A DNA stretch of 44,670 bases from positions 1 to 44,670 of the IMG/VR virus record IMGVR_UViG_3300037502_002032. One strand, 5' to 3'. The notes beneath the pieces are model-generated. The model did not search any database. It worked only from the letters and a program-made list of their open reading frames with translations, and had not been told where the DNA came from. This stretch comes from a virus. A program made the position numbers and the translations under genes. How positions within the stretch are numbered: position 1 is the first letter of the stretch; each line of letters starts with the position of its first letter. Of the stretch, positions 1 to 44,670 are shown piece by piece.

Positions 1-127
1 CGCGGTAAACCTTCTGCAGCTTGACCGAAGACTCGACTTCCTTGCGGACCTTGCTGCGTTCCTTGGACATCTCCGCTTGCTTGCTCGCCAACTTGTCGCT
101 GATCGCGCCTGCCAGGTACTTCATCTG
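1..127. repeat. Terminal direct repeat, left copy (127 bp)
   Basis: Bases 1-127 are identical to 44544-44670. The gene crossing this point stays in frame when the two copies are merged. A 127-bp exact overlap is also a common k-mer size for short-read assemblers, so it more likely marks a circularised contig than a biological terminal repeat. The unique genome would be 44543 bp. Confidence 0.9.
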
Positions 128-3100
128 GTCCAGACTCGCGGTAGCCAAACGCGAAAACGCGGCTTCCCTCGCTTCGTCTAGGTTGGCCGAGAACTGCAGC
201 CACTCCTCTGGCGTCATGCCAGCAGCCAGAGCCTCTTGCTCCGTCTGGAACATCGGCGTCAGGTCGCGCAACAGCTCGGTTGCTTCGATCTGCTCCTCAG
301 TTGCCGTCATGCGGTCGAACACTTGGCGCAGTTCGTTCGACATCATCGGAAGCTGCTCGCCGTACTCGCGCTCGTAGGTCACCGCCAACGTGTCGCGCAG
401 GTTGCTGTACAGGCGACGCGTCCACCGAGCGATGGTCGCGAACAGGCCGCGCTGCTCCTCTGTCGGAGCCTTGCCTTCCAACAGGTACGACTCAAAGTTG
501 TAGGAGAACGCTTCGTGCAACGCCTCCTTGCGCTCGATGGGCAGCGCGTCCCACGCCTCCATGTCCTTGACGCCGAGGGCGTTGAACACCATCTGCATCT
601 TCTTCTGGACAGCCGATGATGCGCCTTCTGCTCGCGCTCGAGCAAACAGCGTGGTCAGCCACCAGTGCGACGCTTCGTGCAGGAACGTGGTCAGCGTTGC
701 CGCTTCGTACAGTTCGATGGTGTTCGTGCGCGGGAAGTACGCACCTTGCGGGTTCTGCTGGCCACCAGCCTGCATGGAATCCGGTTGCTGCGTGGACGGC
801 AGCGCATCCAGCATTGGCTGAATAAACGACTGCGTCAGCGATGCGCTCATCCCGTTGCCAAGCACTTCCTTGGCTACGTTTGCGTTATCAGGAATGGGGA
901 ATGAATCGGGCATTCCCATCAGACGAGCCATCATGCGAGGCGTCACTCGCTTGACTCGACCGTCTGGCAGGATGATGCGTGGGACTTCTCGGCTAGTGGA
1001 CTTAAGCACAGGCGCCGGGTTGCCAGCGTTCGCTGCGTTGGCTTGACCCTTAAACGCGCTTCCACCCATCGTCAGAATCGGCTTGGTCTTGTCGATCTTG
1101 CCTTCTGCCGCCATCTGGTCGATGCGTTCCATCTCCCAGTTCTTGTCCTTGGTCAGCGTTCCAAACTCGCTGTCTGGAGCGTCTTCGATCAGATCCTCAA
1201 GTGCTGCAAACCAATCCTTGCCACCAGTCTTCTCGGGCAAAGGAGGCAGCTTCTGATCGCGCATCGCACGGATCAGCATGCGCGGACGGCGTTGCACACC
1301 GCCGTAGTCCGCAGCGTCGTACACTCCGACATCCCAGTTGTACCCAGCATCCTCCAGAGCTTTGACGATTGCTTGGTACGGCACCGTATCGACGTACTGC
1401 GGGTCGTTCTCGATGGTGACAATCGGTGGCTTGGCCTCGGTGATCACGCGAGCCACCGCGTTGGCGCTGTCGATGTCCGACTGTTCCACCGTGCGGCTTG
1501 ACTTAGCAGCACTGAAGTTCTTGCAGACAGGGCTAGCGTGGAACAGATCAGGCTTGGCCGCAGCAACCTCCTGCGGATCGATGCTGTTAACGTTTCGCGC
1601 CTTGTGATCTGTCTTGTGCGCCTTGTTGAAGGCGTCCATGTACGCAGGGTTGAACTCCACTGCTTGCACGGATTGCGGCGACTCCAACGCAGCTTCCATG
1701 GTTCCAGTGCCAGAGAACCAAGTTGCGACGCGGCGGCCTGCTGCCTGCAAGCTGTCGGGTTGCTGCTGCATAAGCTGGCTCCGACCCGCGATGTTGGCCG
1801 CGATGATGTCTGGCAGGATGTCTACGTACTTGCCATTGCGCTCGGCCCAAACGTGCTGCAGTTTGTTGATCGGGATTGGCCCGGTCGTTTCGCGCAAGGA
1901 GTCGGTCTTGGCAATGATGACTACGTTGTCGCCAGACGGCTTTGCTTCAAACACACCTGAGAACTCATCAGGGTTGGTCTTGTTAGTAGCTCCGAAATAC
2001 AGCTCGCTCAATTTGCGCTTGCCGTACCCGCCTTCCTTGGGGCGCACGGTGCCAGACTGGATCATGTCGTTGACCTGACCCATCGTGGTGCGACGCACCA
2101 TGTGGCTCGTCGTGACGTTTTCGATGTCTGCGATACGTGGCGTACCTTCGCCTCTGAACTTGTCATCAGTTCGGATGACAATTGGACTGTTGGCAATGTC
2201 CATCGGACGAGCTGCCGACGAAAGCGACTGCTCGTTTTGCGCAGAGGGCTGCAGTTTCTGCATCACGCGGAACTTGTTCGCAGCCCACCACTCGCGAACC
2301 GACACCTTGTCCTCCGCTGCGCCGACAATCGCTGCGTTGCTGACCCATTCGACGGCGACGTTGGCGTCCTCCTTCGACATCGGCACCGCCTTCTCGCCCT
2401 GGACCTTGATCATGGGCATGCCTTGCCACCCACGCTGAGTCGGGTACCCCTGCGCATCCGTCAGTTGCTCAGGCTTCGGCGCCACATTGAAGGAGTCCAT
2501 CAACTCCGCCTTCAAGTCTTCCACTCCGTCCAGCAGCTTCTCGCGCTCGGACGCGTTCTCGTCGATTGCCTTGTCCGCCTCCTGCTTCAACTGCAGCTTG
2601 GCTTCCTCAAACGCCTGCGCCTGCGCCGCCGTACGGCCAGTGCGCTGCAGCTTCACGTGCTTGACCAGCAAGGCCAGCACACGGGTGTTGCGGAACACCT
2701 CGTTGAACTTGGCCATCGGGATCTCAAGCTGCTCGCCGGCTGCTTTGGCTTCGGCTACTCGAGACATCACCTCAGGCATCTTCTGGTCCAACACCGCACG
2801 CGTGCCCGTGCCTGCCTGTTGCACCTGCTTCTGCATCTCCTCCACAGAGACACCAGCCTCTTGCGCACGCGTGGCCAAGTCTGCCTTGTCGGCTTCGTTC
2901 AGAACCTGCTCAAAGGTCTCAGGATCGACGTAGACCGTCTCGACGCCTGCCGCCTTAGCCTGCTCGTTTAAAACGCGTGCGTAGGCTTCTGGAGCCTCCT
3001 CAGCCAGCTTGCTGTTGCCGCTGGTCTCCACGATGTCTTGGATCAGCTTCGACCCACGCATCGCGTCTCGCGCCAGCCGCGACTCACGCGACAGGCGGAT

Positions 3101-4287
3101 GGCCGGGAACACTGCCGACAACGGGCCGATGCTCTTCAGCGTCTGGATAATTGTGTCGCTTAACTGCGACCCAAGACTTTGCAGCCCCTCTAAGGTTTCT
3201 GCTTTGGCCTCGACATCCATCCCGCTGCTTTCAATCGACCAGCGGTCGGTGAAGTAGCCAGCAATGGTTTGGCTGACTTCGGTTAGCGTCTCGTATCCAG
3301 AACCTTTCAAAGTGTCGGTCAACATGCGCCGACGCGCCGTCTTCAGCAGATCGCCGCTAAGAGCCGTGGAGATCTTTTTGGCCGCTCCCTCAAGGATCAT
3401 CTTGCGCGCAGGCGCCGACAGGAAACCCCAGCCCGTTGCCTCCAGCGCGCCAGCCGCCAAGCCGTAGCCCAAGCTGCTCTTCTCGGCCTCTTCGTGGCTC
3501 AAGCCCAAGTCGCGCAGTTCGCCGTACTTTCGCCCGCGCTCGACGTAGGCCGACCTGGCGAACACGGCCAGACGGCCTGCTACAGCGGCACCAGCCGCAG
3601 CGCCGCCGGGGCCGAAAGCAGCACCTGCCTTTGCGCCCGCCCAAGCCGCTGGGGCAGCGTACAGCGTGCTGTTGGAGATCTGGCCGATGACGTTGAAGAC
3701 GCCGCCTGTCAGCCCTTCCTCGTCCTTTTGGCGGGCAAGGTCGCGTTCGATCTCTTCCAACTGGAACGACTCACCCAGCGTCTTCTTGCCGCCTCGGCTC
3801 AGAATGTTGTTCCAGATCTCGCCTTGCTCTTGCTGCTGCCAACCCGACGCCACCTGACGGCCCATCCAATACGCATTCAGGAACCCGTCCGTGCGCACCA
3901 GCGAGTCCAAGTCATCGCTGGCAATCTTGGCGAACTCAACGTCCTCATAAAACCGAGCCACCGTAGGGTTGCGGTTCCACAGGTCGCGCCGCTCCATCTC
4001 GCGCTGCTGCAACACCGACTCTGCGAACTTCGGGTCGGCCAACGCCACATCCTCTGGGATGTTCGCTTCCTGCGCCATCCTGCGCGCCAATCGCGTTGCG
4101 CTCGCATCCGTCCCGAAGACAGCGTTGAACGCCCGCATCACGTTCTTGTTGCGCTGCTCTGGCGTCTCAGGCAGAGGCCCAGCGTAGGAACGCTCGGCTG
4201 CTGCGCGGCGCCGCTGCTGCAGATCTTGACCGATCTGCGGCGCGTTCTGGTCCGTGGTCTCGGGAGCGACGAAGTTGAATCCGGTCA

Positions 4288-4288
<1 letters not shown>
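1..4288 (-). CDS. Giant polyvalent ejection protein, N-terminal part (C5 methyltransferase plus zincin)
   Basis: This is the first 1429 residues of a 3007-aa protein that leaves the window at base 1 and continues from 44543 down to 39808. The start ATG at 4288 overlaps the upstream stop (TAATG). Position in the operon matches T7 gp16, an internal protein injected with DNA. Residues about 205-240 form a Gly/Ala-rich, possibly membrane-active stretch. Residues about 845-1165 look like a cytosine-C5 methyltransferase: motif I WFSGTG (857-862), motif IV SPVC with catalytic Cys922, motif VI E960-N961, motif VIII around QRRPR (999-1003), motif IX RLMGMPDSF and motif X GNG (1144-1146). A target-recognition segment would lie at about 1010-1115. 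Then comes HEASH (1204-1208) with a downstream HEAF..FESYL segment (E1259), a zincin pattern typical of phage polyvalent proteins. Methylation and proteolysis are inferred from motifs. Confidence 0.85.
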
Positions 4289-8118
<3,830 letters not shown>

Positions 8119-8130
8119 GCTGTTTATCCG

Positions 8131-8847
8131 TTAGGCGTAGCCGTTGTAGTCGCGCCAGCGCAGCACCTCTGCGCTTTGGTTGAGTAGCTGACCAGACGAT
8201 CCGAGAAGCGTGACGCCTGCTGCCCGTGCTGGGTTGATGCCTGCGCGCATGGCGCTGACGTTCCCGGCCTGCACAGCCAGCATGGAGCCCTGAGCTTCGA
8301 TGTTCGCACGCTGCATGCGCGCTGCACCCGCTTGGCGAGCCGCGTTCACATCCATCGTGTAGAGCGCACGCTTCTTCAGGTACTCCTGCGAAACGGCGAC
8401 CGCTTGCGCGCTTCCCTGCCCGCCTTGGATCCCTCGAGCACCTTGGCTCGTACGCGTCGCAGACTGCTGCTGCGTGTAAGCCAGCGCAGCCATGGACATC
8501 TGCTGGCGCGACCCCTCAAGGATCTGCTGCGCTTGGTTCTCAGCCAAGCGAGCGTTGATCCGCGACATGTCGCTCTGGAACCGCAGCGAACTCTCTTGGC
8601 TCTTGAGCTGGTAGCGAGCCGACTTCGCTTGGTAGTAGCCGCCGATGGCAGATGTGACGGCGGACCCGATGCCCATGACCAACCCCGCCGTGGCGAGGTC
8701 GTTGATCAACGCGCTGTTGTTCGCGGGCGCGTTCAGATCCATCGCGACTTGGTTGCCCGATGGACCTTGAAGGGACGAGTTAAGCATCCCCTCCACCTGC
8801 TGGTTGATGGGCGACCCAAACGTCCCAGGGTCTTGGAACAGTACCAT
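8131..8847 (-). CDS. Small internal virion protein (T7 gp14-like position), 238 aa
   Basis: The chosen ATG at 8847 is preceded by GGAGG six bases upstream. A TTG 12 bases earlier is less likely because it is the start of that ribosome binding site. The protein has a hydrophobic Gly/Ala segment at about residues 50-70 (ATAGLVMGIGSAVTSAIGGY), followed by a long Ala/Gln/Arg-rich helical region. This one-membrane-segment plus helix layout, immediately after the nozzle gene, is typical of the smallest ejected core protein of T7-like virions, which may form the outer-membrane part of the ejection channel. The role is inferred from layout and position. Confidence 0.65.
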   Translation of the reverse strand: MVLFQDPGTFGSPINQQVEGMLNSSLQGPSGNQVAMDLNAPANNSALINDLATAGLVMGIGSAVTSAIGGYYQAKSARYQLKSQESSLRFQSDMSRINARLAENQAQQILEGSRQQMSMAALAYTQQQSATRTSQGARGIQGGQGSAQAVAVSQEYLKKRALYTMDVNAARQAGAARMQRANIEAQGSMLAVQAGNVSAMRAGINPARAAGVTLLGSSGQLLNQSAEVLRWRDYNGYA

Positions 8848-8848
8848 T

Positions 8849-11800
8849 CTAGCCTCCAATGCTCGTTTCCAGAACCATGCCGATGACGGTCAGCGGAACC
8901 GGGTTGTCTTGTTGCACGACCACTTGCCCGGCAGCTTGCCAACTAGGCGACAGCAGCACTGGGACTTCGATGCTCTGCAACGTCTGCGCAGTTGTCGGCG
9001 GCTGACTCGGCACCAAGGCCGTCTCGCTCGGTCCGATCTTGAACCCTGCGCTCTCGTACATGCGAATCCACGCACGGTTGACGTTCTTCGTCCTACCTTG
9101 GCCGTAGCCGTCCACCTGCATCACCGCAGGCAGCGTCTTTAACTGCGCGGTGTACGGCAGCCCGACATGCACCTTGGCGGCAGCGTAGTCCAAGGTAATC
9201 GATCCGCCGGCAACCACGCGCTGCGGGTGGATCTTGCCGTCCGCAAGGATGCTGACCGTCTTGCCGTTGAGGTGCGACAGACCGGACACCGTTGTCGAAG
9301 CCGGCGCGTTGATCACCGTCTTGGCGTTGTCCAAGCACACTTGGTCCTCGACCGCGTCGATGTCGAACGGCTCTAGGCGCTCGACGTAGCGGGTGCCGCT
9401 GCGGTTGACCACCACGTACAGGCGATCCTCCGTGCCTTCGCTGACAACCGCGCAGGACTCAAACAAGCCGTCCGTGTCGTGCCAGTGCCAGCTCGTCACC
9501 TTCTCCTCGGGAATGTACGTCATGCCCAGCAATCGGCCCGTGCTACTAATGCACCAGACGATGGGCTGCGGCGCCTTGGCGTAGGCGAGGTCGAGGATCG
9601 CGTAATCGTCGAACAGATGCGCTGCCCGAATGGACAGGTCGCCCGTCATGTAACCTTGCTGGTCGTTGCTGAACCCCATCTCGCGCACGTGCCCGCCTCG
9701 AGCAGCACAGAACACGACGATGTTGTTGACCACCGCTGGCTGCACGTTGCTCGCGCCGACGTAGCTCTGCGGGCGCACGCTGATGTTGGTGGGCGATAAC
9801 GCATCTCCATCGACTGCGCCGCAACGCTGCTCGCTGCTTGCCGAGAACAGCAACAGCGACCCCATCGGGACGATGTGGCGGATCTGCGACTGCTCGCGTG
9901 CCGCAATCTGGAACGCGATGCGGTCATCCGACAGAACAGGGATGTGGTAGGACAGATCGGACTCTGTGCCGCTGCGCGTGGTCCAGACGTTCTGCGGAGC
10001 CACGTTCGTGCCAGCGAACACTCGGCGCTGCTCAAAGTAAGCAACTGCTCGAGGGTACTCGTTGGCGTTGAAGAACTCCGTGTCGCGCAGCGGGATGGTC
10101 TTGCCGCCATCCACAGCGATGTTGTCATCGCGGAAGAAGAGTTCGCGGCGGCCTAGGACAGTGGTCAAAGCCGTGGTGCCCGAGATCTCGGTGCCGTCAG
10201 GCTTGTCGAGCAGGTAGAACTTGCCAGCGTTGGCTCCGGTGGTGATGCGCTTGATCCAGTAGATCTGGTCGGCCACCAGCGGGCTTGGCAACGCAGATCC
10301 GCCGGCAATCACCGAGAACGACACAGGGTCGTTGTCCTTGAACGCTGTGCCAGCCCACGTGAGGACCAGCTTGCCAGCGCCTTCGATGCCAACCGATGCG
10401 GTTTCGGTGCTGTATCGTTCTACAATGCCAAGTAGACCGTAGTTGCCGACATCCAGCTTGTAGACCTTAAACCGAGCTGGCACTTCGCGAACAGCGCCAG
10501 TCGCATCTGTTCCTACGAAGTAGCGCCACGTGATCGTGTTGTGCGCGCCTGCAGCGTAGATGTTGTTGCGGACCGTCACGGTCTCGCTGGCTGCGGACTC
10601 GACATCGTCAGAGTAGACGGCGGTTACGCGGTAACTGTTGTCGAGCGTGCTGACTTGGTAGAGCGTCTGCAGGTTGCCACCGACAAGCGACCACGTGTTG
10701 GAACCGGTTCCTGTGCTTGCAGTCTTGATGACTGGCGAAAGCAACGTGGCATCTGTGTAGATGTTGAACGTGTCATCAGTCAGTGGGTTGACGTAGTAGT
10801 TCGTCCCCAAGCTGATGTACGCAGGCACTGTTCCTACCCCGATACCTGCAAACGTCACAGTTGCTCCAGGCAGCAGTTGATGCCCGGTGACGTTGACCAC
10901 AACTGGCGCACCGTTGGTTCCACTCCAAGTCACAGTGGAATCCATCAGCAACGGCTGACCTGTATCGTAGCTTTGCAAGAACAGATTGGTGCCGCCGTTG
11001 TTCTCAAACGAGCGAAGCACAATCCAACGCTTATCGTCCAAGTAGCTGCACTTGGTGTCCGTAACGTAGACGGTGTCGCCTTCTGCAAACTGCTTGAACT
11101 TGTAGGTCGAGTCCGAGTCTGCCCAGCGCGCCGTGTAGCGGTCTGCGTTGCCTCCTGCGCCCCAGTAAGGCCAGAACGGGACTGCATGCCTGTTGCCGTA
11201 TCGCGGAGTCGCCGCGACGTTCGTAGGCGCTGCAACGCGTGGCTGGAACTGGATTGGCTCGACTGCCCACTTGCGTGCGGCGTAGCGGCGCACCTCAACC
11301 GGGGCGAACTTCGGATGCACCAACGTCAGAACGTCGTTGCTCTGCACGTAGTGGATGTCGAACAGATCATCGGCAGTAAACCCTACCGGAGTCCCGAAGT
11401 AGATCTCGTAGGTTCCATCAACGGGCAGCGCATACCACGCAGAAGTAATCGACGGATCGAGATCTGTGCCTGCCGGTGACGGCAAAGCATTGATGCACTC
11501 GTAGGTCGTTCCCGTTTGCGTAACGAGATCGCCAGGCGTGTAGCGGTAGGCAATCTTCCAGCTACCGCTTCCTGTAGTCGTGAGGTTGATGCGGTTGCTC
11601 TGAGTTGCGCCAGCACCAGCTTTTGCTGCCGTCTCGCACAGCGCGATTTGGTTGCTACTGACGTTGTAGACGTAGTACGTCACACCTTCGACCAGCGGCG
11701 ATGGCAAGGTGGCTCCACTCTTCAGCACGCGGACGGCATCGCCCGTGCTGAATCCGTGGTTGACGGTGGTTGTGATCTCGTCACTGCCAGTGTTGGTCGA

Positions 11801-12142
11801 GGACGCGGTGCGGGTCGGCTTGTAGGCGTTGACCGTGACGCCCGCCATGTTCTGCAGCACGCCGTTCTGGTGGAAGCGGATGTAGCCCAGCCCCACCTCC
11901 AGCACATACGTGTCATCCGACGAGTACGTAAACGGGATCAGCCGCGTGCGGTTTGCGCTGTTCTTGACCGCAGCACTCAGCTTGAACCCTGGACGCGACC
12001 GCACAGGCCCCTGCGCCTTGGGCACCATGTTGCGGACAGTCGCGGCGCCCGTCTGGTAGCGGTCAGCATCAATGCGCCCGTACATCTCGGGGCTGATCTC
12101 CCCGCCGGCAAAAGAACGGTAGAACAGGCGGGTGTTGGCCAT
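8849..12142 (-). CDS. Tail tubular protein B / tail nozzle, 1097 aa
   Basis: The N-terminus (FYRSFAGGEISPEMYGRID, then a PGF motif after a stretch ending in RSRPG) is the hallmark of podoviral nozzle proteins of the T7 gp12 type, which cap the tail tube and gate DNA release. T7 gp12 has about 794 residues; this one is longer. At least three beta-rich insertions of about 70 residues account for much of the excess. They have the pattern H-G-(F/L)..GD.V....LP.PL..G..YYV (about residues 130-195, 420-490 and 600-680). The gene lies one base after the adaptor gene and just before the internal proteins. Confidence 0.8.
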   Translation of the reverse strand: MANTRLFYRSFAGGEISPEMYGRIDADRYQTGAATVRNMVPKAQGPVRSRPGFKLSAAVKNSANRTRLIPFTYSSDDTYVLEVGLGYIRFHQNGVLQNMAGVTVNAYKPTRTASSTNTGSDEITTTVNHGFSTGDAVRVLKSGATLPSPLVEGVTYYVYNVSSNQIALCETAAKAGAGATQSNRINLTTTGSGSWKIAYRYTPGDLVTQTGTTYECINALPSPAGTDLDPSITSAWYALPVDGTYEIYFGTPVGFTADDLFDIHYVQSNDVLTLVHPKFAPVEVRRYAARKWAVEPIQFQPRVAAPTNVAATPRYGNRHAVPFWPYWGAGGNADRYTARWADSDSTYKFKQFAEGDTVYVTDTKCSYLDDKRWIVLRSFENNGGTNLFLQSYDTGQPLLMDSTVTWSGTNGAPVVVNVTGHQLLPGATVTFAGIGVGTVPAYISLGTNYYVNPLTDDTFNIYTDATLLSPVIKTASTGTGSNTWSLVGGNLQTLYQVSTLDNSYRVTAVYSDDVESAASETVTVRNNIYAAGAHNTITWRYFVGTDATGAVREVPARFKVYKLDVGNYGLLGIVERYSTETASVGIEGAGKLVLTWAGTAFKDNDPVSFSVIAGGSALPSPLVADQIYWIKRITTGANAGKFYLLDKPDGTEISGTTALTTVLGRRELFFRDDNIAVDGGKTIPLRDTEFFNANEYPRAVAYFEQRRVFAGTNVAPQNVWTTRSGTESDLSYHIPVLSDDRIAFQIAAREQSQIRHIVPMGSLLLFSASSEQRCGAVDGDALSPTNISVRPQSYVGASNVQPAVVNNIVVFCAARGGHVREMGFSNDQQGYMTGDLSIRAAHLFDDYAILDLAYAKAPQPIVWCISSTGRLLGMTYIPEEKVTSWHWHDTDGLFESCAVVSEGTEDRLYVVVNRSGTRYVERLEPFDIDAVEDQVCLDNAKTVINAPASTTVSGLSHLNGKTVSILADGKIHPQRVVAGGSITLDYAAAKVHVGLPYTAQLKTLPAVMQVDGYGQGRTKNVNRAWIRMYESAGFKIGPSETALVPSQPPTTAQTLQSIEVPVLLSPSWQAAGQVVVQQDNPVPLTVIGMVLETSIGG

Positions 12143-12143
12143 C

Positions 12144-14360
12144 TCAGCGTCCGCTAATCCAAGGTGCGTTGTGCTCAGGGTGAATGCGGCGGTCCATCGA
12201 GTCCGCAGAAGCAGCCTTGCTCAGGTACGCACCCATCATCTGGATGCACCGCTTTGACTCTGCTGCGCCTACGTCACCCTTGATGATCGGGCCAGCCAGC
12301 ATGCTCGCCAAATGCCACGCAACCACCATGCGGAAGTTGGGCGACCACATGCGCGGAGAGCTGGGCAGCTCGGTGTAGCGCAGCGTCGCCTCTTCCTGAT
12401 CGGTGTAGAGGCACAGCACGCCGTCCGCGTTGACTTCGATGGAGTAGTCAACGCTCTGCTTGTAGTCGTCCGTTGCACCGGGCGGCAGCACGCAGATCGC
12501 ACGCAGGAACCGCGACGGCAGTTTGTACGCGTAGTCCCATTCGATGCGGTCACTGGTCGAGGTGTCCGCGAAAGTCACCTGCTCCAGCGCAACCTTGCGC
12601 GTTGCGAACTCCCACGCGTGCATCTCCAGCGTGCTCTGCAGAGCTTGCAGGTAGAACTGCGCACACAGCGTGGACTGCGCGGAGCCGTCTGGCGGATCGA
12701 TGCTGGTGATCGCCGCCGTGTCCCCGATGAACGACAACGCGAGGTTGCAGACAGCAACGTCTAGCGTGGTGATGGCGTAGCTGGACAACTGGATGTCGCG
12801 CCACGCGTCGAACGCGTCCTGCTCCATCAGCGTCATGCCTTCGCCCGTGTAGTGGACATCGTTCGGGATGAGCGGGTAGTCCTGCACTTCGAAGGTGCGC
12901 ATGTAGGGGTCGGCCAGCGCCTCGGTCGCAATCGCCTTGTTGACGATGTCCGCGTAGACCCACGTGGTGATGTCCTTGATCTTGGGCTGCACCCACGGGA
13001 TCTGCGACGCGGGCTTCGACCACAAGCCGCGATCCACCAGCGCCTGACGCACTGCGGTCTTCAGCCGCTGCAACGCCGTGCGGTAGTTGTTGGCAAACAA
13101 CGGGTCGATGGTGTCGCCCTCGCCTTGCGCGAAGAAGATGCCGATGCACTGCAGGGTGTCGCCTTGGATCGCCGCAGCGGAGACGGCAGCGTCCAGTGTG
13201 TCGAGCAAGCGAGCGAAGCAGTTGTTGCCTTCGCCCGGAGCCCAGTAGGTCTGCTGCGCCGAATCGAACCAGCCCATGGCGTAGTCGTTGTCGCGCAGTT
13301 CACGATGCCCCAAGCTGCTGCCGCCGACTGCCAGCGACACCGCATACATCGTCTCGCCGAAGTATTCCTGCAAACGGATGCCCAACCCTACGTGGTAGGC
13401 CGCACGCTCAAACGTCACCCACAACCGAGTCGGCCCCGTGAACGGGTTGTAGACCGGGAGCACATCGTGGTGCGGCGGGTAGTTGAAGCCGGGCGGGTAG
13501 GGGTTGTTCTTGGTCGCGTTGACCTTGCCCTCAAACGGCGACCACGGGAGGAAGTAGGACCACTTGTGCCATTCCGTGTTTGCCGGCGGAAGCACCTCAA
13601 ACGTGTCGCCAGCATCGATGGCGCTGGGGAACGCTGTAGCGACGGTGATGTCCCGCGCCTTGGTCCCGCCAACCAAAGCGACGTTGCTGATCGTTCGGAT
13701 CTCGTTGAGATTGCTGCCGCTGCTGACGCTGGTGCATTTGAGGCGGCACCCTTCTAGCGAAGAGGTCCAGACCCCTGTGCCGACGCCGCCCCACTCTTGG
13801 CCCAACAGCATGCGGCTACGCATCACGGTGGTCGAGTTGCCTAGGCTGCTTGCAACCCACCGATAGGTGAACGTCTCGCCTACCTCAATCGGGGGGACGA
13901 ACGTCTCGTTGACGGTCCATACCTGACCAGATGCGCCGATGTTGGTGACACTGGACACCGTGTGCGTCACGCCCGTGCGGACGCGCACGATGGGGAAGCC
14001 ACTTGGCAGCGCCTCTTCGAGGAATTGCTGGCACTGGAACTGAGTCGTGCTGGTGGCGACGGTGACGCGTCCCGTGCCGGGGTAGTCCGACATCCCCGTG
14101 ACGTAGGGATCCCAGAACGTCAAGTAGCGCAGCCCGCTGATGGCCACGCCCGACAGGCTCAAGGTTCCGTAGTTCGTCCAGATGCTGCCGGGCATCACGA
14201 ACGTGTCGGAGTAGGAGCCTCGAGCGAAGTTGTTCGCTCGGATGTTGGCATCCGTAGACCACAGCGCCAGGTTCGTGTGCTTCAGCCACCACGATTGCGC
14301 GTCAGCAGAAGGGCCAGCGTTGCTTTGGCCAATCGTCAGATAGAACTTGCGAACGGCCAT
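12144..14360 (-). CDS. SGNH esterase fused to tail tubular protein A (head-tail adaptor), 738 aa
   Basis: This is one uninterrupted frame with two unrelated parts. Residues 1 to about 525 look like an SGNH/sialate-O-acetylesterase-type hydrolase: GQSNA with candidate nucleophile Ser13, GGSSLG (346-351), AQGEGD (411-416) and DVHYT with candidate Asp501 and His503. A beta-rich insertion appears to separate the first block from the rest. Residues about 530-738 match a T7 gp11-type adaptor in size and content (CNLALSFIG near 538, then conserved Trp/Leu-rich helices), which joins portal to nozzle. A GGAGGT ribosome binding site precedes the ATG. The enzyme may deacetylate surface polysaccharide during adsorption. 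The substrate is unknown. Confidence 0.75.
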   Translation of the reverse strand: MAVRKFYLTIGQSNAGPSADAQSWWLKHTNLALWSTDANIRANNFARGSYSDTFVMPGSIWTNYGTLSLSGVAISGLRYLTFWDPYVTGMSDYPGTGRVTVATSTTQFQCQQFLEEALPSGFPIVRVRTGVTHTVSSVTNIGASGQVWTVNETFVPPIEVGETFTYRWVASSLGNSTTVMRSRMLLGQEWGGVGTGVWTSSLEGCRLKCTSVSSGSNLNEIRTISNVALVGGTKARDITVATAFPSAIDAGDTFEVLPPANTEWHKWSYFLPWSPFEGKVNATKNNPYPPGFNYPPHHDVLPVYNPFTGPTRLWVTFERAAYHVGLGIRLQEYFGETMYAVSLAVGGSSLGHRELRDNDYAMGWFDSAQQTYWAPGEGNNCFARLLDTLDAAVSAAAIQGDTLQCIGIFFAQGEGDTIDPLFANNYRTALQRLKTAVRQALVDRGLWSKPASQIPWVQPKIKDITTWVYADIVNKAIATEALADPYMRTFEVQDYPLIPNDVHYTGEGMTLMEQDAFDAWRDIQLSSYAITTLDVAVCNLALSFIGDTAAITSIDPPDGSAQSTLCAQFYLQALQSTLEMHAWEFATRKVALEQVTFADTSTSDRIEWDYAYKLPSRFLRAICVLPPGATDDYKQSVDYSIEVNADGVLCLYTDQEEATLRYTELPSSPRMWSPNFRMVVAWHLASMLAGPIIKGDVGAAESKRCIQMMGAYLSKAASADSMDRRIHPEHNAPWISGR

Positions 14361-14376
14361 CTGGACCTCCGGTTAG

Positions 14377-14583
14377 CTACTCTGCGTCATCACCTGCTGC
14401 GGCGACTTCCTTGCGGGGGCGACCCCGACGCGGCCTCTCGACCGCATCGGAGTCTTGGTGCTCGTCGAGCCGCTCAAAGCACGGCGCACTCGCGTCCGAC
14501 TCTTCGACGGCGAGCTGGTCGCCCACCTCGTAGAGACGGTTGTTGAGGAAACAGACTTCGACGACTTTGACTTGCACCTTCAT
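14377..14583 (-). CDS. Small protein with basic RGRPRK tail, 68 aa
   Basis: This short soluble protein lies between the cement proteins and the tail adaptor, with gaps of a few bases on either side. The N-terminal half (KVQVKVVEVCFLNNRLYEVG) looks like a small beta domain. The C-terminal half has an AT-hook-like RRGRPRK and an acidic end. Small proteins of this kind are common at this place in BPP-1-like head clusters, but I cannot name a function. Confidence 0.6.
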   Translation of the reverse strand: MKVQVKVVEVCFLNNRLYEVGDQLAVEESDASAPCFERLDEHQDSDAVERPRRGRPRKEVAAAGDDAE

Positions 14584-14585
14584 GG

Positions 14586-15209
14586 TCAGACTTGCGTGAT
14601 CGCGGTCGGGTAGAACGGACCTTCAGCTTGCTTGAGCCCGTTAATCGTCTGCACACCGTTGCTTGGGCTCAGGACGATATCGAAGTCGAACGTGCCCGAT
14701 ACTGGAGTGACCAACGTCGGAGCGTTCAAGCCCGCGGAAACTGACCAGAACGTGGCCGTTCCAAACAGATACCGCATGCCTCGAGCGTCGTGGGACCACG
14801 GAGACAACAGCGGAGCAGCCGCTAGAGCCTGCCCGTTGATGGGAAATGTGATGACTTTGCCAGCCTTCAAATCAGACAACGGGATGGTTTCTGACTGACC
14901 GACACGCGGGATCAGATACTCAAACACGCTGTTGTCAATTGCTGCGGAGCCCACTGGGGCTGGAAAACTAGCTGGCATAACACCAGGCCAGTTGGTCCAT
15001 CCGCGCAATGCAAACAAAGCGACTGACACAGCACCATCATCTTCGACAAAGTCGGAGCGAATGGTGATCTGCCCGTAGATGGGGCACCCAGCACCCAAAT
15101 CGCGCAATTGCGTTGTGTCGATTGAGTCTGCGGTTTGCAAGTAGCCGGGAGTCGTCGCCAGACTTACGTCTAACGACGACGCCAACTGCAGGTTTTTGTC
15201 GGCGATCAT
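14586..15209 (-). CDS. Bbp16-like capsid cement protein, copy 2, 207 aa
   Basis: It begins with MIADKNLQLASSLDV, followed by TTQLRDLGAG, the start-and-strand pattern of the BPP-1 Bbp16-type cement family that decorates and stabilises capsids. It shares this pattern (M-I-x-D-(Q/K)-x-L-x-L; D-L-(R/S)-D-L-G-A) with the gene just upstream, so the two are tandem paralogues. It lacks the inserted beta domain of its neighbour. The copies may have diverged to occupy different capsid positions. Family assignment comes from pattern recognition. Confidence 0.7.
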   Translation of the reverse strand: MIADKNLQLASSLDVSLATTPGYLQTADSIDTTQLRDLGAGCPIYGQITIRSDFVEDDGAVSVALFALRGWTNWPGVMPASFPAPVGSAAIDNSVFEYLIPRVGQSETIPLSDLKAGKVITFPINGQALAAAPLLSPWSHDARGMRYLFGTATFWSVSAGLNAPTLVTPVSGTFDFDIVLSPSNGVQTINGLKQAEGPFYPTAITQV

Positions 15210-15211
15210 GG

Positions 15212-15973
15212 TTAGCTCGCCACGATGGAGGTCGGGTAGACGCGATGGTTCTGGTTATCCGTCGGGTTCAGCGTCACCACACAAGTCATCGGAACACGCG
15301 TATGCGTCTCCGCATCCGTGAGGTTAACATGCCCTTGGATGTAGCGCAGACCACGCGAAACAGCCTCGGGGTTGAGGCACACTTCGATGGCTGGGCTCGT
15401 GGACTTACCGACACCAGCGGTTGCGCGACGGAACCCAACACCGCTTCCGATGTTGGTGATGGCCAACGCAGTCCCGCCAGGAGTCGTAGCCAAGCGGAAA
15501 GCGTTAGCCGTGTAGCCCGTCGTAACGACGTAGAGCGGCGAACTAAACGTCGAGAACCCGGTGATGGTTGGGTAGGTCGTTGAAGCAGTGATGTACACCG
15601 CTTCCCCGACTTGCAGTCCGTGCGCCGTCAACCCAAACGTGCTGCCCGTCGTTTCGGGAGTCACTGCAGTCGGCGTGTAGCCGAGTTCTGCGATTGTGTA
15701 AATGCGCGACGATCCAAGCGCCACAATCGTGCCGCTCAACGTGCCGCCGCTGATCGTGTCGCTTGCGCGCAATTGGCATTGCACGAAGTTGACGATGCCC
15801 GAAGGCGGAGCAGTGATGTGGAACACGGCGTAGAGATCCTCGCCGTCACCAAGGGCGCCTCGACCAGAAGCACCCAAGTCCGATAGATCGGTCGTGTACT
15901 GCACCGACGACGTAAACGTCGTCTGGTTAGCACCGCCGTTGTAGGTCAGATTCAAAGATTGGTCAGTGATCAT
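15212..15973 (-). CDS. Bbp16-like capsid cement protein, copy 1, with inserted beta domain, 253 aa
   Basis: This is the first of two tandem cement paralogues directly after the capsid gene. Its first 90 and last 60 residues line up with the 207-aa neighbour. Between about residues 100 and 180 it carries an extra segment (THGLQVGEAVYITAS, then PLYVVTTGYT) of the same H-G-L..G-x-x-V type found inserted in the tail nozzle protein. A strong GAGGAGG ribosome binding site precedes the ATG, as expected for a high-copy structural protein. Confidence 0.7.
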   Translation of the reverse strand: MITDQSLNLTYNGGANQTTFTSSVQYTTDLSDLGASGRGALGDGEDLYAVFHITAPPSGIVNFVQCQLRASDTISGGTLSGTIVALGSSRIYTIAELGYTPTAVTPETTGSTFGLTAHGLQVGEAVYITASTTYPTITGFSTFSSPLYVVTTGYTANAFRLATTPGGTALAITNIGSGVGFRRATAGVGKSTSPAIEVCLNPEAVSRGLRYIQGHVNLTDAETHTRVPMTCVVTLNPTDNQNHRVYPTSIVAS

Positions 15974-15987
15974 GTTGGTTGTCCTCC

Positions 15988-17025
15988 TCAGACAACAACG
16001 GCTTCGGTGTTGAGGATCGAGTCCGACAGGCGAAGCGGAACGCCCATGAACGTCGTGTAAGCAGCCGGCGTGCCGAACTGCGACAGACCGTCTTGGATGT
16101 TGAGCACACCGCTCGTCTTCTCCAGCGCGAGGCGCGTGAGGGCCGAGTGAACCGTGCGGTTCATGTAGAACGCAGGACGGCAGCGACGCAGTTGCGGGAT
16201 GCGATACAGCGCCTGCGCCATGCGATGGATGATGTTGCCGTAGATGCCACCAGCCGTAGCACCTGGGACTTGCGTGCCGCTCAAGCCCTGAAGATCCGTG
16301 ACTTGGACGTTCGGGATGCGAACGACGTAGCGCCAGTCCTTCACGACGAGACCCGGCGACCAGCTATACAGCGACGCATACACCTGCATGCGCGTGCCGT
16401 CCGAGTAGTAAGCCGTCTGCTCGCCCAGATCCTTGCGGTCGAGGCCAGCCATCGAGCCCTTCGGGAAGATGCCGTAGACCGTCGAGTCACCCCAGCCGAC
16501 GAGGTAGATCGAAGTCTGCTGGTTCGGCGTGGTGCCAAGCGCGCTGATGATGTTCTGCGCGTTGCCAGCAGCCGTGGACGAGTAGCGCGGAGCGAAGCCG
16601 GTGAAGGTCTTCGGGTCCACCGACGCGTTGCCGTAGAACATGGTCGAAGCCATGCGCTGGTTCATGCCTTCGATGAACGCGAGATCCTCCGACGCACGGA
16701 ACGCGCCCGTGTTGCCGTTGAGTTGCGCCAGCTTGACATCCATCTCGCTACGCGCCTCGAGCATCGCGCAAGCCTCATCGACCTGTGCGGTCGTGCTCTT
16801 GCTGTTCGGGATGCCTTGGTTCAGCGAACGCCAGTAGACCTCGGGCAGACCCGTGCGCACGGTGACGCGCTCGCCAGTCGGCAGGTTGCCCTCCTTCCAA
16901 ACGCAATCCATCAGGATCTCGTTGGTCATCGTGAGCAGCTCGCCGATGGTCGAAGTCTGACCATCTGGGTCGAGACGCTTCGCCCAGTCAGCAAGGGTAA
17001 GATTCGTTGCGGTAAGAACGGCCAT
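15988..17025 (-). CDS. Major capsid protein, GP7/Bbp17 family, 345 aa
   Basis: Length and sequence fit the HK97-fold capsid proteins of BPP-1-like podoviruses. These include an N-terminal ATNLTLADWAKRLDPDG, a central FIEGMNQRMASTMFYGN and WSPGLVVKDWRYVVRI, and a C-terminal region ending with VPLRLSDSILNTEAVV. The gene starts two bases after the scaffold gene and is followed by two cement genes. It is a core head gene and probably the most abundant virion protein. Confidence 0.88.
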   Translation of the reverse strand: MAVLTATNLTLADWAKRLDPDGQTSTIGELLTMTNEILMDCVWKEGNLPTGERVTVRTGLPEVYWRSLNQGIPNSKSTTAQVDEACAMLEARSEMDVKLAQLNGNTGAFRASEDLAFIEGMNQRMASTMFYGNASVDPKTFTGFAPRYSSTAAGNAQNIISALGTTPNQQTSIYLVGWGDSTVYGIFPKGSMAGLDRKDLGEQTAYYSDGTRMQVYASLYSWSPGLVVKDWRYVVRIPNVQVTDLQGLSGTQVPGATAGGIYGNIIHRMAQALYRIPQLRRCRPAFYMNRTVHSALTRLALEKTSGVLNIQDGLSQFGTPAAYTTFMGVPLRLSDSILNTEAVVV

Positions 17026-17027
17026 TC

Positions 17028-17669
17028 TCAGTTACTCGGGTAAAGGTTGGCCAAGTGCTCCTCGAAGCTGCGGGGCGTTGGCTTAGATGCTGGTTGGCGA
17101 CCGCCGACATGGCTGTCGTCACTGATTGCGCGGCCCGCTCGGTAAAGCACGCGGATGATCTCCGGGTGGTTTCCGAGCCCTGAATCCTCGAGGAACGCGC
17201 GTAGTTCGGGAGTGCCAAATGCGTCGAGAGCCTTCTTGGCAACCGCAATGTTTTGACTGAGCGACTGCCCGCCAAACTCCTTGTCGGTACGGGCCGTATT
17301 GGCCCACTCTTCGCGAACGGCTTTCAGGCGCTCTTGGCTCTGCTGGACCATTGCCGGCGTCACCTTGTCGAGCACCTTCTGCGCGGCTTCCTGCGTAAGA
17401 TTCAGTTCCTTGGCAACTTCGGAATACGCGTTCAGGACGTTGGGGCTGAACTCAGTCCCTTCTGCGGTCTTGAACTCGTACTTCTCTGGCGCACCCGTAG
17501 GGGCCGCGTCAGCGTCATTGCTGGGATCCTGAACCGCCGGCTCGCTTCCTGCGGCCTTCGGTTCCTGTCGCGGAATAGCCTGTGGCTGTACGGCTGGCGC
17601 CTCCTGCGCCGATGCCGTCTGCGTGGGCTCAGTGGGCTGATTGCCCGCTGCCAACATCGTCTCGGTCAT
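17028..17669 (-). CDS. Capsid assembly scaffold protein, 213 aa
   Basis: The first 75 residues are Pro/Ala/Gln-rich and look disordered. They are followed by charged helices (EKYEFKTAEGTEFSP, then LNLTQEAAQKVLDKV) and a basic C-terminus ending HLANLYPSN. This layout immediately before the capsid gene is standard for podoviral scaffolds, which direct procapsid assembly and leave before packaging. The start lies 41 bases inside the preceding Bbp19-like gene. Confidence 0.8.
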   Translation of the reverse strand: MTETMLAAGNQPTEPTQTASAQEAPAVQPQAIPRQEPKAAGSEPAVQDPSNDADAAPTGAPEKYEFKTAEGTEFSPNVLNAYSEVAKELNLTQEAAQKVLDKVTPAMVQQSQERLKAVREEWANTARTDKEFGGQSLSQNIAVAKKALDAFGTPELRAFLEDSGLGNHPEIIRVLYRAGRAISDDSHVGGRQPASKPTPRSFEEHLANLYPSN

Positions 17670-17976
17670 TCTGTTTTTGCTCCTTGACCATCGTCGGGTA
17701 GAGCTCAGGACAGATCGTGTGGATCGTCTCTAGCATGCGTCCTCCGTAGAAACGGCGACCCTCCGCAAAGGCCATGACCATTGCGTTGCTGTCGAACGTG
17801 GAGGAGAACAAGCCGGACTTCTCCAGAAGACGCCACACAATGCGGCGCCCCCGCTTGCTGCCCATGAGCCACCGAATGTCCGCTGATTCCTCTTCCTGAA
17901 GCAATTGCTCATCGCGAGCCTTGGCGGCGCGATCAGCCTCTTGCTTCCGAAGATCAGTCGGGTCGTAGTCACTCAC
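17629..17976 (-). CDS. Bbp19-like phage protein, 115 aa
   Basis: The sequence MSDYDPTDLRKQEA, then DIRWLMGSKRGRRIVWRLL, and later IHTICPELYPTMVKE, matches a conserved family of small podoviral proteins related to BPP-1 Bbp19, encoded between portal and capsid. Its biochemical role is not established. Position suggests a part in head assembly. A 46-base gap separates it from the gene upstream, and no clear promoter or terminator was seen there. Confidence 0.75.
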   Translation of the reverse strand: MSDYDPTDLRKQEADRAAKARDEQLLQEEESADIRWLMGSKRGRRIVWRLLEKSGLFSSTFDSNAMVMAFAEGRRFYGGRMLETIHTICPELYPTMVKEQKQNDRDDVGSGQSAH

Positions 17977-18022
17977 TGCCGCACAGAATAGGTGTGCAGC
18001 AGCGGCTTACGGTGACAAGGTC

Positions 18023-18436
18023 TCAGTCTGCGTCAGGCAGGCACTCAGTGATGGCGACGCGAAACAGACTCGTCAGATCCTGCATGTAGGCTCCGAACGA
18101 CCTGTGAGCGACTGAGAGAGAGGCGTCGCGAATATGCTCAAAGAAGGCGCGGGAGTCGGGGCTGATATCCGACTTGTCGGCAATGGCGCTCGCCTTCACC
18201 CAGATGATGTACGCCCAGCCGGCGCGGTCGAGGTTCTCCTGCTGCAGTTCGTCGAGAAGCTCGGTGAACGACCGCTTGTAGCTGGTGTCGCCGTACTCCT
18301 CCGCACCCGCCTCCAAGCGCAGGTGCAGAGCGGCTTGCCACTCGCGGAACATCTCCAGCGTGTCGCTGTCCTCGCGGTTGAAGGACTTCTCGATGTTGCC
18401 GGTGAACTCACGCCACCCGTACTTGGGACGAATCAC
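18023..18436 (-). CDS. Unrecognised small helical protein, possibly MazG-like, 137 aa
   Basis: The start is taken as GTG at 18436 because it overlaps the upstream stop as GTGA. The longer frame upstream reads as low-complexity shadow. The centre (GAEEYGDTSYKRSFTELLDEL, then NLDRAGWAYIIWVK) resembles the acidic helices of all-alpha NTP pyrophosphatases seen in some phage proteins, but the match is weak and metal ligands cannot be assigned with certainty. It sits in the head cluster, so a structural or assembly role is equally possible. Confidence 0.6.
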   Translation of the reverse strand: MIRPKYGWREFTGNIEKSFNREDSDTLEMFREWQAALHLRLEAGAEEYGDTSYKRSFTELLDELQQENLDRAGWAYIIWVKASAIADKSDISPDSRAFFEHIRDASLSVAHRSFGAYMQDLTSLFRVAITECLPDAD

Positions 18437-20337
18437 AACGCCCTCCAGCGACCTTCTTGCATGTTGCGCGGCAGCGGGTCGCCAGCAACGACGCCTGCGG
18501 CCACCGAGCTGGTGTCGCTGACGATGTGCGCAGCAGCCATGGTCCACGCTTGGCAGGCAGACGAGATGTAGACGTTGTAGTTAGCCGACTCGCCGCCGAA
18601 CTTTGGCATCGTAGGCCACTGCGACGTTTGCATCGGGAAGCCTTCGTTCCAGCGGATGGCGTACGCGTGGTGCAGACGGTTGTTGGCGTCGAAGCGGAAC
18701 GCCTCGTTCACCACCGTCTCGGCCAGTGCGCGAGCAGCGCGGATCAAGTTTTCGTCGTTGCACACGCGTCCTGCGGCGAGAATGCCGATGGCGGCAATGG
18801 TCTCCGGCCACGTTGGCCAACCGATGATCGGTTGACCATCGGCTCCAAGCCACCCGTACTTTGCTTGGTCGCGACCACCGATGGTGCGCACCTTGCACGT
18901 TGCTGGAAGGTAGCCGTACGGCGTATGCGTCAGCGCGAGTTCGATCTGCCGCAGCATCACGGGCTTCGCCTGCTCAAAGCCAAGCCAGTACTGGTTGGCT
19001 CGCGTCAGAGCCATGCGACCGACTGCTCGAGGGGCGGGCACCCAGTCGTTCTTGACGTACACATCAAGCCTGTCCAACTGGATGTGGTCTTCGATGACGG
19101 ACGCCAACGCCGGGTCGCGGGTCAGCAGATACGTCGCGTGCAAGAAGTTGTCGCTGCGGTGCTGATCATCGCTAGTGGTCCACAGCGTCGTGTTGGGCGA
19201 AGGGATCCACTGGATCTGATTCAGCCCCGGCCAACCTAGACGGTCATCCGGGCCGTAGCTCAGGTCGGGGCGCTGGTTGTGGAGGACAGCCTGCGGATGC
19301 TGCGCGGCTCGCATCGGCTGGCCGTCGAACTCCTTGTTGGATGTCGGACGCTGCACGTACGACTGGCACTGCCACAGGGCATCGTGGATCTCCCACGGAT
19401 CCCACGTGGTGACCGCTAGGTCAGACGCGCAGCCGAAATCGGGCTGGTCTCCCGTCGTGCCACTTTCGCGAGGCTGGCAACGCGGACGCGGGTCGCTGTA
19501 GTTGCCAGATGCCGGGTTGACGTACTGCTGGAATTGCTGCTGCCGCAGCGTGGCCAGTTCTGGCGTACGGCTCGGCACCTTGCCAAGAGCCAGCCAGTTG
19601 CCGTCCCATCCGGTGTAGACCGCCTTCATCGGCATGCCCAAGACTCGCGCAGGATCTGCGATGGGCATGATGGCGCCGCGACTTTCGTGGCGGACGCCAC
19701 GGTGCCACTTGCCAATCGGCACAAGAGTCATCGACCACCCAGATGCGTCAGAAGCGCGATACGCACCCGGTTGACCGTTGCGCACCGCGAAGTCGCGGCA
19801 CAACTGCGATGGGCAAGTCATCTTCAGTTCGGCATGCATCTCCCGAACTTGCGGCTGGTTGTCGTTTGCCGTCGTGCCGTAGACCGCGTGCGTGGTCCAC
19901 TCAATCGTTGGCGACTGCGTGTAGACCGTCGCCCACATCGTCACCGTGATCTTCTGCTCCTGCAGGTGCCACTCCAGACGCCACACCTGATGCGCTGGGC
20001 TGTCACTCTCCAGCGTAAACGACGGGCCTGGCAACGGGGTGAGGCCGTACCACATGCTCGGAGCCACAGCACCCAAGTCGTTGGCAATCGCCGGGTGCCA
20101 CATGAACGGCTGCACGTTCAGTTTGCGAGGAGAGAGCTTGAGCGTGCGCTTGGACTTCGCCGGCAACGACATCAACGCGTGGATGCCGTGCTCCGTCTTG
20201 ATGAACGGGTGGTAGCCACCGTTGTAATCAAGCAGCCAACCGGCGTCTGTGTCCGGTTGGTGCGACGGCGGGAGAGCGACGAACACCCAGTGTTGCTGGG
20301 GTACGTCGAGAACGTTCTGTGCAATGATCGCTTCCAT
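18433..20337 (-). CDS. Large unrecognised protein of the head cluster, 634 aa
   Basis: It starts two bases after the portal stop and ends coupled (GTGA) to the next gene. It has no signal peptide or membrane segment and is rich in Trp and Pro. The first half looks beta-rich with few charged helices. From about residue 390 the sequence becomes a succession of helices (for example ETIAAIGILAAGRVCNDENLI) with aromatic-rich loops (IRWNEGFPMQTSQWP), reminiscent of alpha/alpha-toroid carbohydrate enzymes. I do not recognise a family. It could be a virion-borne polysaccharide-active enzyme or a decoration protein. Confidence 0.75.
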   Translation of the reverse strand: MEAIIAQNVLDVPQQHWVFVALPPSHQPDTDAGWLLDYNGGYHPFIKTEHGIHALMSLPAKSKRTLKLSPRKLNVQPFMWHPAIANDLGAVAPSMWYGLTPLPGPSFTLESDSPAHQVWRLEWHLQEQKITVTMWATVYTQSPTIEWTTHAVYGTTANDNQPQVREMHAELKMTCPSQLCRDFAVRNGQPGAYRASDASGWSMTLVPIGKWHRGVRHESRGAIMPIADPARVLGMPMKAVYTGWDGNWLALGKVPSRTPELATLRQQQFQQYVNPASGNYSDPRPRCQPRESGTTGDQPDFGCASDLAVTTWDPWEIHDALWQCQSYVQRPTSNKEFDGQPMRAAQHPQAVLHNQRPDLSYGPDDRLGWPGLNQIQWIPSPNTTLWTTSDDQHRSDNFLHATYLLTRDPALASVIEDHIQLDRLDVYVKNDWVPAPRAVGRMALTRANQYWLGFEQAKPVMLRQIELALTHTPYGYLPATCKVRTIGGRDQAKYGWLGADGQPIIGWPTWPETIAAIGILAAGRVCNDENLIRAARALAETVVNEAFRFDANNRLHHAYAIRWNEGFPMQTSQWPTMPKFGGESANYNVYISSACQAWTMAAAHIVSDTSSVAAGVVAGDPLPRNMQEGRWRAL

Positions 20338-20339
20338 TC

Positions 20340-22061
20340 TTAGACCGCTGCTGGGTTAGGGCTGCTGTAGCCCGAGTACATGTTCACGATATCACCCAGT
20401 GCGTTCCTCTCGCCACCCGTTGGCGTGGTACCCAACTTCTGCGCAACGTCAGCCGTGGTCTGCAGCGACTGCGCCTGTTCCTTGGCAGCGAGTGCCTTGT
20501 CTCGAGCCTCGCGCACAAGAGCCACCTGATCGTTGGGGATGATCATGCGCGGATCGACGCCAAGCATCTGCGAGTAGGCATCCACCAGCTCGTCGCTGTC
20601 GATCTTGTCCAGCACCTCTGGCTTCATCTGCGCAACAGCGCCGATGGTGCCGAGCATGCGGTCGATGCTGCTGGTGCCTACAGCGCGCTGCGCTTGCGCC
20701 AGCATGGAGATGAACTCGACGTTCAGTTCCATGCCTTGCAGTTCCTGCGGAGGCGGCGGGATCATGCCTCGCGACAGCATGTGCTGGAACGTGATCTCGA
20801 TCATCGGGTCGAGAAGCTCGTTGTGCAGACGCTCAAGGACAGGCCCGAGCATCAGCAGCTTCTCTTCGTGGCGTTCCGCGATCTCGGTGGCCGTGATGCC
20901 GCTGCGGCGGTCGTTGGCCAGCATCAAGAACAGGTCGGCGTAGAACGCACCACGCACGCGGTCGCGGCAGTCTTCGATGTCCTGCAGCAGGAAGTCGAGA
21001 CGCAGGTTGGTTTCAAACGCGGTGCGGATGCCGCCGCCGGGAGTGGACGCATCGACGAACGAAACACCGCCAGGCAGCGTCTCGATGTCGCGGTTCTTCA
21101 TGCTGCTCGGCGCCTGCAACGGTGGCTTGGTTTGGTAATCGATTGCTTGCGCCTTGCGCAACTGTTCGTGCTGAAGCTGCTTGATGTCGCCAAGAGCCTC
21201 CATGCCGGGACTGTTGCCGTAGATGTCGCCACCGGACACGATCCAGCGCGGAGCCAGCACGGGGAACATGTCGAACCCGCTCTCGCGCAGGAACGTCTTG
21301 CTGTCGCCGCCAAGCTCAAAGTAGCAGGACTTCCACGCCTTGTTCTTGGCGTCGCGCTTGGTGATGTCGCGCTCGCGGTCGCTGCGCGGTTCGATGGCGT
21401 GGATGATGGTCACCCACTGATCGAGCGTCCCGCTGTTGTACATGGACTGCACAGAGCGGCTGCAGTTCTCGTAGCCGAACTCCGCGACCAGTTCTGCGAC
21501 GGTCTTGTCGAACTCGCGGTAGAGCGTGTTGACGCGCCCCTGGAAGTCCGTGGCAATGGCGAACTCGCCAATCGTCGAAGGGTAGTGGTGCAGCGTGTTG
21601 GTGAAGTCGGGCAGCACGATGCTGGCCGACGTACCGAACGCAGCCAGTTCCTCGTACATGCCGTGCAGTGCGCGATACGTGTTGCTGCGCTGGAACACGG
21701 ACAGCATGCGCCGCGTGACATCTGCCAGCCAAAGCTGCACGGGCTGGTAGCGGTTGAGTTCAGGGTCGGCGGTGCCGAGCGCGAACCACGGGCGTGCCGG
21801 CGAAGTCGCGCCTGCCATCAAGCCTGCGCCGAGGATGCGCAGTGCTCGCGTGCCCGTGTTGTCGAGGATGTTGTTGTGACGCTTCGTGCCGCGATTGCGG
21901 TCTTGGGTGAAGAAGCGCCCGCTGCGCGGCAGCAGGTAGTCAGAGATCTCCTTCCAGTGCGCCCACCAGCTCGCACGCTCGCTTTGTAGCTGCCCCCAAC
22001 GAGTGTGCAGCTTGTCGCGGCGTGGACTGCCGCTGTACGTGTTGGCGTCACCGTAGATCAT
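20340..22061 (-). CDS. Portal protein (head-tail connector), 573 aa
   Basis: The N-terminal region (LQSERASWWAHWKEISDYLLP, then RALRILGAGLMAGATSPARPWF) and the later SPGMEALGDIKQLQHEQLRK segment are the signature of podoviral portals of the head-tail connector family. The dodecamer forms the DNA gate at one vertex and docks the terminase. Length is normal for the family. A Gln-rich C-terminal tail probably lines the barrel. The gene follows the small membrane-like protein by one base. Confidence 0.9.
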   Translation of the reverse strand: MIYGDANTYSGSPRRDKLHTRWGQLQSERASWWAHWKEISDYLLPRSGRFFTQDRNRGTKRHNNILDNTGTRALRILGAGLMAGATSPARPWFALGTADPELNRYQPVQLWLADVTRRMLSVFQRSNTYRALHGMYEELAAFGTSASIVLPDFTNTLHHYPSTIGEFAIATDFQGRVNTLYREFDKTVAELVAEFGYENCSRSVQSMYNSGTLDQWVTIIHAIEPRSDRERDITKRDAKNKAWKSCYFELGGDSKTFLRESGFDMFPVLAPRWIVSGGDIYGNSPGMEALGDIKQLQHEQLRKAQAIDYQTKPPLQAPSSMKNRDIETLPGGVSFVDASTPGGGIRTAFETNLRLDFLLQDIEDCRDRVRGAFYADLFLMLANDRRSGITATEIAERHEEKLLMLGPVLERLHNELLDPMIEITFQHMLSRGMIPPPPQELQGMELNVEFISMLAQAQRAVGTSSIDRMLGTIGAVAQMKPEVLDKIDSDELVDAYSQMLGVDPRMIIPNDQVALVREARDKALAAKEQAQSLQTTADVAQKLGTTPTGGERNALGDIVNMYSGYSSPNPAAV

Positions 22062-22062
22062 G

Positions 22063-22389
22063 TTATTCCCCCAGCATGGTGGTGGTCTTCAAGGTGCCCG
22101 GCGGTTGCGCGGTTGCGCCACCGAGAATGGTTGCCGCTGGGCCTTGAAGGTTGCGCGCCTGATCGGCAGCAAGAAGTGCCCCGACATCAGGCTTGCGCGC
22201 ATTTGCTTTGGCGGATTCTTCCGCTGCTTGTCGCTCTGCAGACAGCGATCTGGCAAGCGCGCTGGCTTGCTCTCGCTCTTGAGCCCTGAGAGCCTTCTTC
22301 TGACTGCTCGCTTGTTGTTGCCCGCCATAGACGGCAGAGCCAGCAGCAGCAGCAGCAGCGATGACAGCGATGGTGGTTGCGACACCCAT
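22063..22389 (-). CDS. Small Ala-rich protein with N-terminal membrane segment, 108 aa
   Basis: Residues 3-22 (VATTIAVIAAAAAAGSAVYG) form a hydrophobic helix. They are followed by a Gln/Lys/Arg-rich helix (residues 25-65) and a low-complexity tail. The ATG overlaps the upstream stop as TAATG. Similar small proteins are often encoded next to podoviral portals; their role is not settled. An ejected virion peptide or membrane-associated assembly factor are both possible. Confidence 0.65.
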   Translation of the reverse strand: MGVATTIAVIAAAAAAGSAVYGGQQQASSQKKALRAQEREQASALARSLSAERQAAEESAKANARKPDVGALLAADQARNLQGPAATILGGATAQPPGTLKTTTMLGE

Positions 22390-22838
22390 TAGAGTTCCTT
22401 GCAGTAGGTTGCTTCAAGCATGGAGTAGCCACGCCGAGTCAGTAGCTTGCCGACGTTGCTGTTCATGCTAGGGACTTCGTTGATGCTTACGATGACAGCG
22501 CCAACGTCGTGCGACCATTCCTCAAGCTCCTTGAGCAGCAAATGGCCAACGCGTCCGCGATGCTCGACCTCCACCCACCACGCCAGTTCTGCGACAATCA
22601 GCAGTGACGGGTTGCACCACATAGGGGCGACCATGCCTGCGATGGCGCCGACGATCTTGCCGTCCTTCTCAGCAACGAACATCCCAACGGTTTCCAGCGA
22701 CAGCAACCTGTAAAGGCTGCTGACAAGTTGGTCCTCGTCCCAGTACTTGGCGTAAGGCGAACTGTCCGAGAAGTGCTTGCCGAGGCTGGCAAGCTCGTAA
22801 ACGTCATCGCCCGTGGCGTGCCTGATGATCAGAGCCAT
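22389..22838 (-). CDS. GNAT-family N-acetyltransferase, 149 aa
   Basis: The strand and helix order fits the GNAT fold: IIRHATGDDVYELASL at the start, GMFVAEKDGKIVGAIAGM as strands 2-3, LIVAELAWWVEVEHRGRVGHLLL as strand 4 and the acetyl-CoA phosphate loop (HRGRVG, about 94-99), and a C-terminal GYSMLEATYCKEL. It overlaps the terminase gene by ten bases and precedes the portal genes, so it is made with packaging proteins. The substrate is unknown. It might modify a host or virion amine. Confidence 0.8.
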   Translation of the reverse strand: MALIIRHATGDDVYELASLGKHFSDSSPYAKYWDEDQLVSSLYRLLSLETVGMFVAEKDGKIVGAIAGMVAPMWCNPSLLIVAELAWWVEVEHRGRVGHLLLKELEEWSHDVGAVIVSINEVPSMNSNVGKLLTRRGYSMLEATYCKEL

Positions 22839-24385
22839 CCGAGATCCTTGTATGGATCGTAGTCGGCGCGTCGCTTGTTCCGATCACGACCGCCGAGCAG
22901 TCGGTCTACTTCGCGCCGCGTTGGCGTATCCATCAACGCCAACAGATACGCTGAAGCATAATCCGGTGAGCGACCGATTACCTCTTTGATCTCGTCGCGG
23001 CTTGCTACCTGGATGGTGGAGCCCGACATCGACCACGTGGCGCTGGTCAAGTCTGCGAGCAGTCGCTGGCTCGGCGGCAACTGGATGCCCAAGTTGCGCG
23101 CAGGGTCGAGAGCCTCGCGCATGTTCCACCAGAGCTGGCTGCGCTGGTTCTTGAACTTGAGACGGCCAGACGCGTCGAGGCCAGTCGCGCTTTCCGACAC
23201 GTTGACGCCGATGCACTGGATGCCGCTCTGCACCAAGAAGTCGTAGGGGCTCGAGCCGACGCCGATCACATCGATATGCACGCACGCTTGGTCGCGCATG
23301 TTGCTGATCACCTGACCCGCTACGGTCGGACCATCGGGCGTCCGGTTACCGGGGATGGCAATCGGCATGTCGAACCAATTGCCATGCCGGCGAGCGATCA
23401 CGGTCTCGTCGCGTCCCCCTCGAGCAACGTCCACGCCGACGCTGTCCATCAGCGGCAGCACATCGGGCTTCTTCCACCGCGCCTGCGCCGCCTCCACCCA
23501 AGAGGTGGGGATTACCTGCCACGGGTCATCCTCGAGCCCAGCCGAGAAGTCGCCGTACAGCATCTGGCTGCGTAGAGGCTCTGGGAGGCTCTGTAGCTGC
23601 GCCATGTAGCCGGTCTGCATCAGATACGGGTTGTCCGAGATGCGCGACGGGATGAACGTCCTAGACTGCGGAACGATCCGCTCGCCTTCGTGGTAGATGA
23701 CCTCCGCGCTCTCGACCTCGACATCGCGTCCGCCCATGGTGGCGAAGTAGCGAAGCTCGCCCGGTTGCGCTGGCTTAGGGTGCCGCTTGTCCAGCCACGG
23801 CGCGAAGTAGTCGATCACCCACCGTCCCTGCGAGGTTGTCGGCGGGTTGAATGTCATCAGCGCCCGACACGGCTGCTGGGGATCAACCGTTCGCAGCCAG
23901 CCCATGAGGAAGCGCACATCGGCCAGCCGCATGTTGGACGCCTCGTCGAACACCAACAGGTCGTGCGGCCTGCCTTGGTACTTCGCTGCATCGCCAGGTG
24001 CTGGGAAGGATCCGAGTTCGATCTGGACAGGAACCTTGTCCCACCTGCTCGTCCGCCAAATGCGCTCGGCTCCGTTGTAGCCGTCCTTGGTGCCGAGCAT
24101 CTGCGTCAGGCGGTCCACGATGCCCAGAAGCTCCGTGCCGTTCTGACGGCAGAGCAGGATGCGCTGGTGCTTGTTGAGCGCCATGCCCAACGCCAGGTCG
24201 GTCTTGCCGCCGCCGGCAGAGCCACCGAACCCGACCACGGTCGCCTGCGACTCGTACGCCATGCTCTGAGGGCCGGGCAGCGGTCGCCACTGCGGCCCCG
24301 ACGTAAGCAACCGATCAAGCTCGGCCAGCTCCTGCGGGGTCAGCCCCTGCAGATCCTTGGGATCAATTGCCGGTAGCTGAGTCAT
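22829..24385 (-). CDS. terL: Terminase large subunit, 518 aa
   Basis: This is the packaging motor ATPase and nuclease. Walker A is GSAGGGKT (55-62) after VVGFG. Walker B is LLVFDEA (143-149), and the coupling motif is TFN (178-180). The nuclease half has VGVDVARGGRDETV with candidate metal ligand Asp319, then IDVIGVGSS and a final ALMDTPTRR region. The start chosen is ATG at 24385 (MTQLPAIDP), which overlaps the small subunit gene by 23 bases. The frame extends 66 codons further upstream, but that sequence is antisense-like low complexity. Confidence 0.93.
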   Translation of the reverse strand: MTQLPAIDPKDLQGLTPQELAELDRLLTSGPQWRPLPGPQSMAYESQATVVGFGGSAGGGKTDLALGMALNKHQRILLCRQNGTELLGIVDRLTQMLGTKDGYNGAERIWRTSRWDKVPVQIELGSFPAPGDAAKYQGRPHDLLVFDEASNMRLADVRFLMGWLRTVDPQQPCRALMTFNPPTTSQGRWVIDYFAPWLDKRHPKPAQPGELRYFATMGGRDVEVESAEVIYHEGERIVPQSRTFIPSRISDNPYLMQTGYMAQLQSLPEPLRSQMLYGDFSAGLEDDPWQVIPTSWVEAAQARWKKPDVLPLMDSVGVDVARGGRDETVIARRHGNWFDMPIAIPGNRTPDGPTVAGQVISNMRDQACVHIDVIGVGSSPYDFLVQSGIQCIGVNVSESATGLDASGRLKFKNQRSQLWWNMREALDPARNLGIQLPPSQRLLADLTSATWSMSGSTIQVASRDEIKEVIGRSPDYASAYLLALMDTPTRREVDRLLGGRDRNKRRADYDPYKDLGWL

Positions 24386-24809
24386 CAACGATCTCGCGGC
24401 GACGCTTGGCAGCTTCCAAGATCTGCGCAATGCGCGCTGCGCGGTCCGTGTCCGTAATGGCGATAGGCGGCGCATCCTCCGCGCCCGTGACCGCCACGCG
24501 GTCCCCGTAAGCAGCAGGCGCCCACTTGGACAGCAGCCACTTGCGCACATCCAGCCGCAGCTTGTCGCGATGCACATCGCCAATTGCGTTGTCTGCGATG
24601 TCGATCAGGTCATCCGCAATCGCGTCCATCCCCAACTGCCGCTGCTCCTTGAACCGTCCACCGAACGCAGCGTCCTGCTTGATCCAGTCGCGGATCGTCT
24701 CCGCCGTAGGCATCCCAGGAACACGCGAGATCCTCGGGATCGAATTGCCCAGCGCAGCCAGCCGCAGGATCTCAGCCTTCACGGCCTCCGTCTTCTCAGG
24801 ATCAAACAT
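24363..24809 (-). CDS. terS: Terminase small subunit, 148 aa
   Basis: The pattern matches the Sf6 gp1-like small terminase family: a helix-turn-helix region with PTAETIRDWI, then a helix with FKEQRQLGMDAIADDLIDIAD, then the conserved KLRLDVRKWLLSKWAPAAYGD. The protein recognises viral DNA and loads the large subunit. The ATG at 24809 has a perfect GGAGG six bases upstream. A GTG one codon earlier is possible. Confidence 0.85.
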   Translation of the reverse strand: MFDPEKTEAVKAEILRLAALGNSIPRISRVPGMPTAETIRDWIKQDAAFGGRFKEQRQLGMDAIADDLIDIADNAIGDVHRDKLRLDVRKWLLSKWAPAAYGDRVAVTGAEDAPPIAITDTDRAARIAQILEAAKRRREIVDDSATGN

Positions 24810-25050
24810 CACTCACCTCCTGCTCGACCGTCCGCCACTCCGCAGGAATCGCGGCACGCATCACGTACGTACAGATCCGATGCACATGCTGTCGGCTACA
24901 CCCGACTCGCTTCGCAATCTGCGAATACGACAACCCGTCGTACTCACGCAGATCTCGGATCAACCGCACCACCGAATCGGGAATCCTCGCTTGGTGGTGG
25001 CTCTCACCAACACGGTACCCGTTGTCGGCATATGCAATGGAACGACGCAT
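24802..25050 (-). CDS. Small HTH protein upstream of terminase, 82 aa
   Basis: The core LREYDGLSYSQIAKRVGCSRQHVHRI is a clear helix-turn-helix (about residues 37-62). The start is uncertain: ATG at 25050 has no good ribosome binding site, and GTG codons at 25110 and 25149 would give longer forms. It overlaps the small terminase by eight bases and is the first gene after a long non-coding region. It could be a late-gene regulator or a DNA-binding packaging accessory. The helix end HRICTYVMR resembles HVCKYVMR in the early 180-aa protein. Confidence 0.65.
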   Translation of the reverse strand: MRRSIAYADNGYRVGESHHQARIPDSVVRLIRDLREYDGLSYSQIAKRVGCSRQHVHRICTYVMRAAIPAEWRTVEQEVSDV

Positions 25051-25204
25051 CCACCGCAGTTCAACATACGGTGGCAAGGATACGGTGACAGCACTCAGCA
25101 AATACCTCACGTAAATGGTGGTGGTGGATAGCGTGACAGTAGGGTCCACCGATTCTATCGGGAGGGGGGATACAAGGGCGGCGGCGGCGGCGGAAATCCG
25201 TCCA

Positions 25205-25230
25205 GGGGGGGGGGACTATAGGGGGGGGGG
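25205..25230. repeat. Two G10 tracts separated by ACTATA
   Basis: Ten G residues at 25205-25214 and ten at 25221-25230 flank ACTATA. The stretch could form a G-quadruplex or slip during copying. Homopolymer length may also be a sequencing artefact. Confidence 0.85.
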
Positions 25231-25231
25231 T

Positions 25232-25256
25232 GGTAGAGCTGCGATAGCAGCTCACC
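25232..25256. other. Hairpin with GATA loop
   Basis: GAGCTGC at 25236-25242 and GCAGCTC at 25247-25253 are perfectly complementary around a GATA loop. The stem is extended by GGT/ACC across one bulged A. No U-tract follows on either strand, so it does not look like an intrinsic terminator. Confidence 0.7.
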
Positions 25257-25284
25257 TGGTGCGCCATGGGAGGAGCGGGTCGGC

Positions 25285-25318
25285 GGCCAGGTCCGCGCCT
25301 GGCGCGGGGCACCTGGCC
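25285..25318. other. Long GC-rich hairpin
   Basis: GGCCAGGT (25285-25292) pairs with ACCTGGCC (25311-25318), and an inner CCGCG/CGCGG stem fills most of the loop. The left 15 bases recur at 28326-28340 in the other non-coding region. Confidence 0.7.
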
Positions 25319-25337
25319 AGCGCGACGATGCGACGAT

Positions 25338-25377
25338 GCGACCGCCGCTATCCATCCTCGAGCGACCGCCGCTATCC
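25338..25377. repeat. 16-bp direct repeat pair
   Basis: GCGACCGCCGCTATCC occurs at 25338-25353 and 25362-25377, 24 bp apart. It is preceded by a short tandem of CGACGATG. Confidence 0.85.
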
Positions 25378-25446
25378 TCGAGCCAGCTACGGCGGCGGCG
25401 CGGCGGCGGAGTGGCATGCGCGCGCGCGAGCATCGGGACTCGCCCC

Positions 25447-25498
25447 ACAATCCGCCGACAGAATCCGCCGGCACAATCCAACGGCACAATCCGCCGGC
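25447..25498. repeat. Four tandem 13-bp iteron-like repeats
   Basis: Units are ACAATCCGCCGAC, AGAATCCGCCGGC, ACAATCCAACGGC and ACAATCCGCCGGC, at 25447, 25460, 25473 and 25486. They abut without gaps and differ at one to three positions. Tandem near-identical repeats of this length in a non-coding region are typical binding sites for an initiator or regulator. Confidence 0.85.
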
Positions 25499-25547
25499 AA
25501 CGGTGGCCAGCTATCGGCGGGGGATGGAAACGAAACCGCCCCGCTAG

Positions 25548-25588
25548 CGATCGGGCGCTGCGGGGCGGATATTTCGATCGGGCGCTGC
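25548..25588. repeat. 14-bp direct repeat pair
   Basis: CGATCGGGCGCTGC occurs at 25548-25561 and 25575-25588, 27 bp apart, separated by an AT-richer GGATATTT patch. Confidence 0.85.
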
Positions 25589-25622
25589 AGGCCACGCCTT
25601 TACGGGGCGAGGGCACGGCGGA

Positions 25623-25730
25623 TCATGGCGGAGTCATCACCCAAGCCAAGCCGCAAGCCACAAGCCACACTAGCAAGGCGACGGTGCATCCGATGGCTTC
25701 GCGATACTCCCTGAGTTCGTCGGCATCCAT
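25623..25730 (-). CDS. Small single-span membrane protein, 35 aa
   Basis: This gene is too short for routine gene calling. It reads MDADELREYREAIGC, then a hydrophobic span of about 17 residues (TVALLVWLVACGLAWVM) and stops after PP. AGGAG lies upstream of overlapping GTG (25733) and ATG (25730) starts, and the ATG overlaps the stop of the GP88-like gene. The ribosome binding site, coupling and clean charged-then-hydrophobic layout support a real gene. Function is unknown; it is the last gene of its transcription unit. Confidence 0.65.
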   Translation of the reverse strand: MDADELREYREAIGCTVALLVWLVACGLAWVMTPP

Positions 25731-26560
25731 CACGGGATGCTCCTACGCACGAAACCGCTAGCGTCCGCCTTCGCTCTGCCCTTTGCGCGCAAAGCCACTA
25801 AGTATCCATCACGCGGATGGATTCCATGTTCGACGCGGTCAAGGTAGCGGAGGTCGTGCGCGTCCCCATCCACTACCTTCTTGGCGCGCCATCGCCCCAT
25901 TGCGAGGATGCGCGCATGCGTCGCGGCGTCGAAGACCATCGCCACGCCCACGCCCTTGTCCATTAGATGGACGATGTCCATATGCGAATCGCGTTCGCTG
26001 GCGGAGTAGGTCAAGGAGTACTCTACCGGCCACGCGTCATCCTCGCCCCTACGCGACGCCGCCTCTCGTAGGGCTCGCTTTTGGCTTTTGGTGTAGTCAT
26101 ACGCTCCGAGCTTGACGATCTGCGGGGCGATGGATTCCCACGCGATGTCCGACGTAGCGTTCGGGCGTAGGATCCACGTCTCCCCCAAGCCACGGCGCGC
26201 CACGCTAACCCGGAAGCGACGCCACTCTTCTTCTAGCAAAGCCACGAACGCGTCACGGTCGCGCCAGAAGAAGCGCGTCCGAGCCATGCGCGCATCGATC
26301 ACGCGGTTTCCGCTACGACCGTCCGCCGATGCCCCGATGCCGCCCCGCCCCGCCGTATGCAAACACGCGGCGCGGCATCCCGCCGTGGACCATGGGCAGA
26401 CGCTGCGCGCATCCGCCAGATCTGCAGGCGCAAGGTGGAGCATCGCCGTGCGCACATTGTGCGCCAGACCCTTTGCCGCCTTGGCTTGTGCGGTTGGAAG
26501 GGTAAGCAAAGCACCAAAGCCACGCCCCGCCGTGGCCAGATCATGTGCGGCGCAGGTCAT
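25730..26560 (-). CDS. GP88-family phage protein, 276 aa
   Basis: The segment from GLAHNVRTAMLHLAPADLAD through VCPWSTAGCRAACLHTAGRGG, then DARMARTRFFWRDRDAF and LRPNATSDIAWE, matches the phage gene-product-88 family. The family has two conserved Cys clusters near the N-terminus (here about residues 53-65) that may bind metal. Biochemical activity is not established. The ATG at 26560 overlaps the upstream stop as ATGA. The frame extends upstream but without support. Confidence 0.8.
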   Translation of the reverse strand: MTCAAHDLATAGRGFGALLTLPTAQAKAAKGLAHNVRTAMLHLAPADLADARSVCPWSTAGCRAACLHTAGRGGIGASADGRSGNRVIDARMARTRFFWRDRDAFVALLEEEWRRFRVSVARRGLGETWILRPNATSDIAWESIAPQIVKLGAYDYTKSQKRALREAASRRGEDDAWPVEYSLTYSASERDSHMDIVHLMDKGVGVAMVFDAATHARILAMGRWRAKKVVDGDAHDLRYLDRVEHGIHPRDGYLVALRAKGRAKADASGFVRRSIP

Positions 26561-26796
26561 ACGTTCGCCGCCTCCCCGCGGATGGTGGCGACCATGCACA
26601 GCAGAGCCACGCGGATGGTGGCGATCGCCGATTCTAGGTCACCTTCATCGGACCATTGCAGAATGGTGTCGGTGTCCATTCCGCGCACCACGTTTCCGAT
26701 GCGGCGCGCTACGCACTCCGGTACCTTGTGCGCTCCGGTTTCCGCAATTTCGAGAGCCTCCGCCAGAATGCGGCGTCCAATGTCGGTCGATTCCAT
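26557..26796 (-). CDS. Small early protein, unrecognised, 79 aa
   Basis: The start at 26796 (MESTDIGRRI) has an AGAGGA ribosome binding site and lies about 57 bases downstream of a good promoter. The protein is acidic and helical with a hydrophobic C-terminal helix (IATIRVALLCMVATI). It is coupled to the GP88-like gene. No family was recognised. Confidence 0.65.
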   Translation of the reverse strand: MESTDIGRRILAEALEIAETGAHKVPECVARRIGNVVRGMDTDTILQWSDEGDLESAIATIRVALLCMVATIRGEAANV

Positions 26797-26852
26797 GTTC
26801 TGTCCTCTGTCGCTAGTAGGGCGCGCCACGAAATGCGGCGCGCATGTCCCCC

Positions 26853-26880
26853 AGTGTATCGGCGCGCCGCCCCATGTCAC
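26853..26880 (-). promoter_or_regulatory. Sigma70-like promoter with GGCGCGCC operator-like palindromes
   Basis: Reading leftward, GTGACA (26880-26875) and TACACT (26858-26853) are separated by 16 bp. GGCGCGCC palindromes lie in the spacer (26861-26868) and downstream (26820-26827), where a regulator could bind. It would drive the 79-aa gene, the GP88-like gene and the 35-aa gene. Confidence 0.6.
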
Positions 26881-26993
26881 TATCTGCCGCGCTTTGCGCC
26901 TTGGCGCTGCGCACCCTCGAGGACGCGCCAGGTCCCTCGGCCCGCCCCGCCCGACACCCTCGAGCCCCTCAGGCCTGTGGGCGCGGGCGCCGT

Positions 26994-27011
26994 CCGTTGG
27001 GCGGGTTGCGT
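26994..27011. repeat. Degenerate copy of the CCGTTTGGCGGGTCACGT repeat
   Basis: CCGTTGGGCGGGTTGCGT differs at three positions from the 18-bp unit at 28368. It lies just after the stop of the 149-aa gene. The preceding GCGCCGT is also shared with the 28368 copy. Confidence 0.65.
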
Positions 27012-27028
27012 CGCTTGGTCGGGTCGCG

Positions 27029-27478
27029 TCAGGGCTGCGAGTCCCAGATCCACGCCTCGCACAACTCGGCGACCTTGCGGACCTCTTCGATGGTCAGGTC
27101 CGCCGGCTGGGCGCGCTCGTAGAGTAGGTCGATGGCATCCTGCACCATGTCCTCGGGCACATCGTCGATGGCGCTGATCTCGCGGACGCGCTGCACGAGC
27201 GCTGCCATGTCGGCGCAGCCAGCGGGTTGCATGTCGCGAGCTCGGTGCAACATGCTCAGTGCGGTAAGCACGTGGACGCATGCAGAAAGGTGGCGCGAGC
27301 GATAGCGACCCAGCGATTGCAGCCCGATGCGGCAATCGTGCGCAGCCTGCGCGGGCGTCGCATGGTCCGCAAGCAATCCGAGGATGCTCTGGATCAGGGC
27401 GTCGCGATCCACGGCGGGATCGATCTGCCAGCTAGGGCACAGCGCGATGGCGCTGCGGATGTCGGCGGCGCTGATCAC
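27029..27478 (-). CDS. Early protein, unrecognised, 149 aa
   Basis: It starts with GTG at 27478, overlapping the upstream stop (GTGA) after a GGGAGG ribosome binding site. It is helical, with several His/Cys residues in the middle and an acidic C-terminal half (ISAIDDVPEDMVQDAIDLL) ending in LCEAWIWDSQP. It is the last of four coupled genes driven from the promoter at 28226-28254. No family was recognised. Confidence 0.65.
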   Translation of the reverse strand: MISAADIRSAIALCPSWQIDPAVDRDALIQSILGLLADHATPAQAAHDCRIGLQSLGRYRSRHLSACVHVLTALSMLHRARDMQPAGCADMAALVQRVREISAIDDVPEDMVQDAIDLLYERAQPADLTIEEVRKVAELCEAWIWDSQP

Positions 27479-27669
27479 GACAGCCTCCCTGCGGTCAGGT
27501 GGTCCGCGATGGCGCGCAGATCATCTGCGGTCAAGGTTTCGTAGCGTCCGTCAGCAGGACGCACGGCGCGCATCGCATCGCGGCACGCGGCCTCGGTCGG
27601 CGTCCACGCGAGCAGATCGGAAACGCGGTCGCGAAGCGAACGCACATCGGTCACGCGGGCGCTGATCAC
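27475..27669 (-). CDS. Small early protein, unrecognised, 64 aa
   Basis: The GTG start at 27669 overlaps the preceding stop, with GGGAGG upstream. The protein is helical (VRSLRDRVSDLLAWTPTEAA) with an acidic C-terminal helix. Its start region is nearly identical in DNA to that of the next gene: GGGAGGCTG, TCGTGATCAGCGCC. The two initiation regions may therefore have arisen by duplication. Confidence 0.6.
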   Translation of the reverse strand: MISARVTDVRSLRDRVSDLLAWTPTEAACRDAMRAVRPADGRYETLTADDLRAIADHLTAGRLS

Positions 27670-27947
27670 GACCAGCCTCCCCCGACCATGTTGCGGCGCA
27701 TCGCTTCGTTCGTGACCACGGCCAAGGCTCGCGAGCCATCGACATCGGCGTCGCGGTCCTCGCGGGTTTCGTAGTAGTAGGTGTCCGTCCCGATGCCGTT
27801 CTCGAAAGCGACCAGCCCCGTGCCGAACTCGGTGCGCACGATGTGCTGTGCTTCGCGGCGCGTCGCGCAGAACACCATGCCGTGATCGACGCGGTAGCGG
27901 TAGCCCCAGCCGCTTGCGCGGCTGCCCAAGTAGACGCTCCAGTTCAC
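27666..27947 (-). CDS. Small early protein, unrecognised, 93 aa
   Basis: The GTG start at 27947 follows GGGAGG by six bases and overlaps the previous stop as GTGA. The sequence is aromatic and beta-rich (WSVYLGSRASGWGYRYRVDHG, then TDTYYYETREDRDADV) and may be one compact sheet. No family was recognised. Frames extending further upstream read as antisense of the promoter region. Confidence 0.6.
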   Translation of the reverse strand: MNWSVYLGSRASGWGYRYRVDHGMVFCATRREAQHIVRTEFGTGLVAFENGIGTDTYYYETREDRDADVDGSRALAVVTNEAMRRNMVGGGWS

Positions 27948-28174
27948 GCTGCACCTCCCTTGCGCACCTCGGCCACCGCCAGCTCGCTGTAGTCGGGCGC
28001 GAGCGCATCGGCCTCGCACGCCCACAGCGTGCATACCTTCTGGCGCTGCTCGGTCACCTCGCACATCCAGTACACATCGGGGCCGTACTGCGCCTTCGCG
28101 TACGCAATCGCCTCGCCCAGATCGTCGAAACCCATGCCGCTGTGCGGCTCGTTGCTGTCGTAGTAGGTCCACAT
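27944..28174 (-). CDS. Small early protein, unrecognised, 76 aa
   Basis: The start at 28174 (MWTYYDSNEPHSG) has CAGGAAC upstream and lies about 50 bases downstream of a strong promoter. The middle (FDDLGEAIAYAKAQYGPDVYWMCEV) suggests a small alpha/beta fold. It heads a four-gene coupled unit. No family was recognised. Confidence 0.65.
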   Translation of the reverse strand: MWTYYDSNEPHSGMGFDDLGEAIAYAKAQYGPDVYWMCEVTEQRQKVCTLWACEADALAPDYSELAVAEVRKGGAA

Positions 28175-28225
28175 GTTCGTTCCTGTCGGTTGCATGCGGC
28201 GCACCACGCGTCGCATGTGCCGCCC

Positions 28226-28254
28226 ACGATATCGACCGCGTCGCCATCTGTCCA
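28226..28254 (-). promoter_or_regulatory. Sigma70-like promoter for the 76-93-64-149 aa unit
   Basis: Reading leftward, TGGACA (28254-28249) and TATCGT (28231-28226) are spaced by 17 bp, matching five and four of six consensus bases. The first start codon follows about 50 bases downstream. Confidence 0.65.
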
Positions 28255-28367
28255 TAAGTTCCGCGCTTCGCCGTTCGCGACCGCGAGTCAGCTCGCCAAC
28301 ACCCTCGAGCACCCCCTGCCGTCGAGGCCAGGTCCGCGCCGCAGACCCTAGATGCAACGGGCGCCGT

Positions 28368-28385
28368 CCGTTTGGCGGGTCACGT
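28368..28385. repeat. 18-bp intergenic repeat, copy A
   Basis: CCGTTTGGCGGGTCACGT. An identical copy is at 28732-28749, a 16-of-18 copy at 28528-28545 and a degenerate copy at 26994-27011. All are in early intergenic DNA in the same orientation. Confidence 0.85.
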
Positions 28386-28527
28386 GCCGCGAGCCTCTAT
28401 ACGCCCGCCAGATCGACGATCGCCTTTACCCCTCCCTAGATAGCCCCCCACCCCCCGATCGTGCAGCAGCGAGGCGCGCAGGGCCCTTATACGCCAGATT
28501 TGGCGAGCGGTCTGGCGGACTAGCCAT

Positions 28528-28545
28528 CCGTTTGGCGGGTCGGGT
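28528..28545. repeat. 18-bp intergenic repeat, copy B
   Basis: CCGTTTGGCGGGTCGGGT, matching copies A and C at 16 of 18 positions. Partial echoes (TTTGGCGAGCGG, TCTGGCGGAC) lie just before it at 28498-28520. Confidence 0.8.
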
Positions 28546-28548
28546 GGA

Positions 28549-28679
28549 TGGCGTGCAGGGCTGGAATCGAACCAGCCATGGGCAGGATGGGTGGATCACT
28601 CCGCGTCACCCCGCACCAAGTCACCAGACCTGCGCATACGCCACGGGCCCAGACGAGTCGGAGTCGAAACTCCCGTGGC
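28549..28679 (-). other. Structured RNA-like element with tRNA-like T-arm and CCA
   Basis: On the minus strand an 8-bp stem (GCCACGGG at 28679-28672 with CCCGTGGC at 28647-28640) encloses GGAGT-TTCG-ACTCC. Further on, a 6-bp T-arm-like hairpin with loop TTCGATT (28577-28559) is followed by CCTGCAC, G and CCA, as in a tRNA 3' end. CCTGCAC can pair either with GTGCGGG (28616-28610) or, with its flanks, with TGGCG..GCAGG (28643-28629). No anticodon arm fits, so it is not called a tRNA. Confidence 0.5.
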
Positions 28680-28731
28680 TGGCAGTGGTCGCTGCCGCCG
28701 GCAATCTATCGGTTCATGCGGCGCTGCGCAA

Positions 28732-28749
28732 CCGTTTGGCGGGTCACGT
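28732..28749. repeat. 18-bp intergenic repeat, copy C
   Basis: CCGTTTGGCGGGTCACGT, identical to copy A. It directly abuts the T-tract of the terminator at 28750. Confidence 0.85.
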
Positions 28750-28790
28750 AAAAAAACCCAGCCATCATGGGTTAAACATGACGGCTGGGT
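28750..28790 (-). terminator. Strong intrinsic terminator
   Basis: On the minus strand ACCCAGCC (28790-28783) pairs with GGCTGGGT (28763-28756). The stem continues through one mismatch with CATGA/TCATG, and a run of seven T follows. It would stop early transcripts arriving from the 29310 unit or from the promoter just upstream. Confidence 0.9.
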
Positions 28791-28853
28791 CAGCTAGCGA
28801 CAAAACACAGGAACGAAGCTGATGGACGCAGCTACCGACTAGACTGGTCGGCA
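28750..28853 (-). ncRNA. Candidate small RNA of about 100 nt
   Basis: A promoter-like sequence (28887-28859) and the terminator (28790-28750) bracket about 100 bases without a reading frame. Just after the predicted start is a hairpin, CCGAC-CAGTCTA-GTCGG (about 28851-28835). A middle single-stranded part follows before the terminator stem. This promoter-hairpin-terminator layout is that of a small regulatory RNA. It could instead be only the tail of the preceding gene unit. Confidence 0.45.
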
Positions 28854-28858
28854 GGCCG

Positions 28859-28887
28859 AGACTAGCTTCGCCCGCTTGCGGCGTCAA
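28859..28887 (-). promoter_or_regulatory. Sigma70-like promoter abutting a stop codon
   Basis: TTGACG (28887-28882) begins directly after the TAG of the 140-aa gene. TAGTCT (28864-28859) follows after 17 bp. It shares TTGACG and a GCTA just at the -10 with the promoters at 29345 and 35329. Confidence 0.5.
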
Positions 28888-29310
28888 CTAGAAAGGCTGC
28901 GCCATGATGTGCGCGTTGCGCCACTGGTGGCTGGTGGTCTCAGCCAGCGCGATCTGCGCTCGAGCACTGCGGATCAGGTTGTGGGCGTGGCGCAGCTTGA
29001 CGTACTCGTTGCCTTCGCCAGTCTTCGCGAACGTCATGTTCGTCATCAGGTCGCAAAGCTCGATGGCGTCCTTCTCCCACTGGCGAGCGCATTCCAGCAG
29101 CAGCTCGTAGGAGCGAGCTTCCATCTTGATCGCAACAAGACGGTCCAACAGGTCACCGATCTTGACGGCAAACAGCTTGTAGAACTCTCCCGTCGTGGAG
29201 TTGAACTCCTTCTCGTAGTCGCAGGCCGCATGGTGCGCGTCGTTCAGCGCCGACACCATTCGGGTGCTCCATTCGTTCTCCCAGCTCAAGCACGCTGCGT
29301 TCTTTTCCAT
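28888..29310 (-). CDS. Early helical protein, unrecognised, 140 aa
   Basis: The start at 29310 (MEKNAACLSWENEW) has AGGAAC upstream, and a palindromic promoter lies about 35 bases further. The protein is almost wholly helical and acidic, with a hydrophobic heptad pattern (residues about 25-95) that could form a coiled coil or helical bundle. It ends before a promoter and terminator pair. No family was recognised. Confidence 0.7.
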   Translation of the reverse strand: MEKNAACLSWENEWSTRMVSALNDAHHAACDYEKEFNSTTGEFYKLFAVKIGDLLDRLVAIKMEARSYELLLECARQWEKDAIELCDLMTNMTFAKTGEGNEYVKLRHAHNLIRSARAQIALAETTSHQWRNAHIMAQPF

Positions 29311-29344
29311 GTCTGTGTTCCTTTTGTGTCTAGTAGAGGCATCG

Positions 29345-29372
29345 ACGGTAGCTTTCGCGGAACTACCGTCAA
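29345..29372 (-). promoter_or_regulatory. Promoter inside an 8-bp inverted repeat
   Basis: TTGACG (29372-29367) and TACCGT (29350-29345) are spaced by 16 bp. The whole core is palindromic: GACGGTAG (29344-29351) and CTACCGTC (29363-29370) around 11 bases. It could be an operator. It would drive the 140-aa gene. Confidence 0.6.
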
Positions 29373-29471
29373 GAAAAAACCGAGGGGAAGCCGCGTGGAA
29401 GGTGGGGAGGTGGAGTGCGGCTTTTACAGCGCGAGATGTGGTGGACCGCGCTAACCTCGGCAGGGTACGGA

Positions 29472-29576
29472 TCAGGTCCAAGGGACCGTGACGATCATCA
29501 CGACCGTCGCGACGGCCATCACGTAGAGCAAGTACCGCTCCCATGTGGCCATGCGCATGTATTCGATTCGCTCCAT
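29472..29576 (-). CDS. Tiny single-span membrane protein, 34 aa
   Basis: This gene is too short for routine gene calling. It reads MERIEYMRMATWERYL, then a hydrophobic span LYVMAVATVVMIVTVPW, then a final Thr and the stop. It begins two bases after the SSB-like stop, so translation may be coupled, though no strong ribosome binding site is seen. The basic N-terminus and uncharged span predict an inner-membrane peptide with the N-terminus inside. Role unknown. Confidence 0.55.
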   Translation of the reverse strand: MERIEYMRMATWERYLLYVMAVATVVMIVTVPWT

Positions 29577-29578
29577 GG

Positions 29579-29854
29579 TCAGAACGGCGTGTCGTCGAAG
29601 CTCGGCGCCGCCTTGGCCGGGCCTGAGCCAGCACCTGGCTTCGGCTTCGGCGTGTAGCAGCCGATCAGCACGCTGTCGGACTGCGGATCCTTGACCGGAA
29701 CGCCAGCTGGATTGAAGGCGCGGTTGAGCATGATGAACTGACCGCCGTCATCGCTCTGCATCACGCTGCCAACCGACATGAACCGGCCCTTGGTCTCGCC
29801 GTCCTTCTGGTACTCACCGACCTTGACCGCCAACTCGTAGATACGCTTTGCCAT
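29579..29854 (-). CDS. Single-strand DNA-binding protein-like, 91 aa
   Basis: A short beta-rich domain (KRIYELAVKVGEYQKDG, GRFMSVGSVMQSDDGGQFIML) is followed by a Pro/Gly/Ala linker. The C-terminus is FDDTPF (86-91), the acidic tip by which SSB proteins recruit repair and recombination enzymes. It is shorter than bacterial SSB. It lies in the same unit as the annealing protein, exonuclease and resolvase-like gene, consistent with recombination-dependent replication. AGGAG precedes the start. Confidence 0.65.
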   Translation of the reverse strand: MAKRIYELAVKVGEYQKDGETKGRFMSVGSVMQSDDGGQFIMLNRAFNPAGVPVKDPQSDSVLIGCYTPKPKPGAGSGPAKAAPSFDDTPF

Positions 29855-29881
29855 CTGCTGTTCTCCTGAAAGGTTGTTGAC

Positions 29882-30271
29882 CTACTCGACTGTACTGTTC
29901 GACGAATCAGATCCAACAACAACTTGGCCCGATTCGTCGAGGATGATCGTCACCACGCGCAGCGCCCATCGCTTGGGCTTGCCTCGAGCACCGCGTTTGG
30001 CCCAGCCATGCACGTGAAAGTGCGCGCCTGCATGCAGCCAGTGCCGCAGACGAGGCTCGGCTATCGACTTGTTCACGCGTGCGGAAACAGACGATCCTGC
30101 GCACGCTTGGATGCCGTAGATGCCCGGCTTGTCGTGATGCACCGCCACGATGTCGATGCACCCGAACAGGTCTTGGCGGATCCGAGCGTGGACGTTCCAC
30201 TTCTCGACCACTTGGGCCTCCATGCCGCTCTCTCGTAGGTAGTGCAGGCTTCTGCTAGTGGGGCTGCTCAT
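29882..30271 (-). CDS. Resolvase-like PD-(D/E)XK nuclease candidate, 129 aa
   Basis: The order E21 in a helix near SLHYLRESGMEAQVVEKW, then DLFGCIDIVAVH (Asp about 46), then GIYGIQACAGSS, follows the Holliday-junction resolvase or restriction-like fold, where D and E/Q-x-K positions bind metal. Here Q replaces the usual E in the E-x-K position and Lys is not adjacent, so activity is uncertain. The ATG at 30271 overlaps the methyltransferase stop as ATGA. The upstream extension of this frame is not supported. Confidence 0.5.
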   Translation of the reverse strand: MSSPTSRSLHYLRESGMEAQVVEKWNVHARIRQDLFGCIDIVAVHHDKPGIYGIQACAGSSVSARVNKSIAEPRLRHWLHAGAHFHVHGWAKRGARGKPKRWALRVVTIILDESGQVVVGSDSSNSTVE

Positions 30272-31533
30272 GGTTGCTCCAAGCGTTGCATCAGTAGGTT
30301 CCACGCCGTCGCTGCGCACTGCGGCACCTGACCGTTGCCGAGCGCATGCAATCTGTTGGTTCGATTCTTGGGCGGCAACGTCACTCGCGGCGTCGTTTCC
30401 CAGTTGCCTTGCCAGAATCCGGCGGCAGAGCGGTCCACCCACGCGGCCAGCCCATCAACTCCTCGACCCACTCCGCGTTCAGCCGCATCGCAGGGTCCGG
30501 TGTCGCCACCTCGGTGTTCAGCGCCCGCACATTGCGGTTCTGCTGCGACGGCGCTCCGTTGTTGTGCGCATCTTGGCAAGTCGGCGTCGGCCAAATCCTG
30601 CCCGTCCCGCCGTCCTCGCGGACAAAGTCGGTCAGGCTGATCCCCGGTCGCGCTGCGCTGTTCGGACCGTTCCTCGACCCACTGCTCTTCGCATCGCCCG
30701 CAGTCGGGGTTGGGATCATCCGCACCGCCAACGCCAGCGGCGGCGTGGCCACTTTGCCCTCCGCATGCCGACGAGCCCACGACTCCTGCGTCTCGTCCGT
30801 CACCTTGCCAGCTCGCGGCGTTGGAAACATCACCGTGCGCGTCAAGCTGTTCATGCTGCCGCTCGCCCGCGTCGCGTTGTTCGCGTCGTCCGCCGTTGGT
30901 GTCGGCAGCATGTTGACCGCGACATGCTGCGCCAACGTCAGGCCGAAGCCATTGCCGTTCTTTTTGGCCATCTTGCATCGCTCTCGACGATCCAGCACAC
31001 CTTGCAAGTTGTCCGTTTCGTACAGATTGGCGGTCGGCGTCGGCAGCGAGGATCCAGATGCGGTCGCGTCGGTGAGGTGCTCCGACATGTCTCGCGCCGA
31101 GCACGCACCACTCCGCATCGTACCCGATCTCGGCCAGCGACCCGAGAACTCGATGCAGGCCCCGTCCAACAAGCGTTGGGGCATTCTCCACGAAGCAGTA
31201 CTTGGGTCGTACTTCGCGAATGATGCGCTGCATGTGCCACCAGAGCCCGCTGCGCTCGCCGTCGATCCCTTTGCCTTTGCCCGCGATCGAGATGTCTTGG
31301 CACGGGAATCCGCCGGCAACGACATCGACTCGTCCTCGCCATGGGGTTCCGTCGAAGGTGGTAACGTCATCGTGAATCTCCATGTCGGCGGGCAAGTAGC
31401 CATCCGCTTGACGCGCCCGCAACACGCGCCGGCAGTATGGGTCAATCTCGACGGCACACACGGGAGCGTGGCCGAGCAGCATGCCAGCGAGGATCCCACC
31501 ACCCGCGCCGGCAAACAGATGAAGCTCTCTCAC
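30268..31533 (-). CDS. Cytosine-C5 DNA methyltransferase, 421 aa
   Basis: Motif I is LHLFAGAGGG (4-13), motif IV is GGFPCQD with catalytic Cys78, motif VI is ENA (116-118), motif VIII is HRRDRIWIL (154-162) and motif X is ALGNGQVP near residues 398-405. The target-recognition region between VIII and X is low in hydrophobic residues and rich in Arg, Gln and Asp. The GTG start at 31533 overlaps the upstream stop (GTGA). A second long open frame (30381-31514) overlaps most of the gene. It probably methylates new phage DNA against host restriction; the target is unknown. Confidence 0.88.
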   Translation of the reverse strand: MRELHLFAGAGGGILAGMLLGHAPVCAVEIDPYCRRVLRARQADGYLPADMEIHDDVTTFDGTPWRGRVDVVAGGFPCQDISIAGKGKGIDGERSGLWWHMQRIIREVRPKYCFVENAPTLVGRGLHRVLGSLAEIGYDAEWCVLGARHVGAPHRRDRIWILAADADRQSVRNGQLARCAGSSRAMQDGQKERQWLRPDVGAACRGQHAADTNGGRREQRDAGERQHEQLDAHGDVSNAASWQGDGRDAGVVGSSACGGQSGHAAAGVGGADDPNPDCGRCEEQWVEERSEQRSATGDQPDRLCPRGRRDGQDLADADLPRCAQQRSAVAAEPQCAGAEHRGGDTGPCDAAERGVGRGVDGLAAWVDRSAAGFWQGNWETTPRVTLPPKNRTNRLHALGNGQVPQCAATAWNLLMQRLEQP

Positions 31534-31724
31534 TTCTTGCCACCCAGCATCTTGTGGGTAGCCAACAGGTCGATCTCGTAGTCCATGGGGTAGTGCTTCA
31601 ACACGCGAGCGGCCCAGCGCCGAACGTCCCTTGGCACTCGAGGGGTCTGCTGCGGATCCAACAGGCCGCGCATGAGGTCGCGTGCGTATCGCAGCGCCCG
31701 CAGTCGCTCGTCGGGTAAGGTCAT
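31530..31724 (-). CDS. BPSL0761-like small protein, 64 aa
   Basis: MTLPDERLRALRYARDLMR, then DPQQTPRVPRDVRRWAARVLKHYP, resembles a small family widespread in proteobacteria and their prophages and often annotated BPSL0761-like. The function of that family is not known to me. The ATG at 31724 overlaps the upstream stop, and its own stop overlaps the methyltransferase start. Confidence 0.6.
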   Translation of the reverse strand: MTLPDERLRALRYARDLMRGLLDPQQTPRVPRDVRRWAARVLKHYPMDYEIDLLATHKMLGGKK

Positions 31725-32002
31725 CCGTCCGTTCCTCTGATCCACCGTTTGGAGAAAACCGAGGACGCCAACGCGTCGGGCGCCACCCCCAGATCGTCCT
31801 TGTGAGATTCACTGGAACGCCCTGGAACGTCCTCGGCCCCAACAACACGTTGGGGAATGTCGTTATGCCGCCGCTCAAGCAGTTCTTCAAGAGCGGAGAT
31901 GATCGCTACTGCGTTTGATCCAACGTAGCCACTCTGCGCAAACTTGCGGCAGTGCTGGTAGGTCAATAGCAGATCAAGGATTTGCTGGTTGGTTGGGACC
32001 AT
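31721..32002 (-). CDS. Small early protein, unrecognised, 93 aa
   Basis: The start is taken at 32002 (MVPTNQQILDLLL) after AGGGGTG. A longer form from 32020 is possible. The first 50 residues form helices with a conserved-looking VGSNAVAIISALEELL. The last 35 residues look disordered. It overlaps the upstream gene by 29 bases. No family was recognised. Confidence 0.55.
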   Translation of the reverse strand: MVPTNQQILDLLLTYQHCRKFAQSGYVGSNAVAIISALEELLERRHNDIPQRVVGAEDVPGRSSESHKDDLGVAPDALASSVFSKRWIRGTDG

Positions 32003-32165
32003 TTGCACCCCTGAGTTCAAGCATGCGCTTGATCACTGCGTTGCGAGCATCAAGCAACTCCTGCTCGCTGACTTTGAACATCATAAACCCCATAGCCTTG
32101 TCTTCGTGCTTGGCTACGAGTGCGATGTCATCCTTGTTGGCCTGAGTCAGTTCATCTTTAGTCAT
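31974..32165 (-). CDS. Small helical protein, unrecognised, 63 aa
   Basis: The sequence is charged and helical (MTKDELTQANKDDIALVAKH) with a central FMMFKVSEQELLDARNAVI and a Pro/Asn-rich end. It overlaps both neighbours, which is usual in this block. No family was recognised. Confidence 0.55.
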   Translation of the reverse strand: MTKDELTQANKDDIALVAKHEDKAMGFMMFKVSEQELLDARNAVIKRMLELRGANGPNQPANP

Positions 32166-32496
32166 GTTGGTCCCTCATCTCTTGCTCAAACTTAACCCAC
32201 TTCTCTTTGAGATAGGGAGCTATGTGTGGATACGCAATTAGTCGGTGAGCCAGCCTGCCCTTATATCTTTCTAAAAGGTATTCTGCTCTTTCGGATGCTA
32301 CATGGCCTTCATGTAGATCGTATTCTAGGGCGCAGTTCTCCAGCACTTCGTCGAGCGCAAACATCGCGTACTTCAGCTCGTCAGCCAGCAGATGAAGCGC
32401 GCAGCGTGGATGCGTCAGGTAGCACTTATCCCAGTGCGTGGACATGGCACTAGTTGTGTGCGCACGGACGATGTCATCGACTTCATCCTTGTTCAT
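32158..32496 (-). CDS. Small helical protein, unrecognised, 112 aa
   Basis: The protein is helical and acidic with several His and Cys residues (HWDKCYLTHPRCALHLL, about 21-37), then a charged helix (HVASERAEYLLERYKGRL). The His/Cys cluster might bind a metal but the spacing matches no motif I know. It starts within the upstream stop (ATGA). Confidence 0.55.
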   Translation of the reverse strand: MNKDEVDDIVRAHTTSAMSTHWDKCYLTHPRCALHLLADELKYAMFALDEVLENCALEYDLHEGHVASERAEYLLERYKGRLAHRLIAYPHIAPYLKEKWVKFEQEMRDQHD

Positions 32497-32810
32497 GCGT
32501 CATCCTTTGGCTTGGCGTGCGTAGAGTTGAGGTGATTAGCCAACTTGGCCAAGTCGATGTGGCCTGCGATCTCCTTGACATCGACAAGGCTGGCAACGTC
32601 ACACGCATTGATCAGCCTGATCACGTTGGCAAGGATGCCTCCGTCACCGATGCGTTGGCGAACCATGTCGGCCAGCGCGATGTAGCTAATCTTGGAAGCC
32701 AGCTTGTCGTAGTCAATCGGTGGGGTCTTCGCAGCCAGCTTGTCGTAGTCAATTTTGGTGCTGTGCTGATCGATCAGATCGACGATTAAGTCTTCGATGT
32801 GGTCTGTCAT
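32493..32810 (-). CDS. Small protein with duplicated IDYDKLA unit, 105 aa
   Basis: IDYDKLAAK (about 20-28) and IDYDKLASK (about 32-40) form an imperfect tandem repeat, and IDLAKLANH near the C-terminus is a third echo. The rest is helical. It may be a small repeat protein for binding a partner. An 8-base gap separates it from the zinc-ribbon gene upstream. No family was recognised. Confidence 0.55.
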   Translation of the reverse strand: MTDHIEDLIVDLIDQHSTKIDYDKLAAKTPPIDYDKLASKISYIALADMVRQRIGDGGILANVIRLINACDVASLVDVKEIAGHIDLAKLANHLNSTHAKPKDDA

Positions 32811-32818
32811 GGCTCTGT

Positions 32819-33040
32819 TCAGGCGTGCTCCGATTCGTCCTTCGCCTCGTTAGCTAGACGCACTCGAGCAGCATGCTGCAAAGTCGCGATGCGCTGGCGG
32901 TCTCGCAGGTTGCGGTCGTGCTGGCACTGGCAGCACGTGCTCGATGTCACGTAGCGTTCCGTGCTCTTGCAGCGACGGCACTCCTTGCCTTGGTAGCGCG
33001 ACGCGCCACGGTAAGCAGCCTGTAGTCTTGCCTCTTCCAT
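32819..33040 (-). CDS. Small zinc-ribbon protein, 73 aa
   Basis: The start at 33040 (MEEARLQAAYRG) has a perfect GGAGG. Two pairs of cysteines, CRRC (about 21-24) and CCQC (about 36-39), surround KSTERYVTSST and would hold one zinc. A basic helix (HDRNLRDRQRIATL) follows. The layout resembles the N-terminal part of HNH or endonuclease VII-type proteins, but no catalytic HNH is present. It is likely a DNA- or RNA-binding accessory protein. Confidence 0.65.
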   Translation of the reverse strand: MEEARLQAAYRGASRYQGKECRRCKSTERYVTSSTCCQCQHDRNLRDRQRIATLQHAARVRLANEAKDESEHA

Positions 33041-33041
33041 C

Positions 33042-33584
33042 TCAGCCTCCGTTCTTGCTGTTCCATTCCTGCAGCGCCACGTGCTCCGCAACCCCATCGG
33101 CGCGGCGACACTTCACGTAGTGCTCTCGGTCTGCATCCGACCACTCGTTGCGCTCCTGCCGCAACGCCTGCGTTGTCCGCTTCCGGTCCACCTCGCCGGG
33201 ATGCGAGAACGACGGCATGTGGCTCATGTCCTTCACCGTGTTGCGCAACCGCTCCGTGTCGCGCAACAGGTTCACCAGCTCGCCGGCACCGATCCGTGGA
33301 TCACTCGCCATCCGCATCACGTACTTGCAGACATGATCGATCTGGCTGCACGTGAAACCGTTCTGCTCCAACTGCCACGCCATCTGTACGCGATGGTCGC
33401 GGCGCGTCAGCCACAGGCCGTTGGCGCGTAGTACTTCGGTTAGGTCGGTTTGGCTGGCGGGCGGACTGCTGGGTTGTTTCTGTCCAACACCAGAGACAGC
33501 TTGCTCGCTCGCCAAACCAGTACCAACCGCAAGTTCTGGTACGTTCCGGTTTGCGGACGGCTTGTCAAGAGAATTCTTCTGCAC
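33042..33584 (-). CDS. Early protein, unrecognised, 180 aa
   Basis: A GTG start at 33584 follows GGGAGG by six bases. The first 45 residues are disordered (Ser/Pro/Gln-rich). The middle is helical (LWLTRRDHRVQMAWQLEQNG, then SQIDHVCKYVMRM) and may contain a helix-turn-helix. The C-terminus is highly charged. The HVCKYVMR piece resembles the HTH protein beside the terminase. It overlaps the HTH_17-like gene by 20 bases. Confidence 0.6.
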   Translation of the reverse strand: MQKNSLDKPSANRNVPELAVGTGLASEQAVSGVGQKQPSSPPASQTDLTEVLRANGLWLTRRDHRVQMAWQLEQNGFTCSQIDHVCKYVMRMASDPRIGAGELVNLLRDTERLRNTVKDMSHMPSFSHPGEVDRKRTTQALRQERNEWSDADREHYVKCRRADGVAEHVALQEWNSKNGG

Positions 33585-33747
33585 GGGTAGCCTCCCAGCG
33601 TTGTACGTCCTCCAAACGGTACCGAACTGCCTTGCCCATCTTCATCCACTTGGGGCCGTACCGAGCCGCACGCCACAACCGCAGCGTGCGCTCAGTGATG
33701 CCCCAACGCTCGGCCAGTTGCTTCGTCGTTAGGATCACGGCTTCCAT
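33565..33747 (-). CDS. Excisionase/AlpA-like HTH protein, 60 aa
   Basis: LTTKQLAERWGITERTLRLWR (7-27), then PKWMKMGKAVRYRLEDVQRW, is the winged MerR-like helix-turn-helix of the HTH_17/excisionase group. Such proteins bend or bind DNA as excisionases or small regulators. With no integrase seen in the genome, a regulatory role is more likely. The ATG at 33747 overlaps the annealing-protein stop. Confidence 0.8.
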   Translation of the reverse strand: MEAVILTTKQLAERWGITERTLRLWRAARYGPKWMKMGKAVRYRLEDVQRWEATRAEEFS

Positions 33748-34286
33748 CAAATCACGCCTCCCGTCAGCGCCGCCTTACGGGCAAGGTAGACATCCCGAGC
33801 TTCCTTCTTCGCAGCGCCCGCTGGAAGGTCTCGCGCCTTCGCAGCCCACTGCTCGAGGGTCTGCATGTCCTTGGCTTCGTGCATGCCGGCGATCACCGCC
33901 ACATCGTCGATAGGATCGCTCTCGGGCAGATCCTCTCCAGCGTAGATGTACAAGCCGAGGCCGTGCATCGCGATGCACTTGGTCAGGCACCGGACGATGG
34001 CGGTGTTCACCGCGAACGCGTCGGGGTTCTTGATGGCTTGGTTCCGGTTGTTCATCACAGGCAACAGACAGGTCTTGCTGTGCCCCTTGATCGTCACCGC
34101 AACCTTGACCAGCGCGCTGCCGTCAGGCAGCAGGACGCACGGAATGCCGTCCCGCTCCTGCGCTTCCCAAGTCGCCTGCGGGTCGAGCTTGAGCACCTCG
34201 GCCCAAGCCCAAGCCCACGACAGGTACGACAGCCCGTTCTTCTTCTCAACGTGATCGTTGACGTTCAGCTTCAGCAACTCACTCAC
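33747..34286 (-). CDS. Sak-type single-strand annealing protein, 179 aa
   Basis: The opening LNVNDHVEKKNGLSYLSWAWAW and the later NTAIVRCLTKCIAMHGLGLYI (about 94-114), then YAGEDLP, are hallmarks of the DUF1071 / SSAP (Sak-like) family, which anneals complementary single strands. The gene is coupled by ATGA to the exonuclease just upstream. Together they form a two-component recombination system like lambda Red. The last 50 residues are a charged helical tail that may contact SSB. Confidence 0.82.
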   Translation of the reverse strand: MSELLKLNVNDHVEKKNGLSYLSWAWAWAEVLKLDPQATWEAQERDGIPCVLLPDGSALVKVAVTIKGHSKTCLLPVMNNRNQAIKNPDAFAVNTAIVRCLTKCIAMHGLGLYIYAGEDLPESDPIDDVAVIAGMHEAKDMQTLEQWAAKARDLPAGAAKKEARDVYLARKAALTGGVI

Positions 34287-35032
34287 AGCTTCACCTCCTC
34301 AGCCCACGTGGGCATGTACTTGTTCTTGATCTGCCAGAACCTCAACAGGCACACGAACATCTCCCACCCACGGGCCAGCTCTTCGGCAGTGGCGCCGACG
34401 TAGAACGCTTCCGCGCTCTCGCGGCCAACGAACAGGATGCCGCCAGCCGCATTAGGCATACCCAACGCCTGCCGCGTAGCCGCCAACTGCATCAGGTGGT
34501 CGTCGTACAGACGGCACTCCAACAGGTCGCCGTCCTTCGTCTTAACGTCAACAACGACCTGGCCCGTCGCGTCATCAATCGACAGGTCGCTCTTCGTCGC
34601 GTAGCCGTACTTCGACACGCACGGGAACTCGCAACGCCAGTCGCCACAACCGAAATGGATGCCCAACTGCTCCTGCGCGCTGATCACCCACGGATCATCG
34701 CTCTCTGAATTGATGCCGTTCTCGATGCGAGCGTGGATCTCCGTACCCTTCTCCGCCGCCTCCTCGGCCTGACGGGCAGAGTCCGCCATGACGCGTGCGA
34801 TGAACGACTCGTCGCTCTCGCCCTCGTTGCGCGGCAGGGTCAGCGCCGCCATCAGCACCTGCTTCTCGCGCCAGACGTTGAGCGCGTCACGGTTGGCCGA
34901 CTTGATGATCGTCGTGCAACCAGGAGCCAAGTCGAGCTTGCGCGCATGGCGCAAATCTGGCTTGACCTGTTGGCCCTTCGCGCCGTCCACCGTGTGCATC
35001 AACTGCCCCGTCTTGTCGTACCAGTGGCTCAC
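34283..35032 (-). CDS. PD-(D/E)XK 5'-3' exonuclease, 249 aa
   Basis: GTEIHARIE (96-104) is the conserved helix seen in phage exonucleases of the Cas4/RecB-like group. TKSDLSI places an Asp at 149, and VVVDVKTK gives Asp162 and Lys164, completing the D..D-x-K metal site. The C-terminal region continues with a helix after DDHLMQLAATRQAL, typical of the Q-x-x-x-Y-like motif. It is encoded just before the annealing protein. It would resect ends for annealing and concatemer formation. Confidence 0.78.
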   Translation of the reverse strand: MSHWYDKTGQLMHTVDGAKGQQVKPDLRHARKLDLAPGCTTIIKSANRDALNVWREKQVLMAALTLPRNEGESDESFIARVMADSARQAEEAAEKGTEIHARIENGINSESDDPWVISAQEQLGIHFGCGDWRCEFPCVSKYGYATKSDLSIDDATGQVVVDVKTKDGDLLECRLYDDHLMQLAATRQALGMPNAAGGILFVGRESAEAFYVGATAEELARGWEMFVCLLRFWQIKNKYMPTWAEEVKL

Positions 35033-35277
35033 GACTGCACCTCCGGTTGAGTGACAGGCGTTGCCAGCTCATCCTTGAGCAGCTTCTCGACCATGTCCAC
35101 CGTGGCGCGGTAACGCGTACATGCGTCGTGGTAGTCTTGGTAGCTGTTCATCACCGAATCCCAAACTTCTTGGTTCCAACGCATGCAACCAAGCACACCC
35201 ATCAAGTCCTTCTCATGCCCCCACGGGCGAGCCTTGTGCAACACATCCATGCACAACCGAAACTTGCTGTAGTCCAT
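35029..35277 (-). CDS. First early protein, unrecognised, 82 aa
   Basis: The start at 35277 (MDYSKFRLCMDVL) follows AGGAAC and a promoter about 50 bases upstream. It is a helical protein with aromatic residues in the middle (WNQEVWDSVMNSYQDYHDA), ending in a disordered tail. It is first in the recombination unit, so it may be made early. No family was recognised. Confidence 0.65.
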   Translation of the reverse strand: MDYSKFRLCMDVLHKARPWGHEKDLMGVLGCMRWNQEVWDSVMNSYQDYHDACTRYRATVDMVEKLLKDELATPVTQPEVQS

Positions 35278-35328
35278 TCTTTGTTCCTGCTTGTGGTAAA
35301 GACCAGCACCACGCTGATCAGGCTGCGA

Positions 35329-35356
35329 AACGTAGCAACCGCTAAACTGTCGTCAA
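35329..35356 (-). promoter_or_regulatory. Early promoter for the recombination block
   Basis: TTGACG (35356-35351) and TACGTT (35334-35329) are spaced by 16 bp. The core shares TTGACG, AGTT, GCG and GCTAC with the promoter at 29345. It lies about 50 bases before the 82-aa gene in the divergent gap. Confidence 0.6.
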
Positions 35357-35443
35357 ACGTATTCTGAAGATTCCTGTTTCCGCTCGGAGACGCTTGCGGG
35401 GAAACGACTTGCCTGTTCGGCTAACCGTCAGCACCATCTGGAC

Positions 35444-35686
35444 ATGCCCAAGAAATACGACGTTCTCAAGATCTTCAACTGCCCGCAGTGCCGCAAGCAG
35501 TTCGTCGCTCGGCCCGACCGCAAGCTCGACACCTGCGCTGGGTGCCTGCGGTCCAACAGCCACAAGATGAAGGAGGAGCAGGCCGACAGCCGCGCCGCCT
35601 CGCTGCAGCTTTACCAGATGGTCCGCGACGAAGTGGCCATGCCGTGGGAGCGTAAGTACACCAAGAGCATGTGGGACCGAAAGTGA
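35444..35686 (+). CDS. Zinc-ribbon protein, plus strand, 80 aa
   Basis: CPQC (about 13-16) and CAGC (about 31-34) make a compact zinc ribbon within a basic N-terminal half. The C-terminal half is helical (EQADSRAASLQLYQMV) with a Lys/Arg/Trp end. It is one of only two genes on the plus strand and is divergent from the early block. It may be a small transcription-related or nucleic-acid-binding protein. No strong ribosome binding site precedes the ATG. Confidence 0.7.
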   Translation: MPKKYDVLKIFNCPQCRKQFVARPDRKLDTCAGCLRSNSHKMKEEQADSRAASLQLYQMVRDEVAMPWERKYTKSMWDRK

Positions 35687-35958
35687 GCCTACGAAACGTG
35701 GTCCTTGACCTATCGCCGCAGGAAATCCTGCAATGGCAGATCTTGGCTCTCGACTTCAGGTGCTTGCCAACAACCACCTCTTCTGAGAACCCGACCTTCC
35801 GCCGCTACGCCACGTTCGACGGCGTGCATGTAGGACAGTTCGACGGCGACGCAGAACTGTCGGCGCTGTGGGAGGACGGCGGCACGTTCTGGAAACAAAC
35901 GCTGCCGACCAAGGTCGCGTTGGATTGGGGCCTGCTGCCAGACCCTCGAGAACACTAG
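35683..35958 (+). CDS. Small plus-strand protein, unrecognised, 91 aa
   Basis: The start is taken as GTG at 35683, overlapping the stop of the zinc-ribbon gene (GTGA). An ATG four codons earlier is possible. The protein is acidic and rich in Trp and Phe (FDGVHVGQFDGDAELSALW), probably a small alpha/beta domain. Its end overlaps the end of the opposing SprT-like gene by four bases, so the two operons meet tail to tail. Confidence 0.65.
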   Translation: MSLRNVVLDLSPQEILQWQILALDFRCLPTTTSSENPTFRRYATFDGVHVGQFDGDAELSALWEDGGTFWKQTLPTKVALDWGLLPDPREH

Positions 35959-36233
35959 GGTCGCTTGCCGCGCTTGCGACCTGGTTGCCGGCGGTATCCC
36001 TGCCGCCACAGGTGATACGTGATCACTCGAGCAACCGAGTCCACCTGCGTCTCACCCATGTCGGGGAAGCAGATGTGCAGCAACTCATGCACAAGCGTGC
36101 CTAGGTACTCGACTGGCGTTTGATTCGACCTGATCTCGATCCGCAGCTTCTTGGGGAACGCGTAGCCGTGGTACACGCGCATGCGCTTTTCGATGATGCG
36201 GATCTTCTTGGTCTTCGGGATGTTGATCTTCAC
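35955..36233 (-). CDS. SprT-like small zinc metallopeptidase domain, 92 aa
   Basis: GTLVHELLHICFPDMGE contains HELLH (about 49-53), the zinc-binding HExxH of SprT-like and related zincins. The fold is preceded by strands (KIRIIEKRMRVYHGYAFP) and followed by a helix (VDSVARVITYHLW) and a basic tail. Such minimal forms are common in phages; substrates are unknown. It is the last gene of the late block and is coupled to the gene upstream. Confidence 0.75.
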   Translation of the reverse strand: MKINIPKTKKIRIIEKRMRVYHGYAFPKKLRIEIRSNQTPVEYLGTLVHELLHICFPDMGETQVDSVARVITYHLWRQGYRRQPGRKRGKRP

Positions 36234-36487
36234 TCGTCACCACCCTCGTCTCCAGGGTGGATGTCCACCATCCGCTGCCACTCGGAATACACATCGAGCA
36301 CCGCAGCCATGTCGAGCTGGGCTGCGAACAGGAACACCTGCGCGATGGCGTCCTCTAGACGGTCAACCCTTGCGCGCTCTTCGCTTGGGCTGAGGTGCTC
36401 CACGCCGAGGCCGCGCAGAACCTCTAGGTAGCGTTCGCGAATTCGCTGTGTCTCTTGAGCGATGGTCCGACGCGAGTTGTTCATCAT
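36230..36487 (-). CDS. Small helical protein overlapping the phosphoesterase, 85 aa
   Basis: The start at 36487 (MMNNSRRTIAQE) has AAGGGG upstream. Its first 125 bases lie within the end of the phosphoesterase gene in another frame. The protein is helical and acidic (ERARVDRLEDAIAQVFLFA). The supported ribosome binding site and natural composition favour a real gene, which makes the phosphoesterase C-terminus the odd part. Confidence 0.65.
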   Translation of the reverse strand: MMNNSRRTIAQETQRIRERYLEVLRGLGVEHLSPSEERARVDRLEDAIAQVFLFAAQLDMAAVLDVYSEWQRMVDIHPGDEGGDE

Positions 36488-37418
36488 GCCCCTTGCTGGT
36501 GTATAGCTTGCCGTCAACGAGCAACTGCGACTGGTGGATGTGGTGCTGTCGCAAACTCACGGTTGTGCCATAGACATCGATCTGCGAGAAGCCCGTCTGC
36601 CAGTCGGGGTCGTGCGCCCAGTCGGGGTCTGGATTGCTAAGGTGCCCGTTCTCGATGCCCCAGTGGACACCATGCCTGTCCGTTCGCGACACGATACCCA
36701 TGCGGTGCGTGTGGCCCATCGCCACCGATCCGCCTCGCCGCGTCATGTGACCGCGCACGCTGTTGCCGGCGCCCGTGCGGATGATCGACCCGTGGAAGAT
36801 CTCAAACGACCCGACCACCACCTTGCACCGCTGGTCCACGAACTCAATGCCGTGCGCTGCTAGCTCGAGCAACTCGTCGAGAGCCAAGGCATCCACGCTT
36901 GCCAGCTCAGGAGCATGCGCCGTCAAGTACCGCTCAAGGCGGTGCTCATGGTTGCCCATCGTATAGAGAATCTTCGCTTTGCAGTGATCGTGACGCAATA
37001 CGCGCAGAAACTGTCGAGCTTCGTTGATCTCGTCCTGAAACGTTACGACGTTGTGTTTGTCCTTCGGGTGCGACGAGATCTCATGGGCGTCCAGGATGTC
37101 GCCGTTCAAGACGATGTGCGTTGGCCGGTAGTCGCGTGCGTACGCCAGCGCCACAGCCAGCGCTGCTTGGTCGTGGTAAGGGATGTGGATGTCGCTGAGG
37201 ATCAGGCAGCGGATCGCATCAACCTTGCTAGCCGACACCTTGTGCAGCCGCACTTCCTTGGTCTCGCGGCGCACGATCATGCGCGTGACCTCTGAACGCA
37301 TCACGCACCGCACTCGCCACTCAGTGACTCCTAACTCTCTAGCGACGCTCTTCTGCGACTGGCCTGTTGCAACGCGTGCTCGGATCAACTCCTCCAACGC
37401 TTGCTTGTCGCGCATCAT
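36363..37418 (-). CDS. Metallophosphoesterase with N-terminal HTH, 351 aa
   Basis: Residues 19-44 (QSQKSVARELGVTEWRVRCVM) form a helix-turn-helix. The calcineurin-like core follows: SDIH (75-78), NGDILD (105-110), GNHEHR (155-160) and GHTHR (235-239). These bind two metals and hydrolyse phosphoesters, possibly of nucleotides or nucleic acid. After about residue 305 the sequence becomes Arg/Pro-rich and overlaps the next gene. The conserved domain therefore ends before the overlap, and the tail may be a frame extension of little importance. Confidence 0.8.
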   Translation of the reverse strand: MMRDKQALEELIRARVATGQSQKSVARELGVTEWRVRCVMRSEVTRMIVRRETKEVRLHKVSASKVDAIRCLILSDIHIPYHDQAALAVALAYARDYRPTHIVLNGDILDAHEISSHPKDKHNVVTFQDEINEARQFLRVLRHDHCKAKILYTMGNHEHRLERYLTAHAPELASVDALALDELLELAAHGIEFVDQRCKVVVGSFEIFHGSIIRTGAGNSVRGHMTRRGGSVAMGHTHRMGIVSRTDRHGVHWGIENGHLSNPDPDWAHDPDWQTGFSQIDVYGTTVSLRQHHIHQSQLLVDGKLYTSKGHDEQLASDHRSRDTANSRTLPRGSARPRRGAPQPKRRARKG

Positions 37419-37669
37419 CTAACTTCCCAAGTCAGAACATCGACAACATCGAACTTCACGCTTGTCTGACGCTCGTTCATGTGATCCGCTGCCATAGCAC
37501 GCAGCTTCTCGAGCACATCCGCATCCGTCTCCGACACCGCGGGGACGTAGCCCACCTCGCCGCCCGTGATGCCTTCGACCGCTTCACTCAGCACGTAGTC
37601 GCAGCAGTATTCGAGGTCGCCGCCAAGAGGCTGCACATGCGGGTGCTGCAGGATGATGCGTGCGGTCAT
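37415..37669 (-). CDS. Small protein, unrecognised, 84 aa
   Basis: It is an acidic protein between tail fibre and phosphoesterase, coupled to both (ATGA overlaps). TARIILQHPHVQPLGG at the start and VKFDVVDVLTWEV at the end look like strands around a helical middle. It may be a tail-fibre accessory or a soluble early-late protein. No family was recognised. Confidence 0.55.
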   Translation of the reverse strand: MTARIILQHPHVQPLGGDLEYCCDYVLSEAVEGITGGEVGYVPAVSETDADVLEKLRAMAADHMNERQTSVKFDVVDVLTWEVR

Positions 37670-39204
37670 GGGCGTTGCGGGGTCTTGATGATCTTGAACT
37701 GATGCACATACATGGTCTGCGATGTGCCGCCTGTTCCGTTGGTGACACCTTCAATCTTTACGCTGACCGATGCACCAGTCAGGTTTGCTGCCTGCGTGCT
37801 CCAAACCGTGCGCAGGCTTGTGGTCGCAGAACTGCTAACAGTTCCAGCCGCCACTGGACCAGTACGCCACAGATCCATCGTCTGCATGGTCGAGTTTGTC
37901 GCAATGACAGAGCATGTAGCGTTGAGCTTGAACCATGCTCTGCTGGTTGCGCTTGCTGCAACAGTAGCACCGTCGCTCACAACCAACGTCATCGAGCCGA
38001 CTGTGAATCGCCAACTGTACGTGCGCGTGGTGCCTGAGTTGTTGTTGATCGTGCCTACTAGCTGGACATCAATCTGATCGCCTGCATCAATGCTGATTGT
38101 TTCCGAGATCAGATTGGTGTAGCTCGCTGTGATGTTGATTCCAGCGCTCGACACATCCGCCTTGACGGTGTCGTCACCTGTGCCGCCAGCGGGATCCTGC
38201 CACGTAGCAGCAGTGCCGCTCGTCGCAGTCAGCACCTGTCCTGCGGACGGAGCCGAAGCACTGGACACATCGACCACCGTCGTGGCGGTGCGCAGGCCGC
38301 TTGCTGTGCGGTCGTTGGTTAAGCGAGAGTCATCGCCAGCAGCAATGGTCCCTGCCGTCGTGCCTACGGGCAGCGTCGTGTAGGCGATGCTGTTCGGAAC
38401 GTCGTTTGTTCGACCGGGACCGAGCACAAGGATCTCGCCGGTGGAGCCGTTGACCCTGATCACGCGCCCGATGTTCTGCACCAAATCGCTCGTGCCGCTT
38501 GGACGCGTAGGCGTCAGCCCGCCGCCCGTCGCAACGTAGACCGTGCCGTTGATCGCGTAGGCACTGGTGTCCAACTGCCGCAGCACGCCGAGGCTTTGCG
38601 CGAACCCTTCGTCGTTGTTTGCCAACGAGGTTTCGAGCAGCCCGATGGCAGGCATCTTGTTGACGTTGCTTGCGTCAGCGCCGGATATTTCAGTGGCACC
38701 CGATGCGCCGACGCTGCCCGTCGCGTAGACGGGAGTGCCCTTGGCCAACGTCACGCCCGAGGTGTTCTTGACGGGAAACCTCGCGGCTTCGATGTGCGCG
38801 TAGGTCGAGTCGCCGCGAAGGAACGTCGAGGCGTCCGCAGTGCCCGTGCCCAGTCGCGCAGGGTCCACAGGCGAGTCGATAGTAATGACAGTGCCACTGC
38901 TGCTAACTGTCACATCCCCGTAGTCGCCATCGGGAAGCGTGCCGCCACCGCCGCCGCCCGTCGCCGTGATCGTCACCTGCGCCGTGTCCGTGTCGGGCAG
39001 ATCGAGAGGCGTCAGCGAGATGCCAGACCCCGCCGCTAAGTTGATTCGCTTACGGGTGCCGATGTCTACGCCATCAGCAGCTACCGTAGTGCGCGCATCC
39101 GACAGACGCGGATCGTTGCCGGCGCAGGCTTGCTGGCCAGCTCGCCCCAGAGTCCTAAGACTCGGGACGTTCGGGTGGTCGTCGGGGATCTGGCGACGGG
39201 TCAC
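37666..39204 (-). CDS. Tail fibre / receptor-binding protein, 512 aa
   Basis: The start is GTG at 39204, overlapping the upstream stop. The sequence is rich in Thr, Ser, Gly and Ala, with repeated beta-type strands, LAAGSGISLTP and a collagen-like GGGGGG patch. A motif GDSTYAHIEAARFPVKNTSG, then KGTPVYATG, is common in phage fibre shafts. The C-terminal 150 residues form a beta-sandwich-like domain (TYSWRFTVGSMTLVV) suitable for receptor binding. No peptidase or lyase motif was seen. Confidence 0.75.
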   Translation of the reverse strand: MTRRQIPDDHPNVPSLRTLGRAGQQACAGNDPRLSDARTTVAADGVDIGTRKRINLAAGSGISLTPLDLPDTDTAQVTITATGGGGGGTLPDGDYGDVTVSSSGTVITIDSPVDPARLGTGTADASTFLRGDSTYAHIEAARFPVKNTSGVTLAKGTPVYATGSVGASGATEISGADASNVNKMPAIGLLETSLANNDEGFAQSLGVLRQLDTSAYAINGTVYVATGGGLTPTRPSGTSDLVQNIGRVIRVNGSTGEILVLGPGRTNDVPNSIAYTTLPVGTTAGTIAAGDDSRLTNDRTASGLRTATTVVDVSSASAPSAGQVLTATSGTAATWQDPAGGTGDDTVKADVSSAGINITASYTNLISETISIDAGDQIDVQLVGTINNNSGTTRTYSWRFTVGSMTLVVSDGATVAASATSRAWFKLNATCSVIATNSTMQTMDLWRTGPVAAGTVSSSATTSLRTVWSTQAANLTGASVSVKIEGVTNGTGGTSQTMYVHQFKIIKTPQRP

Positions 39205-39500
39205 GGTTCAGGAGTAACCGGGGGCGCCGGGGGAGTCGGCTGCTTAGGCGCACCAACGAACAGCCGCAGCAGCGACAGGATCAGCGGCTTGCCAGCCATC
39301 AGCATGCGCGCAGCAGGAAGAAGACCGAGCATCGTCAGCACGGTCACTACCACATCCACGGCATCTCCACCACCCACCTGCGGCAGCGTGCCGCCGGCTG
39401 GAGCAGACGGATCACCAGCCACAGGCTGCTCGGCCAAGAACTGACGCAGCGCCTCGCAAGAGGCCAGAGGAAGAAGGGCGAGCAGAAGCAGGTACCGCAT
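39201..39500 (-). CDS. Lipoprotein with internal membrane segment, possible lysis protein, 99 aa
   Basis: MRYLLLLALLPLASC is a lipoprotein signal with lipobox LASC and Cys15 as the acylated residue. A second hydrophobic segment (VDVVVTVLTMLGLLPAARML, about 48-67) and a Pro-rich tail (KQPTPPAPPVTP) follow. Outer-membrane spanins are small Pro-rich lipoproteins, but they lack a second membrane span, so the match is partial. It is coupled (TAATG) to the membrane/coiled-coil gene. Confidence 0.6.
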   Translation of the reverse strand: MRYLLLLALLPLASCEALRQFLAEQPVAGDPSAPAGGTLPQVGGGDAVDVVVTVLTMLGLLPAARMLMAGKPLILSLLRLFVGAPKQPTPPAPPVTPEP

Positions 39501-39787
39501 TATCGAGTCTCCAGTTTGGTTTCGACCTTGGATAGGCGCTGCAGGACATCGGACTTCAACCCGTCCACTGACACCCGCAACTGCCTGAGTTCTTCCGCTA
39601 CCCCGTTGTCCTTCACTCGCTGGTGCTCAATCGCCTGCGCCAATAGATCGACGCGGTTACGCACTTCGTTGATGTCTTGGCCGGTTCGCCAAGCCCATCC
39701 AATACCTGGCAGGACAACCGCCGTGCAGATGATGCTCGCAACCTTCAGAAGCACATCCCATCTGCTGTTCATGGTAGTGGTAGCCAT
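39500..39787 (-). CDS. Membrane protein with periplasmic or cytosolic coiled coil, 95 aa
   Basis: The start at 39787 (MATTTMNSRW) is favoured because the longer frame reads into the end of the giant gene. Residues about 12-30 (LKVASIICTAVVLPGIGWAW) span the membrane. The rest is a heptad-repeat coiled coil (VDLLAQAIEHQ, LRVSVDGLKSDVL, LSKVETKLE). The layout fits an inner-membrane spanin or an XhlA-like holin partner. It lies 20 bases after the giant protein gene and is coupled to a lipoprotein gene. Confidence 0.6.
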   Translation of the reverse strand: MATTTMNSRWDVLLKVASIICTAVVLPGIGWAWRTGQDINEVRNRVDLLAQAIEHQRVKDNGVAEELRQLRVSVDGLKSDVLQRLSKVETKLETR

Positions 39788-39807
39788 TCTAGGTAGCCCC
39801 GTTTTCG

Positions 39808-42800
39808 TTAGCGTGACGCACCGGATGCCTTGCCGCTCATCACGCCCTGCGTCCACTGGACGAAGTCGGGATCGTCGTACCTGTCGTTGCTGACATCCGT
39901 TATGAACTGCGCAGGCTTGCCCAAGACGCTGGTCGGCAAACCGCCAGTGATGATCGACAGCAAACCGAACATGTCGCGCACCTCGCGGCCTGTGACTTCC
40001 TTCTCGAAGTCCACCAAGCCCAGTGCCTCGCCAACCTCGCGGCCAGCAGCGACGGCTCCTCGGCCAGCTCGCATGATGTAGTTGACGGCAGGCGCGTTGG
40101 TGATGCGCTCGTCGTTCGGGTCTTCGGTAGTCAGCCCATACAGAGCCAAGGAAACCTGCCCGACAAACGGGAACATCGAAGCCGTGCCGCGACCGACGCT
40201 GACAAGCACCTTCTCGCCGATGGCGCTGGTCAACTCCTCGTCATCCTCATCGTCAAAGAATGCACCCGAGAACAACTGCATGATCGCGTCCGCCACGAAA
40301 AGCGGAGCCGCGTAGCCAAGGATCAGTTGCTGGTAGAACCGCGCCGTCAGCGGAGTCCTCAGCAATCCCACCTCGCGGATCAGGTTGCCGAAGTCGGTCG
40401 TGTTGACGTTGAACAGCCAGTTGAAGTAGCCGCCGAACTGCAGCATCAACCGCATGAACGGGCCACCCTTCAGCAGCTTTGCTTGGTCCTCGGGGCTCAA
40501 GCTGGGCGAGTTGTCGCGCACCATGTAGTCCGCGTACTTGACCGCCTCTGCGTGGATCTGCTCAGGGTTCATTGCAGATACGTCGTGCTTGTCTTGGTAC
40601 GTGTCGTACGCACCCTTCCAGATCGCCATGTCCGAGATGTTCTGGAAGAACGTCTGCAGGAAGTAGGCGTTCTTGTTCGCCATGCGCTTGAGCTTCTTGT
40701 ACGCGCCTGGATTGGACACCAGAGCGTCAAGCATCTGCGCCATCTCGAGCATCTTGCCACGCGTCCTGTTGTCCATGAACGGTGACTGCATGGTGATCCA
40801 CGTGCTCAGTCGTTCCGCACCTTCGGCTCTGCTGTAGGAGCTAACGATGTACTGACGTAGGCCGCTCATCACGGCGCGGACGCCGAGCTTGCGCACCGCC
40901 ATCGGGATCGCCGTCAAGTTACCGACTGCGTTGGCCACGCCGCCGAACAGCGCGTCCATTCCAGACCAGCGCCGCAAGCGGTCGAGCACCTGTGTACCAA
41001 ACGCAGATCCACGCGTAGACGTTGCCTGACGCGCAGCCGACACCATCCACGGGATGATCAACTCGGCGTAGGCTTCGGGATCCACTGCACCCAACGCGCT
41101 GTTGCGTGCCTCAAACGGACGGATCATGCGCAGCACACCTTGCACCGTTGGCTGCACGTGGATGAAGCGCACCGTCTCGTCGATGTGACGCAGCACCATC
41201 GTGAGGTCCAAGTTCAGCGGCTTGGTGTACGCCTCGACGCGGTCGTTGGCCCAGCCGCTTTGCACAGCAGGGACAGCCGAGCGCATGTCGCCGTTGATCT
41301 CGTTGATGTTCTCTTCCGACTGATGGCTTGCCACCAACATCGGGTCCGTCTTGGCCGGGACGTAGCCGCCACGGTAAACGCCGAACGGCGTCTCGATGTT
41401 CTCGTACCGCACCTCACGGAAGTAGTAGCCGAACACCTTGAAGTGCGCCTTCTGGAGGTCAGGCTTGATCTCCTCCATCATGTCCCACACGCCTTGCGCG
41501 AAGTCCCAGTGCTTCTTCGTCAGCTTCTGGCTTTCGTGCATGCGATTGATGAACGCCTTCCACTTGCTGTCATCGAGCTGGCCCAACTGCTCAACGCCCC
41601 AGTTGCGGCCTAGCAACAGCTTGCGGTAGTTGCTCATGTTGCCCATGTGCAGGATCGCACCTAGCAACTCGGCAGTGTTCTTGAACGTGTAGCCGATCTC
41701 CGACGCTGGGATCTCGTCCCACTCGACCTCAAGCTCCGACAGCATTGTGGCGTAGCGTTCGACCAGCTTGTTGCGCTGCACGCTGTACGCGTTGATTTGG
41801 CTCTTGATCGGGTTGTAGACCAGATCCCACCACGCGCCTCGACCGCCATCGACGGCAACGGTCCACTGCTCCATGCCGCGCATCCACGCCTTCACGTTGC
41901 TCCAGAACTTCAGGAACTTCTGCAGCTTTGTCGCGGACTGCGCTACGCCCATCGCCGCGAACGGCTTCGGGTGCTTGGACAAGCTGTCTGTCAGTTGCCG
42001 CTGCGCCTCCTCAATCGCAATCGTGCGGTCGCCCAGTTCGACGATGCGCTCTGCTCGGGCAATCTCCAGCATGCCCTTGATCAGCACATCAACGTCCTGC
42101 AACTGCGAGTAGGTGAGCTTCTTGTGGTCACCCGTAGTCCGTGCCTGCAGCACCTGCGGATTGATGATCTGCTGGATGCGCTCCCACATCTGCGGGTTGT
42201 AGCGGCTCACCGCCTGCAACTGCTCCGCTGCTCGAGCAACCGCGACCTCTGGGCCGAACCCGTACAGAGCCGCCACAGCACGGGCTGCGTTGTACAGCTC
42301 GGTGTTGTAGTTCTTGGCGATGTTCTCCTGCGGGCTTTGGAACAACCGCTTCATGCGGCCCTTGATCTCCGCGATCTTCTTCTCCGCAACACGCGCAGCC
42401 TTTGCCTTCATGTGCTGCACCAACTGCAGGCGCTTGGCTTCCAGCGCCTTGAACACTCGCGGCTGGCCCTTCTTGTCCTTGACGCGCTTGCTGGACAGAG
42501 CATCCATGACCTTCTGGTTCATGCGCCCCTCCTCAGCTTGGTGCTTGGCACTGCTAATCTTGCCAACTTCCATGTTGTCGATGGCGTCTTCCGCCACCGC
42601 ACGCGCCGCCGAGACCAGCGTGGACACCGGCACGTAAGCACGGCGCCCCTCTGCCTTGCTCACGCGCACCTGCTCCTTCGCCTTCTCTAGCTCCTGCACG
42701 GCCATCTGCACATCAGGCCCCCACGCAGCATCGATCTTGGTGAGGATGTCGTTCAGCGCAGCCGACTTGGTCGCAGCGTCTGCTGCCAACGCGGAGTCCT

Positions 42801-44670
42801 GCGGGTTCTCGCGAGATTTCCTGACCGCATCTGTGGCGAGCGTGCGGGCAGTAGTCTTCTGCTCCGTCAACTGCTGCATCTCGGGGTTCTGCATGGCCGT
42901 CTCGCGTGCCTTCTGCAGAGCCTCGCTCAACGCCGCAGCCTTCTCCTCGGCCAACTGCAACTGCGCCGCAGACGCCTCCCTCGCCGCCTTCATGTCGGGA
43001 TCGAGGTCTTCCATCATGCGCTGCAGTTGGCTCTGCAACCACTGAAGCTCGGTTGCCACCAGCTTCGTGCGTGCCTCTTCGTGCATGGCGTCCGCCACCA
43101 CGCCTTCCGCAGCCTCGGCGCTTTGGTAGTCGCCAAACCGCTCCAGCATGATCTCGTCCGTCTGCGCCTCAATCGCATCCTGCATCGCAGGCGCCTCAAA
43201 CAACATGCGCAAGAGCTCAGGGCCTCCACCGGGAATGCCCCACAGCGCCGCGACTTCCTGCAGGCTGACGCCGTCTTTCTTCGTCAGCATGCTCGCCAAC
43301 TTGTCCAGCACCGGACCTTGCAGCGTCGGCTCGTTTAGCTCAATGCGCTTCTCGGTAGCAGCAACGCGCTGCTCCATCTCGCGCAGGCGCGTGCGCTCGG
43401 ACTGCAGCCCACGGTGCAAGCTGCGGATCTGCACAGCAGCCTTCTGGCGGCGACTGAGCTTGAGCCCGTCCTCAATCTTGGCGAGCTTTTCCTGCTGCTT
43501 GGTGACCGCTTCCTGCAGCTTCTTCTGCTCTGCCTTCGCCTTCTTGTATTCCTTCTCGCCCAAGCCGGCGATCTCGTTCTTCACTCGAGCACGCGCTGCC
43601 TGCAGGTTGTCCTCTGCCGTCTTGCGCTGTGCGGCGAAGTTGCGCAGGTTGCTCTGCAGCTTGTCGCGCTCGCTGCCGGTGTAGGTCGGACGCTTCTGCG
43701 CGGCTTCCACATCGACACGCGCCTTGGCCAAGTTCGACCGCTTCTGCGCGACCTTCGTCTGAGCCCGCTTGACCTTGTCCGCTTCTGCCGCCAGATCCTT
43801 GAGGAACGCCTTCGTGTCCTTCTCGCTGACGGTCTTGCTCTTCTCGGACATCTGACGGTAGCCGTCTTCTGCCGCCTTGAGCACAGCCTCGGCTTCCTGA
43901 AGTTGCGTCGAGAACTTCTCAACCTTCTCTTGCAACTGCGGCGTGCGCTTGTCGCCACGGCTGTCTAGCTGGTCACGGACCATCTGCATCGACGCCTTCA
44001 GGTTCTCGACGCGCTTGACCTCGTCGGGCAACTGCTTGTCGATGTCCGCCTGCTCGGCTTCCCACTGCTGCTCAGTCATGCCCTCCGCAAGCAGCGTCTT
44101 CTTGCTCTTCTTGCGGGTCTTCTCGTAGTTCTGGCGAGCCTCCTCCACCTTGGGAAGGAAGGCCGCAAGCGCAGCCTCGGCAGCGTTCACTGCTTGGCGC
44201 TGGTCCTCCATCTGCTTGTTCGCCTGGAACAGCATCTGGCTCTGGTCCAACCCCTCAATCGGCGTGCGCGGCAGATCCTTGAACTCCTTGCGCAAAGCCT
44301 CCAGACGCGCTTCCGCGTTGGTCACGCTGGCACGAAGCTGCTCCAGCTTGGCTTCCTGCTGCACAAGCAGATCCTTGTCCTGCCGCACAGAACCGCTGGG
44401 CTTTGCCGGCGGCTTGAGGTTGGGGATGGCGCCGTTCATCACGTAGCGCACCACCTCCTGCACATCGATCTTGTTGCGCAGCGTCGGCGTGAACTCGTTG
44501 CCCTGCTCGTCGAGCGCAATCTTGGTCTGCAGCCAGCGGATGACGCGGTAAACCTTCTGCAGCTTGACCGAAGACTCGACTTCCTTGCGGACCTTGCTGC
44601 GTTCCTTGGACATCTCCGCTTGCTTGCTCGCCAACTTGTCGCTGATCGCGCCTGCCAGGTACTTCATCTG
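39808..44670 (-). CDS. Giant polyvalent ejection protein, C-terminal part
   Basis: This continues the frame that enters from base 1. The join makes 3007 codons with no stop; bases 44544-44670 duplicate 1-127. Residues about 1390-2080 are a very long, charged coiled coil (Lys/Glu/Gln/Ala). Residues about 2100-2600 are helical with RMKRLF-like basic patches. The C-terminal 400 residues contain YADYMVRDNSPSLSPEDQAK, then MLQFGGYFNWLFN, and a membrane-like segment (LILGYAAPLFVADAIMQLF, about 2830-2850). This end is typical of giant podoviral ejected proteins. It stops 20 bases before the membrane/coiled-coil gene. Confidence 0.85.
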   Translation of the reverse strand, partial: QMKYLAGAISDKLASKQAEMSKERSKVRKEVESSVKLQKVYRVIRWLQTKIALDEQGNEFTPTLRNKIDVQEVVRYVMNGAIPNLKPPAKPSGSVRQDKDLLVQQEAKLEQLRASVTNAEARLEALRKEFKDLPRTPIEGLDQSQMLFQANKQMEDQRQAVNAAEAALAAFLPKVEEARQNYEKTRKKSKKTLLAEGMTEQQWEAEQADIDKQLPDEVKRVENLKASMQMVRDQLDSRGDKRTPQLQEKVEKFSTQLQEAEAVLKAAEDGYRQMSEKSKTVSEKDTKAFLKDLAAEADKVKRAQTKVAQKRSNLAKARVDVEAAQKRPTYTGSERDKLQSNLRNFAAQRKTAEDNLQAARARVKNEIAGLGEKEYKKAKAEQKKLQEAVTKQQEKLAKIEDGLKLSRRQKAAVQIRSLHRGLQSERTRLREMEQRVAATEKRIELNEPTLQGPVLDKLASMLTKKDGVSLQEVAALWGIPGGGPELLRMLFEAPAMQDAIEAQTDEIMLERFGDYQSAEAAEGVVADAMHEEARTKLVATELQWLQSQLQRMMEDLDPDMKAAREASAAQLQLAEEKAAALSEALQKARETAMQNPEMQQLTEQKTTARTLATDAVRKSRENPQDSALAADAATKSAALNDILTKIDAAWGPDVQMAVQELEKAKEQVRVSKAEGRRAYVPVSTLVSAARAVAEDAIDNMEVGKISSAKHQAEEGRMNQKVMDALSSKRVKDKKGQPRVFKALEAKRLQLVQHMKAKAARVAEKKIAEIKGRMKRLFQSPQENIAKNYNTELYNAARAVAALYGFGPEVAVARAAEQLQAVSRYNPQMWERIQQIINPQVLQARTTGDHKKLTYSQLQDVDVLIKGMLEIARAERIVELGDRTIAIEEAQRQLTDSLSKHPKPFAAMGVAQSATKLQKFLKFWSNVKAWMRGMEQWTVAVDGGRGAWWDLVYNPIKSQINAYSVQRNKLVERYATMLSELEVEWDEIPASEIGYTFKNTAELLGAILHMGNMSNYRKLLLGRNWGVEQLGQLDDSKWKAFINRMHESQKLTKKHWDFAQGVWDMMEEIKPDLQKAHFKVFGYYFREVRYENIETPFGVYRGGYVPAKTDPMLVASHQSEENINEINGDMRSAVPAVQSGWANDRVEAYTKPLNLDLTMVLRHIDETVRFIHVQPTVQGVLRMIRPFEARNSALGAVDPEAYAELIIPWMVSAARQATSTRGSAFGTQVLDRLRRWSGMDALFGGVANAVGNLTAIPMAVRKLGVRAVMSGLRQYIVSSYSRAEGAERLSTWITMQSPFMDNRTRGKMLEMAQMLDALVSNPGAYKKLKRMANKNAYFLQTFFQNISDMAIWKGAYDTYQDKHDVSAMNPEQIHAEAVKYADYMVRDNSPSLSPEDQAKLLKGGPFMRLMLQFGGYFNWLFNVNTTDFGNLIREVGLLRTPLTARFYQQLILGYAAPLFVADAIMQLFSGAFFDDEDDEELTSAIGEKVLVSVGRGTASMFPFVGQVSLALYGLTTEDPNDERITNAPAVNYIMRAGRGAVAAGREVGEALGLVDFEKEVTGREVRDMFGLLSIITGGLPTSVLGKPAQFITDVSNDRYDDPDFVQWTQGVMSGKASGASR
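44544..44670. repeat. Terminal direct repeat, right copy (127 bp)
   Basis: Identical to bases 1-127. Treat as the overlap of a circular assembly. Confidence 0.9.

Follow-up and report, generated by a model that had tools for sequence, protein, structure and literature searches.

A C5-cytosine methyltransferase domain embedded as a cassette in the Bbp10-like polyvalent protein, a predicted ejection protein, of a BPP-1-like podovirus

The window, as the whole stretch of DNA analysed here is called, is an IMG/VR virus record of 44,670 bases, of which the terminal 127 bases are identical at both ends (44544-44670 repeats 1-127), so that closure gives a circle of 44,543 bp. On the closed circle, a single minus-strand frame of 3007 amino acids runs from an ATG at 4288, which shares a TAATG overlap with the upstream gene, across the junction to a stop at 39808. 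A continuous frame of this length had been proposed in a first-pass annotation made from the letters alone, and the listing of open reading frames together with circular closure bears it out; the assignment of the protein to positions 1-4288 holds for residues 1-1429, the remaining residues being encoded at 39808-44543. Both parts match phrog_9880, namely the N-terminal 1429 residues of the Bbp10-like polyvalent ejection protein at 1..4288 (minus strand, E = 1.9e-76) and the rest of the frame to the stop at 39808..44670 (minus strand, E = 4.7e-144), which includes a coiled-coil-like region. With the proteins of the phages ctQRb9, DC33 and zth2-2, the alignment runs unbroken through this point (HSP aa 1178-1460, 36-37% identity), and because homology to relatives continues through the junction, we do not regard it as an artefact.

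Outside aa about 600-1178, the giant protein is of the phrog_9880 family, with scaffold homologues in Bbp10 of Bordetella phage BPP-1 and the giant proteins of DC33, ctQRb9, zth2-2 and Ab9; DC33 is a Limnohabitans phage and Ab9 an Acinetobacter phage. Close to the N-terminus lies the large polyvalent protein-associated domain 22 (LPD22, aa 68-139, 3872..4087, minus strand; PF18834, E = 5e-9, above cut-off), and aa about 2041-3007 (39811-42711, minus strand) form the conserved C-terminal block of the Bbp10 family, as recognized by phrog_9880 and homology. A small conserved domain identified by homology at aa 704-832 (1793..2179, minus strand), with the pattern DKFRGxGT...RPKEGGYGK...VDILP and 43-44% identity to its counterparts in the related contigs L262 and L263, precedes the methyltransferase described below; an AlphaFold2 model of aa 690-850 from three sequences gave no usable fold (pLDDT 44.5).

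The neighbourhood equally follows BPP-1, as the major head protein, tail, internal virion, transglycosylase-position and giant genes stand in BPP-1 order, and the tail, internal virion, major head protein and portal genes share the strand of the giant gene, which places it in a late, virion context. Immediately upstream, a 1276-aa protein (4288..8118, minus strand) occupies, by synteny only, the position of the transglycosylase-type Bbp11, with no family or phage match in Pfam, PHROG and phage searches, and is preceded by a Bbp12-like internal virion protein (8131..8859, minus strand; phrog_418 'internal virion protein', E = 2.8e-5), whose product shows 38-40% identity to the syntenic genes of ctQRb9, DC33 and zth2-2. 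Family membership (phrog_9880) and gene order together identify the giant protein, at the level of sequence, as a member of the BPP-1 Bbp10 ejection-protein family. The earlier proposal is thereby upheld in part, for a BPP-1-like podovirus in which the gene occupies the Bbp10, or ejection-protein, position downstream of the tail and internal virion genes; the accompanying comparison with T7 gp16 survives as a positional analogy only, and gp16 is not supported as the homologue, the one found being Bbp10. On account of the Bbp10 position and family, ejection along with the DNA is to be expected of this protein; a literature search returned no virion proteomics of Bbp10 or of the window phage.

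Within this scaffold, aa 858-1155 (824..1717, minus strand) constitute a C5-cytosine DNA methyltransferase domain with motifs I-X, assigned by PF00145 and by AlphaFold2 and Foldseek. The Pfam DNA_methylase profile matches with E = 2.2e-28 and 100 bits (cut-off 22) over positions 7-318 of 324, nearly the full model, and motifs I, IV with its cysteine, VI, VIII, IX and X are complete and in order (FSGTG at 858, SPVC at 919 with Cys922, END at 960, QRRPR at 999 and GNG at 1144), so that the motif sites first read from the sequence and the family membership anticipated from them are confirmed. LPD22 and PF00145 in one frame give the joining of unrelated domains in a large protein that characterizes polyvalent proteins. 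By sequence, the closest solved structures are M.HhaI and M.HaeIII, and phmmer aligns nearly all of M.HhaI (E = 2.7e-10). The AlphaFold2 model of the domain, built on a ten-sequence alignment, reaches pLDDT 85.7 and pTM 0.85, and its top PDB match in Foldseek is likewise M.HhaI (E = 2e-15, probability 1.00, TM 0.69); the predicted structure thus has the Rossmann methyltransferase fold on which the first-pass reading had been staked. The next-best matches, in structure and sequence, include DNMT2 tRNA methyltransferases. A complete C5-methyltransferase domain inside a polyvalent protein is accordingly supported by profile, motifs and model.

Most C5 enzymes have a proline directly before the motif IV cysteine. 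In the window, motif IV reads S-P-V-C, with valine immediately before the cysteine, and motif VI reads E-N-D, not E-N-V. The catalytic Cys922 (codon 1523..1525, minus strand), placed by its motif position, and the other catalytic residues are invariant across ten homologues of 38-63% identity (alignment A1), an invariance that is partly built in for motif IV because the search patterns included CKNFSAAK, HASPVCKN and SPVCKNF. Nine pairs of related methyltransferase domains give a dN/dS of 0.03-0.29, which indicates, from codon comparisons, that embedded methyltransferase domains are under purifying selection in the relatives.

The methyltransferase occupies a slot, bounded by the N-terminal block on one side and the zincin-like region on the other, that is filled differently in other phages, by PBECR1 in BPP-1, by ART-PolyVal (ADP-ribosyltransferase) in DC33 and ctQRb9 and by GNAT (acetyltransferase) plus PBECR5 in Ab9, PBECR domains being of RNase type; a PF00145 C5 methyltransferase was found in none of the five phages searched (BPP-1, DC33, ctQRb9, zth2-2 and Ab9). 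Viral contigs supplied 11 further scaffolds of BPP-1-like type, whose homology to the window protein drops out from aa about 600 to about 1142-1181, and the slot of these holds ART-PolyVal in seven, PBECR5 in one and a methyltransferase in none. The same scaffold and the small pre-methyltransferase domain recur in L263, followed there by ART-PolyVal instead of the methyltransferase. Given such variable occupants, the methyltransferase is one of several interchangeable cassettes of the Bbp10 slot.

The cassette is bracketed by two near-identical linkers, QQPDSLQAAG at aa 842-851 (1736..1765, minus strand), lying mostly within the low-confidence N-terminal stretch of the AlphaFold2 model, and QQPDSMQAGG at aa 1167-1176 (761..790, minus strand), each of which pairs with the other as a candidate processing site (p = 0.0015 by permutation, with random pairs of segments from this protein as the reference). 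A predicted zincin-like metallopeptidase domain with approximate ends follows (419..751, minus strand; HExxH and homology). Its HEASH sequence, an HExxH motif, lies at aa 1204-1208 (665-679, minus strand), and the region is 25-39% identical to the matching region of BPP-1, DC33, ctQRb9 and Ab9; Pfam returned no match for the region itself, which is assigned as a putative peptidase by motif and homology. Among the 30 proteins tested, the bracketing linkers are significant in nine (p < 0.05; Fisher 1.3e-7), hence in part of the set only. Their motifs vary from protein to protein and repeat within each, as L011 has EGRTLEQPAR on either side of the domain, L021 has seven sites with LYSRA[AP] or a close variant, L123 six with QFALDPK/P, L114 at least five of the KFSLK type, L110 several with SFSI and L104 three with D[IVL]R[FM]SY. 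An h-x-Q motif just before the zincin-like region is present in 18 of 20 BPP-1-like scaffolds versus 5.9 expected, and LF[DNS]Q-type motifs precede the ART domain in several of these scaffolds. The repeated bracketing linkers suggest proteolytic excision of the methyltransferase, which, because near-identical linkers flank it and a putative zincin-like domain follows, is probably cut free. Autoprocessing by zincin-like domains was predicted by Iyer et al. (2017; PMC5512222), who refer to the processing of DdrB in phage P1; repeated bracketing linkers are absent from that text, in which the word 'linker' has 0 occurrences (PMC5512222). Such linkers have the anatomy expected of a self-processing polyprotein, the cleavage of which we infer.

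A search with the methyltransferase domain alone, in which embedding was not a criterion for the collection of homologues, recovered homologues at 32-65% identity, which with few exceptions lie within frames of about 1,800-5,600 aa, or up to 7,060 on a whole-contig reading. After masking of the domain, the giant proteins fall into 27 clusters, a few embedded homologues being incomplete or permuted, so that the embedded methyltransferase is present, as judged by sequence clustering, in about 25 unrelated giant-protein scaffolds; the split into 27 clusters argues that the domain moved between scaffolds. The tree unites all 32 embedded rows in a single group (SH-aLRT 95), within which five shorter frames are also nested, and the label (embedded or not) changes 3 times versus 15.5 in shuffles. 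When 84,980 genomes were searched for close prophage relatives, nearly all matches were stand-alone Nostoc enzymes of 26-34% identity; one Prevotellamassilia genome (Bacteroidota) carries the embedded form, in the 3989-aa protein L023 with 35% identity. Carriers with BPP-1-like tail genes are L011, L092 and L113, and the window-type scaffold with the same order is also found in L011, L092 and L101; the neighbour genes of other carriers matched virion or lysis PHROGs in just two of the ten tested.

Outside the ejection protein, a second C5 methyltransferase frame of uncertain start (30268..31890, minus strand; PF00145, E = 4.6e-35) has GGFPCQ as motif IV and motif X near its C-terminus, so that two METHYLTRANSFERASES, the embedded domain and the 30268-31890 frame, are encoded by the same phage. 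Among the genomes that carry the embedded domain and measure 28 kb or more, 15 of 24 have a second PF00145 match in another frame, some of these second frames being short or split, whereas any PF00145 match was found in one of 19 BPP-1-like genomes without it (Fisher p = 1e-4), the control set consisting of BPP-1-like phages only; for the scaffold group of the window alone, the comparison is 3/3 versus 1/19 (p = 0.003). This co-occurrence of two C5 methyltransferases fits a lifestyle that would depend on cytosine methylation and, as a pattern of gene content, weakens but does not overturn the reading of the embedded enzyme as a mere modifier of progeny DNA. With another such enzyme encoded outside the giant protein, the phage may divide the protection of its progeny DNA between the two. 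Among palindromes CCGG is under-represented at 0.56 of its expected count, which is not attributable to either methyltransferase.

With modest confidence, we favour the reading that the window encodes a polyvalent ejection protein that is packaged and ejected and frees a C5 methyltransferase which methylates the entering DNA against restriction. The giant protein would be packaged in the head and enter the host along with or just ahead of the DNA, carrying in its middle slot for exchangeable effector cassettes a complete C5-cytosine methyltransferase. Probably excised at the linkers, a free enzyme of about 320 aa would then use host AdoMet to methylate cytosines in the entering phage DNA, which might thereby escape restriction before phage genes are expressed. 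Outpacing restriction enzymes would demand that virions carry many copies or that catalysis be fast. An ejected enzyme would be redundant if the second methyltransferase already modifies progeny DNA, unless the specificities differ, and the valine in place of proline before the motif IV cysteine is a further counterpoint. More broadly, though only tentatively and with less than even confidence, a distinct C5 methyltransferase clade may represent a standard cassette of giant, self-processing multi-enzyme virion polyproteins in many unrelated phages, each with its own cleavage motif and peptidase, with 5-methylcytosine marking the entering genome.

Alternatively, the methyltransferase of the late-made giant protein could act in the producing cell, on phage DNA that is being replicated or packaged, and be carried in the virion only incidentally, as classical phage C5 methyltransferases act during DNA replication, the genes lie within a late block and activity after ejection is what we infer. 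We regard this as rather unlikely, because the distribution of second C5 frames (15/24 versus 1/19 genomes) would make a late virion-fused copy often redundant and because the other slot occupants, ART, PBECR and GNAT, are of types proposed to target the new host (PMC5512222). The latter consideration leads to the somewhat less probable view of the ejected domain as a host-directed effector, which would methylate host DNA or, in a DNMT2-like manner, RNA such as tRNA and disturb expression or signalling; the ART and RNase-type domains in the slot of relatives, proposed to hit host molecules, and the DNMT2 enzymes among the next-best matches are in line with it, but the best sequence and fold matches are the DNA enzymes M.HhaI and M.HaeIII, the target-recognition region is of ordinary size as in DNA enzymes, and the co-occurring second C5 methyltransferase suggests DNA protection. 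A catalytically dead domain, used for DNA binding or as a structural module, could be read from the valine before the catalytic cysteine, methyltransferase activity being predicted from sequence, but is very improbable in view of catalytic motifs invariant at 38-63% identity (with CKNFSAAK as one search pattern) and the low dN/dS of 0.03-0.29. An artefact of assembly, with two genes fused where the contig ends meet or with a chimeric contig, might be suspected of a frame that spans the junction of an IMG/VR contig with no isolate behind the record, and is rejected as having next to no probability, since the methyltransferase (824-1717) and its flanks are internal to the contig and away from the junction, relatives align gap-free over the latter and the independent contigs L011, L092 and L101 share scaffold and order.

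For virion-borne shielding of incoming DNA, DarA and DarB of P1 are the main known case. If ejection and methylation of the entering DNA hold true, methylation before expression would be a general counter-restriction route, the cassette may be a widespread shield of incoming viral DNA against bacterial restriction enzymes, and the repertoire of polyvalent proteins would gain a new enzyme type. The protein-specific repeated linkers make the old prediction of self-processing directly testable, and comparison of slots offers a route to new effectors, that is, whatever the linkers enclose in other phages. Polyvalent proteins with methylases are already known, and the C5 form appears, from the homologues collected, to be wider than the first-pass annotation could see. 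A literature search returned no account of a C5 methylase within a polyvalent protein, a weak negative as supplements and most subscription papers lay outside its scope; in a jumbo-phage survey, cytosine methylases figure among the enzymes by which phages modify DNA, the passages found drawing no link to polyvalent proteins.

Compared with known systems, the domain has the full extent, motif order and fold of the M.HhaI/M.HaeIII type (PF00145), and differs from these enzymes in sharing just 16-20% identity in structural alignments, in having SPVC versus their PC motif and in being embedded in a 3007-aa protein. With the Bbp10 family, the window protein shares LPD22 near the N-terminus (weak in Ab9), the putative zincin-like region, the conserved C-terminal block and the same place after the tail, internal virion and transglycosylase-position genes. 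Giant multidomain architecture, an LPD, a zincin-like motif (a putative one in the window protein), an effector cassette and a virion neighbourhood are, as here, the features of polyvalent proteins (Iyer et al., 2017; PMC5512222). The only methylase domains described there are adenine methylases, mostly monophyletic and joined to SWI2/SNF2 helicases, and the survey's main text says nothing of C5-cytosine methylases (PMC5512222); because the survey text covers adenine methylases and helicases only, the C5 cassette would be a new type of polyvalent methylase. Packaging or ejection and protection of entering DNA have precedent in DarB, a P1 virion component which shields entering DNA in cis (PMC5512222), and in the DarB-like protein gp69 of podovirus JC1 (4515 aa), detected in virions by mass spectrometry (PMC9144972). 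Neither half of the giant protein gave a Pfam match to a helicase or an adenine methylase, and membership in the DarB-like group (N6-adenine methylase plus SWI2/SNF2 ATPase) is rejected for want of a helicase and for the wrong methylase class. P1 DarB and the Bcep22/JC1 DarB-like giants thus have in common with the window protein a methylase domain within a giant protein, which in DarB is an adenine N6-methylase of the EcoKI/TaqI type with a helicase and here a C5 enzyme without one.

Ahead of the methyltransferase domain in the ejection protein lies a small conserved domain, DKFRGxGT...RPKEGGYGK...VDILP (aa 704-832, nucleotides 1793-2179), which is also present in L262 and L263. This domain looks like a second cassette; in L263 it is an ADP-ribosyltransferase (ART) that follows it.

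The embedded methyltransferase itself occurs in variant forms. In L020 (frame aa 3414-3690) and L134, two further genomes with homologues, the C5 methyltransferases embedded in giant proteins are circularly permuted, motifs IX-X being placed ahead of I-VIII. Members of the embedded clade are also held in short frames of 439-996 aa in L013, L090, L014, L093 and L096, of which L013, L014 and L090 have a terminase-like gene adjoining; such short-frame members may have arisen when a giant protein later split. Short protein-specific motifs, LYSRAAP, QFALDPK, KFSLK, SFSI, DIRFSY, PLFQ and LYQR, recur along the giant proteins of L021, L123, L114, L110, L104, L105 and L111, and these repeats could possibly be cleavage signals. 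In the bacterial genome of Prevotellamassilia timonensis (L023), an embedded C5 methyltransferase resides in a 3989-aa protein whose zincin-like segment occurs more than once, HEYAH standing at both 2030 and 3011.

Outside the ejection protein, the window encodes a second C5 methyltransferase frame (30268-31890, minus strand; 540-aa open frame, start uncertain) with a GGFPCQ motif; second copies are common among carriers of the embedded domain. Over the whole window, CCGG reaches 0.56 of Markov expectation, the lowest value among all 4-base palindromes.

Among the neighbouring genes, all on the minus strand, the tail protein at 12144-14360 carries a SASA-type sialic acid-specific acetylesterase domain (PF03629, E 1.7e-8), either inserted or fused, that lies upstream of its tail family match. 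The adjacent tail protein (8849-12142) has 1097 aa versus the 712 positions of the family it matches, which, together with a weak, below cut-off match to the carbohydrate-binding module PF02839 at aa 195-225, suggests an insertion. An acetyltransferase gene (phrog_1249, 22389-22838) is located between those for portal and terminase large subunit. A 1276-aa protein (4288-8118), without matches in Pfam, PHROG and the phage collection, occupies the transglycosylase position of Bordetella phage BPP-1. The gene set of a BPP-1-like tailed phage is present in Limnohabitans phage DC33 (PQ492659.1), although its record is classified as Inoviridae.
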